This document shows, in pieces, positions 1 through 64,000 of a stretch of 64,000 nt of DNA. The DNA comes from Mytilus galloprovincialis (lineage: Eukaryota > Mollusca > Bivalvia > Mytilida > Mytilidae). Location: the NCBI RefSeq assembly GCF_965363235.1, contig NC_134844.1, forward strand, positions 71,045,497 through 71,109,496, given 5' to 3'. How positions within the stretch are numbered: the first letter of the stretch is position 1; every line of letters begins with the position of its first letter. The notes beneath the pieces were generated by a model. The model searched no databases. It saw only the letters and a program-made list of their open reading frames with translations, and had not been told where the DNA came from. The position numbers and the translations under genes were made by a program.

Positions 1-2117
1 TAAATCATTATTTAATTGGTGTATTTTTGAATTTTTTAAAGTTTTAACTTTATTTAAAATGATTAATTTTCATTGAAAAGTATTTATTTCCCTAAGAATA
101 CAAATGAAAATGCATAAGGGTAGAGGGGTGCACATAAAGGGAAACAGTGAGCACAGAAATGGCCTACGGGAGCTGCCATCCCTTATTTAGATTAGCTCTA
201 CTCTTTGCTTGCTATGGAATGCACTGCCTCGATGGTAGCACAATATTCTCCAAACAAGACCGTTAAATTTTCTAAAATTAAAACAGGAAAAAAACTAAAA
301 ATATAACTATTGTCACTGATTGTGTAGAAAAATTGTATAGCATAAGAAGAGTGGTTTGAATCTAATTCTCTTAAAAAGTTAGATATTAGAAGGCAAAACA
401 AAATTTCTTTTTCAATGAAAAATTGTAATCTTTCTGTGCAAATACTGGTTGGCTCAAAGTCGGAATAATGTGTCTGGGTAAGGTGACATGTCATCATGTC
501 TTCTTGCCAACTGTTACCTTAAGATTGTGGAATACATGTAACTGAAATTCTAAGAGAATTACTGAGACACATAACCACACAGGCTAGTGAGCACTGTAGA
601 AAAACTTATTTAAGTATTTGGTCTGGAAAAGTATGAATACTGTGTGAAAGAAAGGCAAACGATACCAAAAGGACATTCAAACTCATAAATTGAAAAATAA
701 ACTTACAATGCCATGGGTCAAAAAGAAAAAGACCAATGGACAAACAACAGTACACAAAACACAACATAGAAAACTTAAAACAAAAAAATAACCTCACCAA
801 AAAGTTAGGGTGATGTCTGGTGTTCTGGAAGGGTACAAGAACCTGCTCCACATGTGACACCTGTCATGCTTCAAAATATGTTGATCAGTATCAAGTGTAA
901 GGGATTTTAAAATCTGCTGTTTAGTTTCCTCTCTTGAACAATTTAAAACCAATGTTAAAAGGAGGATATATATTTTTAACTTCATGGTTCAGTGGTCACA
1001 GTTATATTACTTATTTATAATATTTAAGCATGACATAAACACTCTTCACATGGTATTAGCTTCATAGCCCACAATGTTCACTGATACTAGGAATCAATAA
1101 TGTTATGTAGTTTGGCAACTTTTGTAGATTTTTTACTTTAAAACAGACAAATAGTGTTCTATCTCATTATTAAAGTAGAAATTTGGTAAATATCAGGAAA
1201 ACAAAAATTTAATTCCAGATTTTTTTTACAACATATACTTTCAAAGTTAACTTTAAATTAACAGTTTTTATAAATCAATTGAAACTAAATCACTTAGAAT
1301 TATACAAATTTTGATGATTTGCAAAATTTCCAATTCAAGAATTTACTATAAAACCAAAATTTTATTTTGCATGATTATATTGTAAAAGAACCCAACTAAT
1401 TAAACTACTGAACAGCAAATATAGACTTTGATTTTTGACAAGTCCATGTCAAGAACAAAAGTCTTGACCACTCAACCCTCCCATATGGAGTGTTCATACC
1501 TTCATGACAAAGACTTGAGGGGGAAGACATGCTTTTGGGATGTATGATATTGGTGTAAAAAAGTAGGGAAGTGCGATAGCTAGAGGGGGTAAAAAAGTTG
1601 TTTCTGGGAAAATGAAGGAAAAAGTTGGAAATTACAACTTAACGTATTGACAGAAAGCACTTTAAAAAGCCATCCAAATACAAGTGATAAAAAGCATCCA
1701 TCGATGCCTCCATCCAGCGCACATAGTAATTTATGTGCATTTTATTTAGTAAAAACTATTAGAATTTGTTCCAAAATTTGTTTAAGGAACATTTGGACGA
1801 GATTTATTAATAACAACACTTTGCATTTACATCAGTGGTCAAATGAGTTTACATGTTGTTTTTTTGATTTTGCAGTTATATTTGATTGTAACATGACATA
1901 GTATGATCCAGAACAGTTTATATTTCATTTAATATTACTTTCCTATAAATGCAACTCCAATTTTGTTTGGAATCACTTCACTGTTTAATCAGATTGCTTT
2001 TTTAATTATTTTGTGAAAATATGAAGAAAATCATGATATGTCATGTTACATTATTTGTAACACATGTAATCACTGCACATGTAGAGTTTTAGACGAGTGT
2101 TTTGATTTTTCACACAG
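1..2117. other. Upstream intron or flank of PAXIP1, no convincing exon
   Basis: The coding signal of PAXIP1 begins at 2118, so this stretch is probably intron of that gene, whose N-terminal exons would lie before the window. I see a decayed dispersed repeat at about 635-880 (listed separately) and otherwise AT-rich sequence. A short open stretch near 1654-1725 has a CAG before it and a GT after it, but its frame does not join the exon at 2118, so I did not call it. Confidence 0.6.
635..880 (-). repeat. Dispersed repeat F1 (3' tail of a Penelope-like element)
   Basis: The minus strand matches the repeat seen at 43358-43535, 45897-46065, 48785-48870, 49965-50110, 55640-55812 and 61160-62115. 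Shared landmarks on the plus strand here are the words 'TGCCATGG' near 707, 'GTGATGTCTGG' near 810 and 'CTGCTCCACATGTG' near 842. At 55640-56270 the same repeat directly follows a reverse-transcriptase fragment, so I read it as a 5'-truncated retroelement tail. It is decayed and makes no protein. Confidence 0.6.
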
Positions 2118-5100
2118 GGTGTCGGTGTTGGTAGTAGGAGTGGTCACATTCCCGTACCTAGGATGCCATCCATGCCCCCTTACCCTCTCCCACCACAGTT
2201 ACAACAGTTCCAGCAGGGTGGTGCACCACAACAGTTTCAGCAGGGTGCACCTCCACACCTATCTCAGCAGGGTGGTGCTCCACACTTATCTCAGCAGGAC
2301 TTTCTGTCACACATGAGGACATTACGTAATATCACAAACAATGAGATGAGGCAGGCTAGACCACCTCCACCTACAAATAAGGTACATTTGTGCATCACAC
2401 TAAGAATTGTTTATGGTGAGTCCAGGGACTCACAATTTTTTACCATGGCTAGTCCAACAATGAAAAGATGAAATTTTATTGGTATATCAATTATCAATCA
2501 GTACTCACACCAAATAGAACATTAACTTTAGAAGATTTTTTTCAAACTTTTGTCATAAAATGAAGATATTTGTGGTCAGTTGAAACAATATTTTAAAAAC
2601 TTGATGAGTTCAGACACAGATTTTCATGAGTCCACAACTCAGACTTATCTAAGGGGAACACTGTGACTAATTCTATACTTGTGTTAGAGATGTTATGTAC
2701 AGCCTTCACAAAAAGTTTCTGACTTACATTACAGTTAATCAAGCTTTCATAAATTTCTATAAATAAAATTGTTTTTGAGGCTTCAGATCAATAAACTACA
2801 GGAGTGATTTTGAACTTACATGTAATCATACTTTTCTATGGATCTGCCTCTTTTATTTTCAAATTGTCTTACTTCAGTAGCTGAGTATGTATTTTGTAAA
2901 CAGCAAAAATTTGTATCTAAAAAAATATTTCCACATCTACTCATGTTATCAATCTTAGATGATTTCTTAATATGTATGTTTTATTTTAGGTCAGTCAGAT
3001 GTTAGGATTGAACATGCAGGTTCCTCATCGACAGCCACCTCCCAGGTACACTCCTCCTTCTCCTCAAAAGATGGGCACCCAACAACTACAACAGTCACCA
3101 TACTGGGGACATGAACCTTCTGATAATGGTACAGTTGTTGTATATTTTACTTTGTATGAATTCAAAATTGCTTCAGAAATTGTAAAAAAATAACTCATAC
3201 TAGAATTTATTGAACATTTCCAAAAAATAAAGTGTCATAGTACTCATACACTATAATGATTTACAAAAAACTTGTCTAATAGATTTAGAAGTTCAGTGAT
3301 AGTAGGCACACTTGTCTTCTATGGGCAAAGTATGATAAATCTTACATGGGTAGTAAAATGCAGGGAATGTGAAATTTAAATGTTAACTTTCTTGATATAA
3401 ATGTAGAAGTCGTGCTCATCACATAACAATTGTCAATCAGATTTAATAATTTCTAGTGGGAAAGCACCTTTAAATGACAATATTTTATTTTTACTGCTAT
3501 TCTAGCATAGATTTTTTTTTTATTGAAACAATTTCTCATTTCAGTTCCAGCAGATATGTGTCTTCTTGGTTGTGTGTTCTTCATCACAGATTACCAAAAG
3601 ATTCTGGGACAGGAACAAATTGATAACTGGAAAAAGGTTTGTTTATAAATATAACTAAAATTTTAATGGCAACACAGTTTTCTCCTAATAATTGATGGAC
3701 TAGAAAGTTCTAAAATGCTAGCACACATTGTGCTCTTGATTTTACGTTGAAATATTAGAAAAACTTTTAAAAGAATAATTGGTTAAAGAATTAATTCTCA
3801 ATGCTAATAGTTTAGTTTAAACATATTTTATTGTTAAAAAAAAGACAAATGGATGAGACACAAGTTTTTCAACTTAGTAACGTCTTCTCCAATACATACA
3901 TAAATATACACATGAATGAACATTACATAAATATGACTTTAACCAATTATTATTGTATGCTAATAAATGATAGAAATAGAGAAAAACACTGGTAGCATTT
4001 GTTTCTGAAATTATTAGTTTTTTTGGTGCATCTTGGGGAAATTATTAAGTTAAATTAAATTGAGAATGAAAATAGGGAATATGTCAAAGAGACAACAAAC
4101 TGACCAAAGAACAGATTTAGTACATTTTAACATCTCCATACATTTCATATTTTTTTATAGAATAGTCAGGAGGAGAAAGCTTGTTAAAGTTATAACTACT
4201 TTATTAAGCTTCTATATATCCTTCAACATGTTCAATATTTTTAAGTCTCAATATTAATTGAGCTTTAGAACTACACTTCTTTGAACACTTACTAGAATTT
4301 AGAATAGAAAGTAAAGAACACATGGCAGGCAATAACAATTTTAAAAATAGACTACAGCAGCATGCTCCAATTCAAAGATGAAAGAAAAAAGACAATAAAC
4401 AGTCCAGAGATAGAGGGATACCTTTATCTTTCAATGAACACACAAGAAAAGGTACTCAAAATGTGACTTTGTATCTGAGGTAACATAAAATAAATAACTT
4501 CAAAGGCAATTTTGTTAAATAGTTTTGATTAATTCCAAATTGACATGTTGCCATTTCTTGCAGAATTAGTTTGTATACATTACAGATAATGATTTTGAAT
4601 TGTCTCCCTTTGTACATTTTCAATTTCTTTTGAAACACAATATTTTAAGAAGAACATTTACCTGTTATTTCTAGGTGATAGAACAGCATGGTGGACAGGT
4701 AGACACATCATATTCCAACAGGATAACACACATATTGGCAGCCAATCAACACAGTGATGTATTCCATCTGGTAAGCACTAAGGGGTCTTTCTCTGGGCTA
4801 GAGTCAGTTCTTGGTCTGACAGGGATGATTTTTTTCCCCAAAAAACTTTGCTATTATTATAGATGATATTTATCCCTTTCTGAAATTAAATTAAAGTATT
4901 TAACTGTAAAAATATTATATATATTTATAGATTCTTACATTGATACCAGTGGATTATCGGAATTTATCCAATCCAGATAGTCAAATTATCAATTTTAAAG
5001 TCTGAACCTAGGTGAGGACTTAAAAATTTATAATTGTACTATCTGGATTGGATAAATCTGAAAATCCACGAGTTCTGTATAAGAATCTGTTTCTCTAATG

Positions 5101-8100
5101 ATTGAAAAATAAATTTCCATATTTTGTTAAACAGAAACCCCCTTCGAGTGCCTTCCACATTCCAAATTGTCAACTTCATTAACACCAGTTAGTATAATTT
5201 GAATCATCTAGTGAGCTGATAAAGGTTACGACTTTAAATTCATCCAATCATTTTCTGAGATCACAGACAAGCACATGTTGATTAAATTTGTTTATACAAT
5301 GGGTTAGAAAAGGGTTAAACTGACAGAGAATAAGAGAAATATACATCTATGCATGCTATGGTATAGGTAAGAAAATAAATTTACTAATTAAAAAAATAGG
5401 TAATTTTAAATGTTTTCCCATGAATTTTTTTTGAGGCCCTGTATTGAGGGGGGATAGGACCTTTAGTTTGGAATTTTGGGATTTACCCTATAGGATTCCG
5501 GGAATTTTTTTTTCGAATTTTGGGATGTCTGGATTTAAATTTATTTAAATTCGGGACCTCTGGATTTCGTGTTTTAAAGCCCGGGATTTTGGGACCAGGA
5601 CCCCTCCTACCCCCCTCTGTATTTAGTAAATATATAGTTCTTCAGAGCTGTTAAAGACAATAGAATGTGTGACTTTTGGGATAAACAATATAATATACAA
5701 ATTAATGTTATGGATGTTTAAAACTAAACTTTATTTCAGATACATCAAGTAAGTAATATTATAATAGAATATACAACCTACTTGCATACCTTGTATTCAT
5801 TTTAGAGTTGAAATGTGATTACACACAAGTTAATCTGCAAATCTGCTTTGAACTTTGAGATGCACCAATTGCTGTTGCACTTAGAATTGTTAGCATTTGC
5901 AATTTTCAGAGAAAAAAAATCACATTTCACTTTGAGATGACCCCTTGCTTTTTCACTTGGAATTGTGGGAATTTATTGTATAGCTACATATATACTGAGT
6001 AAGTGCAATGTGGGAAGGTTATAATCAGAAACATACCGAATGTGTTTGATCTTTTGGAGTTGTGGTATTACGTAATTCTATTAAATTGAGTGTGGCTTAA
6101 AAATACTATATGTATGTAAGCATTGTAAGAAAGGTAACTAGTGTAAGAAGATGTGGTATGAGTGCCAATGAGACTAACTCTCCATCCAAGTCACAATTTG
6201 TAAAAGTTAATTATAATAGGTCAAAGTATGGTCTTAAACACAGAGCCTTCACTTCATCAGAACAGCAAGCTATAAAGGGCCCCAAAAATGATAATAATAC
6301 ATGAATCGTTACTTAATCTGTGTAGAATTTTATGACTTGGTGTTCCTACTTGTTCTTCTTTCGATATTTTTTGACTAATACATAGAAGTCTAAGCCTCGC
6401 CCAACCATTTGAAATACATTGGGTAATAAGTGTCTTGTTTTGTCTTTAATATTCGCTACTATGATTGAGTCATACTAAACTGCATAAGTTGTCTTCTGGG
6501 GGGGGGGGGGATAGTTAGTTTCAAATTCTTTTGGAATTTGCTTATCCATTTTGTATGCTAGAATACTTTATATTTGATTTGATTTTTATTGTTTCACTAC
6601 AAAACATATTTTGTTCCATGTTTCAAAGGAACTCAACTTTTCTGAATTCTTGATTTCCATAAATATTCTCAATACTTTTCAATATAGAGGAGTTTTATCT
6701 AAAATTGAAACAGAAAAATTAAATACTAAATGAATTTTTGGATGAGAAAAGATGATTTTTACTAAGCTAAGGACTTCTAATTGAAATTTCAAAATTGCCA
6801 AAGAGAAATTCTGTGAACTATAGTGTAGTAAAATTAAGAAACTACTTGCGTGAAACAATAATCTGAAAATTTAAATTTCCAATCCCAATATCTATATCCA
6901 TATTCAAATACCTTTGCCTTGTCCTATGAGCAAAATCTTGCTTTCTATATTTAAATCTGATGATATGAAAACCAGAACAATTCCTATCTTGAAGATGAAC
7001 TCCTCTTTCTTCAAATTCTTCACTTGTCGTCTGAAAAAAAGTCAATGGACCTGCCACCAATTAGCATGTTAAGGCAACAATGTCTGCTGAAATTTCATAT
7101 ATTGTTTCCAAAGTTTTTACTTGTTTTTATATATTTTCATTTGTAAGGCCTTTTTTTTTTAATTAGTTGGTTTACGGATCCGCCGACCCGATTTTGTTTA
7201 AAAGTGAAATAAAATTAAAATTTTGATTTCGTGTTGTTTTTTATTCCGCCGACCAGATTTTTCGAGTGCTGTGAATAAAAAAATCCGAGGCGTTCCAAAA
7301 CGTTTTGTCTGTGTCAATAAAGCATTTGTAGTGAACGGCGTATTTTGAAAAGCTTCGAAATGACGCAGACGAATTCAAAAACCCAACGAGGGAGGACCAT
7401 GGAGTCTGACGGCTTCATCTACTTTCAGTTGAATATTAACTTTGATGGTCAACGTACTGAGAGCACTTTTATCAAATGCAAACCTAAGCAAACAATCGGC
7501 GATGCCATATTCGACAATATGGCTGATGAAAATGTTGCCATTGTCAAGGTACAAACAGTTTCGCCACCAAACAAAACTAGGGCACCCCTACCAGTACACC
7601 CGTAGAAGTGCTTGCGTCCTTTGGGGCAAAAATTATATTTGTTTCATTTCTCATTATCATATTCTCATCCTAATTATGCATCTGATTAGCCACTAGACAT
7701 TAAACAACAATTGACCATCCATCCATCAAATGCAAAGCATATCAAGATAAGAGCTAAACTATTTCTCCTCCTCAACCCCTGTAATGTCATGAATGAACAG
7801 CATTTTTTTTTTTTTTTTCCTCCAACTCAAATTTTTCAGAACAGTTATACGTGAACAAAAAAAAAATCTAAGATTGCTATTTAATTTTTATTTTTTTTAC
7901 CTCCTCCGACCCTAACCTTTGACACTAGTTGTCCGTAAACCAACTAATTAAAAAAAAAAGGCCTAACTATGTTTTAAATCTGATTAATGGTACTTTATAT
8001 TTTAGTTTTATAGTGATATTTTGGAAATTATATTGATACGTGGGTCCTCAGTCATTTATGGTTGTATGTTCATTTAAGTAAACAATATTACTGATGAAAT

Positions 8101-11100
8101 AGTGGTTGAGGAGAGAAAAAAAAATTGAGGCCCTCATTACTCAATCCTTTAAATGGAACAGTCCAAAAGAAATTATAGAAATATCTTTTACCTTAAATAA
8201 CAAATGTACACTATCTTATTTTGCAGGCATTAAGAGATCAGAGGAGAGTTGTAACTGCCTACTGGTTGAATGATGTATTAGTCAAGAAAAAGATGATGCC
8301 TCCGTGGCAAGCTCTACATTTGCCTCTGATTTATGGTGAAAACAAACCTTGTAGCAATCAAGTAAGACAATGTCACAACATAGCAATTTTATATCGTAAA
8401 TATAGAAACTACCTAAATAAAATATATTTCCAGTTTACAGTTGAATTTCCTTAATAATGTATAATAAAGAGACTGAACTCCAAGGCAAATTTAAAAAGGG
8501 GAAGTCCATAAAAACTGACAAAATCAAACATTATCAACTAACAGAGCAAGTGGAAAAAACTGTTGATGTTCCTAACTTTGTACTGACTATTTCCAAAAAT
8601 GATGGGTTAAACCTGGATTTATTGCTAGCAAAACCTTGCAAGTGTATAACAATACTTTTGTTTAACTAAATTAGGTGTCAGAGTAACCCAAACAAATATA
8701 ATAGGCATTGATAGGTTAATGTGACAATAATTGGGACCCAGCAGCCAAAACTGTGAACTGATCACAGACACACAACACAACAGACTATTAATTCCAAATA
8801 AGCATGCAAAAAAGATCTTACAAAGACGCCAACTAAAAAGTTGTAATTGAAAGTTAATTTGACTAATACCTCAACAAACAAGTTTGATAGTAGTTTGGCA
8901 AAGCTACTTATAAAAAGTGTTTGTAGATAATAGCTAGTACATACCATTTATAGTATACTAAGGATTATTCCATTCAAACAGGTGTTGAGGGTAGGAAGAG
9001 ACTTCAATTATCCCTAACAACCAAATACTGTCTTTGTGTAATTTTGTAAACATCAGAAATGTCAAATTGATGTATACCTATAGATCATACATGTCAACCT
9101 ATGACAATGGGAAATCATGTTATGACATGACATGACATGTCAAAAAGCGTGTGAAAACGCGTGACGTAGATGCGGACTTGTTAATATGAATGTGGTAATG
9201 TTCATAATTTCATACAAATTTGTGAATATAAAAAAACAATATATATTCTACTGTGAACTTTTATTGTATTAAACAGTGGTCTGTTATGTTGCTTTTAAAG
9301 CACCACAACTAGGCACATATTCAAAACAACTGCCAGTTTCAAGTTTAGTTACATTTATTTGATAACAGAACACAATACAAATGTAACATAGTCAAGTCCT
9401 GATCAGAATTCAGTGTTAATTTCTTTATAATTGAAAAGTCTCTCCCACAGTAGGAATTGATATTTGACTGAATTAGCTTCATCTTATTTTATTTGGCAAT
9501 GTAAAATGTCATCTATTATCTCTGCCATTGCTCCCATTGCTATTGCCTGGTTAAAACTGGGTAGTTCATCAGAAGAAAGCGGGTACTATGAGAGCTGATC
9601 CAATAGTTCTGTGATATTTGTATCCCCATGGCCTGTAGAAATCTGTTGCCTTGTTGGCTAGATTTAAAACTGAAATTGAAAAAGAATTAGATAAACATGA
9701 TTAACATGTTAAATGCTTATTCAAATAGCTATATTGTATTTCTCCTCTCACATGTATTGTTTTTTTATCATTGCAACATAGATTGCACAAATTATGCGTT
9801 ACTTGTCACTCGATCATTTAAACTCGAAATTCCAAAATATAATTTATAAATCTTGAATCTTGCCGAACACATCGTTTTGGCTTAACAATCGGCACTTTAG
9901 ACGACGTTACAGGTCCTGCAAGTGACCTCTTTCTGTGCACATTTCCCCTATAAAGTGAATTTGAAAGAAAGTCACAAAATCGTTAAAACTAATCACAAAC
10001 TACTTACCTTTTACTGTTTGTCCATATAGAAAAAATAAACAATGTGGCAGCCAAACAATTACTTCGAATTTTCGGTATTTATCGCCGAATTAGGAAAAAA
10101 CCCGAGAATAGCGATATCACTAACGACCAAAAAATGAAAAGAACGAAAAAGCGTGTAATTGCGTGTACACGCCATGTGACAAAATCCTCGCTTGTAAACC
10201 GGTGAAAAAGCGTGTATTACACGCGAATATCATGTCACTTGACATGTATGCTATAGATGACCAAGCACCCAAGTCATATAACTTGCCTGTTAATTACTTT
10301 GGCAAAAACGAGTTACATATTTGTATTCAATATTTTACAAAATCTGAGGTCTAATTTGAGTAGCTAGGAATTGTTTACTCGGAATGAGAAAGAAGGGAAA
10401 TATGAAATTTACTTGAAATGTAAAGTAAAAAGACATCTATATATTTTAGGTACTGTGTATGACAAATTTTGAAGGAGAGGAGAGAATCAGAATTAAACAG
10501 ATGATAAATGCTATTGGTGCACGATATACAGGTCACATGACCCATGGAAATACAGCACTTATCTGTAGAAAGTAAGATTATATATATTTATAGAAGTGGG
10601 AGTACTATATTAAGGAAGATAATTTGTTTTTAAAAATCAATGGTATGTTTGTGTCAAACATTTTAATGAAAGAATTATAAGCTTTTGTGTCACTTGACTG
10701 CTTCAAAGCATTGAAAAAAACAGGCCTTACAGATTGCAAACTATGTGATTTGGACAATAAGACCAGAAACATTGCTTTCAAGCCTGTAAAAATCATCTCT
10801 ACAAGTCGGCATAATACAAATAAAATTTTCCAAAAATTAAGTTCCGACCCTGTAGAATAAAAATACTTGATACTAAGTTCAAATCAACATCTCAATCGTA
10901 AGATGTAACAACTGTTCAGTATATATGTACTTTACGCATCTTTGCACATTATGATTATTCAAGATTTTTTTTCCCAAGCTGATGCTAAACAAAGTGCCTT
11001 GAATGTTTCATTGTTAATTAAGTAATAAATGTACATATACTGTATAAATGTTAAAATATTAGTTTTTTTTTTTATGATTTGAAAATAAATTTATATCAAA

Positions 11101-14100
11101 CTGTTAAAATTGAAAAAGTCAGATTAACCTGAAATTATTTTGGTTTTCGATCCTCATTATCAGTTGTTACTGGGTATGTTATAAATTGTTACTTGGATAG
11201 AGAGTTGTCTCATTAGTACTCATGCCACATCTTCCTATATGTATTTGATACAAAATCCTCTCCAACAGGTTACTGTTTAACTGCAGTTGACATCACTTTG
11301 TAATATATATTAACCTTGATATTTTTTTTAATAATCAGACCAGAGGGAGAGAAGTATGAAAAAGCAAAGGAATGGAAGTTAGCAGTAGTGAATGTCCATT
11401 GGTTGACTGACCTGGTACTGGGACACTTAGACGCCCTTAAGTTACCAGTTCAACCAAAGTACTTACAGCTCTATCCTGATCCCTTCCAGATGGATGTGTC
11501 ATTGGTCCATCATCTAATGGGTATGTGCTGTTTTAATACATGTAGATAGTTAAATACTAAGGATTTTCTGTTTAAATTGAGCTACTGTTGATTCATTTAT
11601 TTTTTGTGGGTCCCAATTTTTTGTTAATTTTTAAGTAAATTGTATTTTCATGGATACTTCATTATGTACATGTGGTTTTCAATAACTTTGCATAAAAAAC
11701 TTATAGATGATAATACTTCTTTGAACATTTAAGTTTATAATTGCTCTACTGATATAGAATCTCATTTTAGGATTAAACACATTTTTTCTAGAGGTTATTG
11801 ATGTGTAAACCGGGGCGATTAACTCACAAACTGAATAAAAGTCCGAACTTTTATGTTGAGTTTGTGAGTAAGAGCCCCGGTTTACACATCAATAACCTCT
11901 AGAAAAAATGTGTTTAATCCTTATAATTCTTCAGCCAAACATTTGTGATATTTAATAAACATTTGTTTTGTTGATGGCTACTATATATATTACCATCAAA
12001 AGCACAATGGCAAGTCGTAACTAAGAAGTACGCCACCATCTTGACTTTCTAAAAACCATAAATGTCCGATAAATACAACGAAATCTTAAATGAAATAGCA
12101 CCTACCTCAAAAATTTCATTTTAATTAAATGTTATCTGAATTTGAAGCGTACACGTAACAAAATAATCTTTCCCTTGCAAATTTCCATTCGTATGACGTC
12201 GTGTTTTGCCATGACGTAAATTCGCCAAATCCTTCATGAAATTTCGCGGAATTTTATTAAATTTTATTTTTATACATTTTCGAAGCTTAAGTGCTTTCAA
12301 TTTATTTCGTTTTTTGTTATATATGCACTAGGATAGTCACAACTGTTATGTAATTGTTTTTAAATCTCAATTTGCTGAAAATCCCGGGATCACTGCAAGC
12401 TTGTGTATTGCGCATGAATAGATTACAAAAGTAGTTTCGGTAACATGGTTTATCGAAGTGTAAACTTTGAGAAAAATTCTAATTGACCAATCCAATTCAA
12501 GTATTTATAGATATGCAAATCATATAAGAATTATAACAATATGGATAACAGGAATAACCAAAAATATTTAATAGATAAAAGTGCAAACAAAAAAAGAACA
12601 GCATCAACACATGGTCCAGATAGCTGACCTTGTACAGGCACAAGATTTGGTATGGTTAAACCAAATCACAGTGAAGTACTTGATAGTTAGTAGAGTTAAC
12701 TTATAGCAAACATAGAAAAATTAACAATAGCTTTGATTAATAGCAATATTCTGATTATTGAAAAATTAGTATCATAAATAGTATATATAAGTATACTTAA
12801 AAGTATTCATTTGTTATAAAATCTTTTGCATTTCTATTTGAAGTTGGATGGAGATCACCATTGAAAATTCAAAGAGAAACTTGGAAGGTACGTTAAGTAT
12901 TATAACAGTATCAAATGATAAATTGCCCTGGTTGTACAAATGCAAGCAAAGCAGACATTTTTTTATGTAAATTTATTTTAGTCAATCTCATGATAAAAAT
13001 CTGTTGTCTGTTTCACTTTATTTATAGATTATCGTTTGTCATCTCAATGAAATTTATTTTCCCACTTGAACTGGTACGGCAAAAGTGAGAAAAGCAATTG
13101 AGTTGAGATGACCATTGATAATCTGTTTATTGCTATTATACTTATGAGGACATTGTTATTTTCATTAACAACAGGCACATGTGTCCTTAGTTTCAAGCCA
13201 TGATTTTTCATATCATTCGACTCCGCTGAGAAAGAATATTATCAGTCAGTAAGAAAATCTTGTAAAATAGCAATAATACAATTACTTTGTTTGAAAATGA
13301 AATGGTTACAAAAACATAGTATGGGAGGTAGTGAACAGATATATCATGTTTAGGAGTGGTATTTGCGAAAAATACCAGTCGAGAGAATGTTAAATTTCGC
13401 GAGCTGTAAGGCGAGGGAAATTCAATCTCAAGACTGGTATTTTTGGAAATACCCCTCAAGAGAATGCTATATCTGTTTAATTACACTGAATGTTAATGTT
13501 CAAAAACGCATTGATGATAGTGACATTACAAGCGTCCAGTCGGATAGAGTATTTTTTGGCAAATACCATGACAGAGAGGGTAAAAAAGGCATACCCATTT
13601 TGCAAATACCCCGGCTGCTTTAAAAATAAACGATATTCATTTGAAAACAGTAAATTGGTGAAAAATACACTGGCTATCAACCAATCAAAACCCAGGATTC
13701 TTACATAAGGTGTAATTATACAATAAACCCCCATTTGTCCTTCTTTTGTTTAAGGTAGCACAATACAAAGATTTTGCATCCCCAATCAGACAGCTTTAAA
13801 CTGAGGGCTATTCCAGAAAAAAATGTATGGGGGGGGTTGGAAGGCAGTTTTTGTCAGCACCCGCCACCCAGACAATTGTAATTGAGAATTATAGTGCATT
13901 ATAGTGTGAAAAGTTGCTTTGATACCCATCACCCATGTATTATTAATACAATGTGCCTTCCAACCCCCCCCCCCATACATTTTTTCTGGAATAGCCCTGA
14001 TGTAATTCCACTCATCCTTCTTTAAATTTTATAAATGAGGTACCAAAAGAAAGAAGAATGATTAATTCCTTCAAATTGTGATAATTTCATTATGACATAA

Positions 14101-17100
14101 TTATTACATAATTAATTGTTATGTAATTAGTTGCTATGTTGTGATGTCCATACTTGATTGAATTTAGCTTCTTTGTTATTCATAGCATCCCAAAATATTT
14201 TATAGATTCTTGTACAACACAGTTTGACCTCCAAAACTGTGTCTCAGATTTTTCCTATTGTATTTCATTCTCTCATAAATCTTCAATGAAGTTTGCAACA
14301 CCAATTCATAAGAGATCACTAAATTCAATGTGGTATACAATTTGTTCTATTGGTGTTTTTGGAAATCTGAGACACAGTTTTGGAGGTCAAGTTGTGTTGT
14401 ACAAGAATCTATAAAATATTTTGGGATGCTATGAAGAACAAAGACGCTAAATTCATTCAAGTGTGGACATCACAATATAGCAACTAATTACATAACAATT
14501 GATTATGTAATAATTATGTCATAATGAAATTATCACAATTTGAAAGATTAATCTTTCTTCTTTCTTTTGGTACCTCATTTATAAAATATAAAGAAGGATG
14601 AAATGAATTACATCAGTTTAAAGTTGTCTGATTGGGAGTGAACACATCTTTGTATTGTGCTACCTTAAGGTCAAATCTTTCAAAAAGATCAAATCAACCT
14701 TTGCTTACAGGTATAGCCTTTAAAACAAGATAATTTGCTTCATGATCTATAAAATCAATGCTAGCTAAATGAATTTTATTTTTATTTTTCAGAAATTTTT
14801 ACCACAGCAGAAATTTAGATCAGCACCTGCTCCTGGCCAAGACAACAATGTAGAGAACACAGAACCTCCAGCAAAGAAGAAAAAGTAATGTTTTATGTAT
14901 TATTTAGTGAGCTAGAAGTTTCCTGACTTTTCTTTTAAAATAATGCATATTTACAATTTTGTTAATGGTGTAAAGTAGCTGGTGACCATAGAAAGACGAT
15001 GGATATTGTTTATCCATCCATGACACAATATCACAACTTGCATAGCAAAAACACACAAAAATCAAATGAACAGCACAGGTGGTATCCAACACTTTAACTA
15101 AAATTAATTTGGCTCGTTTAATTTTCTTAACATTTTGTCAAAGTATTTACTTTAACCCTTAACAAAAATATAAAAATTTCAAAAATTTTGAACCAACCGT
15201 TTTGTCAGAAAAATTACACTAGTTATATAGCAGTTTGATAAACACCAATTTTGATCATTGAGAAGCTTAATATTCCTTTTATAACACAATGTCATTAAAA
15301 CGTTTAGCTGACTTTACAGAGTTATCTCCCTGTAGTGTTAGGTACCACCTTAATTGCTGTCATTCATCTCAATGTCACAATGAGGCCATCAGCACAGAGC
15401 TAAATGCAGAAAATTGAGTTAATATTCTCACATTGTATTGTTTTCATCTTATTTCCTTATATATGTTATATTTTAGACAGGAGAATGAAGAAATAAGTAT
15501 CCAGATAACAAATGCTAATGGTCCCAGAGTTCTGTTTACTGGTTTTATGAAAGGACTGGCAAAGAAGCTGCAGGCTGTAAGTAACAGTGTAATCAAAAGC
15601 TTTGAAATAATTTTTAGAATTCTTGAATCTGGAAAAATACATTTCTAATGTTTATAAGCATATCTGTCAAAAATGATACTTTTATGCCTGATAAAAATAT
15701 TAATGATTATTTTTTTAAATCAAAATAATACAAAAGTAATTTTTCGCAAAGATATATATTCCATTTCAATCATCATGATCATGTGGTAAAACTTTAAAAT
15801 TTAAAGTTTGAACTGAAATATGTGTTAATATGCTGTCAAAGTGTGGTATTGTGTTAAAATCAAACAGGGAAGTCAAAATTGATGATAGCTTCTCTAGATC
15901 ATGACCAATCAATCTTGCATCTCACACTTTTACTACCAATCATCAGCTGAGACTGCATCTTGATTATGTTTTTATATTAAACAGATTTATAAGTGACTGA
16001 TATGCCTATGAAAATGCAATTTCACACATAGTCACACAGTATCAAACTAATAACAAAATATGTGTCGACTAAAGTTTATTTTCACAAAATAAATTATAAA
16101 AAAGATGATGAATATATATTGCTGTGATATTTGATATAAATGATGTACACTTATTCTTAAATGTTCTTTTTTTTATATTATAGAATGTAATTCAGCTTGG
16201 TGGCATGGTCACAGAAAATCCCAAACAATGTACACATGTTGTTGCTCCAGCTATCTCACGGACAATGAAGTTCTTTATAGCTGTCAATGTATGTAAATAT
16301 GTAGTAACCAAAGAATGGTTAGAAGATAGTATGGCCAAGAATAGGTTTGCAGGTAATTCAAAATGTTATCTCAAGAAGAAAGGTGTATGTACTATTAATA
16401 ATAAACTAAGGTTAACTTTTATAATTGCAGTATCAAAATTTTTCTTTAAATTGTCTGTATTTTCTAGAGAAGACAATTTTATTATCCATAGTGGCGACCA
16501 TAATCTTCCTATTGTTGCCGACGCGCAAGAAAGTAGTAACCTCCAACAATGTCCAGGTTGGTGGAGAAGCCTTGTGAAGTGGTAGGAACCATGGGAAGTT
16601 CGTCCAATCAGATACCAAGCCTTGAGAACAATTTCATGTATCATATAATAGTAAAACAAACTCAAGTTACATTGTAAACAAACTTTAATTTTCTATATTT
16701 ATCTATTTATAACTCTGTATTGCTACTTTCACTTTTCATTGATTCTCTCACCATGACGACGTCAAATTCAATGCACCACTTTGAGTACTTCAGGGATTAA
16801 TTTCTGTATAAAAATTGTCCTGATGAAGACTGCCATGCAGGCGAAACATGTAGACCATAGCAAATAAAATTGCAGACCATTTGAAGTGTTGTTGTCAATT
16901 TGGAGTATTATTTCTAGAGAAGAGTTTATATTTTGATCTACTTTGAACTTTTGACAACTTGCTTTTTTTTGGATCTTATTTGCTACTGCATTTAGATACT
17001 AAAATGAAAAATACATATGATATTAAGAATAAATAAAAGCAGGAATTTCAGCTTTCATAATTGATTCATATATTTTGGTTTGTCAGATTTTAACATATAA

Positions 17101-20100
17101 TTTTTTAATTTCAGATCCAAATATGTATGCCCTTAGGGATATAAAAGCAGAGACAGAGATGCAGTGTAATTTACAGGATTCAATCTCAAGAGCTCAAGCT
17201 AAACCATTGTTTCAGGTAAGTTATATAAGTTGTAAAAATAGAAAATGACTGTATGTGTTCTCCTTAGGACCATAGCAATATAATAATATTATGGTGCGAA
17301 CACTATAATACTACCTAAATAGATTGAAAATAGAATGTATCATACTTTATGTCAAATTGCCAGATTTTGATTGGTTAATATAAGGGTGATAATTTACTCT
17401 TATCACATGACTTATATTCTATGACCCTCTACCAAGAAGCTTGATCAGTTGTACACTTTATTTTGATACATATGACTGTTACATACAAGAAGTTATACTT
17501 GATTGTTGTCGATTAAAAATTTTGAAAGTCATAAATAACTAATCTTCAGTATAATGATTAATTCTAATATGACGTCCTAATTACGCTTTGTAAACAAAGC
17601 CGTGTTCTAATGAGCACAAAATATGTTTGACACATGCGCACGAACTTACTGTTTATATTAACTTTATTTCCATCATCATCCTTTTAAATATATACATTTA
17701 AGCAGCCAACATAAACTTTTATTATATATTTTTATAAAACAACATATATTTTCCCTGCACGTAGTTTTTAAACTTATCAAATTTGAAATGTAACGTACAG
17801 ACTCCTCGGGGAAGAAATGGGAAAAGCCAAAGATTTTTATGGTATTTTGGTACGCTTCAACCTGTAAAAATACTGTATTTGTCCTATTAGAATCGAAATA
17901 ATTCCTTCATGTCATGCTCTATGCTGATTTTAACATGGATAGAAATAATATTTGACCGCATTTTACACCTCGCTAACGCTCAGTGTAAAATATTGACAAA
18001 TGTAATGCCTACCCATGTTAAAATGAGCATAGAGCATGACATGAAGGAATTATTTCTTAAATAAAACATACCTAAGAGGGTGATAGAATAGATTGTTAAC
18101 ATACCTAAGAGGGCGATAGAATAGATTGTTAACCCCTAGAAAAAAACTTTGGCCTCTCTTTCGTTGACAATGTTGTTTCTAAAAACAATCTGCTCTATCG
18201 CCCTCTTGTCTATGTTTTATTTATAAAGCATTATTAATTGGTGTGATAAATTTGTGGAAACAGTACTATTTCAAATCAAATGGTGCTAAAAGAAAATAGT
18301 AGTGAGAATCAGATAACAGACATAATATTTATTTTAAAATAATATTTCCAGGATGTGACCATATATGCTACACCAAGTATAGTACCACCCATATCAGATC
18401 TGACCAAAATTGTTGGAACAGCTGGAGGTACAGTGGTCAAACGGCTGCCGTCCATACCTTTACTACAGGAGAAAGATGATCAGGTGGGAACTATTTTTAT
18501 GCCCCACCTACGATAGTAGAGGGGCATTATGTTTTCTGGTCTGTGCGTCCGTCCGTCCGTCCGTCTGTCCCGCTTCAGGTTAAAGTTTTTGGTCAAGGTA
18601 GTTTTTGATGAAGTTTAAGTCCAATCGACTTCAAACTTAGTACACATGTCCCCTATGATATGATCTTTCTAATTTTAATGCTAAATTAGAGTTTTTACCC
18701 CAATTGCACGGTCCACTGAACATGGAAAATGATAGTGCGAGTGGGGCATTCGTGTACTGAGGACACATTCTTGTTTGCATTGTTCTAGACTCTATTAATA
18801 AAATTGTGGATATTGGTATGAATGCTAATTATAAAAGTAGTCAAAGGATGTGAATGTAGATAAAGCACACTAAAGCATTCAGAAATGAGCAAAACTCATA
18901 TTATAATTGAAAGGAAAAAACATGAGTGATTTATTTTTTTAAACAAATATAACAACCACACACAGCAACTGAATAACGTACTCTTGACTTCAGACAGGCA
19001 CATAAATGGGTTCGTGTTAAAGCATGCATTCTAGGGAGCACTCCAAAAAGCTTGGTTTCAAAGTAAATGGTTTCCTCAATTTTGGGGTAAATGTTTTGTT
19101 ATATATTATTAATTGCAGTATATCTAACATGCAGGTTTGGCTTTCAATGCTTTTGACCAAGTTTTATTCTGAAAAGCTTTGAGATGTAACAAAATTAACA
19201 TGTATCTGATAGCAGCTGCCTGGATTTTTATTGAAAATACTAGCATTTCGAATTTATTTACAAAACCATGAACTTGCAACTAATCAAAATTTATCATAAC
19301 CAATTTTTCGGCACCAGATGCAAATTTCCACAAATCATGTCGCTTAAACCTTACATTTAAATACGGAAACATGATATAACCAAAAATATAATTTGTCAAG
19401 ATAGACTGATCTATAGCCTACATGCAACCTAAAAACTTGTTCATTAAACTTGTTGAAGACTTTTATGTCGATGTTTAGATATATTGCTTTATTATGGTGT
19501 TAATATTCTGCTGTCTCCTTTATGTATGCTGCAGATCTCTATATATTCAAAATTATTATAAAATATATACAATAAACAACCGTTACTATTGATTTTATTT
19601 TAGGGAAATCCAACCCATATTGTAGTTACTTGTGAAGATGATGTTCCTATGCTAAGGAATATTATTGCAAAGAAAATCAGTAAGTACAACTATATCCCCA
19701 AACATCACTATATTGTGTTACAAACTGTATTGGTCAAATGTTGAAAATGGATTTATCGTAGATACCAGGCTTATAATTTTGTACACCAGACATGCATTGT
19801 GTCTACACAAGACTGATCAATAACACTGAAAAAAAAAAACAAAATCCAAATAAAATATATGAAGTTGATACATGATTATTAGTGAGGGCTATTCCAGAAA
19901 AAATTGTATGGGGGGGTTGGAAGGCAGTTTTTGTCAGCACCCGCCACCCAGACAATTGTAATTGAGAATTATAGTGCATTATACTGTGAAAAGTTGCTCT
20001 GATACCCATCACCCATGTATTATTAATACAATGTGCCTTCCAACCCCCCCCCCCCCCCCCCCCCCATACATTTTTTTCTGGAATAGCCCTCAGCAAGTTT

Positions 20101-20264
20101 GACTTGTCTCTAGGTTTTGCATTTCAAATGTATTGCCTACTGCAAGATATTTTAATCATTTTATATCATTGTTATTTTCAGCAATCCACAATGCAGAATT
20201 TGTGCTGACTGGTGTAATGAGACAAACATTGGACTTTAAAGCTTTTGTGATAGATGTACATTAA
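2118..20264 (+). CDS. PAXIP1: PAX-interacting protein 1 (PTIP), C-terminal part, 15 exons
   Basis: PTIP is a nuclear BRCT-repeat scaffold that in other animals joins the KMT2C/D histone H3K4 methyltransferase complex and binds phosphorylated DNA-damage proteins. Exons by eye: 2118-2381, 2990-3128, 3545-3636, 4675-4770, 8227-8361, 10450-10571, 11339-11520, 12844-12887, 14793-14884, 15477-15576, 16184-16352, 17115-17215, 18352-18483, 19604-19679, 20182-20264. All have AG/GT borders, and together they give 1827 nt in one frame (608 aa plus stop). Residues 1-134 are rich in Gln, Gly and Pro. Four BRCT domains follow at about 135-240, 243-340, 402-500 and 513-608. Words shared with vertebrate PTIP include 'PADMCLLGCVF', 'WLNDVLVKKKM', 'YEKAKEW', 'VTKEWLED' and 'NAEFVLTGV'. 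The N-terminal BRCT pair expected for the family should lie upstream of the window. Exon limits are inferred from sequence, not from transcripts. Confidence 0.93.
4930..5088. repeat. Imperfect inverted repeat (foldback) in a PAXIP1 intron
   Basis: The left arm, beginning 'AGATTCTTACATTGATACC' and including 'ATCCAATCCAGATAG', is mirrored on the right by 'CTATCTGGATTGGAT' and 'GTATAAGAATCT'. The arms are about 50 nt around a spacer of about 55 nt. It resembles a small foldback transposon remnant; no target-site duplication is evident. Confidence 0.55.
5435..5625. repeat. G-rich low-complexity repeat
   Basis: This is a run of near-repeated words such as 'GGGATTT', 'TTTTGGGAT' and 'GGGACC', with 'GGGGGG' near its start and 'CCCCCC' near its end. 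It looks like a degenerate dispersed repeat. No coding potential is seen. Confidence 0.35.
6118..6200 (-). repeat. Dispersed repeat F3, end fragment
   Basis: The minus strand carries the mussel repeat end that reads approximately 'GAGTTGTCTCATTGGCACTC' followed by 'ATACCACATCTTC'. Related ends occur at 11205-11245, 44085-44130, 52445-52500 and 58640-58690. It explains a spurious open frame here. Confidence 0.55.
7147..7963 (+). mobile_element. Terminal-inverted-repeat element carrying a 5' exon-like unit
   Basis: The ends are inverted repeats of about 33 nt: 'GGCC', a T-run, then 'AATTAGTTGGTTTACGGA' on the left (from 7147), and 'TCCGTAAACCAACTAATT', an A-run and 'GGCC' on the right (to 7963). 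The element is about 817 bp with a more CpG-rich left third. Inside it an ATG at 7360 opens 63 codons without a stop to 7548, where the sequence is AAG followed by GTACAA, a good splice donor. A second ATG at 7399 has a stronger context (ACCATGG). I do not recognise the peptide. It lies in a PAXIP1 intron in sense orientation. The superfamily is not assigned because no transposase and no certain target duplication are visible. Confidence 0.6.
7360..7548 (+). CDS. Open exon-like frame inside the 7147-7963 element, function unknown
   Basis: The frame has 63 codons from ATG 7360 to a GT donor at 7549. The peptide starts 'MTQTNSKTQRGRTMESDG' and later contains 'KPKQTIGDAIFDNM'. I recognise no domain. 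If transcribed from within the element it could splice to a downstream acceptor as an alternative 5' exon; the donor is in phase 0. The next PAXIP1 exon (8227) is also entered in phase 0, so an in-frame fusion is formally possible. This is inference only. The frame may equally be a relic of a captured gene. Confidence 0.35.
9080..10258 (-). mobile_element. Inverted-repeat element with minus-strand exon-like pieces
   Basis: The ends are near-inverted: 'ATAGATCATACATGTCAA' on the left and 'TTGACATGTATGCTATAGAT' on the right, both followed inward by CpG-containing 'GCGTGT' words. The region is about 1.18 kb. On the minus strand an acceptor-like TTTATAG precedes a 43-codon basic frame (9946 down to 9818) containing 'HRKRSLAGPVTSSKVPI'. 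A donor-like GGTAAG lies upstream near 10008, and a decayed frame with 'GHGDTNITELLDQL' and 'AIAMGAMAEIIDD' lies downstream near 9500-9650. This suggests a short spliced gene once carried by a DNA transposon. I do not recognise the product. Confidence 0.45.
11165..11245 (+). repeat. Dispersed repeat F3, end fragment
   Basis: It contains 'GAGTTGTCTCATTAGTACTC' followed by 'ATGCCACATCTTCC', the same end seen at 44085-44130, 52445-52500 and 58640-58690. Confidence 0.55.
11769..11921. repeat. Near-perfect 153-bp inverted repeat (hairpin)
   Basis: The arms are about 48 nt, starting 'AGGATTAAACACA' and running through 'GTGTAAACCGGGGC', with the exact mirror ending 'TGTGTTTAATCCT'. The spacer itself contains 'ACTCACAAACT' mirrored by 'AGTTTGTGAGT'. 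It is a strong cruciform or hairpin former in a PAXIP1 intron, probably a foldback element or a recent inverted duplication. Confidence 0.75.
13334..13478. repeat. Imperfect inverted repeat, about 145 bp
   Basis: The left arm has 'AACAGATATATC' and 'GGTATTTGCGAAAAATACC', and the right arm mirrors it with 'GGTATTTTTGGAAATACC' and 'GCTATATCTGTT'. It is a foldback remnant in a PAXIP1 intron; no coding role is seen. Confidence 0.5.
13754..14664. mobile_element. TTAA-flanked foldback DNA element, copy A
   Basis: The ends are 'GGTAGCACAATACAAAGAT' at 13754 and its mirror ending 'GTGCTACC' at 14664, each flanked by TTAA (13750-13753 and 14665-14668). The inverted arms extend for about 300 nt, for example 'GACATAATTATTACATAATT' against its mirror in the right arm, so the element could fold on itself. 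The left arm is interrupted by a 193-bp MITE (13805-13997). A second copy lies at 61204-61925. TTAA targets are typical of the piggyBac superfamily, but no transposase is present and the assignment is inference. Confidence 0.75.
13805..13997. mobile_element. MITE with GGGCTATTCC ends, copy 1, nested in the foldback element
   Basis: The inverted ends are 'GGGCTATTCCAGAAAAA' and its mirror ending 'GGAATAGCCC', followed inward by G- and C-runs and by 'TTGGAAGGCA' / 'TGCCTTCCAA'. It is flanked by TGA on both sides. The opposite arm of the host foldback element preserves the uninserted sequence (mirror of 'TTAAACTGATGTAATT'), which shows that TGA was duplicated. A 3-bp target and GGGC ends suit PIF/Harbinger-type MITEs, but this is inference. 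Confidence 0.75.
15078..15349 (+). mobile_element. MITE 'GGTGGTACC' family, copy 1
   Basis: This copy of about 272 bp has ends 'GGTGGTATCC' and 'GGTACCACC'. The right flank is TTAA; the left flank is changed. It closely matches 23069-23341 and, inverted, 56786-57058. The body includes 'GAACCAACCGTTTT' and 'TGATCATTGAGAAGCTTAAT'. It lies in a PAXIP1 intron. Confidence 0.75.
16474..16910 (+). mobile_element. Retroposed insertion with 13-bp direct flanking repeats
   Basis: The word 'TTTCTAGAGAAGA' stands at both 16461-16473 and 16911-16923, as expected of a target-site duplication made by retrotransposition. The 437-bp insert has a few CpGs and, near its 3' end (16815-16856), a hammerhead-like arrangement of CTGATGA, a short stem and CGAAAC. 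The body is open on the minus strand for about 60-100 codons but I recognise no protein. It may be the 3' end of a Penelope-like or LINE-like element. Confidence 0.6.
16815..16856 (+). ncRNA. Hammerhead-like ribozyme motif (low confidence)
   Basis: It shows CTGATGA at 16820, a stem formed by 'CTGC' and 'GCAG' around CAT, then GCGAAAC. The internal core order matches hammerhead ribozymes, but extra bases flank the stem and stems I and III are weak, so it may be inactive or a chance likeness. Confidence 0.3.
17895..18056. repeat. 162-bp inverted repeat with CpG-containing spacer
   Basis: The left arm starts 'GAAATAATTCCTTCATGTCA' and runs to 'TTAACATGG', and the right arm mirrors it through 'CCATGTTAAAATGAGCATAG' to 'GAATTATTTC'. 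The spacer has 'TTTTACACCTCGC' and a near mirror 'GTGTAAAAT'. It is a strong foldback structure. Confidence 0.7.
18058..18232. repeat. Inverted repeat with a duplicated left arm
   Basis: The unit 'CATACCTAAGAGGG' plus 'GATAGAATAGATTGTT' occurs twice in tandem (about 39-bp period) and is mirrored once on the right by 'AACAATCTGCTCTATCGCCC' and 'TATGTTTTATTT'. It abuts the preceding inverted repeat, so both may belong to one decayed foldback element. Confidence 0.6.
18499..18774 (+). repeat. Dispersed bivalve repeat with GTCC microsatellite
   Basis: It begins 'ATGCCCCACCTACGATAGTA' and ends near 'GTGGGGCATTCGTG', giving short inverted ends (ATGCCCCAC against GTGGGGCAT). A GTCC-repeat tract follows the start. 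The layout is a widely dispersed bivalve repeat from my general knowledge. It sits just after the PAXIP1 exon ending at 18483. Confidence 0.6.
19755..19826 (-). ncRNA. Decayed hammerhead-type repeat end
   Basis: Read on the minus strand it has 'TGATCAGTCTTGTGTAGACA' followed by 'CAATGCATGTCTGG', 'TGTACAAAATTATAAGCCTG' and 'GTATCTACGAT'. This lines up with the better preserved motif at 53932-53976 and its downstream words. Core bases are changed, so it is not expected to cleave. Confidence 0.5.
19886..20089. mobile_element. MITE with GGGCTATTCC ends, copy 2
   Basis: It is nearly identical to 13805-13997, with the same inverted ends and the same centre ('CACCCGCCACCCAGACAATT'). The right C-run has grown to about 22 bases. 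Flanks are TGA and TCA, so a 3-bp duplication is possible but not exact here. It lies in the last PAXIP1 intron. Confidence 0.75.
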
Positions 20265-20875
20265 TGTTATTTACATGTGAATCTCCATTACAATCAGACC
20301 TTCTAGTCTTCCAAAGCAGCATGTATATAACATTTTATATAGTGTATCGATTATCAGAGTATCGATTATCAGAAAAAGAAGAATACTCATTTTATATTGA
20401 TACAGGGTTGTGAGGATGTTGATACCATTCAACATAGTCATGACAGTAGAAAGTTGAGGCCTGTTCCATTGTTAAATGCAAAGGGAATGAAGGAGGCAAT
20501 GTTTCAGAACCCAAAAAATCAATCATGCAAAATGTTCATATTACCTATGGAGTTAAATACAAAATTATAAGAAATATTTAACCATGACCAACCACAAATT
20601 ATTGAATTAAGTGTGTCAGATTGTACCTCCCTTTCTGTATCATTTATTTGTCAGTTTCTGTACTGTAAAAAGTTTGTTCTTTGGTTGATAAAGGCTATTT
20701 TATTAAAATGAATTTGGGAGGGTGGTTACATTTTCATCCAACCATAATATCGAAATTCATATGTCCAAAAATAAAACTTCCCTTCTTAACCCTCCGATTT
20801 ATTTAATATTTATTTTAATGGGAAATGCCTGGTATTGTCTGCCTCTTTAAAAACATTTTGAAGGATAAAAAGGAA
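20265..20875 (+). other. Probable PAXIP1 3' untranslated region
   Basis: This follows the TAA at 20262-20264. It is AT-rich, with no repeat family recognised. An AATAAA at 20770-20775 could be a polyadenylation signal; if so, the 57-bp tandem array lies outside the message. Inference only. Confidence 0.4.
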
Positions 20876-21175
20876 AATTCTCATTATATCTCTTTGGTAT
20901 TTGGTCGACTGCAGGTCTTAATTTGACTGCTGCTATTACTCATTATATCTTTGGTATTTGGTCGACTGCAGGTCTTAATTTGACTGCTGCTATTACTCAT
21001 TATATCTTTGGTATTTGGTCGACTGCAGGTCTTAATTTGACTGCTGCTATTACTTATTATATCTTTGGTATTTGGTCGACTGCAGGTCTTAATTTGACTG
21101 CTGCTATTACTCATTATATCTTTGGTATTTGGTCGACTGCAGGTCTTAATTTGACTGCTGCTATTACTAATCACT
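20876..21175. repeat. 57-bp tandem repeat, five copies
   Basis: The word 'TTTGGTATTTGGTCGACTGC' recurs at 20893, 20950, 21007, 21064 and 21121, exactly 57 bp apart. Copies are almost identical (one C/T change, and a 2-bp difference in the first). Because 57 is a multiple of three, both strands stay open (19-residue periods such as 'GIWSTAGLNLTAAITHYIF' on plus). I regard these frames as artefacts of the repeat. Confidence 0.9.
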
Positions 21176-21334
21176 TCTCATTCTCATTGTTAATATACTT
21201 GACTGGGTTATGCAGACATCAATTTTTCAATAATTTTTGTTTTAAGCTCTTAGAGCTGTTCCAGAAAATAAAATATCCATCCCCCCTTTTTTCATTGGTG
21301 GGGACGGGGACATAGTTACAGCCCTTAAATCATT

Positions 21335-21440
21335 GTCCATTTGTTTTTGATGTGTTTTTTTCATTTGATTTTGCCATGTGATTAGGGACTTTCCAATTTG
21401 ATTTTCTTCTGAGTTCAGTATTTTTGTGATTTTACTTTTA
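21335..21440 (+). repeat. Dispersed repeat F2
   Basis: It carries 'TTGATTTTGCCATGTGATTA', then 'GGGACTTTCCAATTTGATTT' and 'GAGTTCAGTATTTTTGTGAT'. Related copies are at 34985-35090 (plus) and about 50115-50190 (minus). Confidence 0.55.
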
Positions 21441-22162
21441 ACAAGTACAACAAATTTGATTTACACTTAAAATTTAAACACCTTTCAGATTTATATGGCA
21501 TTTGTATATCACAACTCTTTTTAAGGGAACAGTCTGTGATACTGGCAAACATCCACAAAAACCAATGCATAGTCTGTTGTTTTGGTATAGCCAGAAAAAT
21601 CAAACCATACTTCCATTTTATTTTAAAGTTGAGTTATGTCCCTTTAACTGTTTTCTATTTTTGAAGTATAATTTATATTGATTTAAGAGTATAATTCTTA
21701 TAAGTCTCAAATTAGGTTTGATTAAACAAAGTTAATATGTTCAGTTCTTGATTTTGTATTTAAATAAATTTTTGCCTTAAATAGTACATCTTAATATTGT
21801 TCCATGCTTAATGTATGCATATATATAAAGATTGTATGCTTTTTTGTTATAAATCAGGCTCATTTTTGTTTTTGAAAAAGTTTGAATTTTATTCATACAT
21901 TTATTATTGCGAATCTTCAACAAATGATTTTGATAGTGAACCTGTTTTTCGTTGTAGAAATAATTTTTTATTAGGTTTATCATCATGCATGTTTGCAATA
22001 ATAAAAACATGGCCTTGATTTCTGAATTTACAAAATACAAGGAAGTATTGTGCACCCAATCCTCAAAAGAGAGTTTCATAGCTATTATTTAGTTTTCCAA
22101 ATCAATGTTAACTTTAAAAAAAAAATGCGGTGATTTGTTTAAAAGGTGAACCTCTACATATA
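21441..22162. other. AT-rich intergenic stretch, nothing recognised
   Basis: I see no exon-like frame with splice borders, no RNA gene and no clear repeat. An AATAAA lies near 21762. Confidence 0.5.
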
Positions 22163-22607
22163 GTCGCTGGGCTTCTAAAATGTTGTATATCACTTTTTTG
22201 GCTAAAAATACTTTTTGACACCAATGTTCTGGGCTGGAGGAAATCTTTGGTATTACAAAATACCATGCAGTTAGACCAATAAAAATGTGTGAAATAAGAC
22301 ATATTACAAAATTGCCAATGTCAGTTGTTTGTAAAGTTTGCTTCCAAAATGTTGTATGAAAACTTGAAAATCGTTGTTGAATTGCTTTGGGAAAAAAATA
22401 ATTGTACATTTCTTTATTTCTGTGAAAATAATTTAAGTTCTTGGATTATCCAGAAATGTCAAAGTTTTATTTCACTGCTATTTATAAAAAGGTTTAAGTT
22501 TACACACAACATTTTGGAAGCATGCATTTTGCCAAAATTTTCAAAGCCTGTTTATGAGATTTTCTTGATAAATTTGTAATTTACAACATTTTAGAAACCC
22601 AGCGACG
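22163..22607. mobile_element. Foldback element with two nested inverted repeats
   Basis: The outer ends are 'GTCGCTGGGCTTCTAAAATG' and the mirror 'CATTTTAGAAACCCAGCGAC'. A second, inner inverted pair is 'GCTTCCAAAATGTTGTA' near 22341 against 'CACAACATTTTGGAAGC' near 22507. Total is 445 bp. The inner pair resembles the outer ends, as if one copy had inserted in, or been duplicated within, another. No target duplication is clear. Confidence 0.6.
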
Positions 22608-22979
22608 ACGATATGACTTTTTTGTTCTTTTCTGTGATGATATATTTGAAGACTTCATAGCTGTCTTTCATGTGATGTATATTATTTTTAACTGTACATG
22701 TGTTGATTTTTAGATTATGTTTATGATTTTTGAGCGATTTCTTTTCTACGCTCGCATGAGAAGTAAGCGTTGTAGACGGATTATTATGACTAAATGGAAG
22801 ATCCAAATATTTGATGCATTTTTGTTGCTTTATTTCAAGGTTGTATTTTGTATTTTATACTATTATTTTGTCATAACAAAACCTCTCATGTAGGCCAATC
22901 AAATAAATTCTCAATACTTAATCTTTGTAAATGTTGTATGTTTTCTGCATTAGTATTGTTAAGGTCCTGCTGAAGTCTG

Positions 22980-23068
22980 CCTCAATGTGTGAGATATTTA
23001 ACTGTGTTCAAGACCCATTGGTGGCCTTGGCCTGTATTCTTCTCTTTGGTGGGTTGTTGTCTCTTTAA
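22980..23068 (+). repeat. Older dispersed repeat interrupted by a MITE
   Basis: It includes 'CCCATTGGTGGCCTTGGCC' and 'GGTGGGTTGTTGTCTCTTT', a pattern I know from mussel repeats. It is broken at TTAA by the MITE at 23069-23341 and resumes as 'GACATTCC' beyond 23345. Confidence 0.5.
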
Positions 23069-23341
23069 GGTGGTACCCAACACTTTAACTAAAATTAATT
23101 TGGCTCGTTTAATTTTCTTAAAATTTTGACAAAGTATTTACTTTGACCCTTTTACAAAAATATAATAAATACAAAAAATTTGAACCAACCGTTTTATCAG
23201 AAAAATTACACTGGTTATATAGCAGTTTGTCAAACACTTATTTTGATCATTGAGAAGCTTAATATTCCCTTAACAACACAACGTAATTAAAACGTTTACC
23301 TGATTTTACAAAGTTATCTCCCTGTAGTGTTAGGTACCACC
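23069..23341 (+). mobile_element. MITE 'GGTGGTACC' family, copy 2
   Basis: This copy has intact ends 'GGTGGTACCC' and 'GGTACCACC', with TTAA on both sides (23065-23068 and 23342-23345). It is a close match to the copies at 15078-15349 and 56786-57058. Confidence 0.8.
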
Positions 23342-23639
23342 TTAAGACATTCCTTGATGATATTCTTATTTCCTTTCTCAATTTTATTTATAACATGTAA
23401 GACAAAACAATTAAAATATATTACTGGTAACAATATATTCACAATTTAAAATTTGTTATTTGAGAGTATCTTTCAAACCTCGATTTATGAGCCGTGATAA
23501 AGCCTTTTTGTGCAGATGTGGCGTAAATCAATTATCAATCAATCACTATATCAACGATTTATGACTTTTAAACACAAGTAAGTATACTACTGTTGCAGTT
23601 ATTCATACCACAATATACATGTACTTGATATAGAATAGG

Positions 23640-23960
23640 GAATGGAAATAGGATCTGTTCAGGGACAACGTGACCTCAGAAAAAACATCACAAGGCCAGC
23701 AATGAGTCTTTAATGCAGAAAAACAATCTTGCATCTGCAGGCAGGCTTCAGCTTACCCCTAAACAACAATGTATACAATTTCAGCAAAAAAGACCCCACA
23801 CTTAACTCTGAAACATACAGATAAACCATAATTGAAAAAAACACTTGTACAGGTTCCTGTCTTTGTACAGGTTCTACATTTGACTGGGTTAAACATGTTA
23901 AGTGAGAAATTAACCTTCCCCTATACCTCTAGTCAATGTGGATTAAGTATCTTTATAAAA
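23640..23960 (+). repeat. Dispersed repeat F4
   Basis: It has 'GGGAATGGAAATAGG' followed by 'GACCTCAGAAAAAACA', 'CTTCAGCTTACCCCTAAACA', 'TGGGTTAAACATGTTAA' and 'CCCCTATACCTCTAG'. A clearer start of the same family is at 26975-27150, and a short piece at 37802-37890. Confidence 0.55.
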
Positions 23961-24897
23961 AATGATTATTCATGCATCTGACACATTTATAATGACTAGT
24001 GTCCAATCATTTAAGTTAATCTCTAACAGTGCAAAAACAATTATTTAGTACGACCAGTTTTTTTAAAAAGTCAAATAAAACTTTATAGTCATTAAATAAA
24101 TATTACTATTTTATAGTTTCTAATTACATAAGAATTGACTGCATTTCTGTTCATTATAGAAAAAGGGAAAAAAATACAATCAATCTTTCCTTCTGAACAT
24201 GAGTTTTTTTTTATCAATTATTGTGTTATATTCATAGTGAATGCAGTTCTATAAATTGCCTCAAAACAAGAATGTATGTGTTAGTGCTATTTTTATACGT
24301 CAATATAATGTTATGTTGTATGTGTTTTGTTTGAAGATATTTTTGTTCAGACAATAACTTGTATAAGTGTATGGATTTCTATAACATTCAAGCGCAAGGT
24401 TCCAGTCCACTATAAAATTGTTGTGATTGATTTTGGGGGGTATTGTAGCAGTTTTGTTATTAGTAGCCCAAAAAAGGTAAGTTTTTACTAGTTCATAGAA
24501 AATAAATTAGTTTGCAGACAATCACTTTAGTATACGTGTATATATGGATCTACGAAATGAGTGATTTGGGATTGATTCAGTCGCTTGCCAGTGTAACGGT
24601 TTTGTTAATAAGAGCCAAGAGTATAGACATCTATGAACTTATACCACAAACTTCCAGGTGCAAATTTTAGGGGGTCATGTTTTGTAGTTTATGAACAATA
24701 ACTTGAGTATAGGTATATTTATCGCTATTTTATTGTGCCGCAACATATACCATAAATAAAGTTGAAGATTTTTTTATGGGTTATGAACATAATGGTTCAG
24801 TTTAAAGGTGTCAAAAATGATTCTTTTGTAAAACTTTGTATAAATTGATTATTTCTTTTTTTAATTTCAATTCAAAGTCTTGAATTCTTGGTTTTTT

Positions 24898-26621
24898 AGC
24901 TCACCTGGCCCAAAGGGCCAAGTGAGCTTTTCTCATCACTTGGCGTCCGTCGTTAGCTTTCACAAAAATCCTCTCCTCTGAAACTACTGGGCCAAATTTA
25001 ACCAAACTTGGCCACAATCATCATTGGGGTATCTAGTTTAAAAAATGTGTCCGGTGACCTGGTCAACCAACCAAGATGGCCACCAGGGCTAAAAATAGAA
25101 CATAGGGGTAAAATGCGGTTTTTGGCTTTTAACTCAAAAACCAAAGCATTTACAGCAAATCTGACATGGGGTTAAATCGTTCATCAGGTCAAGATCTATC
25201 TGCCCTGAAATTTTCAAATGAATCGGACAACCTGTTGTTGGGTTGCTGCCCCTGAATTGGTAATTTTATGAATATTTTAGTTTTTGGTTATTATCTTGAA
25301 TATTATTATAGATAGAGATAAACTGTAAACAGCAAAAATGTTCATCAAAGTAAGATTTACAAATAAGTCAACATGACCGAAGTGGTCAGTTCACCCCTTT
25401 AGGAGTTATTGCCCTTTATAGTCAATTTTGAACCATTTTTCGTAAATCTTAGTAATCTTTTACAAAAATCTTCTCCTCTGAAACTACTGGGCCAAATTAA
25501 TCCAAACTTGTCCACAATCATCATTGGGGTATCTTGTTTAAAAAATGTGTCCGATGACCTGGCCAACCAACCAAGATGGCCGCCATGGCTAAAAATAGAA
25601 CATAGGGGTAAAATGCAGTTTTTGGCTATAACTCAAAACCCAAAACGTTTAGAGCAAATCTAACGGAGGTTAAATCGTTCATCAGGTCAATATCTGTCTG
25701 CCCTGAAATTTTCAGATGAATCGGACAACCCGTTGTTGGGTTGCTGCCCCTGAATTGGTAATTTTCTGGAAATTTTACTGTTTTTGGTTATTATCTTGAA
25801 TATTATTATAGATAGAGATAAACTGGAAACAGCAAAAATGTTCAGCAAAGTAAGATTTACAAATAAGTCAACATGACCGAAATGGTCAGTTGACCCCTTT
25901 AGGAGTTATTGCCCTTTATAGTCAATTTTAACCATTTTTCGTAAATCTTAGTAATCTTTTACAAAAATCTTCTCCTCTGAAACTACTGGGCCAAATTAAT
26001 CCAAACTTGTCCACAATCATCATTGGGGTATCTAGTTTGAAAAATGTGTCCGATGACCCTGCCATTTAACCAAGATGGCCACCACAGATAAAAATAGAAC
26101 ATAGGGATAAAATACAGTTTTTGGCTTATAACTCAAAAACCAAAGCATTTACAACAAATCTAAAGAGGGTAAAATTGTTTATTAGGTCAAGATCTATCTG
26201 GCCGTAAATTTTCAGATGAATCGGACAACCCGTTGTTGGGTTGCTGCCCCTAAATTGGTAATTTTAAGGAAATTTTGCTGTTTTTGGTTATTATCTTGAA
26301 TACTATTATAGATAGAGATAACCTGTAAAAAGCAATAATGTTCAGCAAAGTAAGATTTACAAATAAGTCAACATGACTGAAATGGTCAATTGACCCCCTA
26401 TGGAGTTAATGTCCTTTATAGTCAATTTTTAACAATTTTCATTATGCCAAGTTCATTATAGATAGAGATAATTGTAAGCAGCAAGAATGTTCAGTAAAGT
26501 AAGATGTACAAACACATCACCATCACCAAAACACAATTTTGTCATGAATCAATCTGTTTCTTTTAATTAATATTTACATATACCAAGGTGAGCGACACAG
26601 GCTCTTTAGAGCCTCTAGTTT
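24898..26621 (+). repeat. Long dispersed repeat built of three ~500-bp tandem units
   Basis: It starts with a palindromic 'AGCTCACCTGGCCC' ... 'AAGTGAGCT' and ends 'CTCTTTAGAGCCTCTAGTT'. Inside, 'AAACTACTGGGCC' recurs at 24981, 25481 and 25980. Each unit also repeats 'CCAAGATGGCC' and 'GGGTTGCTGCCCCTGAATTG' (third copy slightly changed), and the last unit is cut short. The layout is a known type of mollusc repeat. No protein is encoded. Confidence 0.8.
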
Positions 26622-26974
26622 TATATGCTGTTTGAGTATTGTTTATTTTTTAGATTTTGGGTTTGTTGTAAATTGATCCAAGTAAAGGGTCCAAATGTTT
26701 TTTGAATTTCTTCAAACATTGGATCAATTGTGTTCTCTGATATGTTGATTCTTATCATGAAATTATATCTAGATTTTGGGCACAGTATTCAAGAAGGTTC
26801 AAATATTGGTCCAAAAGATTTTGGGCCCTGTTATCAAATTGGTCCACATTGAGAACCAATGTGTCTTAAATTAAACTGTCAGTGGGGAACTTAGTTTAAC
26901 AAGGGAACTTTTCTAAAATACATACAAAAGTCTTCTTTTGAAAATCACTGAATGGAATTAAATCAAACATGGCA

Positions 26975-27150
26975 TAACATTGAGAATGGAAATGTGACAA
27001 AGAGACAACAACCCGACCAAAGAGCAGACAACAGCCGAAGGCCACCAATGGGTCTTCAATGCAGTGAGAAACTCCGACAGACGTGCTTCAGCTGACCCCT
27101 AAACAAAAATGTATACTAGTTCAGGGATAATGGACGTCATACTAAACTCA
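26975..27150 (+). repeat. Dispersed repeat F4, 5' part
   Basis: It begins 'TTGAGAATGGAAATGTGACA', followed by 'AAGAGACAACAACCCGACC', 'GGGTCTTCAATGCAG' and 'TTCAGCTGACCCCTAAAC'. This is a typical high-copy mussel repeat in my experience. Confidence 0.65.
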
Positions 27151-27629
27151 GAATTAAAAATCGTGCATATTCCTTTTGAAATGCTGAGCAAGTGTTGTTA
27201 TTATTAGAAATTGGTAGAATTTGAAGGTTCTGGTTCAAGAATTCAGACGTACCATAATGGTCATTAAATAATAATTATTGATTGTTGTTTGCCTAACGTT
27301 CGGTGGTAAATGTTTCATGCATGTTCAGGACCAGTACAAATTTAACTACGTCATCCCGTTTCCGGGACCAGATGAGATGTTCGTGCGCATGTGTAGCTTC
27401 AGTTCGTAGCTTTATTTCATAGAAGGCAGACGTGGTCTGTAATTGTAGCTTCTATAATGAAATATTTTATCACAATAACTACGAGGTAGTTATTTTTTTT
27501 TTGTTGTTTAATATGTAAATAAACTCGAGGGGTTTATTGTTTATATTAATTTTTTTTTATATTTTTCTCTGTTGTAAATTTACGATAAATAGACCGTTTT
27601 ACGGCAGTTGATATTTTTTGGTTTAAACA

Positions 27630-28907
27630 ATGGCGGATGCCATGCTCTCGAAAACTGATTCAAAATCCTTGAAGAAAGGTTCAAGTGCTTCAAATGAGGC
27701 AAAAGGTAAAAATCCTAAAAGAAAATCATCCGGTGATGATTCTCGTTCAAAGAATGACGATACAAATAGTTGTAGTAGTGGTGCAAAAATTGTCAGCTCC
27801 GGCGAGGCCGGAACTGTTGCTTCAAGACTTAAAGGTCTGAGTCAAAATACTGGCGAAGCAAGTAAAGAGCCCACTTTAGCTGAGGTTTTTTCAGTTCTGA
27901 AGAACATGCAACAGGAACAGAGTTCCCAAAAAACTGATTTTGTGTCTCTCAAGTCGATGGTCGACGAATTGTATTACGTTGAGCCTGAGGGTTACGATGA
28001 AAGCCAGGGTGCAGACCCTGAGGTTTATGATGAAAATAATAATGACAATAATGATCATGTTGGTGATACTGAGGTTGCAGAACCTCCAGCTAAAAAACAA
28101 AAAACTGTTGACAAAGAGGGTGACAATGTTTTTAAAGCTGCTGCTCAAGCTTATAGGTCAAAAGATAATGTTGATACAAGTGTAGATGACACTTTAGCTG
28201 ACACGGTTAATGAATTTTTCCGTGAGGGAATATCTGATGAAAAATACAATGAACTGATGAAATCAGTAGCTAGACCAGAGAATTGTGTTTCTCTTACAAG
28301 GACTAGAGTAAATCAGCTCATTTGGGATTTACTCTCTCCTCAAACTAGATCTTTTGATTCGGTCATACAACAACATCAAGAGACTGTTGTTAAAGCATCA
28401 TGTAACATTACAAAATTATTAAATATGTTGTGCAAACTAAAATCTGAATTGGGTGACGACTGTCAACAAGAAATGCAGTCTTGCATAGATTTGGGGATTG
28501 ATTCCATAGCTTTACTGTCACAATATAACAAGATGACTAATATAAAAAGAAAGGAATATCAAAGATTTGATTTAAGTCCTGAATATCATCATTTAAGTTC
28601 ACCCTCAATTCCTTTCACTGACATGCTTTATGGTGACAATGTCCATCAAAAGTCGAAAGAAATTCAAGACATGAACAGACTTGGTCGAAATTTAAATAAT
28701 AATAATAATGCAAGAGGTAGAGGAAATGGTTTTTCTCGAGGAGGTAGTTTTGGTAGAGGACGAGGTTTTGGTAGAGGCCGTGCAGGGTCTCGTCGTGGTG
28801 GATACAGAGGTGGTCGAGGCCGTGGTTACGGCGGTAGAGGCCAGTATTCAAATGATCAAGGTGGTTCAAAAAACTTGAGAGGTGTTCCAAGTTTCCTGAG
28901 GAAGTAA
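27630..28907 (+). CDS. Gag-like ORF1 of the DIRS element
   Basis: This 425-residue frame starts at an ATG in good context (AACAATGG). The N-terminal 150 residues are Ser-, Lys- and acid-rich and look disordered. A folded middle part follows (about 180-340). The C-terminus is a Gly/Arg-rich tail with repeated 'GRGRGFGRGRAG'-type words, suited to nucleic-acid binding. Position before the RT frame and composition fit the gag-like ORF of DIRS elements; there is no zinc knuckle that I can see. Confidence 0.75.
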   Translation: MADAMLSKTDSKSLKKGSSASNEAKGKNPKRKSSGDDSRSKNDDTNSCSSGAKIVSSGEAGTVASRLKGLSQNTGEASKEPTLAEVFSVLKNMQQEQSSQKTDFVSLKSMVDELYYVEPEGYDESQGADPEVYDENNNDNNDHVGDTEVAEPPAKKQKTVDKEGDNVFKAAAQAYRSKDNVDTSVDDTLADTVNEFFREGISDEKYNELMKSVARPENCVSLTRTRVNQLIWDLLSPQTRSFDSVIQQHQETVVKASCNITKLLNMLCKLKSELGDDCQQEMQSCIDLGIDSIALLSQYNKMTNIKRKEYQRFDLSPEYHHLSSPSIPFTDMLYGDNVHQKSKEIQDMNRLGRNLNNNNNARGRGNGFSRGGSFGRGRGFGRGRAGSRRGGYRGGRGRGYGGRGQYSNDQGGSKNLRGVPSFLRK

Positions 28908-28969
28908 ATTATGCTAAACAGGTAAGTTTAGCGGGTGTCTCTGATATTAAACCTTTTACAGCAGGTAGA

Positions 28970-30979
28970 TTGAAAAATTATGTTGAAAACTGGCAAAAAA
29001 TTACTTCTGATAAATTTATTTTGGATACAGTTGAACACTGTCACCTTGAATTTATTGATAATTCAATACCCACTCAAAGTCTCACACCATATCAAAGAAT
29101 TTTTGATAAAGGCCAGGAAAAGATTATAAATGACGAAATAGAAAATTTGAAAAAATTAGGTGTAATAGTGGAAGTTAAATTTGATACAGATCAATATATA
29201 TCTCCAATTTTTACAGTTCCAAAGAAAAATACAAATGAGCATAGAGTGATTCTTAATTTAAAAGAATTGAATAAATTTATTTTTCCCCATCATTTCAAGA
29301 TGGACACTTTTGAAATGGCTTTAAAATTGGTGAAACCAAATTGTTTTTTCAGTTCAATTGATTTGCGTCATGCATATTATTCTGTTCCTATAGCAGAGGA
29401 ACATCAGAAACTATTACGTTTTATATGGAAAAACACTATTTTTCAATATACCTGTTTACCAAATGGTTTGCTATCAGCACCTAGAATCTTTACAAAGTTA
29501 ATGAAGCCTGTTTTTGCAACTTTACGGCAATTTGGTTATATGAATGTAGCTTATATTGATGACTCTCTTTTGCTTGGAGATACTGAAGATGAGTGCATAG
29601 AAAATGTACAAAATACAAATGATTTAATGGAGTGGCTTGGTTTTATAATTCATGAAAGAAAATCTGTGTTCAAGCCTGCTAAACAAATTGTCTTTTTAGG
29701 CAATATTATTGATTCTGTATCTATGACAGTTGTGTTGCCAAAAGAAAAAGTAGAAAAAATTGTATTAGAATGTCAGAATCTGATCAAGAAAAACGTAGCT
29801 AGTATACGGTTAGTTGCCCATGTTATAGGCTTGCTAATATCCACTCTTTCAGCTGTGGATTTTGGTCATTTATATTACAGAAATTTAGAAATTGAAAAGA
29901 TTCAGGCTTTAAAATTTTCATTTGGGAATTTTGATCAAAATATGACTATAACATTTGCCATGAAAGCAGATTTAAAATGGTGGGTTGAAAACTTACATTG
30001 TCAGAAAAGAGTCATTAATAGGAAAAATCCAGATTTTTCTATGACAACTGACGCCTCATTAAAAGGCTGGGGTGCTTTATTTAAAGACCAAAAAATTCAA
30101 GGAAGATGGAATGATGTTGAGCAAACTTATCACATAAATGTTCTGGAATTGTTAGCCATTTCTTATACTCTGAAGGCTTTTTGTAAAAATTATTCAGATA
30201 TACATGTGAAGATTTTTTGTGACAATTCTAGTGCAATTGCTTATGTTAACAATATGGGTGGTATAAAATCCAAGCAAATGAATGATATAACCAAACTTTT
30301 GTGGGTTTGGTGTATTGAAAGAAATATATGGATTTCAGTAGAACATATTCCTGGTAAATATAACGCTGCAGATGTTGAATCAAGAAAAATTGACGATCAT
30401 TTAGAGTGGATGCTTGATAAGCAAGTTTTCCATAAATTAGTGGAGATTTGGGGTACTCCAGACCATGATTTATTTGCCTCTAGATTAAATTGTCAAGTTA
30501 AGAGTTTCTCGTCGTGGAAACCTGACCCTGAGGCAGTATTTGTAAATGCTTTTAGTATTTTATGGTCTGATGAGGTATTTTATTATCTTTTTCCCCCTTT
30601 TTCTCTAATTAGTAGATGTTTACAGAAAGTTCAGAAAGACAGTGCAGAGGTTCTGATGATTGTACCATTATGGCCGACTCAGGCATGGTATCCAGTTTTA
30701 CTAGAAATGTTGATAGACTTTCCAAAAATGTTGCCTCGAAAGAAAAGACTTCTGTCCATTCCAGGAACGGAAAAGATTCATCCTCTTCACAATCAGTTAA
30801 AGTTTCTTGCTTGTCGGTTATCAGGAAAAATTTGGAAAACCAAGGCATTTCAGACAAGGCTTCCAAAATCATTTTGGCGTCTTGGCGAGACAGTACGAAA
30901 AAGCAATACTCAACTTATGTCAAGCAATGGTTCCGTTTCTGTAGTAAAAGGAAAATTGATCCACTTCAACCAGCTTTAA
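28970..30979 (+). CDS. Reverse transcriptase / RNase H / methyltransferase-like ORF2 of the DIRS element
   Basis: About 669 residues. The reverse transcriptase core shows 'LPNGLLSAPRIFTKLMKP' and the catalytic word 'YIDD'. RNase H follows with 'TTDASLKGWGALF' and 'VLELLAISYTL'. The C-terminal third, with 'DHDLFASRLNCQVKSFSSW' and 'PPFSLISRCLQKVQKD', fits the methyltransferase-like domain of DIRS1-group elements. Its end overlaps the recombinase frame, as is usual in this family. I do not claim how translation starts. Confidence 0.88.
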   Translation: MKNYVENWQKITSDKFILDTVEHCHLEFIDNSIPTQSLTPYQRIFDKGQEKIINDEIENLKKLGVIVEVKFDTDQYISPIFTVPKKNTNEHRVILNLKELNKFIFPHHFKMDTFEMALKLVKPNCFFSSIDLRHAYYSVPIAEEHQKLLRFIWKNTIFQYTCLPNGLLSAPRIFTKLMKPVFATLRQFGYMNVAYIDDSLLLGDTEDECIENVQNTNDLMEWLGFIIHERKSVFKPAKQIVFLGNIIDSVSMTVVLPKEKVEKIVLECQNLIKKNVASIRLVAHVIGLLISTLSAVDFGHLYYRNLEIEKIQALKFSFGNFDQNMTITFAMKADLKWWVENLHCQKRVINRKNPDFSMTTDASLKGWGALFKDQKIQGRWNDVEQTYHINVLELLAISYTLKAFCKNYSDIHVKIFCDNSSAIAYVNNMGGIKSKQMNDITKLLWVWCIERNIWISVEHIPGKYNAADVESRKIDDHLEWMLDKQVFHKLVEIWGTPDHDLFASRLNCQVKSFSSWKPDPEAVFVNAFSILWSDEVFYYLFPPFSLISRCLQKVQKDSAEVLMIVPLWPTQAWYPVLLEMLIDFPKMLPRKKRLLSIPGTEKIHPLHNQLKFLACRLSGKIWKTKAFQTRLPKSFWRLGETVRKSNTQLMSSNGSVSVVKGKLIHFNQL

Positions 30980-31785
30980 ATGAAGTCTTAGATTTTTTAA
31001 CAGTGCTTTTTGATAAAGGATTAAGTTATAGTACGATAAATTGTGCAAGATCTGCATTGTCAGCCTTAGGAATAATGTTTAATGGAGTGACAGTTGGCTC
31101 TAACGCTACAATCATCAGATTTTTAAAAGGTGTTTATAATTTGCGACCTTCAGAACCTAGATATAGTGAAACTTGGGACGTATCTAAAGTTTTTAATTTT
31201 TTACGGAAGTTATCTCCCGTAAAGTATATTTCGTTGAAAGATTTAACATTGAAGTTAGTAATGTTAATTGTTTTATCCACGGCTTGTAGGACACAGTCGT
31301 TGTTTTTGCTATGTTTAGACAATTTAGTTAAAGGAAAGGATAGTTATACTTTGTTTTATTCAGGTTTATTAAAACAGAATAGACCTGGGTTTAATGTACA
31401 TTTTGTTGAACTTTTTGCTTATCCTCCAGATAGGAGATTGTGTGTTTTTACTGTTTTAAAAGAATATTTGATGAGAACAGCTCAAGCTCGTGGTAATAGT
31501 CAGAAACTTTTTATAAGTTATGTGAAACCGTTTAAAGCCGTTTCAAGAGAAACAATTAGCAGATGGATCAAAACTGTGATGTCTAAATCAGGAATTAATT
31601 TAAAATCTTATTCTTCGCATAGCGCTAGATCAGCAGTTGTTTCTAAGGCTTTCCATAATCTGATTCCTGTGGAATGTATTTTACGAAGAGCTGGTTGGAC
31701 CAGTGAAAAGACTTTTGCTAAATTCTACAAGAAGCCGATCGAGTCAGATGAACAACGTTTTCAGAGAGCTGTTCTGAGTACATAG
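30616..31785 (+). CDS. Tyrosine recombinase ORF3 of the DIRS element
   Basis: A 389-residue frame overlapping the end of ORF2. It has a SAM-like core-binding part (about residues 60-180) and a catalytic part with the expected Arg ('TACRTQSLFLL'), His-x-x-Arg ('SHSARSAVVSKAF') and a C-terminal Tyr region ('GWTSEKTFAKFYKKP'). This enzyme replaces the DDE integrase of LTR elements and defines DIRS elements. Confidence 0.9.
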   Translation: MFTESSERQCRGSDDCTIMADSGMVSSFTRNVDRLSKNVASKEKTSVHSRNGKDSSSSQSVKVSCLSVIRKNLENQGISDKASKIILASWRDSTKKQYSTYVKQWFRFCSKRKIDPLQPALNEVLDFLTVLFDKGLSYSTINCARSALSALGIMFNGVTVGSNATIIRFLKGVYNLRPSEPRYSETWDVSKVFNFLRKLSPVKYISLKDLTLKLVMLIVLSTACRTQSLFLLCLDNLVKGKDSYTLFYSGLLKQNRPGFNVHFVELFAYPPDRRLCVFTVLKEYLMRTAQARGNSQKLFISYVKPFKAVSRETISRWIKTVMSKSGINLKSYSSHSARSAVVSKAFHNLIPVECILRRAGWTSEKTFAKFYKKPIESDEQRFQRAVLST

Positions 31786-32215
31786 AACTTTATTTGTAAA
31801 TGAACTTTGTATATAGGAGGGATATATTTGTTGTTTTTTTTTTGGAGGTTTTTAATATAACTTTTTGACTTATCTCAGGGCTTGTGCTCTTTGAAGTCTC
31901 ATCTGGTCCCGGAAACGGGATGACGTAGTTAAATTCCAAAACTAAACGAGACTTACCTTGGTAAAAGTTGAAGTTCAGTTGGAATTTAACGTAGTCATCT
32001 TTAGTTGTAGGGATCAGATGCCCTCCCGATATCCCTCCCTCTTTTTTGTGATGTTGTACTTAGTACTTTTGTATGCACAAACCCTTCGACTTTGAAGACT
32101 GAAGCTACACATGCGCACGAACATCTCATCTGATCCCTACAACTAAAGATGACTACGTTAAATTCCAACTGAACTTCAACTTTTACCAAGGTAAGTCTCG
32201 TTTAGTTTTGGAATT

Positions 32216-33181
32216 AACCATTAATACAATAAGTAGGTCTTTTAATATGAATAGGGTGAGAAGAGAGCAGAAAATTTAGAATGCCCCTAAAAATGGGAGA
32301 ATTAAAAATAGGAATAGAAATTAAGCCTTGCTGCATGCCACATAATAAGGACCCTCAAAGAGTTGTTGCTAGTGTTGTAAATAGGTAGCAAGCGTAGTGA
32401 TCTATGCACAAGAGACATCGGATTCAACATTTTAATTCATATCGGACATGGCTGGTGCAATAGGATTGTATTAATCGAAAAGCTACAAAAACCATTTAAC
32501 CTCGAAAAGACATACAGCAGTCTTCAAAATCACTACATAGAAGACGTAAAACTAAGGCGATCATTTATACATAATGCAAATCATGGCGAAATGCTGGTAT
32601 AATTGCATTCAAAACAATTCTCCACCTGATGATGTGGATTTAATGAACTTTATGTTACCGTAAGGCTTTCAAAGTGAATACAAAGTTCATACATATTTCG
32701 TTATGAGATGCCCGAAGCGAGACTTCTGATTAATGACACGCACAAAAAACAACCCACAAACAAATATGATGGAAAGAAACCAACAATAAAAAGGGATTAT
32801 CAAGTTCTTTACTTTAGATAGACACATATAGAATGATTCGGGACTAAACATAGTTGTTAGAACGTGGCTACATCTCAGGTTTTGATGAGTCGGTGATAAC
32901 ATTCTTTTTTATTGACTGTAAATGTTAAGTTTTCTAAATTTCAAAAGTTGCACATTAAAAAATAAGCAACCTTGCGACACAAAGGTTCAAAAAGTCATTT
33001 GGCTTCAACAATAGATAAGCACTATACATTAGTTGAGGTATACATAATAAATTAAAGTAAATCAATAATGTTAATCAAAATAGCAGTAACTTAATAATTT
33101 CAAACAGAGAATATATGGCTTAAATGACTATATTTGAAAATGCAGCACTTTCAAATTTTATTATACGTTAACGAACAACAG
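32216..33181. other. Intergenic stretch between the DIRS element and the ligase gene
   Basis: AT-rich; it would contain the 3' untranslated region of the minus-strand ligase gene at its right side. No repeat family or exon recognised. Confidence 0.45.
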
Positions 33182-34804
33182 CTAATCATAAATTCTCCGC
33201 CTGGTATTTCTGAAGACATCATTAGACATATCAATCAATGGTACGGAGAGTTTTATAGTTGCTTTTCTGTCTGTTTTCCCGGTACCGGTTACTGGTAAAT
33301 CCTCCAAAAATAAGATGTATTTTGGAATGTATGCGTCCTCCAACATCTTTACTTCTTCGTCAATTTTCATAGTATCCCTGGTGAATTTTTGAAGTTCATC
33401 TTCGGTGACGTCGGTTCCTTTCCACGTAAGTACTGACGCACATGGGATATCATTGTCTGTCAGTGGATGTTTGATAGGAAAGACGACTACGTCCTTGACA
33501 TCTTTATGTTTTTTCATTGCTACCTCGATAACAAACGGTGCAACCTTAGCACCAGATATTTCCATCACGTCAGAAATCCTTCCAGACACTACTAAGGAAT
33601 TGTCGGCATTAATGTAAGCATAATCGTCAGTTTTATACCAGCCACATGGCATAATAACATTTTTGGTTTTCTCTTCTTTATTAATATATCCTTGAAATCG
33701 GACTGGTGTTCGAATATAAACTTCTCCACTGGCTTGTGATTTCACGATCAAACCATTATGGTCAACTACTTTCAAGTCAACTCCTGAAAGTTGTGCAACT
33801 CCAAGATATTTTTGCGACAATGTTGATGATGCAGTATATATTTGTCCTGCTCCAAAACCAAGTTCTGTGGCACCATACGCAACAGCTAAACTGTCGAATA
33901 TCTTACCCAACCCATCAAGACATGTCGATGGAACAGGTTGACCTCCAGTAATAACAGAGCGTATTTTTATATGAATGTCTTGTCGATGCAGTATGTGTTG
34001 TAACATCGGCGTACCAAAAGATGCACAGAAAGGACGCTCTTTCTGCAGTATTTCTATCACATAGTTAGTCCCTGCTGACGCTGATGTAGGTGCAAAGGAG
34101 CTATACTGTGTTATACGCGTTCCACCAGTGACTATTTCCCAATGTGGATATCCACCCATCCAATAAAAAGGCCGACCATTGAAGTAGACTAATTCTGTTT
34201 TATCAAATGATTCAGTTTGCAGTAAGTAATGAATATTGTATCCGTTTAATAAAATGCTGTAGGGACTAAATTCCACTGCCTTTGGAAATCCTGTACTTCC
34301 AGATGTTGACAGTATAGCTGCAGTATCATCTGGGTCAATCTGTGGAAGATGAACATCATTTCCATCATTGTACAGGTCCTGCAATGTGAATCGTTCTACT
34401 GCTTCCGTCGGTGGTGAGTGCAAAACAGCCAATTTTAAATCCGGAATTTCGCATTGAGTCACTTGACCGTTTTGCGGATCAATTGACAAGAAATTACGAA
34501 CGATTTTCAAGTGCCTGTCGCCTTCTCCTGGATCAAACATTATCATTTTGCAGTTGCCAACCAGTTGCATCATTCTTTTGAGGTCGGAGCCATCTTTCAT
34601 ATGAAATGTTAGATGAAGTGGTTTTGCCCTTGTCATCTGAATGGCAAATATACAAATCAAAAACTCTGCCGTGTTGTTTCCGCCAACACCAACGACATCC
34701 CCTTGTTGAATTCCATAACGAACAAGGCCTTTAGCCAAACTAACATATGAATAGAACGACGCTGATATGATCGATTCATGTGACACGAGACGGTATGCAT
34801 TGGA
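33182..34804 (-). CDS. AMP-forming acyl-CoA synthetase/ligase-like protein, 3' exon
   Basis: Members of this superfamily activate a carboxylic acid with ATP and pass it to CoA or another acceptor. The exon starts after a TTTTCTAG acceptor (exon first base 34804) and runs 540 codons to a TAG at 33182-33184. The ATP-binding loop reads 'LSTSGSTGFPKAVEFSP', the mid motif is 'VAYGATELGFG', the hinge region 'GWYKTDDYAYI' with 'VVSGRISDVMEISGAKV', and the C-terminal catalytic-lysine motif is 'VTGTGKTDRKA'. The N-terminal 40-60 residues must come from upstream exons (above 34804 on the minus strand), which I could not identify. Nearly the whole enzyme in a single exon is unusual beside the finely split PAXIP1. 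Substrate cannot be told; ACSF2-like medium-chain acyl-CoA ligase or a luciferase-like ligase is possible. Confidence 0.88.
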   Translation of the reverse strand, partial: SNAYRLVSHESIISASFYSYVSLAKGLVRYGIQQGDVVGVGGNNTAEFLICIFAIQMTRAKPLHLTFHMKDGSDLKRMMQLVGNCKMIMFDPGEGDRHLKIVRNFLSIDPQNGQVTQCEIPDLKLAVLHSPPTEAVERFTLQDLYNDGNDVHLPQIDPDDTAAILSTSGSTGFPKAVEFSPYSILLNGYNIHYLLQTESFDKTELVYFNGRPFYWMGGYPHWEIVTGGTRITQYSSFAPTSASAGTNYVIEILQKERPFCASFGTPMLQHILHRQDIHIKIRSVITGGQPVPSTCLDGLGKIFDSLAVAYGATELGFGAGQIYTASSTLSQKYLGVAQLSGVDLKVVDHNGLIVKSQASGEVYIRTPVRFQGYINKEEKTKNVIMPCGWYKTDDYAYINADNSLVVSGRISDVMEISGAKVAPFVIEVAMKKHKDVKDVVVFPIKHPLTDNDIPCASVLTWKGTDVTEDELQKFTRDTMKIDEEVKMLEDAYIPKYILFLEDLPVTGTGKTDRKATIKLSVPLIDMSNDVFRNTRRRIYD

Positions 34805-34984
34805 CTAGAAAATAGAGAACAATCATGAAAAAGCAAAGAATAGAGAAAAAAATTCCTAATCTTTATTTGACATATCATGAGACAATGAAAAAAATAGTCA
34901 TACAAATCTTTTTCTATCGAAAGTTTCATAGTTAGACTTTGTAAAACCAAGAAAATGCCTGTACCAAGTTGTTATCCATTCGTT

Positions 34985-35090
34985 TTATGTGTTTGATCTT
35001 TTGATTTTGCCATTTGATGAGGAACTTTTAGTTTTGAAATTTCTTCGGAGTTAAGCATTGTTGTGATTTGATTTCTTTTCAGGATGTAGT
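34985..35090 (+). repeat. Dispersed repeat F2, copy 2
   Basis: It contains 'TTTTGATTTTGCCATTTGAT', 'GAGGAACTTTTAGTTTTGAA' and 'GGAGTTAAGCATTGTTGTGA', matching 21335-21440. It lies in the intron or 5' flank of the ligase gene. Confidence 0.5.
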
Positions 35091-35795
35091 GTCTGGAGTT
35101 AAAACATAGATGAAATACAGTTACCGGTAAAATAAACATTTGAAATTGCAATAGTTTGGGGTTTACAAAATCATTAACAAAATATAGGTAGTATAAAGAG
35201 AATATCATTTTGCATGTTCTATATATACCAACACTTTTGTTATTGTAAACATCATATTTGTCTCCCTTTTTGTTTGTGCTAATTAGTTACATTTTCACAT
35301 GTTTGATATTTTTTTTTATAAAATTGACTTGACACACAATTGTCAATTGCAATAAAACCAGACGATAATTGATCTTACACCTGTCAATTCAAAGGTGATA
35401 TCAATCACAATACAATCAAAGAATATATTTCAGGGTCACAGAAATGTATGACTCGAATAAAACAAACTGTCTTTGTCAAATATTGATATATTTGCATTGT
35501 GAATACATGTGCAATACTTTTTACGTTAATGAGGACTTTACATACTATGACAGTTTATTTTTAATAGAGGTAAGCATATCAATTTAACATCATGAAAGAA
35601 TATCTAATGCAATTGTTATTCCTTGAAAAAAATTAAACAATATTTCCTCTTTTTTAACATATGTTATTGTACTCAAATAAACTGCGACATTTTCCAGAAA
35701 ATCTCAGTAAAAACAATACAGGACACAAGAACACGTTCATGAACTAACTATTTTGTTTATTTGTAATAGTAGCACTTTAATGAACTGATTATTGA

Positions 35796-35946
35796 CATGA
35801 CATTAGTTTCGTTTACACTTTGCACTACTTATGAAGATAGGGGTGTCATTGTTGGAAAACACCCAGTAATTTTTGTTTGATGATTTCTAACAATGACACT
35901 CATATCTTCTAAAGTAGAGCAAAGTGTAAACGAAACTAATGTCATG
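35796..35946. repeat. 151-bp inverted repeat (hairpin)
   Basis: The left arm is 'CATGACATTAGTTTCGTTTA' followed by 'CACTTTGC', and the right arm is its mirror ending 'AAACTAATGTCATG'. The inner parts ('TGTCATTGTT' / 'AACAATGACA') also pair. A foldback element of unknown family. Confidence 0.7.
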
Positions 35947-36240
35947 ATGAATAGTGCGTGTAGACACAGCTTTAAAGAAGACAATAAACTAAAATTATAA
36001 AATCCTTTTACATAGACATGTAAAGTAAGATCAGATTAACATATATTGAAGGTTATTGTTATATACGTTGGTAGGCGTCCACGAGAAAACATGACGTGGA
36101 AATATAATTTTGTTATTTAGAAAAATACATAAAAATTCAGCATTATCATAATGCTTTGGGCAAAATTTCGACTTATTGTGAATAAGTGTCATAATAAACA
36201 TTTATATAATAAGCATTTTGATCAAATCTCATAAATCCAT

Positions 36241-36336
36241 TATGAACATACAAACTAACGTGAGAATACACAAACTACCATGAGAACATACAAACTAACG
36301 TGGGAACATACAAACTAACGTAAGAACATACAAAAA
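36241..36336. repeat. Short tandem repeat, ~19-20 bp unit, about five copies
   Basis: The word 'GAACATACAAACTAACGTG' recurs with small changes (GAATACACAAACTACCATG and so on). A minisatellite with no evident role. Confidence 0.7.
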
Positions 36337-36339
36337 ATG

Positions 36340-37801
36340 AAAAAAAGAGTAAAATTCAAAAGGAGCGAGCCTTTTTGCTTAGGCAATATAAGTGTTTCTT
36401 GCAATGCATAAACACGCTCAGTCTACTCTCAGTCAATAAGATCAGTGGTTGTCCTTGTAAAACTTCACGAGATCCAGTAGATTGCAATATTTGGCTTTAA
36501 TCACATGTTTGTTTATTTTTGTGCTTTCATATAAAGACACCAAAAAATTAGTTTTGAGCAAACTGGCAAATATTTAACAATGTATAATGGTTTCATATAG
36601 GGTATAACGTACTTGTCCATTGTCTTTGACTCCAGTTACTAATTCATAGGATATGGACCCCAAATCAAAAGACATTGGGTTTTCCTATGATTGGTCAAGG
36701 AATATACTTATTTCTAATGAATAAGGAGAGAAAACACTTTTGAAAATCCATGGAGCACCCCGACCAATTATTGGGAAAATCTTTTAGTGTTTCAGACCTA
36801 AAACCTTTAGAAAAACTTTGGCCGCCAACTACGATCCAAAATGTGTTGTAACCAAAAGATTCCTATTTTGATACAGAATTCATCAATATATAAACTTTGG
36901 GTAGTGGATGGCGGCCAAGATTATTTATGACAAAAATAATTAAAATTATGCGAAATTGACCTAAATTACAAATAATGTTTATTTAAGGGGCCATAGCTTC
37001 ATACATTTTAAAGGAAGGTGCCAACAAAAATTGTCTTTATAGTATAATCACAGAAATTTTAGGTGAAATTTGTAATATTTTTGCCCGATTTAAAAAAACA
37101 TTTAGGGCCAATTTTAACCCTTAATTCGTTTACCTTCTCATTTGCTCGAATTAAAATTGTTCCGAACATTTTTTCACATGATAGTTCATAAACCAGCTAT
37201 TTTCTGATATAGATAAATTGATGTTTAAACAAAGGAAGTTTCACTTACACTCAACCAGCTCTTAAGATCATTCTTATCTCATACATATACATTTAGAAGG
37301 TCGATCACCTCGTTATAAGCTATAAATAGACTCAGTATACATACATATATATTATTGGATATCATACAATTAGTGTTATATGCGGATCCAGGGTGGACCC
37401 CCCTTTCGTTTAAAAAAAAATCATTAATTTTATAGGGAATAACTGAAGCATGACTGTAGTTGGTCCAGTCTTATTGCAGTCAGTGCAAACCCCCCCCCCC
37501 CCATTCTTTAAAAAAATCTGGAAAAATGATTGAATTTTTTATTGTTTTTATCAACTGGCAAGAAAGTGGAAAAACTGGACCGATCTTCAAAGGGTTTTTT
37601 GAAATATCTCTTTTTTGAGTGGTGTTATAAGATCTGTCTTCGACTTACCGTAACAAATACACTCATTTAGGAAGCCAAACACGATATGCCTTAAATTGAC
37701 GAACAACGTATGCAATTGGACAAGTTTTCTTTATCGATTTTTATGTATAAACAAAAAGCAACTGTTTTGCTATATGGTGATTTTCGAAATTTGTACTATA
37801 T
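36340..37801. other. Intergenic stretch, little recognised
   Basis: AT-rich sequence. At 37380-37510 a repeat-like stretch has 'GCGGATCCAGGGTGGACCCC' and a run of about 14 C. I see no exons here, though 5' exons of the minus-strand ligase gene may lie in this interval. Confidence 0.4.
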
Positions 37802-37890
37802 AAAATTGAGAATGGAAATGGGGAAAGAGACAACAACCCGACCATAGAACAGACAACAGCAGAAGGTTACCAATAGGTCTTCAATGCAAT
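37802..37890 (+). repeat. Dispersed repeat F4, short copy
   Basis: 'AAATTGAGAATGGAAATGGG' followed by 'AAGAGACAACAACCCGACC' and 'TAGGTCTTCAATGCAA' match the start of the copy at 26975-27150. Confidence 0.6.
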
Positions 37891-37946
37891 ATATTTAAAT
37901 AATGTATGAAGAATTGAAAATTTCAATAACTTTCACCGGGGGCCTT

Positions 37947-38343
37947 ACCAGGTCGCATTTGGACAGTCGTGGATTTTGCTGTGTGGTCTTTTGAGTATTT
38001 TTTCTTTTTTCCTCAGATAATGGCCTTGATGTTGCCAGTTCTTTGTCTTTATATCACGATTTATTTGTGTCAATGTTTGACGTATTGAATGTGAAGGTAC
38101 ATTTGGTTTGAAGTTCATAAATGGGTTGAGTTTTTGGCTCCCAAAATTATGGATTTCAGGATTCCTGGTCAAACATGTTCCACAAGAAATAACTGACAAA
38201 TAAACTGGTATCGGTATTATCATACAAGTTATTCCGAAAATTAACCATTTGAACAAAATAATTATATGATATAAAAAAAATATACGAATTGGCCGTATAA
38301 GGAAACGGGAATTCCAATAACATGTGATACTTAAACAAAGCAA
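37947..38343 (-). CDS. Unconfirmed open frame, about 130 codons, with a splice-donor-like end
   Basis: The minus-strand frame has a hydrophobic stretch ('WLIFGITCMIIPIPVYLSVI') followed by a basic, Lys- and His-rich part ending 'HDCPNAT', where the DNA reads CTG then GTAAGG. I do not recognise it. Its phase does not join the ligase exon at 34804 directly. It could be an exon of an unknown gene or a chance frame. Confidence 0.2.
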
Positions 38344-38504
38344 TTTAATTTAAACAATACAAAACACTTTTAATCTACTTTCTAATCACTTATGCATTCT
38401 ATTATTAGTAAATGAGATATATTTATATATTCGAAAAAGGATTTATAATTCTAAAGACTTTGTGAAATAATTAAGTGATTTAAAATAGAGATAACCGAAA
38501 GAAC

Positions 38505-41500
38505 ATGAATATTTCACAGTACATTCATAGTTTTTTTCATACCATTTCTTTTATTATTATATTCAAAATTTACGGTAAGCTTTAATTGTATTTTTTCTTC
38601 ATCATTTGATATTCCTAGTACTAATCATGTTTTAGTATAGATGTATGCATTTACATAATGACACGTCCCATAAAATTCCATATGGCTTAGAGAGAACAAA
38701 TTCAGTAGTTTATTTATGTGTACAATTGATGGTTTAACCAACCGCTACACGTTTGATACGAGTTACTGTTTAAATAAATTGTCTTACCCAGCAAGAACAA
38801 ATAACCTTGTGACCACTTTTATATTTCTGTGTAGCAACATTCCAGCCCGCCTGGATTCGGAGTACATATCTCCTAGTTGATACGATATTCCAGAGGTTGT
38901 ATTTTCTATCGCGATTTTCCTAGACAGAGGGTTGCTGATAGAGGAGCTTTCAAATCAAGAGTTCTAAGTGGTGAAGTTGAAATCATCCCTTCGTTAATTT
39001 TTCGAACGACATCACATGCTGGGTGACCATTATGGATTATCCGTTACACGGATGATAATCGTAATATGTTCAAATTGTCTACAATCCTGTCCCCTTATTC
39101 CCGAATGTGACTTACTAAATTAGACTTATAATCGGGTATATACTAACATGAACAAAAAGACGGGTGCAACATGTCGAGCTGGATCATCCAAAATGGTATC
39201 CTCGAAAATAAGTTGTTTATCATTGTTTATTGTATTATAAATTTCTGTAAAGACCAAAAACAACCTACTGGTACTGGATCTCTATTCGGAAATAAACACA
39301 AAAAGCTTTAAAATGGTTTATTAATTTTGATTTTCTTTTATAGAGTCATATTCCATTACAGTCCTAATTAATAAAAACATATCCGGGGTAATTGGAGAAG
39401 GTGGTACACGAGTAATGTGCTCATACACCAGGAACGATGCGACTAAAATTTTTACAATCGAGTTAAAAGCTAACAACGAAACAGTTGCAACATTTTTACC
39501 AGATGAGAAGCCTAGGTTGACAACAAAGGGACGGTATTTGGAAGGGAGAGTCACACTGATGAATATAAGTAAAGTTTCTACAGAAGCTGTCATGATATTC
39601 AATAATTTAACATGCGATGATCAAACCAACTATAGTTGTTCCATTGTTTTTCTTGGCCAAAACGGTAGAACAGAAGAAAGTCATTCAGGGTTTACAACAC
39701 TTAATGTGAAAGGTAGTAAATTAATTGTATCATTACAAATAAAAAATTTAAAGCTAACTAAACGAACAAACCAATTACAAAGAATAAACAATTTTAAAAA
39801 CCAGAGGATTTAATTGTAATATAGGCTATCGAAAATTAGCTATTATATGACCCATGATCATTTATCAACCTCGGATCAATGCCGATCGATCAAAATTTGT
39901 GTAAAGGGACCAGAAAGTAAAGCAAAGGCTTTCATCGTATGTAATATATATGCATGCTAATATATATATTATAAAATTTCAACCGCTCGAAACGATCCAG
40001 AAACAACAAGGGCAGTCGCATAAACAATTTGAAGATTCCCGTAAAACTATCGAACTGTCTTGGATTAAACGACTTCAAACAGCTTATCCCCTGGGTCTAA
40101 ATGACAATATACTTGGACAAGGGAACATATCTACTACTTCTTTTATTGATATCATGAATATTATTGATAAAAACAACGAAATAATAGGTCTCATGGGAAA
40201 CGTATCAATCGAAATCAACGAGTTAAACATCGTATAAATTATACACTTGGTAATCTATCTATATTTAAAAACAATGGTAGGCATCAATTATTATGTAAAC
40301 TGGATCAAATACCCATTATTAAATTACACGATATTTTCAAAGAATGTGACACCATCTCTTTCTTCAGCCCACTGTATGAATATTCTCGTATAATTACAGC
40401 TTTTTACCAACATAGGCTGTTCCCGCGTATCGACAAACCTGAAGACCATAAACGTCTTTTTCTGAAAATTAAATATATTAGCAGAGGTATTGATTTTATC
40501 AACTTATCTAGTATATTTAATGACTCTACCGTTCAAAACTTTATACCTCCCTATTTTGATAGCATAGAACCACCTTTAGTTTCATACACAAACAAAAAAA
40601 CCAGCAGAAGTTTAATTTTTAACCGGATTTTTGTGACAAAAATGTCGGTTATTGATTTGGGGATGTACGGCGGGCGGGCGGCAATCAAATGTTGTCCGTG
40701 CATTAACTCATGAACCGTTCAACCAAAGCTTTTAAAATTTTAATACGTTGTTACTGACAACTAAATAAAGGTCAAGTTCAATAATGGTGATTTTGACGTT
40801 TACCGTTCAGGAGTTATGGTTCTTGAAAGATTGAAAAATGGAGTTTCCAGTCGTGTCCGTGCACTTATGCATGAACTGTTTTACCAAAGCTTCCCAAATT
40901 TTAATATGTTGTTACTGATGACAAAATAGAGGTCAAGTTCAATAATGACGATTTTGACTTTTACCATTCAGGAGTTATGGTTCTTGAAAGATTGAAAAAT
41001 GGTGTTTCCAGTCGTGTCCGTGCATTTTCTCATGAACCATTCAACCAAAGCCTTTGAAATTTTTATATGTTGTTACTGATGGCAAATCAGAGGTCAAGTT
41101 CAATATTGACGATTTTCACTTTCACCATTCATTAGTAATGGTTCTTGTGATATTGACAGGACACAAATAAATATTAATAAATCCGGTTTGCTGTCGTTGT
41201 GACAGCCCCTTGTTAATTACACGTCGGTTACATCAGACGTGAATATAGACAATAATACTCCCTTAACTTGAAACTGTGAATCGTCGAAGTTCAGATATGT
41301 TCCCTATTGTCATGTTATTACAGGAGACCTAAATACCGTCCAGGATAGAGAGGATAAAAACTTTTTAAAAAAGGACCAAAATATCGTCCTCCATCTAAAA
41401 TAGATTGGAAAGAGTGTCGTCAAGTCACCAAAGATGCTCTTTCCTCGTTTTGTAAAAAGTGGTGTAAACGGGAAAAATCTGATAAAAAATCTCTTGATTC

Positions 41501-44500
41501 TTATTTAAATAAATGTTTGAATGTGGTAGATATTTTGAAAATAATTTAGAAGTAAATATTAGAGTACATAATACACCTATTTCCAGAATAAGAAATAAAC
41601 TTCAAGAACTTTCAAAGCGGTTTGTGTTTGTACCGGCCGACAAAGCAGCCAACAATGTGGTGGTGGTATGCCGTAAATACTACACGGACGTTCTATAGAA
41701 TGAAATTTTAAATTCATCTACATTCAAGTCCATCCGCTCCACAGAGAGTCATATAGTAAACAAACATATCACTACCACATCAAAGCTTAAGGCTTCTTCT
41801 GAACATTTGAAGGTCCCTACTATGTATTGGCTACCTAAACTACACAAAAAAACATTTAAATATCGTTTCATCTCGGCCTCTAGTAAGTATTCTACAACTA
41901 ATCTTTCAGTGCTCTTAACAAGTTCATTAACTACTATTAAAGAGCTTATCATAAACTATTGTAATAAAATATATGAACATAGTGGAATAAACCATTTTTG
42001 GAGTGTAAAAAATTCTTCAGATGTTTTAGATACTAGTAAATGACGTGCTTTTGATGGTCCTTTTGATTCTGTTGACAGTTTTGATTTTTCCACTCTCTAC
42101 ACTACACTTCAACACTATCTTATTAAACTAAAGTTTTCCTATTTAATTAGATGGTCGTCTGGTAAAGCTGAATGCAAGTATATTTCCTGCAACTCATTTA
42201 AAGCCTTCTTCTCTAATGAGAAAGGCAAATATGCTAGATATACTTACTGGAGGTGTGATGAGATGATCGAAGCTGTTAATTTTCTCCTTGATAATATTTA
42301 TGTACGTTTCGGCAACACAGTTTATCGACAGGTTGTAGGTATCCCAATGGATACTAATTGTGCCCCTCTATTAGCAGACTTGTTTTTGTACTGTTAGGAA
42401 TCACAGTTTATAACAAAACTTAGTAAAGACCCGTCGTAATTGCATTTGATTGATAAATTCAACAACACTTACTTATGCATCACTTATCTTGATGATATTT
42501 TTTCGTTAAATAATCAAGAATTTTCTCAATATACTGCTGAAATTTATCCCAAGGAACTTACTTTAAATAAATCAAATTTATTCGGTAATAACTGTCCTTT
42601 CCTGGATTTAGATATTTCGGTTTTAAACGGAAAACTCCACAACAAAATTTACGACAAAAGGGACGATTTTTCGTTCCCTATTGTTAATTTTCCATTTTTA
42701 GATGGTGATGTTCCTATAGCACCATCTTACGGTGCTTATATTTCACAGCTCGTTTGCTATGCCCGTGTCTGTTGTGACGTTTTTGATTTTAACGAACGTT
42801 ATCTATGTATTGCTGGAAAATTATTAAACCAGGGATATCGTTACCATAAATTACTAAAAACTAAATTTTTTCATAGATATAAAGTTTTGGTTTTGAAGTT
42901 TGGTTGTACCTGTAAAAAACTTATTTCAAACGGGATAGCACATCCTAATTTTTACGGAAATGTTGTTAGCTGTGCCCGGAAATTTAGCAATGATCCATGT
43001 CAACTTATCGCTTATTATAGAGAGCCGTGGTGTAGTGGTTAGAGCATCGGACTACTAACACAAAGGTTCCTGGTTCGATTCCCGTATGGGATGAAAATTT
43101 CAGGGACTTAATTTTCGGCTCTCCCTTGACACCATTTGCGAGTATGGTCTTTAGGAAACGACGATAGTCCGTCGGACGGGGACGATAAATGGCTGACCCG
43201 TGTTAAGAGAGAGCCATGTCTCTTACACGTTAAAGAAACCCTTGTAGATTTCGAAAAAGAGCAGGCTATTGCCGCTACAAGGCAGCACTCGCACCCGCAA
43301 AGTGGAAAGGGATTAATATAAGTTGCAAAACTTGTTTCCAAATCCACTATAAATAAATATCACCCCTAGTTTTTGGTGGGGTTCGTGTTGTTTATTCTTT
43401 AGTTTTCTATGTTGTGTCATGTGTACTATTGTTTTTCTGTTTGTCTTTTTCATTTTTAGCCATGGCGTTGTCAGTTTGTTTTAGATTTATGAGTTTGACT
43501 GTCCCTTTGGTATCTTTCGTCCCTCTTTTAAACTAACTTACCGCTCCTTTAAATAAACTTATTCTAAAAGGTTACATATTCAACACTGTAATAAGATCAT
43601 TGGATATTGTTTTTATTGGGATAAATATTGATTTTGTTATCATTAAATTAGAAGCAAACTAAATATTACTAGTATGTTATATACATATACACATTCATGG
43701 ATCTACAATATGTCGATACCTGTAACTTGGCATTGCACAAGGTCATGTTTTTCTCTGGCTGTTTTTGACGTCTTTACACTAAATCCATTGGATGTTGGAT
43801 GTGTACGGATTGATAGTTTAGTCTTAGATGCATGATTTTTATATTAGTTGTAAGTGGCTTTAAACTAGCAGTCAGATAACTGCAAGTACTCTCAGATCTG
43901 TTAATAGAGTCTTTTTTGTCGGGATGTACACGTTCCCGGCCATGTCCACTTGTATTTTTAGACCATCTGATGAGCTACGCCTTTTTCAACTGATTTTTAT
44001 AGTTCGTTCTTATGTTGTACTGTTATACCACTGTCCCAGGCTCATTGTTGTTAATGTCTGTGTCATTTTTGTCTCTTGTGGATGGACAGTTGTCTCATTG
44101 GCAATCGTACTACATCTTCTTTTTATGTAATATAAAATAAACTACTTGAACATAGCATCATTATGGTTGCGTTGTCTTAAAGTTGTCAATATTAAAACAC
44201 AATAGCTTTAATATAACCAAAAATACCGAAACGCCTTCCAAGAAGCGTATTATCTACATAAGTCTAATCAGTGTCGCTTGAATTAAACCAGGCAGATGAC
44301 AAATCAGATACGAAGTTGAAGAGCTTGAAAACACAAATTCTCTTAATCATCCCAAATTATGTGACATTGACTGAAAAGGATTCGATCTTAATAAAAAAAA
44401 AGTATTTTTTTCAAGGACAATAAGCATGTATACGTATGTGGTAGCTGTCATATAGTGTAGAACAAAACAACATCCATCTATTATGTTTGTAAAGAAAAAA

Positions 44501-47500
44501 ATGAATCTTATTAATTTTGGTATGATAAACCAGAAATTATATTTATCTATCTTAAGAAAACAAGCAAACATGGTACTAAGACAAATGCAGCCCTATAAAA
44601 GACTTATTGTATCATAATATGCATTTGATAAACGTACTCCTACTTGTTTAAAGGTTATTAATTTTCAACCTATCTGTGATACGTCGAGCTCATACAAGTT
44701 CAAAATGTACTAAAATATTATTATGTTTTTGCAGTTCCACCGTCAAAACCTGAATACGTAGCGATTGTCGATTTACTAGAAGATGAATCAACAACTGCAT
44801 TGCAGATTCGAAGTGAAACGTCTTCTCCAAATGATACTGAGATTTCCACTGTTAAGCAATCTACAACATCTGCCATTATAAAAGAAGGAGACATCATTAC
44901 ATGTATATGTGCCGGAAATGTTGGAAAGCCTCCAGGGAAGTTGATATGGCAGAAATATCGACATGGAGAAAAAGTTCCAATGAACTACACACATATTTCT
45001 ACGATAGCGACCGAAGTTACAGACAAGTGTTCCTACTATGGCACCAGTTACCTTCAGCTCCGGGTAACTTCTTCGGATAACCAAGCAATCATTCGGTGTT
45101 TCATTGATTCGCCGTTGGCAAAACCATATATGTATGTGGAAATGAAACCAATAGACGTTACGTGTAAGTATTTGTCTAATCTCATAGTATATATGATTTG
45201 AAATTAAAAGTAACAGAATGTATAAGCAAACGTTATAAAAAGGCATTTACATGTCAGTTATAGACAATCAGGTGTACAATATCATGACTTTTGACAAGAT
45301 TAGTTTTGAAACTGGTTTTTAAACCAAATTTAATCTTAACAGATGATAGATAAATTTGCATTAATAACCCCAAAAGCCAACTACGACTATATACACCCAT
45401 GTATTAATTGAGTAACGGAAAGGACCGTATAAACTAAATTTTAAGCCAAAACAGGAACACGGACCTATTTAGGGTAGTATTCTTTTTGACGAATCGGTAT
45501 CTTAAAGCGGCATCGACCCAGTGGTTGTTTAATCTTACCAAAACTATAGAATGTGTATAACAAATATGTAACTACAAAACTTGCTTCGATTTGATCACTT
45601 AAAACTAAAGTCAGTTGCGACAAAACGATTATCCGAGCTTCTTTATAGATAGTAAACTTCCAAATATTATGTAGATATAGTTCAGCCTGTATAAAGAGTA
45701 TATACCTCCCAATTAAAAAGAAAGTCCAAAGCTTTCATTTCCCATCATAAATCATGTAATAGGGTGTTGATGCGAACATAGAAACAAGTAAATTAAATTT
45801 TCAAGTGGTGTAGTTAAACTAATACCTTCGGATAGTTTACGAGGCCATCACGAGAATCACAAGTTAATTAACTTTTAAAGAATACCTGTTAAACAGATGA
45901 CGACATATGGCGTTGTCAGTTTGTTTAAGATTTACGAGTTTAAATATATATTTTATATCTTTCTTTGAAATATTTAGTTTGCCATGGCGTTTTTAGTTTT
46001 CTGCCACTTCCTGACTTATCAGATTGAATATCCTCTTAGTATTTCCCACCTCTCATTTAAAATTCTGTCTTAATATATCTCAAATTAAATAATATGAATA
46101 TACTCCTTAATGTCATGAATATGAGTAATGATATTAGTTACCAATCACTCAATCAATCAATCTCAATTCTATTTGACAGCTTTTAGTAAGGATATGACCA
46201 CGTATACTACCACAATTAGTCATTTTACTGGTTCAGAGGGAGCAACAGAATCACACAGTGGATACATATGTAATGTTTTAATATGTTTTTGCTGGTTTCT
46301 TCTGAGTATTTCAATAAAAAGAGTTAAGAAAGGAGAAATGGGAGTAATAAGTACACCTAAGACAACCATACAGAATGAACTATTTAGCATTTGCCATATT
46401 GATTGAAATTTGAACTTAACATCAATATACTGGATTAGAACACATTTTAATATGCATTTTTCTGCATTTGGCTTAATCATGTAATCAATATTGTTATAGA
46501 ATATCGACAGTTTGATCCAAATTTTGACGAAACGTTTACTCTTAAATAAACTAATGTTAAACATTTACAATCTATTAATCTTGACATAATCAATTTCTTT
46601 CACATGACTCAAAATGAAACATAACAAGTGTTGCATATTTGTAACTTCTTTGTATATATTGCGTCTGCTTAAAAGAGTACATAATTAGTTTCAAATTGCT
46701 GAGAGTGACCATATGGTGTCGTCAAATTCATTTAATCCCCCTCCTCCAAAAAAATCAATAACACAAATTAATATGATATTATGAAAAGGTTCCTTTCAGT
46801 TCTTTGTTCTAATATTTGCTATTAGAAAAAGCGTTAGCATGTATAGAAAAACTTCAAATTTTATAGATTGTATTTACCATGTTTATATGGCCATTCGATG
46901 CACTGCTTAATCAATCAACTTTTTTTTTAATAATTTCTTAACTAATAAATGGAAATTTTAGTAAGATTTGCTATAAATCATGCCAGTTCCGAGGTTCTGA
47001 ATACTGAACTGATGATACAGACGTGGACCGATAGTACACAGCAGCGGTATCAACCCAATGTGTTTTATGTATTCATGGTGAATTAATCATGCAGATGTCC
47101 TGACAGTATGTACACGTTAGTTCTACTAGTTTTGAATTTTCAAATATACTTTTTCTTCCAGCATCATTAAACAGACGTTGATTATCGAAATAATCAATTG
47201 CTGCACTTAAAGTGTGACCGTTGATGAGAATACACATTTGTTCACACACTATCTACTATAATTTGTGGTATGATGACCTTTTTTGTATCTTTATCCTAAC
47301 AATATATCTTGTTTTGTTAATTTATTCTTGTTATCTTATCTTTTTGCAGATTTTGGTATTGTTATTGGTATTGTTATTGGTGTGTTGGCTTTGGTTTTAT
47401 TGGTTGCATACGGAATTTATCTGTTCAAAAGAAAGCATACAGAGTAAGTACATTTAATTGTATGTAGATACATGTATAACATGTATAAGCGATCTTAAGT

Positions 47501-49528
47501 TGAAGACAATCTAATTAAAATACAGAGCATGCGTCTAAGCTTTGCTTACAAGTATTCAACAACTCTTTTTTACTTTCTGTTCTAAATTTTTTTACATCAG
47601 CCAATGCAATTTCTTTTTTCAATTGTTTAAGGTTTCAATCAAACCGTGACAAAACAAGATAACCTAAATTAGTCTGTAGAACAGAAAGTAGAATGAGTGT
47701 TTTCGTGCAGATCCGTGAAGGCATAGGTTTGAATCTCAGGATTTGTATTTTAATCGGATCGAGTGGACGAATACCTGAAAGAAGCCCATTAAATTGTAGA
47801 AAATAAACAAACTTTTTAAGTTCAGGTCTTGCATTACTGTTCGTTTTCTTGAAGCTGTAATCTTTTCAGGAAATATTTTTTGGAAAACAAATAATACGAT
47901 TCACTTTGTATTGTTTGATTTGCCACGTATTTCTCTTCTTGAAATGAAACAATAAATAGAAATAAATTATAACGAATATAAAAAACACAACAACAATTGT
48001 ATTAACATTAAAATTCACTAATTTGGTTTAAAGATATAGTCATATATAGCGGCAAAAAATAAAATGATGGTAAAAAACAATTTTAATCTATTTTAAATGA
48101 ATATATAATTCAATTTTGAATTGTCTCTCAGAGAGAAACATAGTCATACAACATGACACCAATCACCTTCACATATTACAAAGGTATCTTTCAATTAGTA
48201 CTTTGAATCATATGGTAATTTAAAATACTTAATTATATGCTGTTTATTTTCAGAGAATCAACGAACAGCAATTTGTGCATCATAGGCCCTCCCACACAAC
48301 AGACAGGTCACTGTGAAATCATTTCTATGACTAATGATATTGACAAAGAGACATCAGTGGGTGCTGCCGTAACTATTGACGACCCAAGATTGCCTACCAA
48401 TGAAAATCTGGCAAGACAAGAAGATAAGGACAATCAAACCCCGACGTATGTATTTGAACTTGATGTTGTACTATGTATTACTGACTGTGCAAGGGCTGTA
48501 ATGCCAGTCAAGGTCGTTAAAAACTTCCATATATATATATATATTATGTGTTTTGTTCACTGGCATACAACAATAACAATGCGCTGTCGTGCTCCTGGAA
48601 AAGTACGATAGTCAAAACCGTTTGTTTGTAACGACCTTGTATGCTTTTCGCTTTGTAGATCCATCGAAATGAAGTGGGTCAATGATTTATTTTTACTTTT
48701 AATATTCTACCAACCATATTTAAATACAAAAGATTTCTACCTGATGATTTCAAGCTGTGAATAATCTTTGACATCCGTTGTTTGTCTTTGTCTTTTTTAG
48801 CCATGGTGTTGTCTCTTTATTTTCGCCTCATGGGTGTGAATTTTCCACTACCATTTGTACCTTTTGCCTCTTTTTTTATCCTGATCCCTAATTTTTGATA
48901 TTCCCATTTAACACATTGAACCATTTCTGTCGAAAAATGTTTTCTGTTGAAATATCGATTCAAACTGACCTCAATCATCAAGACGGCTATGGGTTTATAA
49001 CATGTTTAAGCAACAGCAGCATAGCTTACTGACACAAGGGTATCTTTGAAAAACATGGCGACTTATAGACGATATTATGGATTCTTCTACTTACCTTGGT
49101 ATTTTCGTTAGGTTGAGGAATTTCAATGATAATTGTGTTCTCGGTTTGGTAAAGTACGCATACTTACCAATAGAAAAGTTGCAATTCGTCGATAACAAAT
49201 TTCCGGTATTAATCAGGTTTAACATCCGTCCTTTTAAAACATTTACAGTCTCAGCAAAAATAATTTGCATTTATCTGAAATCAGAAAACTCACTTTCCTG
49301 TCATGCATTTAACATTTTATACTTAAAACACCCATTGTATAAATTGATTATATTATAATTTGGCAGCAATACTTCTCCTGTAACTACCGTATGTGTAAAT
49401 GCCCAATTGAAAGAAGAAAAAAAATCTCAGATGCCAAACAAAGACAACAAAGACCAGAGCGGAGAAAGAACAAACACAAATAATCACAGTATAGAACAGA
49501 ACATGATAGCAGAAAAGGAATCAAGTTT
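38505..49528 (+). CDS. Ig-domain type I membrane protein, gene A (3' end not defined)
   Basis: Exons inferred from AG/GT borders: 38505-38574 (ATG, signal peptide), 39344-39712, 44735-45163, 46180-46269, 47350-47443, 48254-48445, 49367-49528. They join in one frame (1406 nt). Exon 2 encodes a V-like Ig domain with Cys in 'VMCSYTRND' and 'TNYSCSIVF'. Exon 3 encodes a C2-like Ig domain with 'CICAGNVG', a Trp in 'KLIWQKYRHGEK' and 'AIIRCFIDS'. Exon 4 is a short Thr/Ser-rich stalk, exon 5 a transmembrane helix ('GIVIGVLALVLLVAYGIYLF'), and exons 6-7 a polar cytoplasmic tail. N-glycosylation sites such as NETV and NISK fit an extracellular location. A final exon at about 53421-53433 is conceivable but unproven. 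Likely an immune or adhesion receptor; the ligand is unknown. Paralogue of gene B. Confidence 0.8.
38815..39125 (+). mobile_element. Reverse-transcriptase fragment of a Penelope-like element, broken
   Basis: The translated pieces carry 'FLCSNIPA', 'FLDRGLL' and 'VVKLKSSLR', words of the same reverse transcriptase seen on the minus strand at 55812-56270. It is followed by words of repeat F1 ('ACGGGTGCAACATGT'). It is an old fragment with many breaks in intron 1 of gene A. Confidence 0.65.
39960..43020 (+). mobile_element. Penelope-like retroelement (Naiad-type layout), broken and with nested insertions
   Basis: In order: a GIY-YIG endonuclease-like tail ('SWIKRLQTAYPLGLNDNI'), a linker, then the reverse transcriptase with 'FVFVPADKAANNVVVV', 'YWLPKLHKKTFKYRFI', 'YLDDIFSL' (read as TYLDDIFSL) and 'YDKRDDFSFPIVNFPFLDG'. 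An endonuclease placed before the RT is the permuted order described for Naiad elements, common in invertebrates. The element is old, with several breaks, and carries an insert at about 40630-41216. It lies in intron 2 of gene A and explains its 5-kb length. Confidence 0.75.
40630..41216 (+). mobile_element. Nested repeat of 161-bp units with inverted ends
   Basis: The start 'AACCGGATTTTTGTGAC' and end 'AAATCCGGTT' are partly inverted. Inside, 'GTCCGTGCA' recurs at 40694, 40855 and 41016, exactly 161 bp apart. It splits the Penelope-like element. TTAAT occurs near both borders and may be a target duplication. Confidence 0.65.
43021..43350 (+). mobile_element. tRNA-derived SINE
   Basis: The head resembles a tRNA gene, with an A box around 43029-43047 ('GGTGTAGTGGTTAGAGCATC') and a B box at 43072-43084 ('GGTTCGATTCCCG'), spaced as in a tRNA. 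It is followed by a body of about 250 bp with 'GGCTGACCCGTGTTA', 'GAGAGCCATGTCTCTTACAC' and 'AAGGCAGCACTCGCACCC'. The body rules out a plain tRNA gene. The SINE lies between Penelope-like coding sequence and the F1 tail, so it probably inserted into that element. SINE superfamily not assigned. Confidence 0.85.
43358..43535 (+). repeat. Dispersed repeat F1, plus-strand copy
   Basis: It has 'TTTTTGGTGGGGTTCGTGTT', 'AGCCATGGCGTTGTCAG' and 'TTTCGTCCCTCTTTTA'. It probably is the 3' tail of the Penelope-like element at 39960-43020, separated from it by the SINE. Confidence 0.65.
43880..44132 (+). repeat. Dispersed repeat F3, longer copy
   Basis: It includes 'CACTTGTATTTTTAGACC', 'TTGTACTGTTATACCACTGT', 'AATGTCTGTGTCATTTTTGT' and 'GTTGTCTCATTGGCAATC'. 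Compared with the family as I know it, the middle is missing. It lies in intron 2 of gene A. Confidence 0.6.
45500..45545 (-). repeat. Fragment of the hammerhead-bearing repeat
   Basis: The minus strand has 'AACCACTGGGTCGATGCC', the word also seen at 54775-54793 in a better preserved unit. Short and degenerate. Confidence 0.4.
45897..46065 (+). repeat. Dispersed repeat F1, decayed copy
   Basis: 'TGGCGTTGTCAGTTTGTTTA' and, about 90 nt later, 'GCCATGGCGTTTTTAGTTTT' suggest two overlapping or tandem pieces of F1. Confidence 0.45.
48785..48870 (+). repeat. Dispersed repeat F1, short copy
   Basis: It shows 'TTAGCCATGGTGTTGTCTCT' and 'TTTGTACCTTTTGCCTC', aligned with the copy at 43358-43535. In an intron of gene A. 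Confidence 0.5.
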
Positions 49529-51560
49529 GTAAGTCTGATTCAATTTGTTGGAAAATTAATTTTATTACACAGAGATACTAATATAAAAATCCAAATATAT
49601 TCTTGGTGCAGGTCTTAGTCAAATAAAATAATTAAGGCTTTTGTAAATGTAAATGAAAAAAGAAACATAAACCTTACATGAATTATAAATCGAATAGTCT
49701 TAAACGTCTAGAAGAACATTAGACATAACCATAAAAAAGTTGTGTATACCAACATTGGTCGAGAGGAAATTCAGATCTGATATCAGCGTTAAGTGAAATA
49801 ACTTTTATAACGATATATTAATGCTATCTTTAATCCTACTGTTTGTATTAATGTCTTATAAGTAAAAAATATATAAAAAAACATGTTGAAAACAAAACCT
49901 ACATACGATATATATTAGAGTAAGCGACAATGGATTATGAAATAACAGTGAGAGAGAGGCAAAATATATTAGAGCGACAGCCACACTCCTAGATCGAAAA
50001 TAAACTGACAACGCCATGGCTAAAAAGAAAAGACAAACAGACAAGTAAAGTTGACAAGACAAAACTCAGAAAACTAAAGACTAAGCAATACGAACCCCAT
50101 AGTGAATCAAAAAGTAAAATCACAAAAATACTGAACTCCGAGGAAAATCAAAATGGAAAGTCCCTAATCAAATGTCCCAATCAAGTTATTGAGAAATTTC
50201 TGTATGTGTTAATGAAGAGATACTCATGTATTGAATACAATTAGAATAATGAAAGTGCAACAGTTCTTAAAACATACGAAAATGTACCTGTTTTTCAAGT
50301 TTCTAAAGATCGCAAACGAGCAAAATCATAAATCCTTTGCAATTATTTTCCCATCAAAACAAAATTACTGCAATTGTTTCGTCCATTTCCCCTACCATTT
50401 CTCATTGTCTGAGTCTGAGTTATCTCATTTATCTTATAATATTACAAATTTGGTACAATGGTTGCGTCACAATACAAAGTTCAAAGTGTGGCCAGCCTTT
50501 CATGATAGCATAAGTGACTGAATCTACATCAACTGTGAAAGAAGTGAGGACACGACTTCGTTATTACATAGAAGCTTTTAAACCAAGATGCACAAGTGAT
50601 ATTATCACCATACTTTTGATTTCTTGACACTTTACCTGATGACGAGAATATTAGCTTACTTTTCTCCGGAAACAACCATCGTTTGTGTTAAAAACCAAAG
50701 AAGTACAGAATAAAAACTGTGCAAACATGATTTTGTTTAATCTAACTCTGAAAACTATTTTAATATTGTACATGTTGTAGGTAACAGGAAGGTGACGATT
50801 TGCAGAACAATATTCAAAACCAAACATTCATTAACAGGACCGCAGATTGAGTGTGCTCAGCTACGACAAAGAATACATACACAAACATATTGTTTATCAA
50901 CTGTATTATACTTATACTGTAAACCTCTTTTCGCAGATACTTTTTACTTGTTTAGCATTTTATAGCCATTTTCGCTGCCTTTTAATTTCGCGATTTTCAA
51001 ATAAACTTTAAGTAGTTAATTAAATGGGAAAAGATCCAAGTGTCTACTTTTCGCTGAAATTGATATTTTCGTACTTTTTCAAATCGCGAAAGCCGCGAAA
51101 ATGAATCGTTTGCAAAAAATAGTTGGCTTACAGTATTCCGCTCGATTCAAAATTATGGGAAATGAACTAACACAGCTCAAATATTAGTTTTGCAAGCTAT
51201 TTCTAAAACATTATTTTGAATCAAGGATTTTGTTAAACAAACACCCCGATTGTACTTTGTTAGATCAAAGGTCAATATTGATACAAATGATATTTGGTTT
51301 AATAAACCTTCCAATCTACACAGAATTTAATGTGATTTCGTTTTTTCAATATCAAAAATTCAAACTTTGGTTTAATGTTCAGTTAAAACATTAAACACGA
51401 CCTTACTTAAATAGACATGTAAGATAATGTTTACGTTTTAGTTCAACATACGTTGTTTTGACATCAATTAAAAATTTTATGAGAGTATGAGATGACAAAC
51501 GTAGGGAAATAAAGCATATATTTTGATTAATTTTGTAGTAAAATAACCATACGATTTTTA
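49529..51560. other. Intergenic or 3' intron sequence after gene A exon 7
   Basis: It holds F1 and F2 pieces at 49965-50190 (minus strand; 'GACAACGCCATGGCTAAAAA' and 'CTGAACTCCGAGGAAAATCA'). The remainder is AT-rich with no exon recognised. The last exon of gene A could be here or as far as 53.4 kb. Confidence 0.45.
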
Positions 51561-51561
51561 G

Positions 51562-51606
51562 TGCACCAGATCCGCATTTCGACAATACATGTCTCTTCCG
51601 GGATGC
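51562..51606 (-). ncRNA. Decayed hammerhead ribozyme-like motif, second sequence type
   Basis: On the minus strand a stem 'GACA' / 'TGTC' around TGTAT is followed by GAAA, 'TGCGGA' and 'TCTGGTGCAC'. The 3' half fits a hammerhead (stem II, GAAA, short stem III, cleavage triplet, stem I), but the CTGATGA part is altered. Stem sequences differ from the 53932 copy, so this is another subfamily. Confidence 0.45.
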
Positions 51607-52444
51607 TCGAGACTGACATATGTATACATATACATTACGAAAATAAACATTTTTTGAGATATATTGTATAATGAACCTCTCTACTTTTTCATACATTTAA
51701 AATTGCCTCCTTTTTGTTACCAAGAATTAATAATAATTATACATACAGTCAACATTGTCACCTTTCCGGTTAACCAATAAGCTTTATATATTTTATTTGA
51801 TTTTGAGTTGGTGGACATCTGTATTTCTGATAAGTTATGTTATGCTTCAATGAACATTTTTATTTCTTTTTTTTAGTCTTATTTGACTTCTTCATATGCC
51901 AAGTTATTGAATTATTCAACATTCTATTATTGTTTTTATGTTTTTCAGTCATTATTATTTTGTTGTAAAAATTTATTAATAATGTATTTTATTTAAATGA
52001 TTTGTTTTCACTTTGAATAAGTAAAATGTCACTATTTACATTTTGTTTCTTCATTACTTATACATTGCTCATGATAATGCCAAATAGCGATTCTTCATGC
52101 ATTTAGACAAATACTTGTTGAACCTCCGTTTTGTTTTTGTAGCAGAAAATCATGCAAACCGAAAGTCTCGTGTCTGAAAAAAGTATGATTGAATGACTGT
52201 AGTTTGCTTCGTGTCCAGTGTCCAGTAATATCTTGTGTGCATATTATTGACGAGATAATTATAGTTGACGCAAACGTAAATAAGCAAATTCTTGGGTTCT
52301 AACAAAACGGATGCATAATGATAAACGACTGGGTGCAATATATTGACTATTGCAAGAAAAAAAGCATTGCAATACGTTATCATATACCGATCGAGGAGTC
52401 TCTGAAATCTTTTTCTGAAGGAGCAAAAGTTTAATTTCATTTAG

Positions 52445-52500
52445 TATCTTGTGAGGAGTTGTCTTATTGGCAATCATACCACATCTTCTCTTTATAACTA
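52445..52500 (+). repeat. Dispersed repeat F3, end fragment
   Basis: 'GTTGTCTTATTGGCAATCAT' followed by 'ACCACATCTTCTCTTTAT' matches the end of the copy at 43880-44132. Confidence 0.55.
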
Positions 52501-53699
52501 AAGAAAAAGAGATACCATGAATAATTTGGGTAACCGAAAAAAAACTTTAAGTCGAAGACCCACTTCCCCTTTTCCCCCTAAAAAAGACCTCCAAAAGTCG
52601 AAAAAGCATTATTATCGAAAATTAAGAATTAAGCAACACGATAAATCCAAAACTCTAGGGCTGGACACATGTTATCCGACAGAGACAATAGTTCAATTCT
52701 ACTAATATTGAGCTAATGGGTACTTACATTGACACATTTTTCAATAATTGAACTGAACTTTTTTTTTAAATTTGTAAGAAATCCGCAGAATTGAAAAAGA
52801 ATCTACACAAAAAATGATACGCGTTAAAATTTAATAACTTAAAACAAATCAGGATATGAATATGTTAGTGTTTTCTATGTTAAAACCATCGCTAAATTTT
52901 TTATATCATTGGGCAGTAGGCAGTCGTCTAATTGTAACAACACTAAGAAAGAAGGGTTTTATTCGATAAGCGGGTCTTTACGACACATCTAAATGAAGTT
53001 ATTAAAATCCGACAAATTCAATTTTAGCTGTTACGTTTCATTTGTGTTCTGGTTAATTTATAAATAGTTACAAAGAAAACAACACTTGAAATACTTATTA
53101 TTTGTATTTCTCTAAAAATACGTGACTTAATGAATTCAACATGTGCTTTTGTTAACGATTATCTAATTTGGCAATACACACATATTTCCTGATCTCATTC
53201 AACACTAGATGTTTCCATCGAAATAAATTAATATACAGTAATTTATTTTTAGCAGAAATATCTATTTACAAGATATGTTACATACATAGTAAATATATAT
53301 ATGTATATCGGAAACTCATTATTTAGCGATAACAAGCATGACAAGTATATGATTAAATTTCATGTTTTATGTCAAACATCCTGTAATGTTGTCTTATGAC
53401 ATGTTTCCATTTTCTTTCAGCACGTGTGTTTGATTCATATCATTGGAAAACCCATGTCACGCTTCTATGAATGCGTATTCAACATGTTCAAAAGATTCCT
53501 TAACCATGATAATCTAATTGTATCTTCAACATAGTTTTTGCTATAAGTGTAATACTCAATGAGGATAATGACCTTTTTTGTTTTGTGACAGGGATATAAA
53601 ACTGTAAAGAAGTGATGTGTGATGAAAAGAAGAGTTTAGAAACTTCCATTAAAGAAATCTTAAAAATCGGACACTTCGCTGATAATGTATAAGATATTC

Positions 53700-54012
53700 C
53701 TTCCTATATCTATATGAGAAAAAGACTTTTACGTACCCACATTTTCAGGCAATAGTTTTGAAATTGATTCCTCTACCATTATAGACATAGTAGGGATACT
53801 TTTTATACTAAGGCTTTTCTACATCAGGACAAATTAACCGTAGATGTATTTGACAAAACGTTTAAGAATTTTGGTTCTCAATGCTCTTCAAGCTCTTCTT
53901 TATTTGGCCCTTTTACACTTTTTTTGATTCGAGCGTCACTGATGAGTCTTTTGTAGACGAAACGCGCGTCTGTTGCAAATACTAAATTTCAATCCTGGTA
54001 TCTACGATGAGT
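53700..54012 (+). repeat. Hammerhead-bearing dispersed repeat (retrozyme- or SINE-like)
   Basis: The unit contains 'TTTTGGTTCTCAATGCTCTT', then 'TTATTTGGCCC', the hammerhead at 53932-53976 and a conserved end 'TTTCAATCCTGGTATCTACG' with 'ATGAGTTTATTT'. It has no coding potential. High-copy repeats of this kind with type I hammerheads are known from mussels. Confidence 0.65.
53932..53976 (+). ncRNA. Type I hammerhead ribozyme with intact core
   Basis: The core reads CTGATGA (53939-53945), stem II GTCT/AGAC (53946-53949 with 53955-53958) around a 5-nt loop, GAAA (53959-53962), a minimal stem III CGC/GCG (53963-53968), then T53969 and C53970, the predicted cleavage site. Stem I is formed by 'GCGTCA' before the core and 'TGTTGC' after it, with mismatches. 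All invariant core positions are present. The tiny stem III is typical of hammerheads thought to work as dimers in animal retrozymes and Penelope-like elements. Confidence 0.82.
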
Positions 54013-54729
54013 TTATTTTTGAAATTATTTTAAATCAAGTACGTTTTCCTTCGTTGAATAGCTCTGATTTATTGTTGGCGTTTTCATATATTGTTGGTCC
54101 GTTTTGTTTTAATAACTACGTCAATCATTGCATAATGATGTTGGATTTTAAAATATTGTAGACCTTGAATATTGATAAAAACAGATTAATTATCGAAACT
54201 GGCACAACAGTTTAAAGTACAATCAGTTGCGTTAAAGATGTTGCGTTTTAGTAAATTAGTAAATTACAAAATAGTGGTCTATAAAATTTGCATGTCGCAT
54301 TCAGACATGCATTTATGGGTTCTTTGCATGTGTTTACGAAGAACAGAACAATGATGAAATAATCAATCCTTACATAAAAGATAAACTCTTAATATAAATA
54401 TGACTTACTTATATTTTAACGTTTCCTTTATAATTTTGAATAAATAATGAAATGCACGCTTGAACGTTCCTAAAAAACGTAACACAAGAAATCTGCTTCT
54501 GGCGAACAAGATGTAATGAATATTATTCCAATAAAAATGTTCACTGACAAAGGATCTATGATATTGTTATATATCTCTATTTTTCTATGTCTGCTTGGTT
54601 CGCGGGGTTTCTATGCTATATTGTTGTATTTAGTTGATATAACCCAAACAAACCCATCCAAACCCTAAAAAAAAACCAAACAATAAAAATGTTACTGCTT
54701 TTCCCATATCATCATTGACTACTCCGAAA

Positions 54730-54985
54730 AGTGACGTATTAAATTAAAAGCCTGTTACTTTTGATAACTATTCAAACCACTGGGTCGATGCCACTGCTGA
54801 TGGACTTTTCATCCCCGATTGTATCACAAGCCCAGTAATCAACACTTCGTTGTTGACATGAATATCAATTATATGGTAATTTCTATAGATTTACTGTTTA
54901 CAAAAGTATGAATTATTCATGATACAAAGACGAAACGTGCGTCTGCCGTTTTGAGTTATAAGCCTGGTACCTTTGAACACTAATT
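54730..54985 (+). repeat. Retrozyme-like unit between two copies of the post-ribozyme word
   Basis: The stretch begins after 'GTTACTTTTGATAACTA' and ends with 'GGTACCTTTGAACACTA', two versions of the same word. Between them are 'CACTGGGTCGATGCCACTGC', 'GTATCACAAGCCCAGTAATC' and a shortened hammerhead 3' half near 54944 ('AGACGAAACGTGCGTCTG'). One repeat monomer flanked by parts of neighbouring monomers suggests a tandem, circular-RNA-derived origin. The 5' half of the ribozyme is missing. Confidence 0.55.
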
Positions 54986-55171
54986 GAATAGCCATAAGCA
55001 GTTGTCATGGTCTGGTTACTGATTTCCATATGTTGACAAATTAAACAGGATGCTCAACTTTAAACAATGCTATCATACTACTGTCTATCAGCACAACTCG
55101 TGTTTATAAAAGGACAAATTTTGTTCATGTACGCTCAAAACTTATCTCATTCTATGTCTTATAATTTTGTA

Positions 55172-55222
55172 CATTAACACGCGCGTTTCAGCTACATTTG
55201 ACTCATCTGTAGAGCTTGAATC
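55172..55222 (-). ncRNA. Decayed hammerhead-like motif
   Basis: The minus strand reads 'CTACAGATGAGTCAAATGTA' then 'GCTGAAACGCGCGTG'. CAGATGA stands for CTGATGA and the predicted cleavage position is G rather than an allowed base, so it is probably inactive. Confidence 0.4.
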
Positions 55223-55639
55223 AAACAGTAAGAAGCCTAAATCAGATAAGTAGTTTAAGAGGATTAAGTTCTGTTTAATGTCAATGCTATCTATGCAAAA
55301 CCAGATATATATAATACGTTGCGCATCAAAACAAAGAAGGGTCTGATCACGATAACCAATGAGTCTTCTATCAATATTGCGTCAGCTAAATTTTACATTA
55401 GTTTGTATCTATCGGCATTTGATGCTGCAATATATATACTGTCTTAATGAACGATGTTTGACATTTTTGTCTTTTTTTCGGCCATGCTATTGTCTGTTTT
55501 ATGACTATGTTTTTTCGACTTAACGTTTTAGATCGGCTCAATGGTATTCTATCTGCTTATCAACAGGCAACATGTTGGGCTTCTGTCTGATAAACTGTTA
55601 TCAAATATATTGTATTGTTCTTAAGGATTTCAGCTATTT

Positions 55640-55812
55640 TTTAAAAGAGGGACGAAAGATACATGTACCAGAGGAGTAGACATATGAGAATAGTCAACAT
55701 ATGAAACTGAGCAACACGAACCCCACCAAAAACTGGGGTTGATCTCACGTCCTCCGGAAGAGTAAGCAGATCCTGCTCCACATGTGTCACCCGTCGTGTT
55801 GCTCATTTTCAA
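55640..55812 (-). repeat. Dispersed repeat F1 attached to an RT fragment
   Basis: Plus-strand words 'AGAGGGACGAAAGATAC', 'AGCAACACGAACCCCACCAA' and 'CTGCTCCACATGTGTCACCC' mark F1 on the minus strand. It continues without a gap into the reverse-transcriptase fragment at 55812-56270 on the same strand. Confidence 0.65.
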
Positions 55813-56270
55813 CCCCGCTAAATATAGTCTAATTCGGTAAGTCCCATTCATCAATAGTGAAGGAGATTGTAGTTACGACATAAGAAACATATCCGATAAC
55901 ATCTGTGAAACGGTTTTTCCATAACGGTCAACCAACTCGTGATGGCGTCCGTTAATTTTACGAAGGGGTTATGTCAACTTCACATTTTGGAACTCTAGGT
56001 TTAATAGCTCCATTGTGAGCAGCAACCCTCTATCAAAGATATCATTATAGGAAATACAAGCGTGGGAATATCAAATCAATTGGGAAATATTTACTCCGTT
56101 TGCAGGCGCTGCTGGAATGTTGCTACATAGAAATGGAAAGTTGACAATTGGGAAGCTAAAATCATTTCGTTTGTCGTAAAAAAAGTTTTGTTTTCAACCG
56201 ACCATCATTGTCAATTTTTAGATGTAAGTCAAGGTTTGATAGACAGTAACGTTTTCCCCATAGATTTTTT
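55812..56270 (-). mobile_element. Reverse-transcriptase fragment of a Penelope-like element, broken
   Basis: Minus-strand pieces include 'NDFSFPIVNFPFLCSNIPAA' and 'IFDRGLLLTMELLN', homologous to the element at 39960-43020 and the fragment at 38815-39125. It is an old copy cut at its 5' side with several breaks, and is followed by its F1 tail. Confidence 0.75.
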
Positions 56271-56499
56271 TCAGTCGAAATAAACTATACCGATGGACAT
56301 CGTAATGGCATTATGACTCTTCATTTGATATCAATTTCAAGTAATACAGAAAACTGAAAATCTCTTATATTTTGCTTGAATCTGTAGAAGAAAAAAATTC
56401 AAAACATTGGTAACAACAAATTTGCATTTGCAATAATCCAAATAAACGTATAAACTATATTTGAGTGTGAATTCACATTACTATAAGACGTGTCATGGT

Positions 56500-56725
56500 A
56501 CTTTTCTATCCCAAATTCATGTATTTGGTTTTGATGTTATATTGTTTATTCTCATCGGATTTTGTCTAATGCTTAGTCCGTTGCTGTGTGTGTTACATTT
56601 TAATGTTGTGTCGTTGTTCTCCTCTAATATTTAATGCGTTTCCCTCAGTTTTAGTTTGTTACCCCGATTTTGTTTTTTTGTCCATAGATTTATGAGTTTT
56701 GAACAGCGGTATACTACTGTTGCCT
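56500..56725 (+). repeat. Dispersed repeat F5
   Basis: It carries 'TGTATTTGGTTTTGATGTTA', 'CTCCTCTAATATTTAATGCG', 'TTTGTTACCCCGATTTTG' and 'GAACAGCGGTATACTACTGT'. I know this as a dispersed mussel repeat; only one copy is in the window. Confidence 0.5.
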
Positions 56726-56785
56726 TTATATAAAAATTAATCTAAATAGTATAAAGTACATCAATAAACGTCAATGAACGGTTAA

Positions 56786-57058
56786 GGTGGTACCTAACAC
56801 TACAGGGAGATAACTCTGTAAAATCAGCTCGACGTTTTAAATACGTTGTGTTGTAAAGGGAATATCAAGCTTCTCAATGATCAAAATAAGTGATTGTCAA
56901 ACTGCTATATAACCAGTGTAATTTTTCTAATAAAACGGTTGGTTCAAATTTTTTGAAATTTTTATATTTTTGTAAAAGGGTCAAAGTAAATACTTTGTCA
57001 AAATTTTAAGAAAATTAAACGAGACAAATTAATTTTAGTTCAAGTGTTGGGTACCACC
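56786..57058 (-). mobile_element. MITE 'GGTGGTACC' family, copy 3 (inverted)
   Basis: It is the reverse complement of the copies at 15078-15349 and 23069-23341, with ends 'GGTGGTACC' and 'GGTACCACC'. Flanks are TTAA (56782-56785) and TTGA, a slightly decayed duplication. Confidence 0.75.
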
Positions 57059-57375
57059 TTGAAATATAACATCATTGATGAAAAAAGATTATAATTTTTT
57101 AAAAGTTGTTGGTTCTTTTGTATACAATACAATAAAAACATAAAAAAAATGTATACGTAGTAATCTGATATTAAACTTGTCATGTTAAGATGAAAATAGA
57201 CGGAAAACCCCAATACTTAAAAATACTTCTTCAATGATATTTATAATGAGTGGTAAGTAGTGGAAATCCGCACATATGATAAATTATGTTATCTATTTTT
57301 AATTAAATAGATGTATAAATGAAAAGTAAAACGTTGATATTTCATTATACTAGAAACTTATCAAACCAAGGCAAC

Positions 57376-60300
57376 ATGACAATGAACCAGATCAAATTCG
57401 TTGTAATTGTGTTTCTTTTAATAATAAGCGAGATACATGGTAAGAGTTCTTTTGGTTTACTATCTTCTTATGTATAAGCTTCCTATCTTAGGAACATCCC
57501 TTAATTGGGTAATGGAGAATATTTAATGGTAAAAATATATATAAAATGTTTTTTTTTTAATTTTTATAAGATAAATACAGAATCAGTTTATTATAAAGAA
57601 TGTGTTTTCTATTATGCAACTCAAACTTCTAAAGTCGGCACGTTATTTGTTATCCTTTTATATTGAAATGTATTGTTGAACAAACCTTTTTAAATGTAAC
57701 AAATTTAATTAAGACATTTCTGTAACAAAAACAGCATAGAATCCTTACTGGTCACATACGGGGCTACAACAATGTCTTTTTATTATGCTTCATCTTTTAA
57801 CATAAGGTGTTCCTTTTTTTTTTTTTAAATCAGATTTGTTTTTTTTTCATTTTTATGAAAAAATAAAAAAAAAACTTTAGCTTTTCAAGAGTTGGATAAC
57901 TTTGTTGTCAAAACTTATTACATGAAATAAATAAGACAGATTTACATACCAGAACTGAATATATTTAAACCGAAAATGTATTCTAACAAAACAGATACTG
58001 AAATGTGATAAAAACACTTCAGTATTTATCTTCATTTTATTTTCAATGGACTTCTTACAATGAAATAAATGAAACTTAAATAAAAACTGCATACAACAAT
58101 GACAATGTAATGGAGTATCTAAATTACAACACTTGTTTATCTTTTATTTTTCAGATGCTTATTCTATTACTGTGCGAATAAATCAAAACATATCAGGAGT
58201 AATAGATGAAAGTGGTACACAAATTAAATGCTCATTCACAAGGCACAATGTTATTAAAATATTTGCCATCGAGTTCAAAGCTGAAAATGAAACTATTGTT
58301 ACAATTTTACCAGACGATAAACCAAGATTTACAACAAAAGGACAGTATTTGGAAGAAAGAGTGACAGTGATGAATATAAGTAAATATTCTACTGAGGCTA
58401 TTTTGACGTTCGTAAACCTAAACTGCATGGATCAAATTAACTACAGTTGTTCAGTTGTTTATCTTGACCAAAACAGTAAAACAGAAAGAAGAAACTCAGG
58501 AATGTCAACTCTTTTCGTTAAAGGTAATAATAATGTAGGCGTAAATAAAAAAGCTTACCATACCGGTGTGAGCCAAGGCTCAGTGTTGAAGACCGTACAT
58601 TGACCTATAATGGTTTACTTTTTTAAATTGTTATTTGGATGCAGAGTTGTCTCATTGGCACTCACACCACATCCTCGTATTTCTATAAACAATATTTTAT
58701 AGAAAAGGAAATTAAAATAAATATTAAACACATCTTGAAAATATCAAAATATACTATTCATATAACCACAGACTACAAGGATATGCATTCATAATACTTG
58801 TTGTGATTCATTATATGTCTACGATATACAACATGTATCATAATGATAAGATTTGTTTTTTGATTAAAAAAAAAAATAATAAAAAATAATGCTTGTACTT
58901 ATTCATTATATGTCTACGATATACAACATATATCATAATGATAAGCAAACATAAATCATGGTTGATTTGAACTTTAGAATTTTCAATGGTAATTTTACAT
59001 AACTTTAGTTGTATTGCTTTTTTAAAATGAAAAAAAAAAGACCAAAAATACGATTTTCTTATCTTTTCATGTAGTGTTTGTTGAACTTGTTTCTAAAAAG
59101 CGTGATACATTATGGCAAATGAATTTACAGTTGAATAAACAAAGTAGAGCCGTGCAAGGAAAACCCCTACTTAATTTGAAATAATTTTTTACGGTACACC
59201 GTTTTCGGAATTTATGTCATATTGCCTTAAACATTGGATCATTCCTGTGAACTATATAAGTCGGTTAATGTTAGAACAAATGTACGGTTTATATCGTCTG
59301 CCGAGAGAAACCAAGCTAACTAGTTATAATTTATTTTGCAGTTCCACCTTCCAAACCTGATGTTTTAACTATAGTTAGTTCACCAAAAGACGTCACAACT
59401 ACACCGACAACGTTAGAAAATGCAACTTATCCTCATGTAACTGCTCGACAAAATAGATTTAAAACGACTATTAGCCAGATCAATTCGAACCAGCACACAA
59501 CAAATGACGGGCAGTTTAAACATGAACCGTCATTTAACTCCACCATCTTACAGATAGGAGATGAAATAACATTTATTTGTACTGGAAATGTTGGAAATCC
59601 ATCAGGTGTATTCATCTGGCAAAAATATAGGCATGGCGAAAATCCAACAAATTATACAAATATCACTACAACTATACAGGAGGTATCTGATATGTGCTCC
59701 TACAATGGAACAAGTACCTTGGCAATCCATGTAACTGCTGAGGACAACCAGGCCATCATTCGATGTATTTTAAATTCAACATTAGCGCTACCAAATGTGT
59801 ATACAGATACAATACCACTGGAGGTTCAGTGTAAGTAGTTGTTCAATTTCTTTTCGATTATTACATTCTGCTACTTTTTTAAAGTAATTGAAATTACAAA
59901 AGTGAAACAAAATTGTGAACACTAACTTAGTTTTGTCTAGAAATGCAATATATGATCAGCTGGTATTGTACAATTAGATTATTCAATATGACCGGTTTCA
60001 TAATATTCAATACATTAGTATGTTGTTTTTAATGCTGAATATGTATAATGGTTTGATTCTGGATTTTTATTTCCGCATATCTGTAAAATAGAAAAGGTTG
60101 GAAGATATGTTCTACAAATAAGTATTCTTTTTTTTATGACAGAAACACATTTGCAGTATATAACATGTACAAATTAAATGATTGTATGATATTATGGGAA
60201 ATGTCTTGTGGTTTTATATCAGAGTAGCTTTCTTTCAATATCCAAATGTAAAAAGTCGTCATCAAAGATACGAGACTTACACTTTAGTACGCCAGACGCG

Positions 60301-63300
60301 AGTTTTGTCTTCACAAGACTCATTAGAGGCGTTCAAATAGCAATTACCTAGTTTACACTTTGACGTTTATATTAGTCACAAAATAGATAATTATTGATTG
60401 CGATCCTGTTTCTACTTTTCATATACAGATACTGTAGTAAATGAATATGTTTACAATGCTCCTTTCAAAAACACATCAATATGATCAAGATACCGAACAT
60501 TTGTCAAGTGTTTTACTTTATATATAATCATGTCTTTAAAATTTCTTCTCCATGGGTGTTTAAAGTAATTTGATCTATGGAAAACATACATTAAGAACAC
60601 TTAAATTCACTTATCAGTTCAGAATGTTTATGTATTTGAATCAACACAAACAACTTGATAGAATTAATATAAGCTGCCTTCTTTTATATTTCGAGAGCAG
60701 TATTCATACAAAGATTCAGCTAAAATAATGTATGTATGTAGGATATATGGTCTCCTCTACTGACAGCATATTGTTACTTTCATGAGCCTATCCATTGTGG
60801 CTGTATAGCACAAGTCGAATTCAACGCATGTTGCGATACATGCATGACGTATTTTCCGCACACTATTTTGGTGTTCATAAATTAATAAAATTCGTCTAAT
60901 TTTAACAGTTCCTGATTATGATACTACAATAGAATCGAGACGAACAACGTTAGTTACTGCGGTAGGCAATGATGTTACAGATTCAACCAATCAACAAGAA
61001 TTACAAAGTGCCGGTGGAGACATAGGTAATAATTGTTTTATCATGTTTAACATTTTCTATAACATAAGCATAACAAATGTGAAATTGTGAAAAAAAGTAG
61101 GATTTGAAATTTAAGTCATATGATATTTTGTAACCTTTCAAAACAGTTTTCTCTAGATCTTAGAAGTAAAAGAGGAATGTAAGATACCAGAGGGACATTT
61201 AAGGTAGCACAATACAAAGATTTTTTTACTTCCAATCACCAACCTTTGAAATGCTGTAACTTTTTTATGAATGCATAGAAAATAATAAAAGAGGTATATA
61301 TAGATAGATAAAAGATTAATCTTTTAAATGCATGCAATATTTTTATTATGCGATCATTATGTAATCAATTATTATGTAATTAGTGGCAAAATCTGGGTAA
61401 GTTCACTTGAATGATTTTAGCTCTATCATCTCTTTACCTATGCAGAAAATTTTAACGAAATCTTAATCAACACATCCTGGGCTTCAAAAGGGTGTTTCAG
61501 ATTGTCTCTATGGTATTTCATTCTCTCATCAATCTCCAATTAGAGTAAACATCCTAACCACATAAAAGAAGATAATGTTTAATTAGGTGTAAAATTTGTT
61601 CTGTACATTCTATCTGAAATCTGAGACACCCTTTTGTAGATAATGGCCATAGGAATAACATATAATAAAATCAACCCTCTAGGGTTACCTATGCAGAAGC
61701 TAATTTCATTTGAAAGTGGAAATTTGGTGAAAAATATTTTAGACACAGTTAACATAATAATTGGTTACATAATTGTTGTATACTACTAGCATTGCATTAA
61801 TTTGAAAGAGTAATCTGTTAGCTATCCAAAACTACCACTTTTATAAATTTTCAAGCATTATTAAGAAAGTTGCAGCAGTTTAAAACTTGGGAGTTGGAGT
61901 TATAAAATCTTTGTATTGTGCTACCTTAAACTCACAGATCGAAAATGAACTGATAACGCCATGACTAAAAACGAAAAAGACAAATAATAGTGCACAAGAC
62001 ACAACTTAGAAAATTAAAGACTAAGAAACACGAACCCCACCAAAAATTGGGGTGACCTCATGTTTTCCGGAAGGGTATGCAGATCACGATACACATATAG
62101 CACTTATCGTGTTGCTTAGGTTATTACAAAGCCGGTAAATAGTTTTATTATAATATATGATTTTGTCTCTTTTCACAGGTATTGTTGTAGGTTTTGTTAT
62201 ACCTGTGTTGGTTTTGTTATTCATAATTGGAATTTGTTTATACAAACGAACGGGGAAAAAGTAAGTAATTGCACTAGATTTTTCATATTCATGATTAGAT
62301 TTAAAACCGATACTGGTAGAGAATAAATCATTTACAGCTAAACAGCTTTGACAAGCACCATTTAAAAATTCATTAAACAATTATAAATAGTTGGCTAGAC
62401 AAATGCATCAACTCATTGAAGGCTTTTAAGCAATAAATATAAAAATGGATGATGCCATGCTTATTTGCTTTTGCAAGTTTTGATTTTTTGACAAGTTTTA
62501 AAGTTGTTTTAGACTTATATTACCAACAGACTGTTGGTACCTCAAAGAGTATTGCTGTGAACCCTACTGACCGTTTTGTTAACATTTTCATATGAAGCAG
62601 ACACAATCTTTTCAAAGACAAACAGATAAATCACTTGTAAAGTTATTTAAATGGTTGCTTATTATTTTATCCAAATGATCTTCAGGTAACGAATGCAACA
62701 GAACTATAAGGCCAGTCTCATATCTCGTTTGTTTCTTATCGTTAATGACACACCTGGATGTCACAAAACAGAATCTTTGACAAATTTGACGAATTTAACT
62801 TTCAAATTGTCATCCTAACTGTCCAAATCTTAGAAATTAGTTTACCTATGCCCCATTGCATTGCGTTTGAATATCCCAATTAAAACGTCAAGCTCAAACT
62901 CACATACATGTTCTCACAATACGTGTTTGAGCTTTCAATTTTGCCATTTTGCTACACGGGACTTATATCCAGGCTTACAAACTGTTTCAAAAGATTTAGT
63001 AGGAATCCGGTGTGTTATCGGCTTAACATATAATTTGGTTACCCGCATGAATTGACTGTCCTTTACGTTTGGTTTGTGTCTCCACCCACTTATGACACGT
63101 GTTTGCATATTAGACCTTTTTATGTCATAACAGTTTTCCGAAATGCATTTTTACCGACTATGTCTTTTTAATGATTTTGACATTTTCAGCTCCAATCAGT
63201 CTATAACCTTTGGGTGTTAATTCAATTTCATCAGTTAATGTTTGTAATCTTTATTTCCATTATCTTAATTGATTGGTGAGATTTGAAAATCAGAAAATTA

Positions 63301-63566
63301 CTTCTACTTAAAGTAAGTAAATTATCATGAAATGAATTTTCTTTCAGGAAAGCCAGTCGATACCAGGTTAATGAAAAAGTTAATATTAGCCAATCAAAAC
63401 AACCGATCCATTTTAAACAAGTTTCTTTGGCAGATAATTATGAGAAAATTCCGTTGAAAATTGATACTGGAAAAGAGACAACGACGGTTGACATTGATGA
63501 CATTAAAAAGCAGAATATGGTATACATAGAAACACAGGAAAAAGATGATGAAAATAAATTTTCCAC
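57376..63566 (+). CDS. Ig-domain type I membrane protein, gene B (3' end open)
   Basis: Exons: 57376-57439 (ATG, signal peptide 'MTMNQIKFVVIVFLLIISE'), 58155-58523, 59342-59830, 60909-61025, 62179-62260, 63348-63566, one frame throughout. Exon 2 gives a V-like Ig domain ('IKCSFTRHN' ... 'INYSCSVVY'), and exon 3 a Thr/Asn-rich linker plus a C2-like Ig domain ('FICTGNVG', 'VFIWQKYRHGEN', 'AIIRCILNS'). Exon 4 is a stalk, exon 5 a transmembrane helix ('GIVVGFVIPVLVLLFIIGIC'), and exon 6 a cytoplasmic tail with 'NYEKIPL' and 'NMVYIET', possible phosphotyrosine sites but not a consensus ITAM or ITIM. The donor at 63567 matches the one in gene A, so at least one more exon is expected. Reading through it would stop within ten codons. 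Likely an immune or adhesion receptor. Confidence 0.82.
58555..58690 (+). repeat. Dispersed repeat F3, 3' part
   Basis: 'CAGTGTTGAAGACCGTACAT', 'TGACCTATAATGGTTTACTT' and 'AGAGTTGTCTCATTGGCACT' belong to F3. It starts 30 bp after exon 2 of gene B. Confidence 0.6.
60275..60340 (-). ncRNA. Decayed hammerhead ribozyme
   Basis: On the minus strand 'CTAATGA' stands for CTGATGA, stem II is 'GTCTT' / 'AAGAC' around GTG, then 'AAAACTCGCGTCTGG' stands for GAAACGCGCGTCTGG. The fold is kept but core bases are changed. In an intron of gene B. Confidence 0.5.
61160..62115 (-). repeat. Dispersed repeat F1, split by a foldback element
   Basis: The first part, 'AAAGAGGAATGTAAGATACC' and 'AGAGGGACATT', ends at TTAA. 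The second part resumes at 61926 with 'TTAAACTCACAGATCGAAAA', 'GATAACGCCATGACTAAAAA' and 'GAACCCCACC'. Joining them across the insert restores the usual F1 order. Confidence 0.7.
61204..61925. mobile_element. TTAA-flanked foldback DNA element, copy B
   Basis: Ends 'GGTAGCACAATACAAAGAT' and 'ATCTTTGTATTGTGCTACC' match copy A (13754-14664). TTAA stands on both sides (61200-61203 and 61926-61929). The 722-bp body has partly paired arms ('AATCTGAGACACCC' near 61618 with 'GGGTGTTTCAGATT' near 61490). It inserted into repeat F1. Confidence 0.8.
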
Positions 63567-64000
63567 GTATGTATTAGAAACATATTTTTAAAAACGAAGC
63601 ATGATCACTTTTATAAATAACCAAATTTGATGGGTCAATCTTCTAATACCTGGTTTCCAAATTAATGACAATGTCATTCACAAGATACTTCGGTCACTTA
63701 TCATGCTAATATATAAAAAAAATGTCATTGATAAGGGCTTTTTTTGTAGCTGAGTAATATAAAATGTGGGTATAGTTTCTTTAACTTAAAGTTAATTGAT
63801 ATTGATTCAATGTTGCAGGTCAAATAGCAATGATCTTATTGTTAATGGCTATTTTAGCATTAGTTTAATTTCTTTAAAGCAATTGGGAGGAAAGACTTTG
63901 AATCTACAGCGCTTATCCTTAATGTTGATGTGATAGTTGGTACTTACGTAACGCTTTTAGAAATTAACAAACACTGTGTCAATCTATGTTTATCATGATA
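63567..64000. other. Probable last intron or 3' end of gene B
   Basis: AT-rich, no repeat family recognised. If gene B keeps the gene A layout, its next exon lies beyond the window. Confidence 0.4.

Follow-up and report, generated by a model that had tools for sequence, protein, structure and literature searches.

The hammerhead motif described here lies in a 64,000-nucleotide stretch of the Mytilus galloprovincialis genome (the window), and we consider it very probable that it is the self-cleaving ribozyme of an animal non-LTR retrozyme, of which the window carries one old, solitary, 5′-truncated copy. The observations that carry this reading are covariation of the ribozyme fold among genomic copies, the copy number, the tandem arrangement of the units, 3′ ends that are fixed and 5′ ends that vary, and one insertion for which the empty site is known. 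The motif is a real hammerhead of a known kind, its copy in the window being a relic. Three observations are new and useful: a fixed 3′ tail common to three families, the compensatory changes in one of them (family C) and the shortfall of the scored copies against the Rfam cut-off.

How well does the motif match a hammerhead? A complete type I core spans positions 53933-53976 (+) and reads GCGTCA, CTGATGA, GTC, TTTTGTA, GAC, GAAA, CGCGCG and TC, with TGTTGC following the predicted cut (Table 1). CUGANGA, GAAA and UH before the cut occur in the type I order. A core descriptor of 33 positions, three of them free, found this one site in the window and none in 100 dinucleotide shuffles, and the Rfam model Hammerhead_1 (RF00163) aligned with the copy from its first to its last position at 30.8 bits (E 1e-5 on 501 bases). 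These results confirm an earlier note on this DNA, which had reported every core position in the right order. The note had also placed the cut between 53970 and 53971, and the same bond is predicted for cleavage of the window copy from the position of C17 in the RF00163 alignment. It was wrong about stem III, described as three pairs without a loop: there are two pairs, A15.1-U16.1 and C15.2-G16.2, capped by a palindromic GCGC loop. Stem I, which the flanks were said to be able to form, does exist and is weakened in this copy, with five of the six pairs, one of them G-U, and one U-U mismatch. Its 3′ strand is UGUUGC in the window versus UGGCGU in the majority of relatives, the departures being at 53973, 53974 and 53976. 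The full core was present in 69 of 93 sampled copies, 58 of which form all six pairs of stem I. The outer bases of the stem II loop, U-A here and A-U in family C, are able to make a fourth pair.

Table 1. Retrozyme-derived features of the window, with the evidence for each
Feature	Position	Strand	Basis
5′-truncated solitary family B retrozyme unit, 213 bp, GC 0.357	53805..54017	+	BLAST to L016
Stem I, 5′ strand	53933..53938	+	RF00163 alignment, model R1, sequence
Core CUGAUGA (C3 to A9)	53939..53945	+	RF00163 alignment, sequence
Stem II GUC/GAC, loop UUUUGUA	53946..53958	+	RF00163 alignment, covariation, sequence
GAAA, stem III (A-U, C-G, GCGC loop), U16.1, C17	53959..53970	+	RF00163 alignment, covariation, sequence
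Predicted cleavage site	53970/53971	+	C17 position in RF00163 alignment
Stem I, 3′ strand UGUUGC	53971..53976	+	RF00163 alignment, relatives, model R1
Conserved 3′ tail TCCTGGTATCTACGATGAGTTTATT, fixed element 3′ end	53993..54017	+	Terminal copies, tail distances
Second retrozyme insertion	54732..54985	+	BLAST, 5′-end mapping
Family C hammerhead relic	51562..51607	-	R1 45.9 bits, outside training set; BLAST 81% to family C unit
Hammerhead relic, mutated core	60288..60333	-	R1 52.8 bits, copy in training alignment
Hammerhead relic, broken stems	55171..55216	-	R1 37.4 bits, in training alignment via L029
Hammerhead relic	19782..19827	-	R1 33.0 bits, outside training set
Weak hammerhead relic	44237..44278	-	R1 17.6 bits, E 0.013

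A scan of the whole window at the Rfam gathering score was empty, because the cut-off of RF00163, 34 bits, is higher than the score of the window copy, and none of 20 further loci passed. At E 0.01, RF00163 gave 13 matches of 27.3-33.0 bits (the window copy and 12 siblings) and no match for the family B unit L016 or the family C loci L086, L087, L090 and L098. The empty scans of the window and the 20 loci therefore reflect scores just under the cut-off. Because the scored copies fall one to seven bits short of it, most of the many thousand hammerheads in this genome would probably escape routine annotation. Model R1, built from 60 genomic copies, recognised six sites in the window, of which three had not been used to train it.

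We considered whether the fold is supported by the way in which the copies differ from each other. The alignment comprised 60 distinct rows out of 122 extracted, none of which was dropped for length. With the hammerhead structure imposed, 91.5% of the cells were paired, versus 86.1% in partner shuffles, and 33 cells had both sides changed, versus 7.5 +/- 2.3; neither value was reached in 500 shuffles. Six slid versions of the structure had 18-48% of cells paired and 5-15 doubly changed cells. Between families A/B and family C, compensatory changes affect four pairs in all three stems: G-C to A-U in stem I, two U-A to A-U in stem II, and C-G to U-A in stem III. Compensatory change over 60 genomic copies supports the three predicted stems. 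The two findings that the earlier note had named as grounds for giving up the motif were not obtained, in that RF00163 matches it, though under the cut-off, and its pairing over the copies is better than in shuffled rows. Most of this covariation is one divergence (A/B versus C) counted many times; six pairs show a double change, a number attained in 36 of the 500 shuffles and exceeded, with seven, in one slid version. RNAalifold predicted no pair from the same alignment, and the hammerhead structure was therefore given, not discovered. For stem I alone, the first 93 copies formed 515 pairs, whereas 1,000 shuffles gave 507 on average and at most 516. These copies are nearly all of family A or B, at least three rows being of family C or like it, and stem I is not clearly above the shuffles because its columns hardly vary; the support for the fold comes from the comparison with family C.

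The genome searched comprises 1.385 Gb in 331 contigs. A 16-mer of the core has 24,929 exact copies (12,410 + 12,519), and its reversed control has none. Exact full cores of families A and B number 16,194 (8,002 + 8,192), and 4,037 pairs of the 16-mer (1,887 + 2,150) stand in tandem, 341-371 bases from start to start. Within arrays, the cores are 351-367 bp apart (first 20 regions). The tandem units of ~350-360 bp fall within the 150-450 bp by which metazoan retrozymes are defined; one unit of each family has a GC content of 0.388, 0.361 and 0.377, below 45%, and the longest stop-free run in the unit is 86 codons, with no coding frame. The genome-wide copies and the unit alignment bear out the placement of the motif inside a non-coding repeat. 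Families A and B, most of whose members have the stem II loops UUAUGUA and UUUUGUA, respectively, differ in their tails, and the window copy belongs to B. Family C is about 70% identical to A over the aligned part, and its core, CTGAAGAGAC-loop-GTCGAAATGCGCATC, has 4,342 exact copies. Five core and tail strings did not occur in the literature searched.

Might these sequences be simply satellite DNA, spread and homogenised by unequal crossing-over, with the hammerhead carried along? Long head-to-tail arrays do exist, and the sampled arrays tend to homogeneity. One series, 44 consecutive exact family C cores spaced exactly 350 bp apart at C1:433306-448387 (~15 kb), has a single loop variant, which is absent from the other 56 listed places; this array is either of very recent origin or strongly homogenised. 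Each of the 13 family C arrays found within the first 100 listed places has one loop sequence throughout, a pattern with a probability of about 1e-4 if the loops were drawn from the pool. Arrays L082 and L083 each contain three identical units, the nearest outside units sampled being 96.9% and 96.5% identical. The mean identity within an array exceeded the best outside identity in 12 of 19 arrays and did not in seven. A period-two pattern in the L080 array was dropped, as it rested on one variable column. Uniform arrays would be expected if circles served as templates, and local tandem duplication could also explain them. Three observations, however, make an origin as a satellite alone very unlikely. 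First, 57 of 95 groups are single units or pieces (overlapping loci included). Second, the dispersed copies end at one common 3′ point amid unrelated flanks. Third, one array lies inside another element for which the empty site is known: in L009, two full units and a partial one interrupt a Penelope-like reverse transcriptase frame that is present as an uninterrupted stretch in L079, the array ending at GATAACTATTT and the host sequence resuming with AGTAGC. Dispersed insertions and one empty site, by which we judged retrotransposition, are thus both found in the family.

The ends of the copies are informative for the retrozyme reading. We took 93 distinct hammerhead copies with 120 bases downstream of each; 37 continue into a next unit and 56 do not. 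In the 53 of these terminal copies that have a recognisable tail, conservation falls from 0.62 to 0.05 bits between tail positions 26 and 27 (counted from a CCTGG anchor) and from 27 on stays at a background of 0.02-0.25 bits, whereas internal copies remain conserved. Measured from the cut, the tail ends after 39 nt in 38 of 42 copies of family A, 44 nt in 33 of 42 of family B, and 33 nt in 23 of 23 of family C; nine of the 93 A/B rows had no motif match, and the C rows L005 and L086 come from one place. A separate set of 20 family C places has the same end, L088 and L094 running into a further unit. Of 86 groups clear of the locus ends, 68 have a unit alignment that stops no more than 12 nt from the unit end, one stops at 22 nt, and 17 fall short by 39-248 nt; old or broken copies therefore do not show the fixed end. 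The 5′ starts are spread over the unit, 17 of the 86 lying between positions 60 and 89. Although this sample is not random, most loci having been picked because they hold an exact core or resemble the window copy, the three families share a fixed 3′ end 33-44 nt past the cleavage site, and their 5′ ends vary. We found no description of a fixed 3′ end with 5′ truncation in the passages of PMC7229834 that we consulted.

Where do the 5′ ends fall in relation to the cut? Of the 79 insertions whose 5′ end is defined, two begin at the base directly after the predicted cut, namely L045, which comprises four units, and the second insertion in the window, at 54732; two more start four bases before it. 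A uniform distribution would give about 0.2 starts per position. A set of 33 loci selected by their tail (20 picked as having no listed exact core and 13 not) has the 5′ end inside the fetched piece in 23; here the 5′ end of L109 is at the cut and that of L125 lies three bases upstream of it. The two starts among 79 were seen after the fact and are too few for a claim; if real, they would derive from RNA whose 5′ end had been made by the ribozyme, in some cases from internally uncut multimers. Seven of the 33 tail-selected loci consist only of a tail of 24-42 nt, and a search for a helper upstream of tail-only places revealed no common non-retrozyme element among the matches listed. Target-site duplications were not above those in shuffled flanks (mean 4.19 versus 4.00; 53 insertions), and AT-rich flanks were uninformative because the window itself has a GC content of 0.29-0.35. 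Eleven opposed neighbours were listed, two of them the same pair; L128 (5′-5′) and L124 (3′-3′) touch, and the number is too small to interpret.

The other home named in the earlier note for such motifs, the pseudo-LTR of a Penelope-like element, has to be weighed against a retrozyme. Penelope-like reverse transcriptase frames are very abundant in this genome (150 were scored of 17,337 first-look candidates), and one adjoins a retrozyme array in L009. That array, however, is an insertion into the frame, and the only tandem Penelope-like unit read whole, L079, lacks a hammerhead; L079 was rejected as a carrier of the retrozyme hammerhead or tail, neither having been found in it. Among 20 reverse transcriptase loci of ~3.2 kb each, only L059 and L062 match the retrozyme unit below E 1e-3; the former overlaps L009, and the match in the latter covers 45 nt at E 1e-4. 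The retrozyme unit itself has no stop-free run over 86 codons. The Rfam models Hammerhead_HH9 and Hammerhead_HH10, which we take to be Penelope-associated, had no matches in this genome, and the control genomes were equally silent. What was found is not the minimal hammerhead beside a reverse transcriptase frame that marks a pseudo-LTR, since helix III is present. Published Penelope hammerheads share the type I order (PMC7761336, PMC11167929) but are described as minimal, most of them lacking the variable part of helix III (PMC7761336). Within the scope of the tests made, a retrozyme agrees with the data and a Penelope pseudo-LTR, to which we would assign very little probability, does not.

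Several other elements came to light. L079 (G000:C3:50303000-50307100; 731-795 and 1689-3300) is a Penelope-like element repeated every 4,018 bp, with a GIY-YIG-like part preceding the reverse transcriptase (identified by eye), four TGA stops in frame and a SECIS-like match of 30.9 bits (E 0.0027), below the cut-off of 35; these traits are reminiscent of the selenoprotein-coding Naiad clade. A frame in the window at 42440-43042 (+) resembles the L079 reverse transcriptase by eye and has no Pfam match. At 27630-31785 (+), Pfam matches mark successive frames for a reverse transcriptase, an RNase H-like domain and an integrase SAM-like domain, as in DIRS-type retrotransposons. The window also holds an uninterrupted frame of 534 aa for an AMP-binding enzyme at 33185-34786 (-) (PF00501, E 1.5e-33), a ~500-bp tandem repeat in three copies with 91% matches at 24957-26439, and an immunoglobulin-like frame at 44800-45198 (+) (PF08205, E 9e-8), which short frames at 39415-39810 and 58133-58600 (+) resemble by eye, with no Pfam match. 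If these last three were exons of one gene, the hammerhead would be intronic and in the sense orientation.

The window unit is an old, solitary copy of a retrozyme, without the 5′ part and with a weakened stem I. Positions 53805-54016 aligned by BLAST with positions 148-358 of the L016 unit at 84.6% identity, and the copy is 86-89% identical to 39 other scored genomic copies. Being a single 5′-truncated unit, it could not by itself yield a unit-length circle or RNA, and, judging from its sequence, it may have kept cleavage at a slower rate than the majority type. It was compared with 35 relatives (36 distinct copies in 30 loci, minus the window copy); departures from their majority affect 24 of the 128 bases upstream (53805-53932), three of the 44 in the hammerhead, all in the 3′ strand of stem I, and none of the 47 at 53926-53972. 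That selection has kept the motif for a host function, such as intronic RNA processing, is scarcely credible: the 47 unchanged bases around the core and a hammerhead conservation of 0.979 among the 35 relatives, against a maximum of 0.971 in upstream 44-nt stretches, speak for it, but stem I holds the three departures, excess conservation would follow if multiplication were confined to copies whose ribozyme works, and the site was picked for its intact core, in a genome with over 16,000 intact cores, so that the pattern of departures is no test of selection. The second insertion in the window, at 54732-54985, consists of a one-unit stub followed by a unit in which an internal deletion has removed the 5′ half of the hammerhead.

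Retrozymes have been described in this species. M. galloprovincialis is reported to contain ~5,000 type I hammerheads of two families in repeats of ~350-390 bp (Cervera & de la Pena 2020, PMC7229834). Northern blots showed abundant circular RNA, and cleavage occurred during transcription at about 0.1 per minute; one construct is named for a 353-nt unit, the motifs are said to lack most of the bases for the tertiary contact between loops 1 and 2, and Penelope-like elements were proposed as candidate helpers (PMC7229834). The present locus fits this kind closely, by description rather than by sequence identity. It agrees with the published account in its type I motifs, head-to-tail units of ~350-360 bp in thousands of copies, more than one ribozyme family, a GC content below 0.40, the lack of a coding frame, and a stem III of two pairs with a tetraloop, as described for invertebrate motifs. 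It differs in number: we counted 16,194 + 4,342 exact cores, versus the ~5,000 reported (PMC7229834). The satellite or retrozyme hammerheads of newts and the axolotl likewise have a short helix III with a tetraloop and units of ~330-350 bp; they are reported to need dimers for good cleavage, whereas for the mussel motif cleavage was reported in a monomeric construct (PMC7229834).

How might the copies have spread? We propose that arrays of ~350-360 bp units are transcribed and that the hammerheads would cut the transcripts, after which a host ligase would close unit-length RNA into circles, a step published for M. galloprovincialis. The reverse transcriptase, presumably that of another element, would begin 33-44 nt past the cut, at a fixed site, copy round the circle or along an uncut multimer and stop at a variable point, and the product would be inserted. 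If reverse transcription began at the 3′ end of the cut RNA, it would leave insertions ending in GCGTC; the real ends lie 33-44 nt later, and the start would therefore be internal to the RNA. From a linear unit-length RNA, reverse transcription would then yield no more than a 33-44 nt stub; long or multiple copies would thus require a circle or an uncut multimer. Reverse transcription thus seems, from the sequences of the insertions, to start at a fixed site inside the RNA. A comparable behaviour is reported for a Penelope-like element of the green anole, in which reverse transcription is initiated within the RNA, past the hammerhead cut, and leaves a genomic tail; there the start is in the coding frame, at some 85-92 nt from the cut (the two being 111-118 and 26 bases, respectively, from the start codon), whereas here it would be in non-coding sequence at 33-44 nt (PMC11167929). 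This likeness is one of behaviour and, as an analogy, no proof of the enzyme.

We offer tentatively a more general proposal, which we hold to be possible rather than probable: that animal retrozymes are inserted by a Penelope-like reverse transcriptase from a fixed internal start tens of bases past the ribozyme junction, a circle or multimer being copied from one to many times; that the tail (GGTAYC-N-TTRAT-like) would be the recognition signal tying retrozymes to their helper; and that 5′ ends exactly at the cut would reflect RNA cut in the animal. A review states that animal repeats show no conserved motif pointing to a helper retrotransposon (PMC7761336). As the ribozyme itself is of a published kind, it is the polarity of the insertions that could matter: the fixed 3′ tail common to three families offers a motif that may point to the helper and makes the helper question testable.
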